Positions 1-42,244 of a stretch of 42,244 nucleotides of DNA are shown piece after piece. The DNA is from Niabella sp. (GTDB lineage: Bacteria; Bacteroidota; Bacteroidia; Chitinophagales; Chitinophagaceae). The stretch is from NCBI GenBank assembly GCA_027493055.1, contig JAPUDO010000066.1:25243-67486 (forward strand). Reading direction: 5' to 3'. The position numbers were made by a program, and so were the translations under genes. Under the pieces are notes generated by a model that was not told the DNA's origin, ran no database searches, and saw nothing but the letters and a program-made list of their open reading frames with translations. The number at the start of each line of letters is the position of its first letter. Position 1 is the stretch's first letter.

Positions 1-701
1 GATGTTATTCCTGGAGGGCTTCCCTTTAACACCATATTTTCATCCAGCCCCCAGCTGGCCGAAACATGATCTATAATAATATTCCCAACACCGTTACCGC
101 CCAGCGCATCATCCCGGCGGGTAACTTCTGTGGCACCGCGCCTGAAACGCATAAAGCGAATGACAACATCATGCGTATCTATTAAAACTGATTCGCCTGC
201 AATACAAACACCATCGCCCGGCGCGCTTTGTCCAGCAATTGTAACATAAGGCGCACGAATGTTTACCGGTGATTTAAGCCAGATAATACCTGCCACATTG
301 AATACAATGATCCTGGCGCCGCCCTGCTCGCAGGCCCAGCGAAAACTTCCCGAACCGTCATCATTTAAATTGGTTACTACCAGTACTTTTCCGCCACGTC
401 CACCAAAGCTGAATTTACCACCACCCTCCGCGCCTGGAAAGGCAGGAATTTTTGCCTGGGGCAGGTCCGATGGCTTTGCCGCCCAGGGAATAAAGGGCTT
501 GCCCTTCCCGGCTTCAGCTTCTACAATAAGCCGGGCTTGTTGCCATCGCTGGTCTGATATTCTTCTGTCTTCAGCGCCTGCTGCTTCAGCCGAATCTGCT
601 ACTTCTTTAGGAATAACAGGATACTGCGCTGCTACGTTATTACTACTGCAAAGGAAAGAGCTCATTAAAAGAGCTCCTGCAATAATTTTTTTTACCTGCA
701 T
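1..701 (-). CDS. Pectate lyase (PL1-like), C-terminal part outside window
   Basis: Secreted polysaccharide lyase of the pectate lyase beta-helix superfamily, expected to cleave polygalacturonate by beta-elimination. Only the first 233 codons are in the window; the gene runs off the left edge. The start ATG at 701 is followed by a signal peptide (MQVKKIIAGALLMSS, ending near VAAQ). The hallmark block AFPGAEGGGKFSFGGRGGK and the motifs NLNDDGSGSFRW, AGQSAPGDGVCIAGES and DHVSASWGLDEN are all clear. It is a close paralogue of the gene just upstream (723-2366), 21 bases away on the same strand, so this is a tandem duplication within one transcription unit. After ASWGLDENM (about base 35) the sequence stops resembling the paralogue, which may be real divergence or an edge effect. 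The family call is firm; the exact substrate is inferred. Confidence 0.88.
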   Translation of the reverse strand, partial: MQVKKIIAGALLMSSFLCSSNNVAAQYPVIPKEVADSAEAAGAEDRRISDQRWQQARLIVEAEAGKGKPFIPWAAKPSDLPQAKIPAFPGAEGGGKFSFGGRGGKVLVVTNLNDDGSGSFRWACEQGGARIIVFNVAGIIWLKSPVNIRAPYVTIAGQSAPGDGVCIAGESVLIDTHDVVIRFMRFRRGATEVTRRDDALGGNGVGNIIIDHVSASWGLDENMVLKGSPPGIT

Positions 702-722
702 ATTTATATTTTTAAGCACTAA

Positions 723-2366
723 CTATCTCTTTGCCACTGTTGGTACCACATTGCTCACATTTACCAGGCTGTTCAAATATTCCTCAATATTGGTATAACC
801 AGATTTAGTTTTTGAATAGGCAGCCGCATCCCCGGCATCATTAGGATTGAGTCCTTTTCTCTTTTCATATTCATCGGGCATACCATCATTATCAGTATCT
901 TTATAAGGTGTACCTTTATATTCAGGATAGCCACCCACCTGGCTTACCTCTGTGATAATGCCTATTTTGTACGAATCAATAGGTAAGCGGCGATGCTGGA
1001 ACTGAGTTTCCGGCAGCTTCACACCAGGTAACGCCGCTGCTTTCCCGGTTGTTACTTCCTTAACAATACGCGTATCTACTGCATCCCGCTTAGGTAAGGT
1101 AGCACCTGCATTTGCCAGTACATAGCTTTTTGCCGTTGCTGCGTTTAAAATAGTAAGTACGGGCATAATCAAAGGCTTGTCCTGGCGCATATAGGCTTCA
1201 TGTTTCCCGGCGCCATCTTCCTCTTCTATCTGCACGCCACCAGCCCAGTTATCTGCTGTTATTTTAGGGTAACCTTCCATTATGTTTCCGTTTACATACG
1301 CACGTCCGTACACTTTATAGGAAAGCTTGCTGCGCCCGCTTTCAGGTTTTAAGATCCTGTGCCCTACGTTATTATTTTTGGGTGTTGCAGGTCCGGGCTT
1401 AAAATAATTGTTGATAATATTGTATTGCGCGCGATAGTCGCCGCCATCAATAGAACGATGTACCCAGTTATAAACCACATTATTTACGAAATTGAAAACA
1501 CCGTTCCAGCCAATCGAAGGATTACGCCCTGCATTATTGGCCCAGAGATTACGCATAAAGCTACAGTTTTCACCACCCAGCGTAGACCCGAAAGCATGGT
1601 TCCAGGTATCTAATGCTTCACTGAATATGGAATTCTGAATAGTAATATTAACCGTTCCGAACTTGTCTTCAATTTTACCGGTACTATCATTATACATGTG
1701 ACGGTACATGCTCATATTTTCATCCAGGCCCCAGGAAGCGCTTACATGGTCGATCATAATATTTCCTACGGGGTTTCCTCCAATGGCATCATCTCTGCGG
1801 CCCACCCATGTTTCACCACGGCGAAAACGCATGTAACGTATGATCACATCATGTGTATTGATCCATACAGACTCTCCGGCGATGCAAACCCCATCACCGG
1901 GGGCCGATTGACCAGCAATAGTAATATAGGGTGCCCGTATGATCAAAGGCGTTTTAAGCTTGATAATACCGGCTACATTAAATACAACAACCCTGGCGCC
2001 GCCCTGCTCACAGGCCCATCGGAAACTGCCCGGCCCATCGTCATTTAAGTTAGTAACTACATATACTTTGCCACCCCGGCCGCCGGTGACATATTTACCG
2101 CCACCTTCTGCTCCCGGAAATGCCGGTATAGCGGCATGAGGCAACTCATCATACCTGGAAGCCCAGGGAATATAAGGCCTGCCTTCAGTAGCTTCTTTTT
2201 TGATAATGGGATAGGCAATGGACCACATACTGTCTGAATGTTTTGTTGCTGCATCCATTAACAGCTTTGCTTTTTGCTGATCTTCTTTAGAAACCTGCGG
2301 GTATTGGGCTGAAGCAACCGATACCGTGCCCGCCAGTAAAAAACCTAATATTATCTTTTTATTCAT
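723..2366 (-). CDS. Pectate lyase (PL1-like), secreted
   Basis: Complete 547-residue secreted lyase, expected to act on the homogalacturonan stretches of pectin. The N-terminus MNKKIILGFLLAGTVSVASAQ is a standard signal peptide. The beta-helix domain starts near residue 80 with AFPGAEGGGKYVTGGRGGK, followed by NLNDDGPGSFRW, AGQSAPGDGVCIAGES, the DHVSASWGLDEN strand and GWNGVFNFVNNVVYNW. Near the C-terminus lies a calcium-loop segment, DTDNDGMPDEYEKRKGLNP, as is common in Bacteroidota pectate lyases. It sits 116 bases after the DUF3826 gene and 21 bases before its partial paralogue; all three probably share the promoter at 3173-3238. The family assignment is strong; endo or exo mode cannot be told from sequence. 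Confidence 0.92.
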   Translation of the reverse strand: MNKKIILGFLLAGTVSVASAQYPQVSKEDQQKAKLLMDAATKHSDSMWSIAYPIIKKEATEGRPYIPWASRYDELPHAAIPAFPGAEGGGKYVTGGRGGKVYVVTNLNDDGPGSFRWACEQGGARVVVFNVAGIIKLKTPLIIRAPYITIAGQSAPGDGVCIAGESVWINTHDVIIRYMRFRRGETWVGRRDDAIGGNPVGNIMIDHVSASWGLDENMSMYRHMYNDSTGKIEDKFGTVNITIQNSIFSEALDTWNHAFGSTLGGENCSFMRNLWANNAGRNPSIGWNGVFNFVNNVVYNWVHRSIDGGDYRAQYNIINNYFKPGPATPKNNNVGHRILKPESGRSKLSYKVYGRAYVNGNIMEGYPKITADNWAGGVQIEEEDGAGKHEAYMRQDKPLIMPVLTILNAATAKSYVLANAGATLPKRDAVDTRIVKEVTTGKAAALPGVKLPETQFQHRRLPIDSYKIGIITEVSQVGGYPEYKGTPYKDTDNDGMPDEYEKRKGLNPNDAGDAAAYSKTKSGYTNIEEYLNSLVNVSNVVPTVAKR

Positions 2367-2482
2367 ATAAAAAATTAACCTCTCCGAAGTCTTAAATTAA
2401 AAATGCTATACATCCTGATAAGAACATATTATTTGACGCCTGTACTATATAATTCTTTCGTAAAAATGTAAAGAGTAGGCCA

Positions 2483-3142
2483 TTATTTTTTTTCTGTCTT
2501 TATTCTTTCATACCAGGCTTCTCTTTCCTTGGTAAGATCATACCCCCGGGAAGTAAGATAATTATTGATGCGCCCTTTATATTTCCCGAACCATGCATGT
2601 TTAGCATCGCTGGAACCCGCGGTCATAGCGTGTTCCCGGGCTTCATGCAGCGCATCATAAATATATTTTTTCTCTTCTTCTTTTAATGTGGGTATCATAT
2701 CCAGGTGCGCTTTATAAGTAAGCGGCAGCACGTTATAAGTGAGGCCGTTCTTTACTTGCTCTACCTGGTCGGCGCTCAACTCTTCTGCCAGGGATTGAAC
2801 AAATCTTTTATTAAGCGCAGTTCTTTTTTCTTCAGAAAAACCAGTAATCTTAGTTAGTTCCGCATCGGCTGCAGCCTTATCCAGGTTCCGGGCTTTTACC
2901 GATTTTACAGCGGCTTCTTTTTCATCATCTATCGTTTTAATATCTGCATACTCCTGCGCTATTTTATCCCTAATCCTGTAAAATTTTGCTGAATCTTTTA
3001 TTCCCAGCGGCGCTGCAATTTTGAAAGCGCGGCCTTTTACTACATTCATATAGTCAGTATCCACTGCGGACTGGGCCTGTACTTTGAAAACAAAAACTGC
3101 AAACAATAACGGGAGAAAAATCTTTTTTGAAAACATGTGCAT
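2483..3142 (-). CDS. DUF3826-type exported protein
   Basis: A 219-residue exported protein that I recognise as the DUF3826 family, which often sits beside pectate lyases in Bacteroidota utilization loci; its biochemical role is unknown. A signal peptide (KKIFLPLLFAVFVFKVQAQ) starts at residue 1 or 3 (MHMFSKK). The mature part is helical and rich in Lys, Glu and Ala, with the recognisable stretches YKAHLDMIPTLKEEEKKYIY and AWFGKYKGRINNYLTSRGYD. No catalytic motif is evident. It is the first gene after the promoter at 3173-3238 and precedes the two pectate lyases, so it is likely co-expressed with them. A chaperone or binding role in the periplasm is only a guess. Confidence 0.8.
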   Translation of the reverse strand: MHMFSKKIFLPLLFAVFVFKVQAQSAVDTDYMNVVKGRAFKIAAPLGIKDSAKFYRIRDKIAQEYADIKTIDDEKEAAVKSVKARNLDKAAADAELTKITGFSEEKRTALNKRFVQSLAEELSADQVEQVKNGLTYNVLPLTYKAHLDMIPTLKEEEKKYIYDALHEAREHAMTAGSSDAKHAWFGKYKGRINNYLTSRGYDLTKEREAWYERIKTEKK

Positions 3143-3172
3143 AACTGCAATCGGTTATTTGTATTAGGGCAA

Positions 3173-3238
3173 TAAAGTTAGAACCTCAACAAGGGGTTAA
3201 CAATGCAAGGTTTCGCTAAGGAGATGGAAGATTTTACT
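3173..3238 (-). promoter_or_regulatory. Pectin-regulon promoter, copy A (DUF3826/pectate lyase operon)
   Basis: Read on the minus strand it contains an upstream conserved block (AGTAAAATCTTCCATC, then TTAGCGAAACC), a -33-like TTG (complement of 3201-3203), a 20-base spacer and a -7-like box TAACTTTA (complement of 3173-3180), close to the Bacteroidota consensus TAnnTTTG. It matches copy B (8984-9042) at 49 of 59 ungapped positions over 3180-3238, and 38 of 41 in the core. The predicted transcript would start near 3166, about 24 bases before the DUF3826 ATG. It lies just after the SusD terminator, as expected for a separate promoter. Confidence 0.7.
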
Positions 3239-3253
3239 GGCTGCTATTGGATT

Positions 3254-3285
3254 AAAAAAAGAGAAGCGGTTGCTTCTCTTTTTTT
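3254..3285 (-). terminator. Rho-independent terminator after SusD
   Basis: A perfect hairpin with stem GAGAAGC/GCTTCTC (3261-3267 and 3272-3278) and loop GGTT, flanked by seven A on one side and seven T on the other. It lies 18 bases past the SusD stop and could work in both directions. It separates susCD from the DUF3826/pectate lyase unit. Confidence 0.9.
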
Positions 3286-3302
3286 GTGATATGAAAGTCA
3301 AA

Positions 3303-5285
3303 TTATTGCCGGTAATTAAATGTGCCGGGAGTTCCGCTATAATCATTCCATCCTATTGTTTGCATCAACCATGGGTTTATGGATAAGGCAGTAGCATTCA
3401 GACCCGAAATATAATAGTTCTGTCTAAAATTTATATACAGGGGATTATTTGATGCATCTCTATCCATTGGCTGATCAGTAGTCACGATCTGAATATTATT
3501 ATCAAAAAACGTTTTCAGGTTATTTAACTGAGTAGTAAAATCTGCGGCATCAGGATCTACAGAAATATTACCACGTGCAGCAGTGAGTGGATCTGTTGCA
3601 TTTCCTATAACTGTTTTATATTGCCATAACCTTCCTGTACGGGCTGTTCCGTTAATAGGATCGATACCCAATTTTTCGCAGGTATTATTTCCAGCCGAAG
3701 CATCATCATTGTACAACATCCAGCGTTGCGTATCCCAGTAACGCTTGCCTTCATAAGCAAGTTCTACACGGCGTTCATATAAGCAGGCTTCTAAAGCTGC
3801 ATATTTGTTTGCTAAAGAGCCAATACCATAATTATTGGCTGAGGACGAAGACGGATAAACACGCGCTCTAACTTTACTAAGATAAGCAATCGCATTAGCA
3901 ATATCTCCTTTAGCTGCATAGCACTCTGCAATATTCAGTAACAACTCAGCATATCTGTAGTCAAAAATATCAGTACCAGAATATGCCAAACCGGAAACGG
4001 TACTTGCTCCTGCAGGATTTGTCATTTTGCGAACAACGGCAGGACTACTTACCTGATTACCATCGCTATATGCCGTTCTGTTGCCAGTGTACGCCCACCT
4101 ATATAGCCAAATAACATCAGAACCTGCTTCTTTGGTAGGCCATTTCATGCCAGAAAATGCAAATGTGCGATAAAAGCGGGGGTCTCTGTTTAGAAAAAAC
4201 CGAGCAGAGTCGTAACCATTAGCAATAGTAGGACGCGTACCATCAGCCAAGGGGAATAAATCAACCATCTCCTTGGGAGCAGAAATACCGCCCGAACCCG
4301 TTTGTTTGGTAACACGGATAGACCGCTCCCAGCCATTACTCTCAATTCCTGATGAAGCGGTTGAACTACTTAATAACCGTACAATAATAGCTTCTTTAGT
4401 AAAAGCGTTATCATTTTTGTACCACATTTCAGCCCAATCTTTTGCGGAGGAACCATACAGGCCGTATCCGGCCGAGGTCAGCGCATTTTCTGCTGCAAGT
4501 CCGGCATCCAACGCTTTTTGCCAACGATCACTTGCTGAATTATCCCAATCCGGATTAAACAACGGGCTTGCAAAGGTTAATAAAACACGACTTTTCATTG
4601 CAAGGGCCGCACCGCTGGTAAAACGTCCGTAATCATTATCAGCCCACTTCACTGGTAAAAGAGCCGCTGCAGAATCAAAGTCGGAAATTATTTGTGCCAC
4701 AACTTCAGACGTTTTAGCACGTGGCAACTGAACAGACGGATCCTCTGACGTTGCAGTTTGAACAGTGGTTACAATTGGAACACCACCATACACCCGCATC
4801 AGATCAAAATATTGAAGCCCCCTCAGAAAGAGCATTTGCCCTCTTGCTTTTGCTTTAAAATCAGCTGATAACGACTGTCCCTTTTCTTCAATTTTTTCTA
4901 ACAAAAAATTTGCGGTTCTGATACGCGTATAGGGAACGTTAGTAGCTCTTGCTCCAAGCGCAGCTCCATAATAACCATCCGCCTGGTTAGCATTAACAAG
5001 CGTTTTTTGAGGATGGATCAGATCTGTTACGGTACCTCCAATCTCTTCGGTGGATCTTGTCCTGGTATCATTATAAAGTCCTACCACCGAAACTATCGGA
5101 GATTTGTATGCTGAAAAATAATCATAATACAACTTGTCAATATACCAGCCTGTCTGTACCTCATTAGTAAATATGCTTTCATCGTAGTTATCAAAGCTTT
5201 TTATCTCTTCCAAAAAATCCTGTTTACAACCTGGGGCTATTATAACAGCAGCGATAAGGAAGGTAAATATTTTTATTTTTTTCAT
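3303..5285 (-). CDS. SusD/RagB-family glycan-binding lipoprotein
   Basis: Surface lipoprotein that binds glycan and caps the partner SusC channel. MKKIKIFTFLIAAVIIAPGC gives a lipoprotein signal with Cys20 as the lipid anchor, and KQDFLEEI follows, as in other SusD proteins. The 660-residue length is at the long end for the family. Typical features are visible: the helical region MLFLRGLQYFDLMRVYGGVP near residues 150-167, and the C-terminal ERRVELAYEGKRYWDTQRW, characteristic of SusD. It begins 34 bases after susC and ends at a strong terminator, so susC and susD form one transcript. The glycan is inferred from neighbours to be a pectin fragment. Confidence 0.95.
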   Translation of the reverse strand: MKKIKIFTFLIAAVIIAPGCKQDFLEEIKSFDNYDESIFTNEVQTGWYIDKLYYDYFSAYKSPIVSVVGLYNDTRTRSTEEIGGTVTDLIHPQKTLVNANQADGYYGAALGARATNVPYTRIRTANFLLEKIEEKGQSLSADFKAKARGQMLFLRGLQYFDLMRVYGGVPIVTTVQTATSEDPSVQLPRAKTSEVVAQIISDFDSAAALLPVKWADNDYGRFTSGAALAMKSRVLLTFASPLFNPDWDNSASDRWQKALDAGLAAENALTSAGYGLYGSSAKDWAEMWYKNDNAFTKEAIIVRLLSSSTASSGIESNGWERSIRVTKQTGSGGISAPKEMVDLFPLADGTRPTIANGYDSARFFLNRDPRFYRTFAFSGMKWPTKEAGSDVIWLYRWAYTGNRTAYSDGNQVSSPAVVRKMTNPAGASTVSGLAYSGTDIFDYRYAELLLNIAECYAAKGDIANAIAYLSKVRARVYPSSSSANNYGIGSLANKYAALEACLYERRVELAYEGKRYWDTQRWMLYNDDASAGNNTCEKLGIDPINGTARTGRLWQYKTVIGNATDPLTAARGNISVDPDAADFTTQLNNLKTFFDNNIQIVTTDQPMDRDASNNPLYINFRQNYYISGLNATALSINPWLMQTIGWNDYSGTPGTFNYRQ

Positions 5286-5319
5286 AATTATAATTATGTG
5301 CCGTAATTAAATATTGTTG

Positions 5320-8300
5320 TTAGAAACTTGCGTTAATTCCAAGCGACCACGTACGTAAGGTTGGATAAGCCACTTTAGGATCATCGTACATATTACGATA
5401 TTTGTCAGGATATGGATTATAGAAATCCCAAAGATTAAAACCTGACAAACTCACCCGGAGCCCATCCATTTTTACTTTGGACGCAATTGATTTTGGAACC
5501 GAATAGCCAATTACCAAACTACGCACAAATCCCCTGAAAGTAGAGATCTGCCAAAAATCCGATCGATAAGAGTTTTGGTCATAATATGCCAGGTTTGGCC
5601 ATCTGCCGCCCGCATTATCTACAGGGTCATACATATCATTTAAATAAGATTCGTGCGACCAGAAGATATTTGTTGAACCGGTATTTTGTTTAATATAATC
5701 GATACTATTATAGCCACCCCATGAAATTGCAATTTGAGTATTCAATGTTAAAGCCCTCCAGGATAGTCCTATGTTAGTAGCTAACCCGAAAGATTTTCTT
5801 GTTCCCAATTGCGTAAAATCCTGGCCATTTTTCTCTATCCGTCCATTAGGCCCGGCAATAGTTTCCGTCGTCGCATCAAGCGGACCACCCAAGTCCTGGT
5901 AGGCGAGCATACCTTTTTTAATTAAAGATTTATCCGTAATGTCTAAATAAGAGGGCGTTGTACCAGCCGCAGTAGCACGATCCGTAAGATATTTCCAGTA
6001 AGCATCGATGTCAGCATCAGTACGCAAAAGACCGTCCCCTCCTTCATTTCCTTTCCAGGTAATGAAGCCATACGCAGGACGAATAGAAGTATAACCCTCT
6101 CTATTACCGTAATTTGAAGGATAATCAAACGCTACCGGAAGCCATTTAGTTACTTTATTATCGCCTGTACCGAAGTTAACACCAATACTATAGCCAAAAT
6201 CACCCACATTGTCTTTCCAGGTTGCGCTAAATTCAGATCCCCATGACTTCACCGCGCCAAAATTTTGCTCTGCAAAACCACCTCCAACAGAAATAGGCAC
6301 TCCAACCTGGTTTGCCAATGTCATTAACATATCGTAGTTATTATCCCAATACCTGTCATAGGTTAATGACAGCCTGTTATTAAGTACAGATACGTCAAAA
6401 CCAATATTTTTCTTTGTTGTTTTGTCCCAGGTCACATTAGGGTTCGGCTCATCACCGGGCGTTAAACCAGCAACTAATGCTCCGCCGTTATTTTTTCCAA
6501 ATCCCATTCCTTTGTCGGCCGCATAGCCATAAGTTTGCATCCAACGCCAGGCTTTTACATTATCCTTTCCCGTTCTTCCAATTGAGGCCCGAATTTTAAG
6601 AAAATTTACCCATTGAACATTATTTGCAAACCAGTCTTCTTTCGACACAACCCAGCCTGCTGAAACACCTGGGAAAAAGCCCCAGTAATTTGCCGGTGCG
6701 AATTTGGTAGATGCATCAGAACGAAATACAAATTGCATCAGGTACTTCCCTGCATAATCGTAATTCAATCTTCCCAGGTAGGCTAGGGTTCCCCCTGCTG
6801 TTTTATAAACATAAGTGTTAGAAGGGTTCAGCGTTCCCGCAGACGGAGAAGAACCATTATACCCTCCCGGTACAGGCTGATCATATATGATAAATTTTTT
6901 CTGCCAATCCTGCAAGCCCTTTTCAACTGAAGCCATAGCAGATATACTATGTTTTCCAAATTTCTTATCATAATTAATAAAGAAGTTTGACTGTTGCACT
7001 TTTCCTATTTCATCAGAAAAGCGCACAGTAGACCTGTTATTATTCATTGCCACATTCCATTTACTGGAATCGGAATATAAATGATAACCTATCGCATTTG
7101 TATTGGTGGCAGCAGCTAAACGCAAACCAAGCATAGCCTGTTCGTTATTAGCTGTTGAATAATTTATCCCGTAAGAAGCTCTTAAAGAGAGCCCTTTGAT
7201 AAAAGGTATATCGTATTGTAAAGAGAAGTTCGTGTTATAGGACTGATCATCATCAGCTGTAAAGGAACCATTGTTTAGTAACCCAAAATAGTTCCAACCG
7301 GAAATATTATTTTGTCCCGAAGGATTGGTCTGAACCCTGTGTGGCCCTAAGGCCGGAGAAACATATTCAGTTACTCCATTTACCATATATTGCCAAGGTA
7401 TATATTTAGGCATATGCAACAGAACCGCATAGTCTGTTTGTTCTGATCCCGACGTATAGGAGCCTTCATTAATGGAAATCTTTGTAAATGATTTTTCCAC
7501 TTTTGAATTATTAGCAGAAATCGTAGCCGAAAGTTTTAGGTTGTTTACTACTTTAACGTCCGTACCTGCTCTAAATGACCATTTGTTATAATCCTGACTA
7601 CCTAAATTTGGTTTCTGAGTATAATATGCTGCACTTGCAAAATAAGTTGCCCTCTCTGCTCCACCGCTCACATTTAACGAATGCTGCATAGCACCACCAG
7701 GTTTCCAGGCTTCTTGCAGCCAGTTGTAATCTATAGACCTCATTGCCTCCAATTCTGTGTCATCAAAGAATGAAGTATTAGATCCTCCGGAAGCACGAAA
7801 AAACCTATTGGAGAATATCCCCTGCTCATAAGCACTCATTGTTTTTCCAAAACTTATTGCATCATTAAACTGAAATTTTCCCGAATACGATATTTTTGGT
7901 GCACCGATTTTTCCTTTTTTAGTTTTAACAATAATAGCACCCTGTGTAGCCCTTGAACCATAAATAGCGGCCGCGGCGTCTTTTAATACCGTTATACTCT
8001 CCACTTCGTTAGGGTCAAGCACATTAAATTGATCCATCGATGGTAACCCGGTATTGGGATCTATCTGTATCACATCGTCTATTACCACTAAGGGAAGTGG
8101 GCTACTGCCATCTTTACTGTAGCCAAATGTCTGACGGATACTTAGCGTTGCGTTGTCGCCAGGTCTTTGACTACCACCCGATACATTCAGCCCTGGTATA
8201 GTACCTTTTAGTGCTTCTGCAATACCACTTACCGGAAGGTCTGCCACCTTTTGCATGTCCACGGTAGCAATGGCTCCTGTAAGATCACTTCGCTTTTGCG

Positions 8301-8649
8301 TACCATAACCCACCACTACCACTTCATCGAGGTTGGTATTTATTTTTATCATCCGGATAGTTATGGTTTCTGCTGATGTTACAGTGATTTCGCCACTCGC
8401 ATAACTTATATGAGAATATAACAATACTGCCCCTCCTGTGGGTACATTTAAAGTAAAAATACCCTGCTGGTTAGTAACCGCAGATTGAGGAGCATCTTTT
8501 ACTGTAATGGTAACCCCTGCAATAGGAGCCTGGGTGGAATCATCCACAACCGTACCTGTAACAGTTCTTGTTTGGGCCATTACAACGGTATGGCAGCAAG
8601 CAATCAACATAAACAGGCACGTAAACCTTAAAATGTGCTTGAAATACAT
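5320..8649 (-). CDS. SusC/RagA-family TonB-dependent outer-membrane transporter
   Basis: A 1109-residue outer-membrane barrel that imports oligosaccharides using TonB energy. Order of parts: signal peptide (residues 1-26, ending VVMAQ), a carboxypeptidase-D regulatory-like domain (VTGTVVDDSTQAPIAGVTI, about 28-105), the SusC signature DEVVVVGYGTQKR, a plug domain (LKGTIPGLNVSGG; SITVLKDAAAAIYGSRATQG) and then the beta-barrel, ending in LGINASF with a terminal Phe. No FecR-interacting N-terminal extension is seen, so control by an anti-sigma partner is unlikely. It is the first gene of the susCD unit and is driven from the promoter at 8977-9042, which leaves a leader of about 320 bases. Confidence 0.96.
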   Translation of the reverse strand: MYFKHILRFTCLFMLIACCHTVVMAQTRTVTGTVVDDSTQAPIAGVTITVKDAPQSAVTNQQGIFTLNVPTGGAVLLYSHISYASGEITVTSAETITIRMIKINTNLDEVVVVGYGTQKRSDLTGAIATVDMQKVADLPVSGIAEALKGTIPGLNVSGGSQRPGDNATLSIRQTFGYSKDGSSPLPLVVIDDVIQIDPNTGLPSMDQFNVLDPNEVESITVLKDAAAAIYGSRATQGAIIVKTKKGKIGAPKISYSGKFQFNDAISFGKTMSAYEQGIFSNRFFRASGGSNTSFFDDTELEAMRSIDYNWLQEAWKPGGAMQHSLNVSGGAERATYFASAAYYTQKPNLGSQDYNKWSFRAGTDVKVVNNLKLSATISANNSKVEKSFTKISINEGSYTSGSEQTDYAVLLHMPKYIPWQYMVNGVTEYVSPALGPHRVQTNPSGQNNISGWNYFGLLNNGSFTADDDQSYNTNFSLQYDIPFIKGLSLRASYGINYSTANNEQAMLGLRLAAATNTNAIGYHLYSDSSKWNVAMNNNRSTVRFSDEIGKVQQSNFFINYDKKFGKHSISAMASVEKGLQDWQKKFIIYDQPVPGGYNGSSPSAGTLNPSNTYVYKTAGGTLAYLGRLNYDYAGKYLMQFVFRSDASTKFAPANYWGFFPGVSAGWVVSKEDWFANNVQWVNFLKIRASIGRTGKDNVKAWRWMQTYGYAADKGMGFGKNNGGALVAGLTPGDEPNPNVTWDKTTKKNIGFDVSVLNNRLSLTYDRYWDNNYDMLMTLANQVGVPISVGGGFAEQNFGAVKSWGSEFSATWKDNVGDFGYSIGVNFGTGDNKVTKWLPVAFDYPSNYGNREGYTSIRPAYGFITWKGNEGGDGLLRTDADIDAYWKYLTDRATAAGTTPSYLDITDKSLIKKGMLAYQDLGGPLDATTETIAGPNGRIEKNGQDFTQLGTRKSFGLATNIGLSWRALTLNTQIAISWGGYNSIDYIKQNTGSTNIFWSHESYLNDMYDPVDNAGGRWPNLAYYDQNSYRSDFWQISTFRGFVRSLVIGYSVPKSIASKVKMDGLRVSLSGFNLWDFYNPYPDKYRNMYDDPKVAYPTLRTWSLGINASF

Positions 8650-8976
8650 ATGGCTTTTTTGATTTTAAAAAACTTGTGATTAATACTATATTATAAAAAG
8701 TCGGGTTTCAATTTCCACTCTACAACTCTCGCTTTTACTGCAGTACTCATCCATAAGCAATCGCAAAAGCGTTTCGATAAAATAGTTTGTTGAAACAGTC
8801 AGGCAAAGGCAAAATGAAAGAATAAAAGCAGAAAAACTAATACACTCTTCCAAAAACAAACCTTTAACACAACCGCTATCTTTGAACCTCTTCTATTGTT
8901 TTATGAAGGCCTACCTGATTATAAGCTACACAAATAATAAAAAGAAGTTTTAGATAGTTAACAACCGTTTATTTTT
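8650..8976 (-). other. Predicted long 5' leader of susC
   Basis: Gene-free stretch between the predicted transcription start (about 8970) and the susC ATG. It is AT-rich and has no open frame of note on either strand. I see no strong hairpin or known riboswitch. Its length is inferred from the promoter at 8977-9042; a second, nearer promoter cannot be excluded. Confidence 0.45.
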
Positions 8977-9042
8977 CAAAAGTAGAGCCTTAACAATCCC
9001 GTAACAATGCAAGGTTTCACTAAGGGGATGGAAAATTTTACT
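8977..9042 (-). promoter_or_regulatory. Pectin-regulon promoter, copy B (susCD)
   Basis: On the minus strand: conserved block AGTAAAATTTTCCATCCCC, then TTAGTGAAACCTTGCA, a -33-like TTG (complement of 9005-9007), a 20-base spacer and TACTTTTG (complement of 8977-8984), a perfect match to TAnnTTTG. It shares sequence and geometry with copies A (3173-3238) and C (37021-37086). The remaining bases up to the sialidase-like gene (9043-9244) hold nothing I can identify. Confidence 0.75.
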
Positions 9043-9244
9043 ATTTAGTTTTGTTGCATAAGCCATTCATATTTCCAGCTGAAAGTGATACAGATAGAAA
9101 GCCAAAGGCAGAGCGCAGAGTGCTGATTAAGACCATTAATATTACCTATTGCAGGAAAGCGTTCTTTAAAAGAAAATAGATGAGTCCTGCATCATCGCAC
9201 ATGGCCATAAAGCAAAGACTCAGCGAAGAAGGAAATCCTAACCC

Positions 9245-10414
9245 TTATTGCTCAGTACTCAGCACCAACGGGATCTTATCATAAGGCCATTGCCCGTTCA
9301 CAATAGGATAAGTTACTAATTTACCAGGATCGATAACCACATGCTTGATCCGTTCTCTATGCCAGGTATATACAATATGTACCAATCCGTCTGATGTTTG
9401 AATAATGGAAGGATAAGAATATTGCTTTTCCGGCTGATCTATATAATCGAGCACTAAAGCAGCCTCCCAGCTTTTTCCATCTTTGCTTACCGCCAGGTTA
9501 ATAACGCCTCTTCCCTTATGGCCCATTCCTTTTTGATTGCGGGTAGCATGATTGTAAATTAACAGGTGACGCCCATCTTTAAGCGTAACGGCATCTATAC
9601 CGGAGTTGTTATTAGGCAAAGCAGTGGCTGTCATTTCAGACCATGTTAGCCCCTCATCATTCGACCAGGTTTCTGAAATATACTCACTATTGCTATTAGA
9701 AGTTCTGCACAGCATTTGCAGGCTTCCGTTAGCATGAGTTAACAGTGCAGGTTGAATAGCCCTCATCTTTTTACCGTCATTAAGAGGGCCTATAAAACTC
9801 CAGGTTTTCCCGCCATCAGTACTACGCTCTATATGAGCCTGCCAGCCATTCGCTTCGCTACTCGATCCGGACAGTATCACTCCATTTGCCAGCTGGATAG
9901 GTTTGTTCTTAACAGGTCCAAGGATCTTACCCTCTAACCTTCTTGCTTTGCTCCAGGTGTACCCGTTATCCTTTGATATCTTTACTTCGCCCCACCATTC
10001 TTTAGGGCTTGGGCCCACCTTATAAAAAAGCATCAGGTCTCCCCCTGCAGGTTGAAACAATACAGGATTCCAGGTAGGAACTCTTTTACCTACAGCCTGC
10101 ACTCCGTTAGCAACACTTACCGGGGCCGACCATTCGCCTCCTTTCTTTTTACGGGACAGTCTTATTTCCACATCCGGATGCCGCTCATAGGTACCCCCAA
10201 AATAAGTACAGAGCAAATCCCCGTTATCAAGCTCAATGATAGTAGCAGAGTGACAGGAAGGGAAACCGGCCTTTTTATAGAGAAACTCTTCCAGGATCAC
10301 TCCCGGTTTCTGCGGACGCGGATCAGTATCAGCATCACTTGCAAAAAGAAAACCAGGCACACATAAAGCACCTGAAAGTGCCAGGTTTATTAACAGTTTT
10401 TTTATTGACATCAT
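9245..10414 (-). CDS. Secreted sialidase-fold (BNR/Asp-box) glycosidase
   Basis: A 389-residue secreted six-bladed propeller of the exo-sialidase superfamily. The signal peptide is KKLLINLALSGALCVPGFLFA. Four Asp-box motifs are visible: SKDNGYTW, STDGGKTW, SNDEGLTW and a shortened SKDGKSW. The N-terminal segment SCHSATIIELDNGDLLCTYFGGTYE is typical of the BNR_2 type of domain found in many plant-glycan loci. Nothing nearby handles sialic acid, so the real substrate is probably a pectin side-chain sugar, perhaps a uronic acid or rhamnose; that is inference from context. It follows the GH2 gene, separated by a hairpin repeat (10461-10530). Either of the two first Met residues could be the start. 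Confidence 0.8.
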   Translation of the reverse strand: MMSIKKLLINLALSGALCVPGFLFASDADTDPRPQKPGVILEEFLYKKAGFPSCHSATIIELDNGDLLCTYFGGTYERHPDVEIRLSRKKKGGEWSAPVSVANGVQAVGKRVPTWNPVLFQPAGGDLMLFYKVGPSPKEWWGEVKISKDNGYTWSKARRLEGKILGPVKNKPIQLANGVILSGSSSEANGWQAHIERSTDGGKTWSFIGPLNDGKKMRAIQPALLTHANGSLQMLCRTSNSNSEYISETWSNDEGLTWSEMTATALPNNNSGIDAVTLKDGRHLLIYNHATRNQKGMGHKGRGVINLAVSKDGKSWEAALVLDYIDQPEKQYSYPSIIQTSDGLVHIVYTWHRERIKHVVIDPGKLVTYPIVNGQWPYDKIPLVLSTEQ

Positions 10415-10460
10415 TATTACTGTTTAAAATCAGGAAAAGAATATTTTTAGGTTTTAATAA

Positions 10461-10530
10461 TATCGCCAAGAGGCGATAGCATAAAAGTTCGAAGCGAGCC
10501 TGCCTGACTGCTGTCAGGGACGCCTCGAAC
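10461..10530. repeat. Paired hairpins, REP-like
   Basis: Two adjacent inverted repeats lie between the GH2 and sialidase-like genes. The first is TATCGCC-AAGA-GGCGATA (10461-10478). The second is a long imperfect hairpin (10487-10530): outer arms GTTCGAAGCG / CGCCTCGAAC with one mismatch and an inner stem CCTGAC/GTCAGG (10503-10508 and 10513-10518). They may attenuate or stabilise the transcript between the two genes, or be a dispersed repeat. Confidence 0.65.
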
Positions 10531-10545
10531 AGCATTCTGTTTGCA

Positions 10546-13002
10546 CTACTTCACTGTAATTGCTGTCTTCACTGGCTGTAATCCGTCAGCAGTCAAAGTA
10601 ATAACAGCCTTCCCCGGACGAGTTCCTTTTATCATTGCAAGGAGCAAACCTTTATAGGCATGATGTTCGGCGTCTTTCATAGAATCCAGATCAGCAGGGT
10701 TCCCGTTGTCCATGCCTTCTACCACCGCAGGTCCGGATATATTAACCCTTACCAGGTGGCCGGCATCAGGAACAAGATTTCCCTCCTTATCAGTAACACG
10801 AACAGTTATAAAAGATAATTCATTCTTTTTACTGTCAATAATCTTATGCTCTACAGACAATTCAAGTTTATAAGTATCACCGGAGGCACGAACTATCTTT
10901 TCTAATACTTTTTTATTGTTTTTATAAGATACCGCTTTTAACTCACCGGGTTCATAAGGCACGCGCCATAAAACATGAAATGCAGTATCTATCTTTGTTT
11001 TACGGCCTAATGACCTTCCGTTCAAAAATAATTCTACTTCGTCTGCATTATTGTAATAAGCTTTTACATCCACGTTCTGTCCCGGTTTCCAACCTATCCC
11101 ACCTTTAGCAAGATTCCAATGAGGGTAAACATGCAGCACAGGTTTTTCCGTCCACTCACTTTGATACATATAGTACACATCTTTAGGAAAGCCAGCCATA
11201 TCAATAATACCGTAGTATGAGCTGCGCGCAGGGTACGGATAAGGAACAGGCTCTCCCAGGAAGTCAAATCCACTCCAGACAAAAAGTCCCGACATATACT
11301 TATATCTTTTTACCTGCCACCAGTTATTTTCATGCGTTACGCCCCAATAAGCGGCCACGTTATCATAAGCTGAAACCGTATAATCAGGATTTCCATTTTC
11401 CACATACTTGAATTTCGATGAGGAAGGCCATAACCGTAATGAATCAGCAGGCATATCATAATGGCCCCGGCTCGCCAGGCCCGACACATTTTCTGATGCT
11501 ATAATTTTCTGGCCCGGATAATACTTAGGAAAATCTTTATAAGAATCTACTTTATAATTAAAACCCAGCACATCCAATGCGCCCGACTGGTAGATGTAAT
11601 TTTTAACAGGATCGCTCTCACTTAACGCACAGGTAACAGGCCTGGTAGTATCCAGGTCTTTGACGATCTTTACCAGCTCCTTAGTAAGGTTGATCCCTGT
11701 GGAATCAAATTGCTCGCGTATTTCATTACCTATGCTCCACATGATAACAGAAGGATGGTTCCTGTCGCGCCTTACCATGTGCTCCAGGTCCTTTTGATGC
11801 CACGCTGTAAAATCAAGATGATAATCAAACTTATTTTTTCTTTTTGCCCACATATCAAAGCTCTCATCCATCACTAAAAAGCCCATTTCATCGCACAGAT
11901 CCAAAAGCTTTGCTGCCGGCGGGTTGTGGGCCATCCGTATAGCATTTACGCCCATCTCTTTTAAAATTCTCAGCTGGCGTTTTGCAGCAGATGTATTGAA
12001 AGCAGCGCCTAAAGCTCCTAAATCATGATGCTGACAAACACCTAATATTTTCATTGCTTCTCCATTGAGCGAAAAACCATTCTCTGCATCGAAATTAAAA
12101 TAACGGATACCGAATGATGAAATATATTCGTCTACCACCCGATTGTTCTGATACACTTTTGTAACAAGCTTATATAAAGCCGGATTATTCACAGACCAAA
12201 GCTCCGGCTTATCCATATTAATAGTTTGATAATATTTATCTTGTTTAAGCGCAAAAGCAGATACTTCTTTTACTTTTTTCCCTTTAGGGTCATACACTGT
12301 GGAGAGCAGCCGGACAGCGCCTGCTCCATGTTTCTCAATATCCAGTTCAACGGCTACTTCTGCTTTTGTTTTTGTAACCTGCGGAGTGGTAATAAAAACG
12401 CCCCATTCTTTAATGGCAGTTTTGCCGGTAATTAACAATTTTACATCCCTGTAAATACCAGAGCCGGTGTACCAGCGTGAATTGGGCTGCTGCGCATTAT
12501 CCACTTTTACAGCAATCACGTTTTGCTGGTTGGCTGGTTTTAACCAGGGAGTAAGCTCATAGCGGAAAGCGGTATAACCATAAGGCCATTTGCCGAGATA
12601 ATGACCATTGATCCAAACCTCGCTGTTCCTGTGCACTCCATCGAATGTTATATATACTTTCTTATGAGCACTATTGACGGTAAAAGTCTTCCGGTACCAG
12701 CCAATACCGCCCGGCAGCGCACCGCCAGCGTTGCCTGCAGGATGAATAGAATCAAACTTCCCTTCAATGCTCCAATCGTGTGGCAGATCCAGCTTACGCC
12801 AGGAAGCATGGTTATACTTCTCTTTGGAATAATCAGCGTTATCTCCAAAAATAAAAGACCATCCTTTGTTAAAATCTGTTGTTTGGCGTGCTGTCTGTGC
12901 AAATACCGGGTTCAGTAAAATTATCCAGCCAAAAAGCAATCCTATTTTTTTCACTTCGTTTATTTTTTCGAGATGAACCTGTTCCAATTTATTTCGAAGC
13001 AC
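10546..13002 (-). CDS. GH2 beta-glycosidase (beta-galactosidase type), secreted
   Basis: Glycoside hydrolase of family 2, expected to remove beta-linked galactose or uronic acid from pectin side chains in the periplasm. Order: signal peptide (VKKIGLLFGWIILLNPVFAQ), jelly-roll sugar-binding domain (WRKLDLPHDWSIEG; NGHYLGKWPYGYTAF), immunoglobulin-like domain, a TIM-barrel with the acid/base motif MWSIGNEIREQ near residue 427 and nucleophile motif IIASENVSG near 502, and C-terminal DUF4982/Ig-like domains. The 818-residue length is normal. The ATG at 13002 gives 16 extra residues before the signal peptide; a GTG at 12954 would start exactly at KKIGLLFGW and may be the true start. It is followed by the sialidase-like gene on the same strand. 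Confidence 0.9.
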   Translation of the reverse strand: MLRNKLEQVHLEKINEVKKIGLLFGWIILLNPVFAQTARQTTDFNKGWSFIFGDNADYSKEKYNHASWRKLDLPHDWSIEGKFDSIHPAGNAGGALPGGIGWYRKTFTVNSAHKKVYITFDGVHRNSEVWINGHYLGKWPYGYTAFRYELTPWLKPANQQNVIAVKVDNAQQPNSRWYTGSGIYRDVKLLITGKTAIKEWGVFITTPQVTKTKAEVAVELDIEKHGAGAVRLLSTVYDPKGKKVKEVSAFALKQDKYYQTINMDKPELWSVNNPALYKLVTKVYQNNRVVDEYISSFGIRYFNFDAENGFSLNGEAMKILGVCQHHDLGALGAAFNTSAAKRQLRILKEMGVNAIRMAHNPPAAKLLDLCDEMGFLVMDESFDMWAKRKNKFDYHLDFTAWHQKDLEHMVRRDRNHPSVIMWSIGNEIREQFDSTGINLTKELVKIVKDLDTTRPVTCALSESDPVKNYIYQSGALDVLGFNYKVDSYKDFPKYYPGQKIIASENVSGLASRGHYDMPADSLRLWPSSSKFKYVENGNPDYTVSAYDNVAAYWGVTHENNWWQVKRYKYMSGLFVWSGFDFLGEPVPYPYPARSSYYGIIDMAGFPKDVYYMYQSEWTEKPVLHVYPHWNLAKGGIGWKPGQNVDVKAYYNNADEVELFLNGRSLGRKTKIDTAFHVLWRVPYEPGELKAVSYKNNKKVLEKIVRASGDTYKLELSVEHKIIDSKKNELSFITVRVTDKEGNLVPDAGHLVRVNISGPAVVEGMDNGNPADLDSMKDAEHHAYKGLLLAMIKGTRPGKAVITLTADGLQPVKTAITVK

Positions 13003-13258
13003 ATAGATACATAGTTTTTGCTATTTACACAATGTAGTAAAATGCTCATTTACCTGTGTTTTTTTCCTTTTTTAGTGTTTTAGCTACAAATTTACCTTCT
13101 CTACCACATCTCCCGCAGAGAACGTGATGTTTTTTATTGCACCGGAACCATCCAGAAGACCGGGCTGGGAAAGGTAGCTTATCAAACAAAATATTTATTA
13201 ATTTAGCAGTGGTATATCCGTGATAATCAATGATCAGATCAATATTTTAATCCCTAGT
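13003..13258. other. Divergent intergenic region
   Basis: About 255 bases between the GH2 gene (leftward) and the propeller lipoprotein (rightward). It holds a TAGTAAAA motif (13035-13042) and a minus-strand TAAATTTG (complement of 13087-13094), which fits TAnnTTTG. I could not find the conserved block of the three pectin-regulon promoters here. Promoters for both genes are expected but not placed. Confidence 0.4.
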
Positions 13259-14266
13259 ATGAAAACAAGTATTTGTATTGCCGTTTTTTTGATCGCCATG
13301 TTCTGTTCCTGTAAAAAACAGGCACCCGTAAAATTACCTGATTCTTATCTTGAGTACCTCGATGAAAAAGGAATATCAGGCATTATCGCTTCGGGCAATG
13401 ATATGTGGGTTTCATCTTACACAACCTGTACAACCTGCGATGTGCCACCATACATGAGCTTTATTCCTCTTACCTATCAGCTTACTAAAATATCAGGCAA
13501 TAGCTATGAAGTGGATGAAAACGCGCCGGTGTTAAAGCCTGTCAGGGACAGAAATGGAAACCTGTTTGCAACAGGCAGTGATAGAAAAAACATTTACAAA
13601 ATAAACGACCTTAAAAATTATTCACTGATTGTAGAGACAGGTGATTTCTTTATTAATGATTTTGTTTTTGACAATAATAACCATATATGGATGTGGGGAT
13701 CCAAAGGTATCGGATATTGGAATGGAAGCGAGCTAAAGACTTTTAATACCTCGAACTCCATATTACCCACTGATATTACACACGGAATTGCTGTGGACAG
13801 CAAAGGCATTATATGGGTTCCGCTGGACTTTGGTGGAAAAGGCATATTAAAAATTGATAATGGGAACTGGAGCATTGTTCCCCTTGCCAGCATCGCGGGT
13901 ATCACAGGTCTTTCATACGTCTCAAGCCCCGTGGCGGACAACGAAGGGAATATATGGTTCAGGCCATTTGCAGTCGGACAGACAGGTAATAAAACTATTA
14001 AATACAATGGAAACAGCTGGACAATTGAGTCCTCAACAAATAGCATTGTATCAATACTTGGTAAGGATCAAAAAGGAACAATCTGGAAAACTGAAAGCGG
14101 CAATAACAATTTGATGACTCCCAATTCCTTATTTTATCTCAAAAATAATGAATGGCAACCGTTTGACACTGGTGGAGCTATCGGGTATATTTTTAGTGTG
14201 GAAACCAACGATGATAAAGTTTTTATAGGAACTTCAAGGGGGCTGTTAATGAAGCCACGTATTTAA
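13259..14266 (+). CDS. Propeller lipoprotein resembling sensor ligand-binding domains
   Basis: A 335-residue exported protein of unknown function. The ORF opens at 13220, but the ATG at 13259 starts directly at a lipoprotein-like signal (MKTSICIAVFLIAMFCSC), so that start is chosen. The rest is a beta-propeller with repeated blades of the form DxxGxIW followed by a glycine turn: DNNNHIWMWGSKG, DSKGIIWVPLDFGG, DNEGNIWFRPF, DQKGTIWKTES, and a final FIGTSRGLL. These resemble the two-component-regulator propeller repeats of hybrid sensor kinases, yet there is no kinase, transmembrane or DNA-binding part. It is the only plus-strand gene in this stretch and converges with the next gene with a 4-base overlap. 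It could be a glycan sensor, a binding protein or a late insertion; I do not know. Confidence 0.7.
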   Translation: MKTSICIAVFLIAMFCSCKKQAPVKLPDSYLEYLDEKGISGIIASGNDMWVSSYTTCTTCDVPPYMSFIPLTYQLTKISGNSYEVDENAPVLKPVRDRNGNLFATGSDRKNIYKINDLKNYSLIVETGDFFINDFVFDNNNHIWMWGSKGIGYWNGSELKTFNTSNSILPTDITHGIAVDSKGIIWVPLDFGGKGILKIDNGNWSIVPLASIAGITGLSYVSSPVADNEGNIWFRPFAVGQTGNKTIKYNGNSWTIESSTNSIVSILGKDQKGTIWKTESGNNNLMTPNSLFYLKNNEWQPFDTGGAIGYIFSVETNDDKVFIGTSRGLLMKPRI

Positions 14267-15357
14267 AAACTCAAATTACTCTTCTCTTTCTCTATTGAAG
14301 TGGCAACTGCAATGCCCCTGTTATCTTTTTCATCCACCGCACAGTAAAAATGATACACTACTCCTTTATGTTTTAATACGAAAGATTTATGCGCATATTT
14401 TTTATCTATATCGATGGTTGAATGGATCAGATCGGCGCCGTTCCAATCTGTCCAGTTAATAAGATCATAAGAGCAGGCAAAACGGTTAAAAGCCTCTGCT
14501 TCGCGCCCCTTCCAGAAAGCTCCGAAATAAAACATCACCCAAACATCACCTATCTTCTGTATTTGAGGATCACCTGTTATACCACGAGAGTGATGTACCA
14601 CGGGCTCCCGCTGAAATCGTTTCCAGGTAAGCATATCATCTGATACTGCCATACCAATACGCTCATACCAGCGGGTAGGCTTGTTATTGGGTAAAGAATC
14701 GCCAACAGCATTATAATACATAATGAATTGATGACCGGTTTGCCCTGCTTCATCCTTAATAATATAACTTTTAAAAAGCTTGTTGCGATTTTCCCACCAT
14801 CTTACCTCCTTATCGGAAGAGGAAAGCACAGGACCGGGCAACCGTTGCCATTCAAAAGCTTTTACAGGCTTCTTTTTAGTATAGGCTATTCCGATAGAAA
14901 GCGGTTCCGGCTCATATCCTGAAGAGGATCCGCCAAAATAGGACATCCAGTATTTTTTCCTGTACTTTTTTAAATGATAATCTCCGCCCCACTTTGTATC
15001 CACAAGCGCATTATAACCGGCTTTCTGATGACTGTCCCAGCCCTCATCAGTGAAAGACATTTGCCTGCCCAGGTTGTTCCAGTGCAGGAGGTCTTTACTG
15101 CTTGCCAGCCATGTTTCATACCCCTTACCATCAAAAGCAATATAGCTCATATACCAGGTGTTACCGAAACGATAAACAGTAGGGCAGTCTATTTTTTTTC
15201 CTTCAGCGGGAGGCAGTACCACCAGTCCGTATTTATAAGGCGTTTTTACTTCGTCATATATTTTCTGCATTTCTGCCTGTGGGACAGCTTTAAGTGACTG
15301 GGCAAATGTGCAGTACGATATAAAAACTGAAATAAAAAGTGGTATATATTTTTTCAT
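14263..15357 (-). CDS. GH43/GH32-like five-bladed propeller glycosidase
   Basis: A 364-residue secreted protein with signal peptide MKKYIPLFISVFISYCTFAQ. The fold signature is that of five-bladed propeller hydrolases: CPTVYRFGNTWYMSYIAFDG, SKDLLHWNNLG, YWMSYFGGSS, GDPQIQKIGDVWVMFYFG and AFNRFACSYDLINWTDW. Candidate acidic residues are the Asp of DCPTVYR, the Asp of GDPQI and a Glu in the WWENRNK region, but I cannot assign a catalytic triad with certainty. It is the last gene of the GH28-GH95-GH2-GH78 operon, 18 bases after GH78. Context suggests an arabinosidase, galactosidase or similar pectin-trimming activity. Family membership (GH43, GH32, GH130-like or an unclassified relative) needs a profile search. 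Confidence 0.72.
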   Translation of the reverse strand: MKKYIPLFISVFISYCTFAQSLKAVPQAEMQKIYDEVKTPYKYGLVVLPPAEGKKIDCPTVYRFGNTWYMSYIAFDGKGYETWLASSKDLLHWNNLGRQMSFTDEGWDSHQKAGYNALVDTKWGGDYHLKKYRKKYWMSYFGGSSSGYEPEPLSIGIAYTKKKPVKAFEWQRLPGPVLSSSDKEVRWWENRNKLFKSYIIKDEAGQTGHQFIMYYNAVGDSLPNNKPTRWYERIGMAVSDDMLTWKRFQREPVVHHSRGITGDPQIQKIGDVWVMFYFGAFWKGREAEAFNRFACSYDLINWTDWNGADLIHSTIDIDKKYAHKSFVLKHKGVVYHFYCAVDEKDNRGIAVATSIEKEKSNLSF

Positions 15358-15375
15358 CCCTTTATTTATTAATAA

Positions 15376-18069
15376 CTATTTTACGATAAAGCTATAAGCC
15401 CCTGAATTCACTTTTACCGGATCCTTTTTATATATTGCCGGGAAGTAAACAGTAGCTTTAGCATTAGGCGGGATAACAACATCCAGATGGAATACCCCAT
15501 CACTCTTCTTCCATTGAACCGATATAAGCCCGTTCACAGAACGATAAGTGGCCTTAGCCTCTTTTATATCGCCAACCGGTTGCGGGCGTATTTCGATATG
15601 TTTATATCCAACAGAGCCTTCTGCCTGGCCTATGCCACAAAGTCCGGTATAAAACCATTCCATTAAGTGCCCCAGCATAAAATGATTATTGGAAACATTA
15701 AGTAATGCCTGCCAGGATTCTGTAAGCGCTGTAGCACCCTGTTGCAACTGGTAACCGTATCCTGGCACATCGCTGCGGCTGTTCATATCGTAAATAATAT
15801 CTGATCGCCCGGCCTGTTCCAATACCTTCAATACATAACGGTAGCCAATATCGCCTGCAGTAAGCCTGTTATCCTTTCCTTTAATGTCAGTTATCAGGTT
15901 ATTCAACACGGCCTCCCGGTACTGTGGCTCTGCCAGGTCCATGAACAGGGAGATAGCATTAGAAGTTTGGCTGCCACTTCCATACTGCATTGTTACTGCA
16001 TTAAAATATTTTTTATTAAATGCCGACCTGATATTTATCGCTATTGTACCATACCGCTTTTCGTCTTCTGCTTTACCTAACAGTTTCGCCATTTTCTGAA
16101 GCAGCACCGCATCATAGTAATAGTAGGCAGTAGCTGTTAATCCCATGGGTGTAAGCTGGCTAAAGCCAGGTCTGGCAGGCCCCAGATCATACCAGTCGCT
16201 CAAACCATGCATTAAAATATAGTTGCTGTCTTTGGACTGCAGGTAAGCGAAATAACGCTGCATGGCAGGGTAATTATCTGTAAGGAAACGTTTATCACCG
16301 CTCCAGCGGTACATATACCAGGGGAAAATAATAGCCGTGCTACCCCACTCCGGTGAATCACGAAAATAGCCATCAGCAAAGTGCATTTCTGTAAACTCAG
16401 GGATGGTAGCAGGAACCAGGCCATCGGGTAATTGCTGTGTACGTATGTCGCGCAATATTTTCTGAGCAAAGGATGTAATATCATAATTATGCTGAATAGC
16501 ATTTCCCATTAAATGTACCTGCTCCTGCCACCCGAGCTTTTCCCGGTGAGGACAATCAGTAAACACACTGGTAAAATTGCTGTTCAATGCCCATAAGATC
16601 AACTGGTGTGTTTTGTTGAACAACTCATTCGAGCTACGGAAACTCCCGGAAACCAAAGCGCTGTTCCTGGTATGTAAGCCCTCTATCTTATGCAGCACAG
16701 GAAAACGTGTATCATTACTGCCTTTAGGAGATGCGCCCTGTACCTGCAGGTACCTGAACCCATAATAAGAAAAACGCGGCTGCCATTTTTCAATACCATC
16801 CCCTTTCAATATATAGGTGTACAAATGCGGTGAGCCGGTATGCTTTTGATTAGCCGTACCACTATCAGTTAATAGTTCTGCCGGATATATCCGAACAGTA
16901 TCACCCTTTTTACCACTCACTTCAATATACGGGATACCGGAAAAATTTTGTCCCAGGTCGTATACCCAAACCCCGGCCCTGATATTTTTTTTGCTCACAG
17001 GCGCAAAGCGCTGCATAACCTTTACAGGCATCCCCAGCTGGGCTACAAGCTCAGGCCCGGTAGTAGTTACGGCCTGTTTCCATAATGCATCATTAAAGCC
17101 CAACTTGTTCCAGCCTTTTGGTTCCTTGCTTGCATCATAATCTTCACCACCATAAATACTTGAGAAATAAACAGGCGATGGCGCTGTTTTCCACGAAGCG
17201 TCGGTGACAATATCTTCTGAGGTACCATCTGTGTACTGAATTAAAACACGGGCAATCATTTTGGGATAGCCATAAGCACCCGTCATTTTCCGGTAACGCT
17301 CACCAGGAACGTAATAGAAGCCATTGCCCAGCATTACACCAAAAGTATTAGCACCTTTACGCAACTGACTGGTTATGTCAAATGTTACATACTGTGCCTG
17401 CTTTGCATATTGCGCCCACCCGGGATCAAGAAAATGATCACCCACTTTAGAGCCGTTAATGCTCATTTCAAAATGGCCCAAGCCGGAAATAAAGGCTGTT
17501 GCTATTTTGATGGCTTTCTTTATTTCAACTTCTTTTCTGAAAAGCGGTAAAACATCTGTACGCTTTCCCCACTCCTTTTTACCATTACCATGTATTAAAG
17601 GCACATACTTGTTACTATCCGGTAGGATATCATGGGCGATCCACCTGGCACCCTTCCAATCATTGGGGCTTAATAAGCCCATTTGCCAATGAGCAGGCTG
17701 ACTATAGGCAGACTGATTACCCTTTTTATCCCAAACCATTACTTTCCAGTAATATTTTTTCGCTGGCTGCAGCTTCGGGCCTTTATAAAGCACCTGTACA
17801 TTATCAGCGCTGTTTATTTTCCTGGAGTCCCATATATTAGCCTCTCCTTTAGCCAACATTGCACTATCATCCGCTACAAGAACACGAAAGGCCGACTGCT
17901 CTGTATCTTTCTCAAACGCCTGTATCTCCCAACTGAATGCAGGTTGCTGCTGCTCTATCCCAAGCGGGTTGATGTTATACTCACACCGGATATTGACCAC
18001 ACGCAAAACCTGCGCATTTGCAGCGATACAGGAACCTGCCAAAGCCAATAATAACAATAGTTTTTTCAT
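15376..18069 (-). CDS. GH78 alpha-L-rhamnosidase
   Basis: Removes terminal alpha-L-rhamnose from pectin fragments or glycosides. The frame opens at 18081, but the second Met (18069, MKKLLLLLALAGSCIAANAQ) begins exactly at the signal peptide. Domain order follows the family: N-terminal fibronectin-like domain (RCEYNINPLGIEQQQPAFSW), inserted jelly-roll domain (FISGLGHFEMSINGSKVGDH), concanavalin-like domain, then the (alpha/alpha)6 catalytic barrel with TDCPHREKLGWQEQVH, PEWGSTAIIFPWYMYRW and GATALTESWQALLNVSNNH, and a C-terminal beta-domain (IEIRPQP). Length (about 897) is typical. It lies 17 bases after the GH2-malectin gene. Released rhamnose would feed RhaT, encoded in the same locus. Confidence 0.93.
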   Translation of the reverse strand: MKKLLLLLALAGSCIAANAQVLRVVNIRCEYNINPLGIEQQQPAFSWEIQAFEKDTEQSAFRVLVADDSAMLAKGEANIWDSRKINSADNVQVLYKGPKLQPAKKYYWKVMVWDKKGNQSAYSQPAHWQMGLLSPNDWKGARWIAHDILPDSNKYVPLIHGNGKKEWGKRTDVLPLFRKEVEIKKAIKIATAFISGLGHFEMSINGSKVGDHFLDPGWAQYAKQAQYVTFDITSQLRKGANTFGVMLGNGFYYVPGERYRKMTGAYGYPKMIARVLIQYTDGTSEDIVTDASWKTAPSPVYFSSIYGGEDYDASKEPKGWNKLGFNDALWKQAVTTTGPELVAQLGMPVKVMQRFAPVSKKNIRAGVWVYDLGQNFSGIPYIEVSGKKGDTVRIYPAELLTDSGTANQKHTGSPHLYTYILKGDGIEKWQPRFSYYGFRYLQVQGASPKGSNDTRFPVLHKIEGLHTRNSALVSGSFRSSNELFNKTHQLILWALNSNFTSVFTDCPHREKLGWQEQVHLMGNAIQHNYDITSFAQKILRDIRTQQLPDGLVPATIPEFTEMHFADGYFRDSPEWGSTAIIFPWYMYRWSGDKRFLTDNYPAMQRYFAYLQSKDSNYILMHGLSDWYDLGPARPGFSQLTPMGLTATAYYYYDAVLLQKMAKLLGKAEDEKRYGTIAINIRSAFNKKYFNAVTMQYGSGSQTSNAISLFMDLAEPQYREAVLNNLITDIKGKDNRLTAGDIGYRYVLKVLEQAGRSDIIYDMNSRSDVPGYGYQLQQGATALTESWQALLNVSNNHFMLGHLMEWFYTGLCGIGQAEGSVGYKHIEIRPQPVGDIKEAKATYRSVNGLISVQWKKSDGVFHLDVVIPPNAKATVYFPAIYKKDPVKVNSGAYSFIVK

Positions 18070-18086
18070 TTGCCAATACATAATAT

Positions 18087-21000
18087 TTATTGTATATCAA
18101 TGTTGGAAACTATCAATCCTTTTGCATTTTTTGTAACAAGCCTCACTTTATAATGCCCCGCATTGATCATACTTCCTGTATTTATAGTAATATAATTCCA
18201 TTTTCCGGGCCTTGTAAATTTAAAGACCGCCGGGGCTTCCACCATTTTAACGCCACTTACATCAAACAATTGTATAGTACCGGTCATATCCTGCTCCAGC
18301 GGATTGTTATACTTAACCGTAATGGAATATACATCGGCCACACCTGTTGATACAGGCCATACGATCTCTGCCTCCCCGCTGCCCGTTACTACGGTCCTTT
18401 CGCTGCCTGAAACCTCCTGCTTCTGTACATTACTATTAATGATCGCTACTTCAGATTTATAAGAAGTAGTAGGTTTTAAGTCATAAGCCGGTTGCATGCT
18501 CGACCTGAACATCATTGCAATCAACCAGTCTTGTGTCCCTGTAAAATCAAAATTACTTCCCGGCTCAAATCTCTTTTTATATACCCTGTACTTTCTTCCC
18601 CCATCTTCATCTGTTACTATAAAGGAATTTGCATTTTCAAAATCTTTGATCTGCCCTGGGATTTGCTGCTGCTCATCAACAGCTATATAAATATCTGCGC
18701 CGAATGGTGTGGAAAAGTTTAATATCCCTGAATTATGCTTCGCTCTTTGCATCCATTCAGCGCCAAAGAGAACCGATGGCAATTCATTAAACTCAATTTC
18801 TTTATCTGTAAATACTTTGTCGCCAATATCCATCCAGGACCGGATCTTAATCTCTGGCTCCGGCTTTCTTATCAACGCCACACCAGGTAATGACTGCGCC
18901 GGTTTTACTTCCTGGTTAGTAGTTGCGATGGCTATTGCGCTAATAATAGCCTGCCCGGCTTTTGATTCGGGGAAGCTTATCGTAAGATTATTATTTTTAA
19001 CAGTAAACGGGATCATCTTCTTAATCACCCTGTTGGTTCCTGCCTCTTTCCATATATCAAAATCATTTAAAACGGTCTCGTCATTAAAAGCAACGTCAAA
19101 AATCCTCATGCCTGAGCCATCCATATTGCTTCCAATTCCAATCCAGGGCTCTATGAAATACAGCTCTGCTAAATAATCTCCTGCAGGTAACGGAAAAATA
19201 AATTTAAGCTGGTCTTTCCCGTAACGGAAGGTTTGAAACAGTTCCCCATCTCCGGAACCTTTAAGCGGAACAGACACTCTTCGCTGCGAAGCAAAGTTTG
19301 CCGGCAGCTCCGGAAAGGAATTGGTCCACGACAAAGTCATTGGAGCTTCTGGCCTATTCCCCACCCTTACCGGGCCCTGCTTTGTTTTATCACCCCTCCA
19401 TAAATGACCATTTTTATCTGTATAATCGGGGCCGCCACAATTGATCCTGTAAACATAGTTCAGCCCTTTTTGAGATACAGTCAAATTTTCCCCGGTCTCA
19501 TATAATTTATTTAAGCCCGGCGCCTGTGGCAGATGATATAAAGCCACTGTATCTCTTGCAACTACCTTCCCCTCTACATATCCAACAGCATATAAAACAT
19601 TATACCTGATATCCGCTTTATTCCACATAAAATGGGAGCCTGTACCATTTCGCTTTTGTTTTCCTAAAGAAGCATTGTTTATATCATTGAACAGTTCTAC
19701 TTCATCGCAATTAGAATAAACGATGATAGAATCTTTAATCCCAGGTTGCATCCAGCGGTTGGGCCATGTATGGGAAGCAATATAAACCATTGGTTCCTTT
19801 TGAGCCGGTACATAATTGCTGCGAAACATATAAAACACATCAGTAGGCTCCTCCCATGGGGTTAACATGCCTTTGTAATTAACCGGTCCTACCCTGTCCA
19901 TCTCTCTTAATCCTTCACCACCCTGCACCCTGCCGGGATTATCATGCGACGTCAGCAACCAAAAGAAGTGGCCGGCCACACTGTCTTTTACTGATTCTGC
20001 AAGACGCAGTTTCTTTTCCATGAGCTGCGTAAACCGGTCTTCACTTACAGGTCCATTCTGAACAAAGCCTCCTTCAGTATGCAGGTCTAAAGTGCGCCAG
20101 GCGCCATACTCGCCTACTAATATTTGTCGCTTCAGGTCTTCGCCATACAGATCAGGATTGCCGCCATATGTGCCTGTCCAGTTCTGGGGCACATTCCAGT
20201 CAGAGCCTTCACCGCCATTACAGGTGGTAACCAATCTCTGGGAAGCCGAAGTAGGATCTAAAGACCGTATCAGCTCAGTGCATTCCTCTGCAAACGCTTT
20301 TGGCAATGTGCTTTCATTTTGCAATCCCCACATAACTACCGATGGATCATTACGACGTTCCACAACCCACTCTTTTAACAACTTTTTGAAATTATTTCTA
20401 AACTCCGGCGTATCATACCACACATGCGCTGAAAGCTGCGTCCACCATAAAATCCCCTTCTCGTTAAACAGTTTCCCATATAACAGATTATGGGGCTGAT
20501 GCCCATCCCTGAAAGCATTAAAGCCTGCGGCCTGCAACCATTTTACCCTTGATACAACCTGCTCATGCGAAAAAGCATGGCCCTGGCCGATAAGATGCTC
20601 ATATTCTGCAACTCCATTAATAAATACAGGTTTACCATTCAGAACAAACTGGTTAGTGGGCGTTCTCCAGTTAACTGTTCTAAAACCAAAATCAGTCTCC
20701 AACCTGTCTGTTTCTTTGTTATTTTCTTTTACAACAGAAACGATTTTATACAGGTATGGATCTGTGTCCGACCACAGGTTTACTTTTTTAAGCGTGATAT
20801 TTTTTATGGGAATTTCAATTACAGTGGCAGCTCTAACAGTCTTATGCTGCGATACAGTAGCTATAATCTTGCCTGTTCTATCTGCAAGGTGGTGCGTAAT
20901 GCTAAATTTCCTTTGCCTGGCCGAATAATTTTTTAAAGTTGTAGTAATATGCAGGGAAGCGCTGCTACTCCTAATATCCGCCCAGGCATGCACACCAAAA

Positions 21001-21638
21001 GGCTCAATACGCACTTCATTAGTGATTACCAGATGTACCGGCCTGAAAATACCCATTGGCTGAGAGCCCTCGCTAAAGCCCCGCTCATCGCTGCACCCAC
21101 CGCAAACCCAGGGCAGATCCTTTATAAACGGCGGATGCCATGCCCGGACAGCCAGTATATTTTCGGAACCCTCTGTTTTGATCTGATCAGTTACATCAAT
21201 AGTAAAAGTGGTTCTTCCCCCGGCATGCTCTCCCACTTTTTTTTCGTTCATATATACAGTTGCATAAGAACCTACTCCTTCAAAAAACAGGAAAAAACGT
21301 TTTCCGGTTTTTGATTGTTTAATACTGATCTTTTTGCGATACCATGCATCGCCATGTTTATTGCCATGCAGCATCCGGCGGTAACCATGATAATCATCCC
21401 AGTTATGCGGTACGTTTACCTGCTTCCATTTACTGTCATCTACATTCATCTGAAAAGCAGCCGGAACAGGGTTTTCATCATTACCAGCCAGGGTTCGCCA
21501 GTTGTTATTGAGACTAGCCTCGCCCCGTGCCCCTCCGAAAGAAACGGAAACAGCATGGCGGGGGGGAACCTGGGCATAGCCAACAGTAGCGCTACAAAAC
21601 ATCCAGATAGCTGCCAGAAACGCAACGTAAGACCTCAT
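18087..21638 (-). CDS. GH2 beta-glycosidase with malectin domain
   Basis: A long family-2 hydrolase (1183 residues) with extra C-terminal modules. The open frame extends to 21860, but the first 74 codons overlap the GH95 end and read through a dispersed repeat (21639-21710). The ATG at 21638 starts a clean signal peptide, MRSYVAFLAAIWMFCSATVGYAQ, so that start is chosen. Then come the sugar-binding domain (VNVPHNWDDYHG), the barrel with acid/base motif VMWGLQNEST (about residue 441) and nucleophile motif ILVGEYGAWR (about 508), a malectin-like carbohydrate-binding domain (YRINCGGPDYTD to about residue 905), and a C-terminal beta-sandwich. The long modular tail suggests binding of a complex polymer. 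Specificity (galactosidase, glucuronidase or other) is open. Confidence 0.9.
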   Translation of the reverse strand: MRSYVAFLAAIWMFCSATVGYAQVPPRHAVSVSFGGARGEASLNNNWRTLAGNDENPVPAAFQMNVDDSKWKQVNVPHNWDDYHGYRRMLHGNKHGDAWYRKKISIKQSKTGKRFFLFFEGVGSYATVYMNEKKVGEHAGGRTTFTIDVTDQIKTEGSENILAVRAWHPPFIKDLPWVCGGCSDERGFSEGSQPMGIFRPVHLVITNEVRIEPFGVHAWADIRSSSASLHITTTLKNYSARQRKFSITHHLADRTGKIIATVSQHKTVRAATVIEIPIKNITLKKVNLWSDTDPYLYKIVSVVKENNKETDRLETDFGFRTVNWRTPTNQFVLNGKPVFINGVAEYEHLIGQGHAFSHEQVVSRVKWLQAAGFNAFRDGHQPHNLLYGKLFNEKGILWWTQLSAHVWYDTPEFRNNFKKLLKEWVVERRNDPSVVMWGLQNESTLPKAFAEECTELIRSLDPTSASQRLVTTCNGGEGSDWNVPQNWTGTYGGNPDLYGEDLKRQILVGEYGAWRTLDLHTEGGFVQNGPVSEDRFTQLMEKKLRLAESVKDSVAGHFFWLLTSHDNPGRVQGGEGLREMDRVGPVNYKGMLTPWEEPTDVFYMFRSNYVPAQKEPMVYIASHTWPNRWMQPGIKDSIIVYSNCDEVELFNDINNASLGKQKRNGTGSHFMWNKADIRYNVLYAVGYVEGKVVARDTVALYHLPQAPGLNKLYETGENLTVSQKGLNYVYRINCGGPDYTDKNGHLWRGDKTKQGPVRVGNRPEAPMTLSWTNSFPELPANFASQRRVSVPLKGSGDGELFQTFRYGKDQLKFIFPLPAGDYLAELYFIEPWIGIGSNMDGSGMRIFDVAFNDETVLNDFDIWKEAGTNRVIKKMIPFTVKNNNLTISFPESKAGQAIISAIAIATTNQEVKPAQSLPGVALIRKPEPEIKIRSWMDIGDKVFTDKEIEFNELPSVLFGAEWMQRAKHNSGILNFSTPFGADIYIAVDEQQQIPGQIKDFENANSFIVTDEDGGRKYRVYKKRFEPGSNFDFTGTQDWLIAMMFRSSMQPAYDLKPTTSYKSEVAIINSNVQKQEVSGSERTVVTGSGEAEIVWPVSTGVADVYSITVKYNNPLEQDMTGTIQLFDVSGVKMVEAPAVFKFTRPGKWNYITINTGSMINAGHYKVRLVTKNAKGLIVSNIDIQ

Positions 21639-21710
21639 CCCCCAGCCTGGCCCCCTTTGCTTTTCCCCTAAAGGAGGAAACAGAACAGAGAGAGGGAGAG
21701 AACGGAGCAT
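21639..21710. repeat. Dispersed GC-rich repeat (GACCTCATCCCCC type)
   Basis: A G/C-rich patch in an AT-rich gap: CATCCCCCAGCCTGG, then CCCCCTTTGCTTTTCCCC, TAAAGGAGG and the purine run AGAGAGAGGGAGAG. It resembles short intergenic repeats that recur in many Bacteroidota genomes. It abuts the ATG of the GH2-malectin gene, so its GGGGG could act as part of the ribosome-binding region. Base composition differs from the coding DNA on both sides. Confidence 0.6.
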
Positions 21711-21804
21711 ATCACAAAATAGCTGTATTGAAACAAAAACGCTCTCTTTCACCCTTTCTTTTCTGGTAAAAGGATTTTGTTTAAACAATTCAGAAATATA
21801 TTTT

Positions 21805-24609
21805 TTATAACTGCTGAAGCGATCCATTAAAACGATAAGTCCTGTTTTTTTGCGTTGCAATATTTACGGTTTGCCCATTATACCTGAGCTTCAAAGGCTG
21901 GCCTGCCAGCGATCTTACAGACATTGACTGTAACTTACCGGCGCTCCATTTAATGTCCAGCTCAAAGCCCCCTCTTGCCTTAATACCCTTTACCTCACCA
22001 CTGGCAAAGGCGGCAGGTAAAGCGGGGAAAATATCAATAAAACCGGTATGACTTTGAATCAGCATTTCGCCTATACCTGCTGCGCCTCCAAAGTTGCCAT
22101 CAATTTGAAACGGCGGATGCGCATCAAAAAGATTTGGATAACTACCAGCCCCACCGGTGACGGGACTTAGCAGCATCTTAATCATATGGAAAGCGTGCTC
22201 TCCATCTTTAAACCGCGCCCAGCAATTAATTTTCCAACCCAGGCTCCAGCCGGTAGCTTCATCTCCACGAAATAGTAGAGATTGCTTTGCAGCGTTCATT
22301 AAAGCCGGCGATTCATCGTAGTTGATTTCATTGCCCGGATACATACCCCACAAATGCGAAATATGCCGGTGCTTATTATTGGGGTTATCTACATCCTGCA
22401 TCCACTCCTGTAATTGCCCATATTTACCAATCATGTTTGGCGCAATCTGCTTATACTTTTCACCCAGCCTTTTTCGTAAGTCTTCATCAACATTCAAAAT
22501 GTTGGCTGCTTCAATTACGCTTTTGAATAATGCCCGTATAATCTGATGATCCATCGTAGGGCCTGCTACAAGTCCTCCCTGCTCCGGCGAATTAGATGGT
22601 GTGCTGATGAGATACCCTGTTTTAGGGTCTTTTACTAAACAGTGATCAAAAAAGAGCGCCGCTTCTTTCATTATGCTATAAGCAGTATCTCTTAAGAAAT
22701 TCTTATCCTGAGTAAACAGGTAATGCTCCCATAAATGTGTAGCCAACCATGCGCCACCCGTAGGCCAGATGCCATGGTTAGCTGCGTTGATGGGAGCTGT
22801 ACCGCGCCACAAGTCGGTATTATGATGAAGTACCCATCCCGGTGCGTTATAATGATCTTTAGCAGTTTGCTTGCCGGTAATAGCCAGGTCGCGGATCATG
22901 CTGAACAGCGGCTGGTGCATTTGCGATAAATTTAATAGTTCGGCAGGCCAGTAATTCATTTCCGCATTGATATTGGTAGTGTATTTACTACCCCAGGGGG
23001 GATTGACTAAATCGTTCCAGATACCCTGCAAATTAGCGGGCATAGTTCCCGGGCGTGATGAGGATATAAGCAGGTACCTTCCATATTGCATATATAATGC
23101 TGCAAATGCCGGATCTTTTCCATCGGCGAACCGGCTTAATCTTTCATCAGTTGGAATAGCTGCTCTTTTATCTTCGCCCAAGCTGATAAAAAATGTATTG
23201 AACCATTTCTTGTATTCTGCAATATGTGCGGTTTTCAGGCTGGTATAGGTTTTGCCCTGAATCGATTGCAGTGCTTTAACACAAGCCAGCGTGGGGTCAG
23301 CACCTGCATCATTAAAGTTTTTATAAGAAGTTCCGGCAGCTAAATAAAGCGTTGCTTCGTCGGCACCGGAAACCACAAGCGCGCCTTTATCAACCACTAA
23401 TTTACCTCCTTTCAATACTGCCTGCAAATAACCCGCTCCTTTCAGTGCCCCTGTACGCACTTTAAGAGAAAGTACCACCGTATTATTTTTCAGTTTTGTA
23501 ACGGTAAAATCACGATGCGGACTACTTAAGACAGCTTTAAAACCAAGGCTGCCTTTTTTGCTTGCCGTAAGATGCGTTACTATTGCCTGGTTGGGTGCTG
23601 AAACAAAATACTCCCTTTTATAATTTACCCCTTTGAGCGTATAAGAAGTAGTAGCCACAGCATTGGAAATATCCAGTTCTCTTTTATAATTGGTATATCC
23701 CGATGTGCTGCCAAACTCCAGGTGCAGATCGCCAAATGGCTGATAGCTGTCCTGGTACACTCCCACAGGCGGCGGATTGTCATTTACCACATGATATTTC
23801 CAATACCCATTTAAAGATATTTTCGCAGCAGGATCGTTTACCGGGTAAACGCCTATATGCACCGTAGTATCCTTGTACCCATAAATGCCTCCCTTATTTG
23901 CAAAATTTAAAACCAGTATAGCTATCGTATTCTCACCCTTCTTCAGGATGTTTTTAGGAATCATGTATTTCCGTCCTTCGGTATTTTGCTGGCTGCCTAC
24001 CAAAACCCCATTTACATAAGTGTAATCAAAATCCCTTATCCTGTTGAAATCCGCCACCATATCCTGCTCTTTCCAGTTGTAGGGCAAAACAAAACTGGTA
24101 CGCAGCCAAACAGCGCCATCCAGCCCTTCAAACCCTACTGTTTCCCATCCATCCCAACTCGGTACTTTCATAGGTTTCCAGGCTTTATCATCCATACCAG
24201 GCAAAGCAAATTTTATATCCCTGGTAACTTCTTTAATCCAGTGCTTATTATCGGCCTCTGTACTTTTCAATCCCATAAAATGTTCTTCGGCCAAAGCTTC
24301 GGCTTCTTTCTGTTTCCCTGCAAACAATAATTGCCGGATGCTGTCAAGATACTTATAGGCTCCCGGGCGACTATACTGCCGGGGTTCACCGGTCCACAGT
24401 GTTTCCTCGTTAAACTGAATGCGATCAGATGCCACCCCGCCAAACACCATAGCGCCAATACGTCCATTACCCAATGGTAATGCTTCAACCCATTTTTCTG
24501 CGGGATGCTTATACCATAGCTTTAGATCCTGCGAAAATGCTGATGAGCTTACCAGTATCCCAATGGCAAGGCTGATACCCATCGTGTATAATAAGCCTAC
24601 TTTACGCAT
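21805..24609 (-). CDS. GH95 alpha-L-fucosidase or alpha-L-galactosidase with inserted domain
   Basis: Family-95 inverting hydrolase expected to remove alpha-1,2-fucose or alpha-L-galactose from pectin side chains. The ORF opens at 24660, but MRKVGLLYTMGISLAIGILV at 24609 is the signal peptide start and lies 10 bases after the GH28 stop. N-terminal motifs EALPLGNGRIGAMVFGG and FNEETLWTG, then TNINAEMNYWPAE, HRHISHLWGMYPG, GDEATGWSLGWK and PFQIDGNFGG carry the family's catalytic Asn, Glu and Asp positions. At 934 residues it is longer than usual because residues about 115-288 hold an extra jelly-roll-like domain (VWLRTSFVLPYNWKEQDM; YVNGVLVGSQQNTEGRKY), like the sugar-binding domain of GH2 enzymes, spliced into the N-terminal domain. 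Confidence 0.92.
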   Translation of the reverse strand: MRKVGLLYTMGISLAIGILVSSSAFSQDLKLWYKHPAEKWVEALPLGNGRIGAMVFGGVASDRIQFNEETLWTGEPRQYSRPGAYKYLDSIRQLLFAGKQKEAEALAEEHFMGLKSTEADNKHWIKEVTRDIKFALPGMDDKAWKPMKVPSWDGWETVGFEGLDGAVWLRTSFVLPYNWKEQDMVADFNRIRDFDYTYVNGVLVGSQQNTEGRKYMIPKNILKKGENTIAILVLNFANKGGIYGYKDTTVHIGVYPVNDPAAKISLNGYWKYHVVNDNPPPVGVYQDSYQPFGDLHLEFGSTSGYTNYKRELDISNAVATTSYTLKGVNYKREYFVSAPNQAIVTHLTASKKGSLGFKAVLSSPHRDFTVTKLKNNTVVLSLKVRTGALKGAGYLQAVLKGGKLVVDKGALVVSGADEATLYLAAGTSYKNFNDAGADPTLACVKALQSIQGKTYTSLKTAHIAEYKKWFNTFFISLGEDKRAAIPTDERLSRFADGKDPAFAALYMQYGRYLLISSSRPGTMPANLQGIWNDLVNPPWGSKYTTNINAEMNYWPAELLNLSQMHQPLFSMIRDLAITGKQTAKDHYNAPGWVLHHNTDLWRGTAPINAANHGIWPTGGAWLATHLWEHYLFTQDKNFLRDTAYSIMKEAALFFDHCLVKDPKTGYLISTPSNSPEQGGLVAGPTMDHQIIRALFKSVIEAANILNVDEDLRKRLGEKYKQIAPNMIGKYGQLQEWMQDVDNPNNKHRHISHLWGMYPGNEINYDESPALMNAAKQSLLFRGDEATGWSLGWKINCWARFKDGEHAFHMIKMLLSPVTGGAGSYPNLFDAHPPFQIDGNFGGAAGIGEMLIQSHTGFIDIFPALPAAFASGEVKGIKARGGFELDIKWSAGKLQSMSVRSLAGQPLKLRYNGQTVNIATQKNRTYRFNGSLQQL

Positions 24610-24619
24610 GTTACAACTT

Positions 24620-26191
24620 TTAATCCCGTTTAATTTCATTAGTATTAACTTCTTTTCCAACCAAAACTAATTCATTGCGAAACAGGTTGTTTCTAAGGTT
24701 TATATTTCTTGTTTGCTCACCGGTAATTTCAAGATACCTGTCAGCGCCCTCAAACGGCCATGAGTTTTGAAGCAATACATTTTTAGTATTGTTTAATATC
24801 ACTACCGGTTTATCTGCTAAAGGTGTGGTTGTTTCAAAACCGTTAACCAGCAGGCGATCTACATTATTTGCTTTTAAAGAGCTGCCTATTGTTGTATTTA
24901 CGCGCACGTTGTGCAGCTGTATATCTTTTGCATTCCTGATAGTAATACCCTGGCTTGCGTGGAAAACCACATCATTCAGACTGATCTCGCTTACCGGCAT
25001 TTCCTCAATACCATTGATATACATAGCTTCGTTAGTATAGGCAGTTATATTGCTCAGCCTGATATTACGGAATTTTGGCGTACGATCTGAAACCGGCTCA
25101 GGAGACGACTTTGCATATTCCATATCCATAACAATAGCCTGGTCCCGTATATTTTTCATTACAATATTATCCACCCTTATATCTTCTACAACGCCACCCC
25201 TTCCACGCACTGTTTTTAAACGGATGCCCCTGTCGGTACCATCAAACACACAATTACTGATCGTGATTTTCTTAACATCGCCGCTCATTTCACTGCCAAT
25301 CACAACACCACCATGGCCAGCCAGCATAGTACAGTTGGTAATGCTGTAATTTTCTGCGGGCCTTGCTTTTGTTCTCCCCGGCAAATCTTTACCCGATTTA
25401 ATGGTAATACAGTCATCTCCCACACTAATAAAGCAATCGCTGATGCGCACATTACTGCAGCTTTCCGGGTTAATGCCATCAGTATTGGGCGCCAGGCGCT
25501 TGGGGTTCAATACTGTTACTGCATGAATGGTTACATTATCGCAAAACTGCGGGTTGATGGTCCAGAAAGGAGAGTTTTGAATAGTAATACCCTGTATAAG
25601 AATATTTTTACAGTTCATGAATTGTATGAACGGCGGGCGGAGAAAACCCCGCTTCATTTGCCTGGGATCATCGGGCAGCAAAATATCCTTATTTAACCGG
25701 TCGAACTCCAGCTGCCATTTTGATCGCGGCTGCCCCTCTTTATATCCTTCCACAAAATGCCACCATTTAGTACCATGCCCGTCAATGAGCCCACGGCCTG
25801 TTATAGTTATATTTTCCACACCATTAGCATAAAACAAGGGAGAAAAGCTGGTAACATCAACCCCTTCATACCGGCTTTCTACCATAGGCAGGTAATCATC
25901 AAAATCATCACTGAAGTGCAGCTCAGCACCGGCATCAATAAAAATGGTAATGTTACTTTTTAAATGTACAGGACCGGTCAGATATTTTCCCGCAGGAAAA
26001 TACACGGTGCCGCCGCCAGCTTTGGCTGCTGCATCGATAGCTTTCTTAATAGCGGCCGTTGCTTTGGCACTGCTGTCTTTTTTAGCGCCGTATTTAGTTA
26101 CATCATAAAAGGATTGTGCTGCGGCCGTAAGCGCTGAACAAAAAAATACCAGGAAAATAAAGCTCCGTATTATGCTATGGCAATGCATCAT
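24620..26191 (-). CDS. GH28 polygalacturonase/rhamnogalacturonase
   Basis: Inverting pectin hydrolase of family 28 (523 residues, periplasmic or secreted). The signal peptide is SIIRSFIFLVFFCSALTAAAQ. The right-handed beta-helix begins with FYDVTKYGAKKDSSAKATAA. All four family motifs are present: PNTDGINPES, SVGDDCITIKSG, AGHGGVVIGSE and RGIRLKT, which carry the catalytic Asp residues, the His and the Arg/Lys that bind the carboxylate. It is the first gene of the GH28-GH95-GH2-GH78-GH43-like operon. Whether it attacks homogalacturonan or the rhamnose-galacturonate backbone cannot be told by eye; the rhamnose-directed neighbours favour an exo-acting or rhamnogalacturonan enzyme. Confidence 0.94.
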   Translation of the reverse strand: MMHCHSIIRSFIFLVFFCSALTAAAQSFYDVTKYGAKKDSSAKATAAIKKAIDAAAKAGGGTVYFPAGKYLTGPVHLKSNITIFIDAGAELHFSDDFDDYLPMVESRYEGVDVTSFSPLFYANGVENITITGRGLIDGHGTKWWHFVEGYKEGQPRSKWQLEFDRLNKDILLPDDPRQMKRGFLRPPFIQFMNCKNILIQGITIQNSPFWTINPQFCDNVTIHAVTVLNPKRLAPNTDGINPESCSNVRISDCFISVGDDCITIKSGKDLPGRTKARPAENYSITNCTMLAGHGGVVIGSEMSGDVKKITISNCVFDGTDRGIRLKTVRGRGGVVEDIRVDNIVMKNIRDQAIVMDMEYAKSSPEPVSDRTPKFRNIRLSNITAYTNEAMYINGIEEMPVSEISLNDVVFHASQGITIRNAKDIQLHNVRVNTTIGSSLKANNVDRLLVNGFETTTPLADKPVVILNNTKNVLLQNSWPFEGADRYLEITGEQTRNINLRNNLFRNELVLVGKEVNTNEIKRD

Positions 26192-26226
26192 GGTTTGTCT
26201 GAATCGTTTTAATTAAAGTATTTGCT

Positions 26227-26376
26227 ATGAATGATATGAATCGCTATAAAGGTAATTGGAGAATAGTAAAAAAGGATGGGGATATTTATTTTCAATTTGT
26301 ACTTTTTTACTATCCGCAGAAAGAGGCAGCTATTGGTATTTTAAATAGAATTATCGAGGAGCGGAGCACAGGTTAA
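26227..26376 (+). CDS. Possible 49-residue ORF before the Rpn gene
   Basis: An ATG at 26227 opens a 49-codon frame ending in TAA at 26376. The product begins MNDMNRYKGNWRIVKKDGD and ends GILNRIIEERSTG. It has mixed charged and aromatic residues that look protein-like rather than random, but no family is recognised. It lies 86 bases before the Rpn-type nuclease on the same strand and overlaps the promoter region of GH28. It may be a small partner of the nuclease, a remnant, or chance. Confidence 0.35.
   Translation: MNDMNRYKGNWRIVKKDGDIYFQFVLFYYPQKEAAIGILNRIIEERSTG
26247..26312 (-). promoter_or_regulatory. Possible GH28 promoter with TAGTAAAAAA inverted repeat
   Basis: A perfect 10-base inverted repeat, TAGTAAAAAA (26264-26273) and TTTTTTACTA (26303-26312), lies upstream of GH28. 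A minus-strand TACCTTTA (complement of 26247-26254) resembles the -7 box. The outer TTTTACTA lies within one base of the distance seen in the three pectin-regulon promoters, but the middle block and the TTG are not conserved. The call is weak, and the area overlaps a possible small ORF on the other strand. Confidence 0.35.
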
Positions 26377-26462
26377 CGGAGAAAAATAATTAACTTCACC
26401 CTGTTGGATAATGCATCACAATCATGGCTACCTATAAATGCATATCCAACAAAATAAAACCT

Positions 26463-27341
26463 ATGAGCAGTAACACCTCCATCCACGACAATTTTATCCG
26501 CGGTATTTTATCTGATAAAAGTATTGCGGTGGAATATTTTAAAAGTTATTTACCCGATTTTATAAGCAGACAGCTGGATTTTACCACATTAACACAACTG
26601 CCGGACACTTATCTATCCGGAGCGTTAAAGAAAACGATGTCCGACATTGTTTATTCCTGCCAAAAAACAGGCACGAAAAAAACCATAAAAGTCAGCTTAT
26701 TGATAGAACATAAAAGCTATCCTGATCAATATACAACCATACAAATCGGCGGTTATATCTTTTCGGCCCTACAAAAGCAGGTAGCCAACAAAGAGCAGCT
26801 ATCCCTCGTTATTCCTGTACTGCTTTATCATGGTAAAGGGAAATGGCGCTACCGCACTTTATCAGATCTTTTTGAAGAAGCAGAAGAGAGCTGGAAACAA
26901 TATATACCTGATTTCGAGTATATTTATAACGATTTAGGCGCTTTAAACGATACAGCTATAGAAAAGCTGAATAATAAATTTTTAGCAGCTTCTGTTTTGG
27001 CGCTGAAGCATAGTACAGAAAAAGAGTGGTTAGAACATAATGCAGTGAAACTGTTAATATTAGCATCTGAAGGCACCAAAGACCTTCAAAAAGGGCTTAT
27101 CATTTATTTGTATAGCAGGGCAAAGCTGGAAGAAGAAAAAATATTAAATTTGCTACCAGTACCAATAAAAGACACAATAATGAACTCATTAGATTTTTAT
27201 ATTGAAAAAGGGATTGAAAAGGGTAAAGAGCAAGTAGTAAAGAACCTGTTGGCGTCAGGTAAATTTTCTATTGCTGAAATTGCCGGTTTTGCCGGTGTTA
27301 CTGAAGCTTTTGTCAAAAAGATACAAACTACCTTAAAATAG
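26463..27341 (+). CDS. Rpn/YhgA-type PD-(D/E)XK nuclease (transposase_31 family)
   Basis: A 292-residue protein of the recombination-promoting nuclease family (PF04754-like). The frame opens at 26424, but MSSNTSIHDNFIRGILSDKS at 26463 matches the usual family start. The nuclease core is visible: Asp61 (MSDIVYS), then Glu82-His-Lys84 (LLIEHKSY), fitting the PD-(D/E)XK pattern, followed by PVLLYHGKGKW, a family hallmark. The C-terminus (KGIEKGKEQVVKNLLASGKFSIAEIAGFAGVTEAFVKK) is the usual helical tail. It stands alone on the plus strand inside a minus-strand pectin locus and ends one base before the stop of the GH67-like gene. It has no role in sugar use and looks like a mobile-type insertion. 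No terminal inverted repeats were found. Confidence 0.88.
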   Translation: MSSNTSIHDNFIRGILSDKSIAVEYFKSYLPDFISRQLDFTTLTQLPDTYLSGALKKTMSDIVYSCQKTGTKKTIKVSLLIEHKSYPDQYTTIQIGGYIFSALQKQVANKEQLSLVIPVLLYHGKGKWRYRTLSDLFEEAEESWKQYIPDFEYIYNDLGALNDTAIEKLNNKFLAASVLALKHSTEKEWLEHNAVKLLILASEGTKDLQKGLIIYLYSRAKLEEEKILNLLPVPIKDTIMNSLDFYIEKGIEKGKEQVVKNLLASGKFSIAEIAGFAGVTEAFVKKIQTTLK

Positions 27342-27342
27342 G

Positions 27343-30066
27343 TTATTCAAATAACCAATCCACCTGCTTCCTGTTTCCGCTTTCATATAAGCCTGCATCA
27401 TATACAGGCAATGGCGCACCGGCATCAATAAAACCAAGTATTAAAGCCACGCCCCTGGCAAGCTTCAATGTGTTGTTACCGGGTTTAAAGTCATAACTAT
27501 GCACGTGCAGCTGCGGCATACCGGGCACTATCATGGCATTGGCTATTTTAGTATCTGCCTGACCGTAATCATTGGCACTCGCATTTGTTTCAAGCTCAGG
27601 TTGTTTCAGGTATGTAGTATCTACTGTAAAAGCTGCTTTTTGCGGCTTAAAAAAGCCTACCAGCACTTTTACGGGCTTTTTATTGCTGAAAGAAATTTCA
27701 GTACCATTAGTTACCTGGTCTGTGAAAGAAGTTTTCAGCCCCTGCAACCCCTTCAGCTCCCCCGCAAAAGACCTGACAGCAAAATCTTTATCGGCAAAAG
27801 GATGCGCCAAACTATCTACTGTATAAAAGCGATCATAGTTTAAAAGTGTTATCTCTGCATTTTTCAATGGTACAACCGTTTTTGCCTGGCCTGGCTTTAC
27901 ATTTTTGAGAGAGTCCAGCTTATGCTGAAAGATGGACAGCTCCTCTTCAAAGACCGGTAACACATCCGCCCAGTTCTTATACCTGCCTCCTGCGCCTGAT
28001 AAAGGAATTTTCCGTCCTCCTGTTTGCATACTGTTAGCGTACAGGTAAGCAGGTTTTGTAAGATCTGTAAGCTTTTTATACCATTCAACACTTTCTTTTA
28101 ATAACGGCAATACCCTGTCCAGGTCAGCCAGATCATTAGAATATTTGTAACGCAGCACCTGCAAAGCAGCTTCGGCCTTAAAAGCAAAGTGGTAAGCCAT
28201 AGCCCGATAGCTGTATGCATCGTTCTTAATACGTTGAAATTCCGCACTGTTCCTGGTCACGTTTTTAACGGCATCAATGGCAGCCACGGCTTTATCCCCG
28301 TGCTCTTTTACCTCCCTGATAATCTGAACCGGAGTTTCTCCTGTATGCTTTTGCCCGTTCCACTCTTTTTCGGCATATTCTGCCAGGGATTCTCCTTCGG
28401 GGCTTTCAGCTTCATACAACAAGGTAAACAGGCCATAGCGATAGGGATTGATCAGCTGTGTCATTAACATACCCAGGTTAAGCGTTTGCCGGTTACCATC
28501 TGTAATGCCAAAGCGTCTTAATAATTTGGGGGATATCTCACCGGTCTCTTCGTAAGCTTTTAAAATATTTTGCCCATCGACTTCGTTCACACCTAATTGG
28601 CTTGCCAGGCCCTTACTCCAGTACCCGATTTCTTCCGTCCTGTCTCTTTTAGCCTTCCAGGCATAACGGCTCCAGGCCTTGTACCAGAGCCAGTCTCGTT
28701 CAATCTGCAGCAGCCTTTTACCCTCTTTTACACTGTCTGCCGAATAAGGCCAGTCCCAATAAGAAGCCTGTGGGTACAGATGCAAACCATTACCACCCAT
28801 CACCTCGTGCATGCCTATTACCGAGCGCTGAATAAAATCGGCAGAAGCATAACGGAAAGGCTCCAGGTTAGCCAATATGTGCACATTCTCTATCTGAACA
28901 CTTCCCAGCTTGCTTAATGTTTGATGTAATTCAGCCCATGCACCACGCGGACGGTCATAAGTAAGCGCTTCGCCGTTAAACTTAGCCTCAGTATACAGAT
29001 TTTTATATAATGGCAAAGCAGCTTTCATAACAGCAGGAGCATCTGTATCATGCGCCCGTAAAACGATTGGTGGCTCCTCTGTTTTACCTAAAGTTTTTAA
29101 CCCATCCTGCACACCCGGGATAATCGTTTTTGTAAACCACTCAATATCATCATTCCCAACTCCCTCCATAGCCTCTCCCAGGCAAACCATTAAACCAACG
29201 TTAGGATATTTCTCAACAAATGCAGCAATGGACTTACGGGTATAATCCGCTATCAGCGGAATAATTGGCCTTTCCCGGTCCTGTGTTTTCATTCCATGTT
29301 TTTCGGCAAAGGGCTTTGATACCAGAATATTGTAAAACATCTGGATGACCCATATCCCCCGTTTATCAGCTTCCGTGGTAAGAAATTTGAAAATGTCTTC
29401 GTTCTTTTTAAAAGTAGCTTCATCTACTTCAACCGCATAAGGATAGTCCTTAAGCTTTACCAGCGAAGCAAACGGGTGGCCGTTCCATAAATACAGGGAG
29501 TTCATCCGGTTGTTTACCATAGAATCCAGCACCTGTATCCATAAATCCTTATCATAGAACCAGGGAAAAATTTCAGGAGTGTAAGGATATTCATAAACAG
29601 TTCTTCCGGGCAGATAATAGGGTTTTTGCAAGCCGATACATTCTCCGCGCAATACCATTTCAGGAGCATCTGTTATATTAATATGATCGGGCACAGACCT
29701 ATCAGAAGCAATCCTATCGGACAGCTCTAAACATCCGTATAAAATACCTGAGGCGTCTGCACCGGCAATGCGGATGTTTTTTTTATCTGTCTTTATAGAA
29801 AAACCTTCTTTTTTAAGCTGGCTGTCAAAAGTACTTTCAATAATTACCTGCTTCTGTTTTTTAGAAGACGTTCTGGCTGTATTTATTAAAGAAACAGCAT
29901 ATCCCTGTTTTTGCAGTTCCTGCTTCAGGATATCTACACCATATACCACGCGGGGTTGCGTGTTTAACGGATTTACAATCGTTATCTTTTCAATTGCTAC
30001 TGCAAATGATGTGTTCAACACTAAACAAAATACTAATAACCACCTTAATCGCAGCATCATATACAC
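27343..30066 (-). CDS. GH67-like alpha-uronidase candidate
   Basis: A 907-residue exported protein with signal peptide LRWLLVFCLVLNTSFAVA. Residues about 25-140 look like the alpha-glucuronidase N-terminal (GH20-like) domain: VVYGVDILKQELQKQGYAV, then GFSIKTDKKNIRIAGADASG and ILYGCLELSDRI. A TIM-barrel follows (NRMNSLYLWNGHPFASLVKL; IWVIQMFYNILVSKPFAEKH; GLMVCLGEAMEG; VHILANLEPFRYAS), then a helical region and a C-terminal beta-domain. Glu in CLGEAMEG is a candidate catalytic residue. It is the last gene of the MaoC-RhaT operon, 9 bases after the oxidoreductase. In a pectin locus a galacturonidase or glucuronidase is plausible; it might instead belong to another uronidase family such as GH138. 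No profile search was possible. Confidence 0.65.
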   Translation of the reverse strand: MYMMLRLRWLLVFCLVLNTSFAVAIEKITIVNPLNTQPRVVYGVDILKQELQKQGYAVSLINTARTSSKKQKQVIIESTFDSQLKKEGFSIKTDKKNIRIAGADASGILYGCLELSDRIASDRSVPDHINITDAPEMVLRGECIGLQKPYYLPGRTVYEYPYTPEIFPWFYDKDLWIQVLDSMVNNRMNSLYLWNGHPFASLVKLKDYPYAVEVDEATFKKNEDIFKFLTTEADKRGIWVIQMFYNILVSKPFAEKHGMKTQDRERPIIPLIADYTRKSIAAFVEKYPNVGLMVCLGEAMEGVGNDDIEWFTKTIIPGVQDGLKTLGKTEEPPIVLRAHDTDAPAVMKAALPLYKNLYTEAKFNGEALTYDRPRGAWAELHQTLSKLGSVQIENVHILANLEPFRYASADFIQRSVIGMHEVMGGNGLHLYPQASYWDWPYSADSVKEGKRLLQIERDWLWYKAWSRYAWKAKRDRTEEIGYWSKGLASQLGVNEVDGQNILKAYEETGEISPKLLRRFGITDGNRQTLNLGMLMTQLINPYRYGLFTLLYEAESPEGESLAEYAEKEWNGQKHTGETPVQIIREVKEHGDKAVAAIDAVKNVTRNSAEFQRIKNDAYSYRAMAYHFAFKAEAALQVLRYKYSNDLADLDRVLPLLKESVEWYKKLTDLTKPAYLYANSMQTGGRKIPLSGAGGRYKNWADVLPVFEEELSIFQHKLDSLKNVKPGQAKTVVPLKNAEITLLNYDRFYTVDSLAHPFADKDFAVRSFAGELKGLQGLKTSFTDQVTNGTEISFSNKKPVKVLVGFFKPQKAAFTVDTTYLKQPELETNASANDYGQADTKIANAMIVPGMPQLHVHSYDFKPGNNTLKLARGVALILGFIDAGAPLPVYDAGLYESGNRKQVDWLFE

Positions 30067-30075
30067 TTTAACGGT

Positions 30076-31134
30076 TTATAAAAAATCATTGATCAGTACC
30101 CCATCCCTTTCATTGCTTGCATAAGCAGCTTCCACACAGGCCATCGTCAGCAGCGCATCGTCAATACTATTCTCCGGCCTGGCAATAATGCCTGCTTTTG
30201 CTAACAACATTTGCTCCATGGTTCCAATAAAAGCATGAGGAAACCAGGTTCCGCTGATCGCTTTTGTACGCCACTGCACATTGCTGCCATCCTCTAAAGA
30301 AATATACTCAAACTTATCATCTGTTCCATGCGGGTAATTGATCAACGCACCAAAAGTTATCTTAACAGCACCCTTTGTACCTTCTATTTTTACGTACGAC
30401 TCCTGCTTCTGATAACTATAATTGTGATTATGATTGGTATGGATAACTGCACGTACCATATCCCCGTAGTCCATTATTATATTGGATCTAACCGAGGCCA
30501 GCTGCGCAGCTTCAGGATGTTTAAATGTGCGGGCCAATACCTTTCCAGGATCACCTAAAAAAGAACGTACCAGGTCTACATAATGAATACTGTGATAATT
30601 AATTTCCATACGCTCTTTTTCAAACAGGAAATCCCAGAGATTCCAGGGTGTATGAACATTCACATATACTTCTACATCGGTAATAATACCCAGCCCGCCA
30701 TCTGCGATCATCTTCCTCGCTTCTTTAATATAAGGTGCAAAGCGCATCTGGAAATTAACACCGGCCAGCATTTGCTTACCATGCGCTAAATTGTGAATGG
30801 CCTTCGCCTCATCCATACTTTCACCATAAGGCTTTTGGATCAGGACGGTTGCTTTTTCGGGTAACGCTTTAAGCACAGGTATGATCTCTGAAGCAGGCAG
30901 GGCAAAATCATAGACAGCTTCGGTTCCATTATCTGCCACCATTTCCTCAAGACTATCATACACTTTTCCGATACCAAACTTTTCAGCCAGCTTAATAGCT
31001 TTTTGCTTATTACGGTTGACTATTCCCTTTACTGTATAACCTGCAATCTTATAGGCCGGCAAATGCGCATCAGCTACAATGCCACCTGCACCAATAATAC
31101 ATATAGGAATTGCTTTGATTTGTTCCTGATCCAT
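30076..31134 (-). CDS. Gfo/Idh/MocA-family NAD(P)-dependent sugar oxidoreductase
   Basis: Cytoplasmic dehydrogenase (352 residues from 31134). The Rossmann motif is IPICIIGAGGIVADAHLPAY, and the family's EKP-like Lys occurs as VLIQKPYGE. The C-terminal domain includes EINYHSIHYVDLVRSFLGDP with paired His residues. The frame opens upstream at 31161 inside RhaT; the ATG at 31134, one base past the RhaT stop, is preferred. It probably oxidises a sugar or sugar acid to a lactone or keto form. Together with the lactonase-like amidohydrolase in the same operon it could form an oxidise-then-hydrolyse pair for rhamnose or a uronic acid; that pairing is inference. Confidence 0.88.
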   Translation of the reverse strand: MDQEQIKAIPICIIGAGGIVADAHLPAYKIAGYTVKGIVNRNKQKAIKLAEKFGIGKVYDSLEEMVADNGTEAVYDFALPASEIIPVLKALPEKATVLIQKPYGESMDEAKAIHNLAHGKQMLAGVNFQMRFAPYIKEARKMIADGGLGIITDVEVYVNVHTPWNLWDFLFEKERMEINYHSIHYVDLVRSFLGDPGKVLARTFKHPEAAQLASVRSNIIMDYGDMVRAVIHTNHNHNYSYQKQESYVKIEGTKGAVKITFGALINYPHGTDDKFEYISLEDGSNVQWRTKAISGTWFPHAFIGTMEQMLLAKAGIIARPENSIDDALLTMACVEAAYASNERDGVLINDFL

Positions 31135-31135
31135 A

Positions 31136-32161
31136 TTATACTCCTCCCAGGTAATTACCATAAGTTAACACTAACACTGCCAGTAAAAGTACCGCCAGCG
31201 CAAAAGCAAGTGCACGGCGGGTTAGAGGCCGGGTAAATTTCCACTCTTTTAATACCAGCCCAACCAGCGAGCTGCAAAACACCAGCAGGATCATGTGTAT
31301 AGCCCAGCTTGAAAACTCGAACTTTCCTAAACGCACATGTCCCAAACCATAAAAGAAAAACTGGCCATACCATAACATACCGGTTAAAAGAGCCATTAAA
31401 TAATTAATGCTTAAAGTACCTTTATTAATATGCCGGTATTCTGAAAAAGTTTTATTTTTTACATGTAGCCACAAAGTGTACAGCAATGTTGTAACAAAGG
31501 CTCCTGTGTTAGAAAATATATATACCACATTCACCTGGAAATTGCCCGCACCGTAATCAGCAGCAATGTCAGAAATAGGCTTACCTGCATTTATCGCGAA
31601 ACCATAAAATGCAGATAATATACCTGCCAGCAAACATAAAGGCAATCCTTTTTTAAATGAAAAAGCAGCATGGCTTTGTGCTACATCTTTCTCCTTCAGC
31701 CTGCCTGCTATGCCACAAAAAGCAATGCCCGCCGCACCCAGCACCACACCGGTTAATATCCATTGTCCGCCCGTTCCATTCAATACATCGCTCATGGTAC
31801 CATTCATCAGCGGGGGAATTAAAGTTCCCAGTACACAGGATATACCTACAGAAATAGCATAGGTCAGAGAAAAGCCGATATGCTTTATTGCCATACCAAA
31901 AGCGGTACCGCCTATGCCATAAGCCATTCCCAACAGGAACGAATTGCGCATTGCAGAAGCAGGTGCTTCGCTCAATACCCGGCCCAAAGACGGAATAGTG
32001 AGCCATGCAATAAACAGGGGCAGCAAAAACCAGCATACAGAAGCCTGGGCCAGCCAGTACGTTTGCCAGCTCCAGCCTTTAACTTTCTTTTCAGGGGTGT
32101 AACATAACGCTGCAGAGGAAGCGCCTACACCATGAAAAAATATGCCCCAGAATAATTGCAT
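31136..32161 (-). CDS. rhaT: L-rhamnose/proton symporter RhaT
   Basis: Inner-membrane transporter (341 residues, about ten transmembrane helices) importing L-rhamnose with a proton. It shows the family's features: an N-terminal helix with FWGIFFHGVGASSAALCYTP, FLLGMAYGIGGTAFGMAIKH, GFSLTYAISVGISCVLGTL and IPPLMNG. Its presence tells that rhamnose is a product of the extracellular enzymes, matching GH78. It sits between the amidohydrolase (60 bases upstream) and the oxidoreductase (one base downstream), so all are co-transcribed. A few RhaT-like proteins may carry other deoxy-sugars. Confidence 0.92.
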   Translation of the reverse strand: MQLFWGIFFHGVGASSAALCYTPEKKVKGWSWQTYWLAQASVCWFLLPLFIAWLTIPSLGRVLSEAPASAMRNSFLLGMAYGIGGTAFGMAIKHIGFSLTYAISVGISCVLGTLIPPLMNGTMSDVLNGTGGQWILTGVVLGAAGIAFCGIAGRLKEKDVAQSHAAFSFKKGLPLCLLAGILSAFYGFAINAGKPISDIAADYGAGNFQVNVVYIFSNTGAFVTTLLYTLWLHVKNKTFSEYRHINKGTLSINYLMALLTGMLWYGQFFFYGLGHVRLGKFEFSSWAIHMILLVFCSSLVGLVLKEWKFTRPLTRRALAFALAVLLLAVLVLTYGNYLGGV

Positions 32162-32221
32162 TCTTATATTTTAATATTGAACCGATTATAAACCTATAGC
32201 ATTGGTGTTCTATAATATTAG

Positions 32222-33076
32222 TCAGACCTTGTCCAGATTATAAAATGAAATAGCATTCCCGCTAAATATCAAACACCTTTGATGTTCATCATCAACCAAC
32301 TCTTTAATAACCTGCTTATATACCTCCCATACCTCTACATAACCTGAAGCCAGCAAAGATACCGGCCAGTCACCACCGCAAAAGCAACGGTCAGCTCCAA
32401 AAGCTGTTAATACAAAGTCTATATACGGCTTTATTACCGCTGCGCTAAATTGTTCTTTTCCTGCTGTTGTTCCCAGCCCGGAAATTTTAACGTAAAAATT
32501 TTTATGCTGTGCGGCCTGTTTCATATACTGCCCCCATTCACCAAAGCGTTCACCGCTTTTTACAGGCGGCTGGTTCAGGTGGTTAAATACCATTTTCAGG
32601 TCTGGCACCAGCTCAGCTACCCTTAAAGCAGTCTTTATATGATTTACTTTAACCCCTACCACATCAAAAGGCAGTTGATGTGCTGCCAGTACTCTTAAGC
32701 TTTCAATCACCTCTGGCCGTAATAACCACTCATCATCGGCTTCGTCATGAATCAGGTGCCTCACCCCTTTAAAATATCTTTCTGCTAAAAAAAACGACTG
32801 TAACAATTGCTCCGTTTTTGAGCTGCTGGTTAATGGTAACCAACCTACTACACCTTTGATCCAGTCATGACTGTTAGCCGCTTCTATCATCAACGCGGTG
32901 TCTTCAATAGTATTATCAGCCTGTACCAGCAGACCTGCATTAACACCGGCAGCAACACGGGAAGCTGCTAATTCTTCCAGGCTGTAGGTTTGCTGTAACA
33001 CTCTGTCAGCATTTTTTAACCATCCGTAACCAGAACGCTCCAAATCCCATATATGTACATGCGTATCAATAATCAT
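32222..33076 (-). CDS. Amidohydrolase, sugar-lactonase type (COG3618)
   Basis: Cytoplasmic metal-dependent hydrolase of 284 residues. It starts with IDTHVHIWDLERSGYGWL, the metal-binding HxH and tryptophan motif typical of the L-fucono- and L-rhamnono-lactonase group. Other signs are FKGVRHLIHDE, KMVFNHLNQPP and CFCGGDWPVSLL, where the Asp is the usual catalytic/metal residue. No signal peptide. The likely reaction is opening of a sugar-acid lactone made by the Gfo/Idh enzyme, giving a rhamnonate- or fuconate-type acid. It begins 17 bases after the CoA-transferase gene and precedes RhaT. Confidence 0.85.
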   Translation of the reverse strand: MIIDTHVHIWDLERSGYGWLKNADRVLQQTYSLEELAASRVAAGVNAGLLVQADNTIEDTALMIEAANSHDWIKGVVGWLPLTSSSKTEQLLQSFFLAERYFKGVRHLIHDEADDEWLLRPEVIESLRVLAAHQLPFDVVGVKVNHIKTALRVAELVPDLKMVFNHLNQPPVKSGERFGEWGQYMKQAAQHKNFYVKISGLGTTAGKEQFSAAVIKPYIDFVLTAFGADRCFCGGDWPVSLLASGYVEVWEVYKQVIKELVDDEHQRCLIFSGNAISFYNLDKV

Positions 33077-33093
33077 ATGAATATATATAGTTT

Positions 33094-34266
33094 CTACTGC
33101 ACACTAACTGCTTCGGGTTCTACACCTGTTTCAAATTTTAGGTCGATCTCATTATTGTGCTCACCCAATGCCGGAGCCCCGATATTATTGGAGAGCGTAC
33201 GCCCATCTATAGTTATAGGCGATCTGGTGGTTTTTATGGAAATCCCATTACTGGTCTTTACCACAATTTCCATATTCAGCAATTTATAGCCATCCTCTTC
33301 TGTCAGCTGTTTATAATCCAAAACCTTGGAACACCAAACACCTGCGGGCTCCAGTACACTTAACCAGTAAGACGTTGTATTTGTAAGAAGATGGCGCGCC
33401 AGTACTGATTTTATTTCATCTCTTTTATCAAACCAGTCCTTTTTATCATTATAAACGGTTAATGGCTTACAGCCGGTCAACACACCTAACTGAACAATAT
33501 CTGCCATTGCTATGGCTATATAATCATCTTCTGTTTTATATATACCATAAGGAGCTGCTACATAAGCATGTCCGCTGTTAACAGCGCTGCGCTGAGGTAG
33601 CCGCCCACCGTCATTAAAATAGCAGGTTAATACTTCAAACTGGAAGTCCAGGGCACTTTCCAGCATACTTACCTGTATGCTGCCCCCCTCACCTGTAATA
33701 CCTTTACGATATAAAAGAGAAAGAATACCCTGCGCCAGGTGTCCTCCTGCCAGCATATCCACCACCGAAACGCCCATTGGCGTGGGATTAGCACTGCTGC
33801 TATTATTCAACCAGGCAAGGCCTGATACAGACTGAAGCAACAGATCCTGGCCCGGTAAATGTTTCCAGTCGCCGTTTTCACCATAACCGGTTATGTTAGC
33901 ATAAATTACAGAAGGGTTAAGCTGCTTTACACTCTCGTAATCAAAACCTAATCTTTCCATTACGCCCGGTCGGAAATTGTGCATCACCACATCAGCCTTT
34001 TCAATTATTTTTTTGATCCTGCTTACATCATCCGGACTTTTAAGATCAGCTGCATAGCTTTTTTTATTCCGGTTGATGGCATGGAATATAGAAGATTCTC
34101 CATCAATGACCACATCAGACACGTACAACTCCCTGCAGATATCGCCCGTTCCGGGCTTTTCAATTTTCACTACATCTGCACCAAAATCGGCCAGACATAA
34201 GGATGCAGAAGGCCCGGAAAGGAACTGGCTAAAATCAACCACTAATATATCCTGCAGGAATTTCAT
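33094..34266 (-). CDS. CaiB/BaiF family III CoA-transferase (1)
   Basis: Cytoplasmic enzyme of 390 residues that moves CoA between carboxylic acids. The start MKFLQDILVVDFSQFLSGPS, the motif HAINRNKKSYAADLKS, VVMHNFRPGVMERLG and the PGQDLLLQSVSGLAWL block are classic. The active-site Asp of the family corresponds to Asp170 in GVSVVDMLAGG and is conserved. Start and stop overlap its paralogue by a TAATG arrangement, which implies translational coupling and perhaps a two-subunit enzyme. A family III CoA-transferase is unusual in a pectin locus; the acid substrate is unknown. Confidence 0.93.
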   Translation of the reverse strand: MKFLQDILVVDFSQFLSGPSASLCLADFGADVVKIEKPGTGDICRELYVSDVVIDGESSIFHAINRNKKSYAADLKSPDDVSRIKKIIEKADVVMHNFRPGVMERLGFDYESVKQLNPSVIYANITGYGENGDWKHLPGQDLLLQSVSGLAWLNNSSSANPTPMGVSVVDMLAGGHLAQGILSLLYRKGITGEGGSIQVSMLESALDFQFEVLTCYFNDGGRLPQRSAVNSGHAYVAAPYGIYKTEDDYIAIAMADIVQLGVLTGCKPLTVYNDKKDWFDKRDEIKSVLARHLLTNTTSYWLSVLEPAGVWCSKVLDYKQLTEEDGYKLLNMEIVVKTSNGISIKTTRSPITIDGRTLSNNIGAPALGEHNNEIDLKFETGVEPEAVSVQ

Positions 34267-35405
34267 TATAATAAAAATTCTCCTTTAATTTTTTCAGTAT
34301 GCTGCCCCAGTAAGGGTGCCGGCCTGTCAGAAATCATTTTTTTTCCATTAATACGAATGGGGCAACCTGTAGTAAAATAATCTTCTCCGTTCCCGGCATT
34401 GATCCTGATCTCCATTTCTGTGCTCTTATACAGCTCCGTTTGTGTTAAGGCATCCCAGTTGTTTACATTCGATGCCCATAAACCTAACGACACCAGGCGC
34501 TGCAACCAATACTCACTGCTGTTGGTCAATAACTTTTTTTGAATAATGTGGTTGTGATCATCACGGTTTTCAAACACATCCTGTTGTGTATAGCCGTACA
34601 ATTCAGTGGTACCCAGAGCCCGTTGCAGCAAAGGCATACTCATCATAGCCAGTGCAATATATCCGTCTGCTGTTTTATAAATCCCGTAAGGCGCTCCTAA
34701 TAATGGATTGCCATTGCTCACCTTACTTCTTTTTATCCCCCGCCTGCTATGATAATGAGTAGTAAAAAGCTCAAACTGAAAGCTGATGGCTGACTCTAAA
34801 AGGCTTAGTTCTACATAAGCCCCAATACCCATCTTCTGGCGACGTATAAGCGCTGCCAATATACCCTGCACCGCATGTATCCCGCAAATACTGTCTACAA
34901 TAGAAAGGCCGAAAGGCATAGGCCCCTCTCCTTCATCGCCGGTAGTATAGGTAAGCCCGGATAAAGATTGCAGCAGCAGATCCTGGCCGGGTTTATCTTT
35001 CCACGGCCCCTTTTTACCATAGCCGGTTATTTCTGCATAAACAATACGATTGTTTATTTTCCTCACATCGCTGTAGGCAAGGCCTATCTTTTCCATCACA
35101 CCCGGCCTGAAATTATGCGTAATTACATCAGCTTTTGTAATCAGCTTTTGTACTAATGCAAGATCCTCTGCGTTTTTCAGATCGGCAGTAAAGCTTTCTT
35201 TATTCCGGTTGATGGCATGAAAATTAAGGGCATCCTCTCCTACCCATAAATTTTTTATAGCTAAGCTCCTGCATGGATCTCCGGTTACGGGCCGCTCTAT
35301 CTTTATAACGCGCGCGCCCAGGTCGGCCAGCCTTAAGCCGGCAGAAGGACCAGACAGATATTGGCTGAATTCAAGAACAATAAGACCTTTTAACGGCAAA
35401 GACAT
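34266..35405 (-). CDS. CaiB/BaiF family III CoA-transferase (2)
   Basis: Paralogue (379 residues) of the next gene, with the same motifs: VLEFSQYLSGPSAGLRLADL, HAINRNKESFTADLKN, DVITHNFRPGVMEKIG, DKPGQDLLLQSLSGLTY and catalytic Asp171 in GLSIVDSICG. The ATG overlaps the stop of the binding-protein-like gene (TAATG). Two such genes in series may act on different acids, or form a heteromer as in some family III systems. No CoA-lyase or ligase gene is found in the window, so the pathway is incomplete here. Confidence 0.93.
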   Translation of the reverse strand: MSLPLKGLIVLEFSQYLSGPSAGLRLADLGARVIKIERPVTGDPCRSLAIKNLWVGEDALNFHAINRNKESFTADLKNAEDLALVQKLITKADVITHNFRPGVMEKIGLAYSDVRKINNRIVYAEITGYGKKGPWKDKPGQDLLLQSLSGLTYTTGDEGEGPMPFGLSIVDSICGIHAVQGILAALIRRQKMGIGAYVELSLLESAISFQFELFTTHYHSRRGIKRSKVSNGNPLLGAPYGIYKTADGYIALAMMSMPLLQRALGTTELYGYTQQDVFENRDDHNHIIQKKLLTNSSEYWLQRLVSLGLWASNVNNWDALTQTELYKSTEMEIRINAGNGEDYFTTGCPIRINGKKMISDRPAPLLGQHTEKIKGEFLL

Positions 35406-36553
35406 TATGCAGCAACTTTTTTCTTTAAAGATTCCTGGTATATAGCGTTCAGCTTTTCAATAACCAGCTTTTCATTTTTTTGCTTACCCGATAAATATTC
35501 CTGTATATACAGCCCTGCTTCATCCTGGAAGTGCAGGTACCCATGGTAACGCGGACGCATATATCCATTTTCCATAACGGGTAAAACATTAGTAAAGAAG
35601 TTATGCGTAAGCTTATTATTCAAATCACTTTGCCATGCCTTTAAATACCCTGGCTGCCCTTCATTATATGTATAACCATTGGTTTGAAACTGCGGTGAGC
35701 ACACCATTGCGGCATAGGCAATCGCCTCTGGTTTATGATTTGAAAAAGCAGATACTGAAAGGCCTGTACCCCCAATAGTAGTGCTCAGCTTTTTACCCTT
35801 ATAGCTAACCACATCCGTATAATGAAGCAAATTCCCTGCATAACCCAAACGGGAATAATTAGTATAGCAATAAGCAAACGGACAATAAGCATAATGATCC
35901 GTTCCAACCATAGCTTCGGCAACTGCTATCGGGTTTCTTTCAAACATAGATTGATCCACCAACGAATATAGCTCATACATGGCACATAAGGCTAAAATAC
36001 CCGTATGCTCATTTATTACTTCTTTTGTATCAGCAAATGGTGTTTCTCCATGTGCTATACAAAAAGTATAAAAGTTCATTAACAAGTCTATAGGTATGGC
36101 CGGCACTGCTACCCTGCCTGCCCTGGCCAGGCTCAGCACTTCTTCCCAGGTTTGAGGAACAGTATCCAGTAAATCCTTCCTGTAACTGGCTGCCGGCGCT
36201 GCAGCATCAACAGCGAGGGCCCATTGATGCCCGTCGTAATGATAGCTTGAATGAGAAGCACCCACACTGTTCTCCAGTTGGTCCTGTAAATAACCGGCAG
36301 ACAAATGTTCATCAAGCGGCAGTACACAACGCGTAGCTGCTGCTGTTCCTACCCAGGGATGATCAATAATTAAGAGATCATATTCCTCTGTCAGCTTCTC
36401 TATGGGATAATCGGCAAACTGTTGCAGACTGCGCTTATGCCATTGCACTTCCACATTGGGGTGCAGTTCTGTAAAACGCTGAGCTGCTGCCTGCAATGGT
36501 GTTATACCCCGACTATGGCCCCAGGTTATTCCTTTTAAAATGATATCAGGCAT
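35405..36553 (-). CDS. Substrate-binding-protein fold without signal peptide
   Basis: A 382-residue protein of the carbohydrate ABC-transporter binding-protein (SBP) fold: [52 protein letters not shown] and [21 protein letters not shown] are typical. The chain begins directly with the first strand ([11 protein letters not shown]), with no signal peptide or lipid anchor, and no ABC permease or ATPase gene is near. It is therefore probably cytosolic, as a binding protein, enzyme or subunit with the coupled CoA-transferases. Its start overlaps the MaoC end by 8 bases and its stop overlaps the next ATG by 1. The function is not known; the fold call is good. Confidence 0.8.
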
Positions 36554-36995
36554 CCGGATTCCTTTTTTCTACCAGCAATAAATGCTCACACACCATTACC
36601 AGCTCTTTATGCTGGTTATGCACTTCCAGCAGTTCTGTTACAATGCCATAACCCGGCTTTTTATGATCCTTTTTGTCTTTTATAATAATAGTAGTGCTGA
36701 TGGTATCATTAATATATACCGGGCGTATAAAACGCAGCCTTTCATATCCATAGGTCATGGCTACTTCATTAATAACGCCAGCCGTTAAGCCCACGCCTAC
36801 AGTAAAGATCAGTGTGCCATGTGCTATACGGTGTTTAAACGGTTGTGTTTTACACCACTCCTCATCCATGTGATGCGGGTAAAAATCACCCGACTGTCCT
36901 GCATGTAATACAATATCTGCGTCTGTAATCGTTCTTCCTGTGGTTTTTCGGGAATCGTTCAGGGCAAAATCCTCATAGTATATTTTAACGCTCAT
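36546..36995 (-). CDS. MaoC-like (R)-specific hydratase/dehydratase
   Basis: A 149-residue hot-dog-fold protein. The ORF opens at 37037, but [14 protein letters not shown] at 36995 is the family-like start; the predicted promoter (37021-37086) overlaps the longer version, which also argues for 36995. Hydratase signature: [13 protein letters not shown] with Asp37 and His41/His42 as catalytic candidates, followed by [17 protein letters not shown]. It would add or remove water on an enoyl- or hydroxyacyl-CoA. It is the first gene of the operon with the SBP-like protein and two CoA-transferases, so all likely process one acid as its CoA ester. Confidence 0.88.
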
Positions 36996-37020
36996 AATAA
37001 TCAAGCATTTTATCGCCAAT

Positions 37021-37086
37021 CGAAAATATATCAACACAGTACTTTAAAAAATGGGTTGTTTCACTAATGTGATGTAATATCTTACT
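37021..37086 (-). promoter_or_regulatory. Pectin-regulon promoter, copy C (MaoC/CoA-transferase operon)
   Basis: Aligned without gaps to copy B, 30 of 41 core positions (37046-37086) are identical, including TTTCACTAA, GATG and TTACTA. At exactly the same offset as in copies A and B there is a -7-like TATTTTCG (complement of 37021-37028; one mismatch to TAnnTTTG). The -33 TTG is replaced by TTT. The predicted transcript would begin near 37014, about 19 bases before the MaoC ATG. Confidence 0.62.
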
Positions 37087-37194
37087 AAGCCATTAATGAT
37101 GCTATCCTGCCCTTTTCCCAGAAGAAAAAGAGCAGGGAATAATTATTAAACCTACTTTTTCTTAAAGAAATCTATAATTTTACTATACCTGTTT

Positions 37195-38451
37195 ATGGAA
37201 ACGTACGGTAAAATATTATTGGTTGCAATGCCGGTTTTCCTGCTGCTGGTACTGTTTGAAAAATGGTATGCCTGGCAGAAGGGAGCAGACAATGTAAGAA
37301 CCACAGATATGGTGAGCAGCTTACTGAGCGGCGTAACTAACGTAACTAAAGATGTATTAGGGCTAAGCATTGCTATTTACAGCTATAGCTGGCTGGTACA
37401 ACACCTGGCTATTTATCACATTAAAGCCACCTGGCTTACTTATGTAGTAGCATTCCTGGCCCTGGATTTTTCGGGATATATGGTTCACCGCATCCAGCAT
37501 ACTTACAATTTTTTCTGGAACGGGCACCTGGTACACCACAGCAGTGAGGAGTTTAACCTGGCCTGTGCATTACGGCAGAGCATATCCAGCTTCGTTAATT
37601 TATTCGCGGTCTTTTTGCTTCCGGCAGCATTGTTGGGAGTGCCTGATAAAGTCATTGCCGTTGTAGCCCCGCTGCACCTCTTTGCCCAGTTCTGGTACCA
37701 TACCGTTCATATCCGGAGGATGGGCTGGCTGGAAAATATCATTGTTACACCTTCTCATCACAGGGTACACCATGCCATCAATCCTGAATATATAGATAAG
37801 AATTATTCCCAGATATTTATTTTCTGGGATAAGCTACTGGGCACTTTCCAGGAAGAACTGCCAGATAAGCCGCCTGTTTACGGTATTACAAGGCCTGTGC
37901 AAACATGGAACCCGGTAAAAATAAATTTTCAGCATATATGGCTATTAATCAAAGACGCCTGGCGTACTAAAAGCCGGAAAGATAAATTCAGGATATGGCT
38001 GATGCCTACCGGATGGCGCCCGGCAGATGTTGCCCAAAAATTTCCTGTATATAAAATAGACGATGTGTATCATTTTGATAAATACGAAACCAGGTTAGTA
38101 CCTTTTATGAAAGTGTGGCTATGGGTACAACTAATGATGCTCCTTTTGTTTGTATCTTATTTATTTGGGAATATTGCTGCAATCGGATCACCCGGAATTT
38201 TTATTTATGGATTTTTCATCTTCCTGTTTGTTTACGCTTTTGCAGAACTGATGGATAATAGTGAGAATGCCTGGATCTGGGAATTTTTCAAGCTCGCTTC
38301 AGGCTTCTCTATACTGATATTTACCAAAGACTGGTTTGGAATAAATGATATAATTCCTTACGCGGGATATATTATTGGAGCTTATTTCCTGCTCTCTTTT
38401 TTCATTACTTATCACTTTTGTACCAGCTTCAGGAAAGCGGTACATTTATAA
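37195..38451 (+). CDS. Fatty acid hydroxylase/sterol desaturase family membrane protein
   Basis: Integral membrane di-iron oxygenase of 418 residues, related to alkylglycerol monooxygenase-like proteins. The histidine clusters are clear: His98 and His102 (MVHRIQH), His111/114/115 (GHLVHH), and His188/189/192/193 (TPSHHRVHH). Hydrophobic helices occur at the N-terminus (about 6-21), 55-95, 125-165 and in a C-terminal block from about 305. Transcription is divergent from the MaoC operon with a 157-base gap, and the gene does not belong to the pectin system. The substrate is a membrane lipid of unknown type. Confidence 0.9.
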   Translation: METYGKILLVAMPVFLLLVLFEKWYAWQKGADNVRTTDMVSSLLSGVTNVTKDVLGLSIAIYSYSWLVQHLAIYHIKATWLTYVVAFLALDFSGYMVHRIQHTYNFFWNGHLVHHSSEEFNLACALRQSISSFVNLFAVFLLPAALLGVPDKVIAVVAPLHLFAQFWYHTVHIRRMGWLENIIVTPSHHRVHHAINPEYIDKNYSQIFIFWDKLLGTFQEELPDKPPVYGITRPVQTWNPVKINFQHIWLLIKDAWRTKSRKDKFRIWLMPTGWRPADVAQKFPVYKIDDVYHFDKYETRLVPFMKVWLWVQLMMLLLFVSYLFGNIAAIGSPGIFIYGFFIFLFVYAFAELMDNSENAWIWEFFKLASGFSILIFTKDWFGINDIIPYAGYIIGAYFLLSFFITYHFCTSFRKAVHL

Positions 38452-38708
38452 ATGATACATACCATACAACACATCATAGAAATTTATTCAACTTTTTAAG
38501 TGGTTGAGCATCGTTAGCGAATCAGCGTTAACTGCATAATTTGTAAATGCGATTTGTTCCGGGTGGATAAACATTTTTCGTTTTTGTATATATCACCACA
38601 TCGTGGTTCATTTTAAGTCTGGATACTGTAATAATACAATGGAATCAGAAATCTTTTTGTAAATAACCTGAATTAAAAGTAAGTTGCATCAGCAAAGAAC
38701 TAATTATT

Positions 38709-39635
38709 GTGCAGCTCATTAAACTTACCTCCTATACATTTTTTTCCTTTTGTTTGATTGTTATTGCAAGTCAGCAGGTAAAAGCGCAGTGGCTTCCCAA
38801 CCCTGTTAAAAACAATTTATCTGTAAAAGCCGGGGCAGAAATCAGGAAAACAGATTTCCGATGGTCCATAGCCGGCAATGCAGAAGGGAAAGATCCTAAT
38901 ATTTATTCGGAGCTGATCTATGATCCTGTCCATTCTTCCGGGTTCTTTATTGGAGCACATTATAAGATATACAAAAGATTTGCCGTAGAAGCTAACTATA
39001 GCAGGCTGGGCACTTATAAAGGGAGCGCCACTGATATTGACTATGCAGGAGACAACCGAACGCAGCCCATAAAACCTTCGTTTGGCGATACCCTTTTCAG
39101 AAGCGATAAAGGAAATATGAACAGCTTTGATGTTTCGCTTAGTTATACTTTTGTTGATCATCACCCCTTCCAGCTTAGCGCAGGAGCCGGGTACACTAAC
39201 AGCAGGGAATTATTTTACCTATTAGACAATGACATGCCTGATCTTAATACAACTTACCGGGCCGACTGGACAGGCGCCCTGCTTTTTTTAGAAGGCGGTA
39301 TCAATATCACCAGGAAGATCTATATACATCCCCGGGTATCTTACCAGCCCATGCAATATAATGCTACCGCCAATTGGAATATACAGGAAGATTTTCAACA
39401 TCCGGTTAGCTTTATACAAACAGCTAATGGCAGCGGATGGAATTATAGTGCCGATGCAGCTTACCAATTCAATAAACATATAGGGCTGCATATTGAGTGG
39501 CTGCACTCCGGTTGGAAAACTCAAAAAGGTATTGACAGGCTTTACCTTAAGTCAGGAGATATTCCTGAAACACAAATGAACGGGGCATTTAAGAAAAACA
39601 ATAGCTGGAGACTAAGTGCCGCCTACACTTTCTAA
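38709..39635 (+). CDS. Outer-membrane beta-barrel protein
   Basis: A 308-residue exported protein with a GTG start followed by a signal peptide (LTSYTFFSFCLIVIASQQVKAQ). Alternating strands such as FFIGAHYKIYKRFAVEANYS, FDVSLSYTFVDHHPFQLSAG and IGLHIEWLHSGW, with the final aromatic residue in WRLSAAYTF, fit an OmpA/OprF-like barrel. No specific function is recognised. The upstream gap (38452-38708) contains no other gene; a promoter must lie there, but I cannot place it. Confidence 0.75.
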   Translation: MQLIKLTSYTFFSFCLIVIASQQVKAQWLPNPVKNNLSVKAGAEIRKTDFRWSIAGNAEGKDPNIYSELIYDPVHSSGFFIGAHYKIYKRFAVEANYSRLGTYKGSATDIDYAGDNRTQPIKPSFGDTLFRSDKGNMNSFDVSLSYTFVDHHPFQLSAGAGYTNSRELFYLLDNDMPDLNTTYRADWTGALLFLEGGINITRKIYIHPRVSYQPMQYNATANWNIQEDFQHPVSFIQTANGSGWNYSADAAYQFNKHIGLHIEWLHSGWKTQKGIDRLYLKSGDIPETQMNGAFKKNNSWRLSAAYTF

Positions 39636-39639
39636 AAAT

Positions 39640-40323
39640 CTATAATGGCGCAGCTTTCCTTCCTTTCGTGTTTTCCCAGGGAATAAATGCACCCAGTGTG
39701 CCACGTAACCTCTTAAACCAGCTTTCTCGTTCCGTTATAGATACAAAATCAGCTTTCAAAGCCGGGGCCGGATCAATAGTATATTCTTTATCATTCAGCA
39801 TTCTTAAAGTATCTACCATGAAAGGTATATGCTGAATTTTGGTAGCAAACCTCCTTTTTGTAAAGCCTTTGGTTAAGGATGACTGGAAAGGATCAGTTAC
39901 CAAAGCAATTGTTTTGAAGCCCTGTTTCCTGGCCAGCTCATAAGCGTAATAAATGTTTTCGGTGCTATGTTCAGCCTGTGTCTCATAAAAGATATGTTTT
40001 TCCGGAACACCCAGCTGCCGCGCATACAACCCCATGATCTTAGCTTCATAATAAGGAGAATAAACCGCGCTCCCCGAAAATATAATATTCCTGATAATAC
40101 CTTTCCGGTATAAAAAATCAGCCCAAAGCACCCTGCCTTTCATTACCGAGTCCCACTTATGATCTTTAAACTGTATGCCGGGTACTATAGCGGCATCAAA
40201 AGATTCGCCATTAGCTACAACCGTATTATATAATTTAGCAGGGCGTTTTCTATAGGAAACGCAGCCCCACATACTTATTAGCATAACAGACAGGGATATC
40301 GGCAGTACCAGCTTTTTAACCAT
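39640..40323 (-). CDS. YdcF/SanA/ElyC-family (DUF218) lipoprotein
   Basis: A 227-residue protein with lipoprotein signal ISLSVMLISMWGC (Cys21). The DUF218 core is evident: FDAAIVPGIQ, NIIFSGSAVYSPYYEAKIMG, GVPEKHIFYETQAEHSTENI and TIALVTDPFQSS. Members of this family act in envelope or peptidoglycan maintenance. It is convergent with the barrel gene, whose stop is only 4 bases away. An enzyme activity cannot be stated. Confidence 0.88.
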   Translation of the reverse strand: MVKKLVLPISLSVMLISMWGCVSYRKRPAKLYNTVVANGESFDAAIVPGIQFKDHKWDSVMKGRVLWADFLYRKGIIRNIIFSGSAVYSPYYEAKIMGLYARQLGVPEKHIFYETQAEHSTENIYYAYELARKQGFKTIALVTDPFQSSLTKGFTKRRFATKIQHIPFMVDTLRMLNDKEYTIDPAPALKADFVSITERESWFKRLRGTLGAFIPWENTKGRKAAPL

Positions 40324-40405
40324 TGCCCGTAAAATACAACATATAGGCCAGTCTTGATATAGGGCGCATCATATTTTTTGTATGCCTGAAATACGACCGG
40401 CCTCA

Positions 40406-41017
40406 TTACAGGGGCACTAAAGGGGTATCAAGGTATTGCCATAAATGCCTGCAGGCATAGGTTCTGTAGGGACTCCAGCCTTCAGCGATGAGGATCATTT
40501 TCATGGCAAGTTCTTTTGAGCTGGCGTATTCAATCTGGTACAGCCGGATCATAGCTTTTTGCAGCCCTAAATCACCGGCAGAAAATACATCTTCCCGGCC
40601 AAGCGCAAACATTAACAACATTTCAACCGTCCACTGACCTACTCCTTTAATGCGTGTAAGCAATGCCATCAGCTCCTCATTGTTCATTTTATCGAGCTTA
40701 GCATCAGTTAATTTATTATCTGTAAAAAACCGGCATATATTTTTAATGTAAAGCGCTTTAGCGTTGGACAGCCCGATACCTCTTAATGTTTCATGAGGCA
40801 CAGCCAGTATATCCTGCGGCCTGGGCATTTTTGTTTTGAACAGTTGTAAGAACCTGGAAAATATTACTGCTGCTACTTTTGTGCTTAACTGCTGGCTCAT
40901 TACTGAAGCGCATAGCTGCAGGCAGATATTTTTCTTTTTATCAATAACACAATGTCCCTGCTGTTTAACAAGCGCTTTCAGCACTTTATCTTTATTCAAA
41001 TGTTTACGGTAAGGCAT
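40406..41017 (-). CDS. DNA-3-methyladenine glycosylase II-like (HhH-GPD)
   Basis: Base-excision repair glycosylase of 203 residues that removes alkylated purines. Motifs: MSQQLSTKVA (helix that opens the fold), LRGIGLSNAKALYI, the helix-hairpin-helix LTRIKGVGQWTVEMLLMFAL, and the catalytic Asp149 in FSAGDLGLQKAM. The open frame continues to 41128, but the added residues are just translation of a repeat (41048-41070), so the ATG at 41017 (MPYRKHLNKDK) is chosen. It lacks the N-terminal Ada/AlkA extension and is a compact form. Confidence 0.92.
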   Translation of the reverse strand: MPYRKHLNKDKVLKALVKQQGHCVIDKKKNICLQLCASVMSQQLSTKVAAVIFSRFLQLFKTKMPRPQDILAVPHETLRGIGLSNAKALYIKNICRFFTDNKLTDAKLDKMNNEELMALLTRIKGVGQWTVEMLLMFALGREDVFSAGDLGLQKAMIRLYQIEYASSKELAMKMILIAEGWSPYRTYACRHLWQYLDTPLVPL

Positions 41018-41259
41018 TGTTGCAGGCAAATTTGAACATTGAGCATTCCTGCCCATCCGGTCAGGCGGGGATTGTTGTTTATTATTATCCGAATATAGAA
41101 TTTCTGTACTATATGGTTGATAGTTCATGGTTCATAGATGCTGGATACTTGATATTGGATGCTACCGGAGACTTTATATTTTACATTCAACATTTAATAT
41201 TCAAAATTCTACATTCTCCAAAACCTCCCTCCTGTCATCTGTCAACTATCATCCGTCAA
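41018..41259. repeat. Intergenic low-complexity repeat patch
   Basis: About 240 bases with many near-copies of short words (TTCATGGTTCATAG, ATTCAACATTTAATATTC, TCTGTCAACTATCATCCGTC) between the glycosylase and Nudix genes. This style of degenerate intergenic DNA is frequent in Bacteroidota. It includes one copy of the CCCGCCTG/GGGCAGG repeat. No gene is seen. Confidence 0.6.
41048..41070 (-). repeat. REP-family copy 1 (CCCGCCTG...GGGCAGG)
   Basis: On the minus strand this reads CCCCGCCTGACC then GGATGGGCAGG. It matches the hairpin at 42083-42106 apart from small changes near the centre, so two copies of one repeat family lie 1 kb apart in opposite orientation. Confidence 0.6.
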
Positions 41260-41814
41260 CTAAACTTTAAGCTCACCCAGCTTCATCAACGCATATAACA
41301 TACAGGTAACGTGCATGGATTGTATAAATTCATTGTTCCTGAATTTTTCCTTAAACACTTGCAGATCCATTAATTCCACATGTATTTCCTCGTTTTCATC
41401 AAGACTCTGGCCGGCTGTTTTTTTTCCGCCTTTAGCCAGGAACATGTGCATCCAGTTATTATTGGTGGATGGATTGGCGCAGGTTTTGCCCAGGTACTCA
41501 AGTTCTTCAAATTCATAACCGGTTTCTTCCAGCAGCTCCCGTTTAATGGCTGTTTCCAGGTCAGCATCCTCATCATCTACACATCCGCCCGGAATTTCCC
41601 AGCAGGTTTCACCAATGGCATGACGGTATTGCAGCTCCATCACCACTTTATTATCTGTTGTTAATGCAAAGCAGGTAACCCAGGTAGGAAACTCATATAC
41701 ATAATAGGGGTCTACAATTTTACCCTGCGGCGTTTTGCAGATATCCTTTCGTACTTTAAACCAAAGGTCATTAAACAACTGCTCCGATTTTAGGATCTCC
41801 CATTTAAGATTCAT
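41260..41814 (-). CDS. Nudix hydrolase (ADP-ribose pyrophosphatase-like)
   Basis: A 184-residue Nudix enzyme that cleaves nucleoside diphosphate derivatives. The frame extends to 41928, but the first 38 codons read through a structured repeat (41865-41920); the ATG at 41814 (MNLKWEILKSEQLFNDLWF) fits the family. It has the strand YYVYEFPTWVTCFALT, MELQYRHAIGETCWEIPGG and a Nudix box ending RELLEETGY. Spacing between the Gly-Gly pair and RELLEE is one or two residues longer than canonical. Housekeeping gene, unrelated to the pectin system; the precise substrate is unproven. Confidence 0.9.
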   Translation of the reverse strand: MNLKWEILKSEQLFNDLWFKVRKDICKTPQGKIVDPYYVYEFPTWVTCFALTTDNKVVMELQYRHAIGETCWEIPGGCVDDEDADLETAIKRELLEETGYEFEELEYLGKTCANPSTNNNWMHMFLAKGGKKTAGQSLDENEEIHVELMDLQVFKEKFRNNEFIQSMHVTCMLYALMKLGELKV

Positions 41815-41864
41815 GTTGATCAGTTTATTGTCTGAGTTATGATTTATATACTCCTCCATCTTGG

Positions 41865-41920
41865 CTGGCCTCTCCCAAGTAGCCTCCTTAGGAGTCCTTT
41901 GGACCTTCGGGTCCGGCCAG
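41865..41920. repeat. Structured intergenic repeat with nested hairpins
   Basis: Outer arms CTGGCC (41865-41870) and GGCCAG (41915-41920) enclose a palindrome CTCCTTAGGAG (41884-41894) and a hairpin GGACC-TTCG-GGTCC (41901-41914). The element lies just upstream of the Nudix start and accounts for the spurious N-terminal extension of that frame. It may be a REP-like element or part of the 5' leader. Confidence 0.6.
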
Positions 41921-42082
41921 TGTATCACCGTTACTTACTAATGAAACAAATAAGTAACATCAATGCTCAGGTCAGTCCAACACACTGCTACGCTACAGAC
42001 CTACGCAAGATCTTTTTCCTATCTTGTGCCTCCCGGCTACTACTGTTAGAAACCTGAAAATATGTTTTAATCAAGCCTGAAA

Positions 42083-42106
42083 GCCCGCCTGCCGGACGGG
42101 CAGGGC
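42083..42106 (+). repeat. REP-family copy 2 (hairpin)
   Basis: Hairpin with stem CCTGCC/GGCAGG (42088-42093 and 42099-42104) and GC-rich flanks (GCCCG before, GGC after). It is nearly the same sequence as the element at 41048-41070 on the other strand. Confidence 0.65.
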
Positions 42107-42143
42107 TAATATTATTATAAAAAAAGCATATATACCGATTAGA

Positions 42144-42240
42144 ATCCCGAAGGGATGGCATCATATCCTATGTCACCCCATTCGGGGTCTTCGTCCAAAA
42201 TCCAAACGATTTTTCTATAATAATAACATCTCTTCGAGAT
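42144..42240. repeat. Series of three small hairpins at the right edge
   Basis: Three short inverted repeats in an AT-rich, gene-free stretch: ATCCC-GAA-GGGAT (42144-42156), ACCCC-ATTC-GGGGT (42175-42188) and ATCTC-TTC-GAGAT (42228-42240). They have the same design (five-base stem, three- or four-base loop holding TTC or GAA). Such runs are seen between genes in Bacteroidota and may continue past the window. No gene was found between 41815 and 42244. Confidence 0.6.
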
Positions 42241-42244
42241 TTTT

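Follow-up and report, generated by a model that had tools for sequence, protein, structure and literature searches.

A 21-bp direct repeat before pectin and CoA-transferase genes of Niabella, a probable operator of an AraC-family activator

Escherichia coli AraC is a one-component regulator. It joins a ligand domain to a DNA-binding part with two helix-turn-helix (HTH) motifs, and at araI1-araI2 it uses tandem half-sites placed 21 bp apart. Likewise, 21-bp direct repeats are predicted for AraC-family rhamnose regulators of Bacteroides, according to part of one study (PMC3870299). The same part of that study gives the RhaR group rhamnose catabolic targets and a motif unique to each group. In Bacteroides thetaiotaomicron, HTCS_Rgu runs rhamnogalacturonan loci via direct repeats bound by AraC-type domains. 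The locus itself codes for this hybrid sensor kinase. More generally, the motifs of the hybrid two-component systems (HTCS) of this species are predicted direct repeats with an average of 21 bp (these points come from part of PMC3878776). A direct repeat of about 21 bp is thus common to HTCS and one-component AraC regulators and does not distinguish between them. In the titles and abstract openings of the open-licence papers listed by our searches, we found no description of the regulon presented here, nor of such a regulator for a Chitinophagaceae pectin locus.

We analyzed a stretch of 42,244 nucleotides of a Niabella genome (the window, positions 25243-67486 of contig C66). This genome, G000, has 5,747,285 bases in 131 contigs; other G-numbers are sampled genomes. 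The original prediction proposed three matching promoters, A, B, and C, on one strand of the window. All three are present on that strand, with the -7 boxes at the single offset that it claimed (Table 1). The identities that it gave are exact in register (49/59 positions between A and B, 30/41 between B and C). Across the whole promoter, A and B are identical at 53 of 65 positions. The downstream genes are also those predicted. Copy A stands before a DUF3826 gene and a pectate lyase, B before susCD, and C before the MaoC/SBP/CaiB/RhaT operon. A fourth copy, D, lies at C66:13205, about 12 kb to the left of the window, upstream of another susCD pair.

The genes from MaoC through alpha-D-galacturonidase form operon C, with intergenic gaps of 60 nt or less. 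A gap of 1,151 nt, holding an antisense gene, sets the hydrolase run off from this operon. Read-through from C into the hydrolase run would place the full 30 kb under control. To the left of the window, the pectate lyase is followed by a related gene (58%) and then by a DUF6298 gene. The SBP-fold protein carries a GITWxHSRG-like motif at its N-terminus. In 41 loci (L275-L315, own included), this N-terminus is not hydrophobic. The most hydrophobic 10-residue stretch reaches at most 1.56, versus at least 2.15 in nine locus genes with apparent signals; the measure is crude, as the oxidoreductase also gives 2.53.

Table 1. Coordinates of promoter elements and genes in the window
Feature	Position	Strand	Remarks
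Operator A, CAGTAAAATCTTCCAT / TAGCGAAACCTTGCAT	3201..3239	-	54.6 bits with the relatives' matrix; overlaps -33 TTG 3201-3203
-7 box of A, TAACTTTA	3173..3180	-	predicted start ~3166; leader ~24 nt to DUF3826
Operator B, TAGTAAAATTTTCCAT / TAGTGAAACCTTGCAT	9005..9043	-	53.0 bits; overlaps -33 TTG 9005-9007
-7 box of B, TACTTTTG	8977..8984	-	predicted start ~8970; leader ~321 nt to susC
Operator C, TAGTAAGATATTACAT / TAGTGAAACAACCCAT	37049..37087	-	40.6 bits; overlaps -33 TTT 37049-37051
-7 box of C, TATTTTCG	37021..37028	-	predicted start ~37014; leader ~19 nt to MaoC
MaoC-like hydratase, first gene of operon C	36546..36995	-	start codon picked from orthologues
SBP-fold protein	35405..36553	-	no apparent export signal
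CoA-transferase family III, CaiB1	34266..35405	-	
CoA-transferase family III, CaiB2	33094..34266	-	45% to CaiB1
Amidohydrolase_2, L-fucono-1,5-lactonase-like	32222..33076	-	142 bits, below that family's 400-bit cut-off
RhaT-family sugar:proton symporter	31136..32161	-	
Gfo/Idh/MocA oxidoreductase	30076..31161	-	
Alpha-D-galacturonidase	27343..30066	-	NF049878, 1428 bits, above cut-off 1300
GH28, GH95, GH2/malectin, GH78, Glyco_hydro_130-like, GH2, BNR_2 run	9245..26191	-	no own operator
susC-susD pair behind B	3303..8649	-	susC named by similarity to flank TonB-plug protein
DUF3826 gene behind A	2483..3142	-	
Pectate lyase	723..2366	-	E 1.9e-44 to chain 9buj, a pectate lyase by name

The candidate regulator is an AraC-family protein of 301 amino acids, coded at C51:3607-4509. 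It has an HTH_18 domain and a predicted cupin-type ligand domain. Its own genome has 54 AraC-domain matches, none of them on contig C66. The region of the CaiB operon in G023 contains the gene of a 302-aa AraC protein, whose orthologue in our genome is the C51 protein (57% identical). The G023 protein (P0002) belongs to the one-component AraC/XylS type, with 68.3 bits for PF12833 and 49.3 bits for PF02311, both above the cut-offs. The C51 protein obtains 74.7 bits for PF12833 and aligns over its full length to AraC. Its identity to E. coli AraC is 25% over 279 positions. The best NCBIfam match is the AraC equivalog PRK10572, with 88 bits. This value is below the cut-off of 208, so the protein is not assigned to AraC proper. 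Of 40 aligned rows (one of them a duplicate), at least 95% contain the HTH signatures SxSRFSxLF and GFDDPYYFS. They resemble SPSRLSHLF and GFDDQLYFS of AraC. Six paralogues mostly have SxSHxSxLF.

Regarding E. coli, the proposed C51 system shares with AraC the one-component architecture, the tandem half-sites 21 bp apart, and similar HTH signatures. It differs in the low identity, in the Bacteroidota-type promoter of the host, and in its predicted pectin-locus target. In the araBAD-araC region, araI1-araI2 is the best 21-bp pair for the operator matrix described below, yet its score is negative (-19), which makes this a likeness and not a proof. Alone, araI1 ranks sixth in that region.

The search pattern was derived from the copies themselves. 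For this reason, we built an independent matrix from relatives only, with 17 sites of 7 same-genus genomes and our own genome left out. Seven same-genus loci (G001, G002, G003, G005, G007, G008, and G011) were read, and the site is located before the MaoC/SBP operon in all of them, although MaoC itself is absent from the gene list in G002 and G011. DUF3826 is listed in five (G003, G005, G007, G008, and G011). In 5/5, the site precedes DUF3826, and susC comes then. The comparison of orthologous operons that the original prediction called for therefore finds the site before the same operons in relatives. In our window, the DUF3826 gene is behind susCD, with its own copy A, and this suggests that A and B arose by the duplication of one promoter.

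Within the genus, an orthologue of the AraC protein is found in 14 of 17 genomes, our own included. The G002 copy is broken by frame changes. All 14 genomes have pattern matches at such loci; the loci were read in eight (our own and the seven above), and the other six are known by pattern match alone. G006, G013, and G014 have no orthologue. They show 1, 0, and 1 matches, respectively, all with 3 mismatches. The G013 genome is 74% complete, and both G013 and G014 carry homologues of the AraC protein with 39-42% identity. At this level, co-occurrence is confounded with the presence of the operon. We therefore repeated the comparison across the family and included as controls genomes with the operon only or AraC only, as well as a paralogue.

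Among 244 sampled genomes of the family, 37 have the orthologue (E 1e-85 or better) and 42 the SBP marker of the operon (E 1e-60 or better). At least three relaxed motif matches occur in 28/37 genomes with the orthologue and in 10/207 without it (Fisher 8e-21). For the reversed control, the corresponding counts are 3/37 and 5/207. The mean number of relaxed matches is 3.79 in the 34 genomes with both genes and 4.33 in the 3 with AraC only. With SBP only (8 genomes), it is 0.75, and with neither (199), 0.64. The reversed pattern gives 0.76, 0.00, 1.38, and 0.57 for these four groups. The presence of the motif thus goes with the regulator and not with the operon. The AraC-only group is defined by the SBP marker, and in two of its three genomes (Pinibacter), MaoC and CaiB genes do occur near the regulator. 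As a further control, we took a 38% paralogue, present in 23 genomes. The orthologue is missing from 14 of these, and none of the 14 has three or more matches.

We also looked directly upstream of the SBP/CaiB operon. An operator above 9 bits is found in 30 of the 34 genomes with the orthologue. This line was chosen after the scores were seen; shuffles reach 7.1 bits, and 26/34 genomes exceed 20 bits. Three of the 34 (G003, G007, and G008) had sites in the training set of the matrix. In the eight genomes without the orthologue, none of the nine loci has the operator, and the best score is -2.4 bits. Just two of these nine have MaoC adjoining, and one has no more than 313 nt of upstream DNA. 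The four genomes with the orthologue that lack a good site before the operon are G020, G152, G194, and G209. The site is degenerate in G152, MaoC is displaced in G194, and the stretch read in G209 and G020 shows no MaoC. G020 has one 26.4-bit site elsewhere, near its regulator. G023, G102, G222, and G031 have a site below 20 bits with a poor second half. Part of the co-occurrence could come from the shared inheritance of a niche package.

The regulator gene is linked to the locus in some genomes. In G004, G005, G009, and G010, the AraC gene is one gene away from the GH95-GH28-galacturonidase end. In a set of named genomes, 204 loci were found, of which 80 were kept, with 72 orthologues (57-91%) and 8 distant homologues (36-43%). 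At least two locus genes are near the regulator (up to 10 kb on each side) in 15/72 orthologue loci and in 0/8 distant ones. The genera with linkage include Pinibacter, Segetibacter, Filimonas, Flavisolibacter, Ilyomonas, Parafilimonas, and Niabella. In the other 57/72, fewer than two locus genes are near, and our genome is likewise, with the regulator on another contig. A site is found near the regulator in 14/72 orthologue loci (four below 23 bits) and in one of the eight distant loci, where it is weak. No site is present in thirty other AraC-domain loci (97,080 nt). General autoregulation of the AraC gene was considered and rejected, given that the site is beside the gene in just 3 of 29 loci scanned and missing in 26. 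Weak sites are located beside a 43% homologue (L398, Pedobacter steynii, 9944) and about 80 bp upstream of a paralogue (G093:C1:6554362), which hints at similar operators for related AraC proteins.

The original prediction assumed one activator of the hybrid two-component or AraC type. Control of these promoters by an HTCS, whose AraC-type domain would bind the 21-bp direct repeats, has some points in its favor. An HTCS is coded at this locus in G003 and G012, and the genome of the window codes for several HTCS-like proteins. Nevertheless, we consider this reading quite improbable. Contig C66 is devoid of AraC-domain matches, as stated above. The G003 HTCS (P0001) is attractive by its position in the locus; it has no orthologue in the genome of the window (best 33%). 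Among the 17 genus genomes, its orthologue occurs just in G012, with best matches of 31-36% elsewhere. No HTCS gene placed in the locus and conserved together with the motif was found, and the motif tracks the one-component AraC orthologue. Thus, of the two types, the one-component AraC type is retained and the hybrid two-component type is disfavored. A LacI-type gene beside the G007 locus, named from its N-terminus, was also discarded, the operator being a direct repeat and not a palindrome.

The anatomy of the promoters was studied in 21 sites, the 17 of the relatives and the four of our genome. Along the transcript, TAGTRAAA..TnCAT occurs twice as a direct repeat of 21 bp, and this repeat is the conserved unit. 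The self-similarity of the sites is 11.5/17 positions at lag 21 and at most 6.5 at any other lag from 10 to 32. Housekeeping promoters of Bacteroidota have TTG at -33. In our set, TTG is present at this box in 13/21 sites (A, B, and D among them) and TTT in 8/21 (C among them). All eight TTT sites are promoters of the MaoC/SBP operon (8/8 read in the genus), and the other 13 sites have TTG. This raises the possibility of unequal promoter strength between the two arms of the regulon. With CATTG or CATTT at its end, the second half-site overlaps the -33 element. The original prediction had placed the conserved block just upstream of -33, and this detail has to be corrected. So, there are two half-sites 21 bp apart with the proximal one at -35/-33, as in an AraC-type operator.

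The -7 box TAnnTTTG is the housekeeping sigma-A consensus in Flavobacterium, as part of one report describes (PMC9723704). Our promoters show this box at a fixed distance, as in Bacteroidota housekeeping promoters. B reads TAGTAAAATTTTCCATCCCCTTAGTGAAACCTTGCATTG-N20-TACTTTTG along the transcript. Its box is perfect, and those of A and C have one mismatch each. TAnnTT is at one offset in 20 of the 21 sites; the exception is G002, before the SBP operon, where the spacing is one base shorter. In the operon promoters of AraC-bearing genomes, TAnnTT is at the fixed offset in 27/30, with two or fewer at each of the other offsets tested (14-26). By analogy, this geometry is that of an AraC-type dimer adjoining RNA polymerase. 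The predicted leaders of susC are long, about 320 nt for promoter B (8650-8970, minus strand) and about 250 nt for the susC site of G003, and may carry further control.

The overlap with -33 allows for the opposite sign of control. The protein could mainly repress by covering this box, with an inducer releasing it. Half-site 2 overlaps -33 in the 21 aligned sites, and the annotation of AraC in E. coli names it a dual regulator. However, the TTT sites, all before the MaoC/SBP operon, are as expected of activator-dependent promoters. Moreover, the tandem araI1-araI2 is the activating arrangement in E. coli, according to part of PMC4760080. We regard repression as the main mode as very improbable.

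The copies could also be repeated DNA, from a duplicated promoter or a mobile repeat, with no shared regulator. The likeness of A and B across the whole promoter is compatible with a duplication when DUF3826 moved behind susCD. The distribution of conservation indicates otherwise. In the 21 sites, the operator has 1.50 bits per column and the -7 box 1.37, versus 0.31 in the first 15 columns past the operator, 0.87 in the next five, and about 0.3 in the flanks. The information is concentrated in the two elements, so the conservation is not the simple shared descent of the whole region. Likewise, the sites are conserved across genera, and further copies are missing from the genome. With up to 3 mismatches, TTTCRCTAAnnnGATGnnnnATnTTACT has 3 matches in the window, versus 0.01 expected from shuffles. 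The exact pattern has 3 matches in the whole 5.75-Mb genome, all in the window, and 0 for the reversed control. When up to 3 mismatches are allowed, the genome has 4 matches, all on contig C66, and the control has 2. The whole-genome search thus shows neither a many-copy repeat nor a mobile element, and the block is confined to the locus instead of being spread over many unrelated genes. We find an origin as repeated DNA extremely improbable.

The matrix of the relatives agrees with this confinement. D obtains 52.1 bits, and A, B, and C the scores of Table 1. The next-best scores are 22.6 and 11.8 bits in the 321,546 nt of own DNA scanned, a part of the genome with overlaps counted twice. In 10 Markov sequences of contig size, the maximum is 3.7 bits. 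The 22.6-bit match, C66:20630, is oriented against the adjoining genes and was treated as a relic. A looser family pattern has matches outside C66 in contigs C105 and C79 only. Both were rejected. The C105 match is a lone half-site (11.8 bits), and the C79 match is weak, with nothing above 10 bits with the matrix.

Finally, we give next to no credence to an ECF sigma/anti-sigma pair driving the locus: a FecR-type anti-sigma gene (C66:18803-19888) does precede a different susCD pair to the left of the window, but the promoters bear the TAnnTTTG-like -7 box of the housekeeping type (PMC9723704, in part), and the susCD next to FecR has no site in its orientation. This region (18803-20377) also has a small gene next to FecR, a sigma factor by position alone. 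Two regulatory systems stand here side by side.

A shared regulon is, then, the best reading, as the original prediction proposed, and the 21-bp repeat, the fixed promoter phase, the restriction to the locus, the conservation in relatives, and the co-occurrence with the C51 protein all agree on it. From sequence evidence, we consider it highly likely that A-D are operators of a one-component cytoplasmic AraC-family activator, the C51 protein, which would switch the pectin uptake and lyase genes and the CoA operon together. The pectin breakdown genes and the CoA operon are very probably turned on together. Co-occurrence and linkage lead us to infer binding by the C51 protein, and analogy suggests activation by it. 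A pectin breakdown product is the natural guess for the ligand.

In this AraC-type activation, the trigger would be an internal pectin-derived sugar or acid bound by the protein. The dimer would then bind one face of the DNA at the 21-bp direct repeat, comparable to E. coli AraC at araI1-araI2. The promoter-proximal monomer would overlap -33 and recruit RNA polymerase to a promoter of the TTG-N20-TAnnTTTG type. Through A, B, and D, the outer-membrane uptake and lyase genes would be switched on. Simultaneously, C would switch on the cytoplasmic MaoC/SBP/CaiB/RhaT/oxidoreductase operon and the galacturonidase.

Compared with the RhaR group (PMC3870299, in part), whose targets are rhamnose catabolic genes, the targets here are pectin uptake, lyases, and the CoA-transferase operon. 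Like HTCS_Rgu (PMC3878776, in part), the system joins direct repeats and AraC-type domains at pectin-type loci. Unlike it, the candidate regulator here is a soluble one-component protein, often unlinked. That such a protein appears to run a whole pectin locus is less usual. A conserved CoA-transferase module containing an SBP-fold protein without apparent export is another less usual feature of the locus. This indicates that one-component AraC proteins, besides HTCS and ECF systems, run polysaccharide loci in the phylum, even if coded far away. For the Chitinophagaceae pectin locus, a specific candidate regulator, a precise operator, and predicted starts are now at hand and directly testable. 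In addition, the tie to pectin leaves fewer candidate substrates for an operon of obscure chemistry.

More tentatively, the regulon may expose an undescribed route for the catabolism of a pectin-derived sugar acid, a possibility that we hold to be somewhat doubtful. In it, the soluble AraC sensor would turn on pectin uptake along with a CoA-thioester module, and the SBP would perhaps be a CoA-transferase subunit. The module would consist of two family III CoA-transferases, the MaoC hydratase, a lactonase-like hydrolase, an oxidoreductase, and the SBP, and it would be cytoplasmic. The apparently non-exported SBP may have become the substrate-handling subunit of the CoA-transferases.

Two genes are antisense within the hydrolase run, a Transposase_31 (YhgA-like) gene (26424-27341, plus strand) and a lone Reg_prop protein (13220-14266, plus strand). 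Both are absent at these places in G003 and G008. On C51, the neighbors of the regulator (4697-8451) code for a DUF5703 protein and an esterase of the SASA type, and in many genera they are likewise found next to it. Although without the site, they are candidates for the same pathway.
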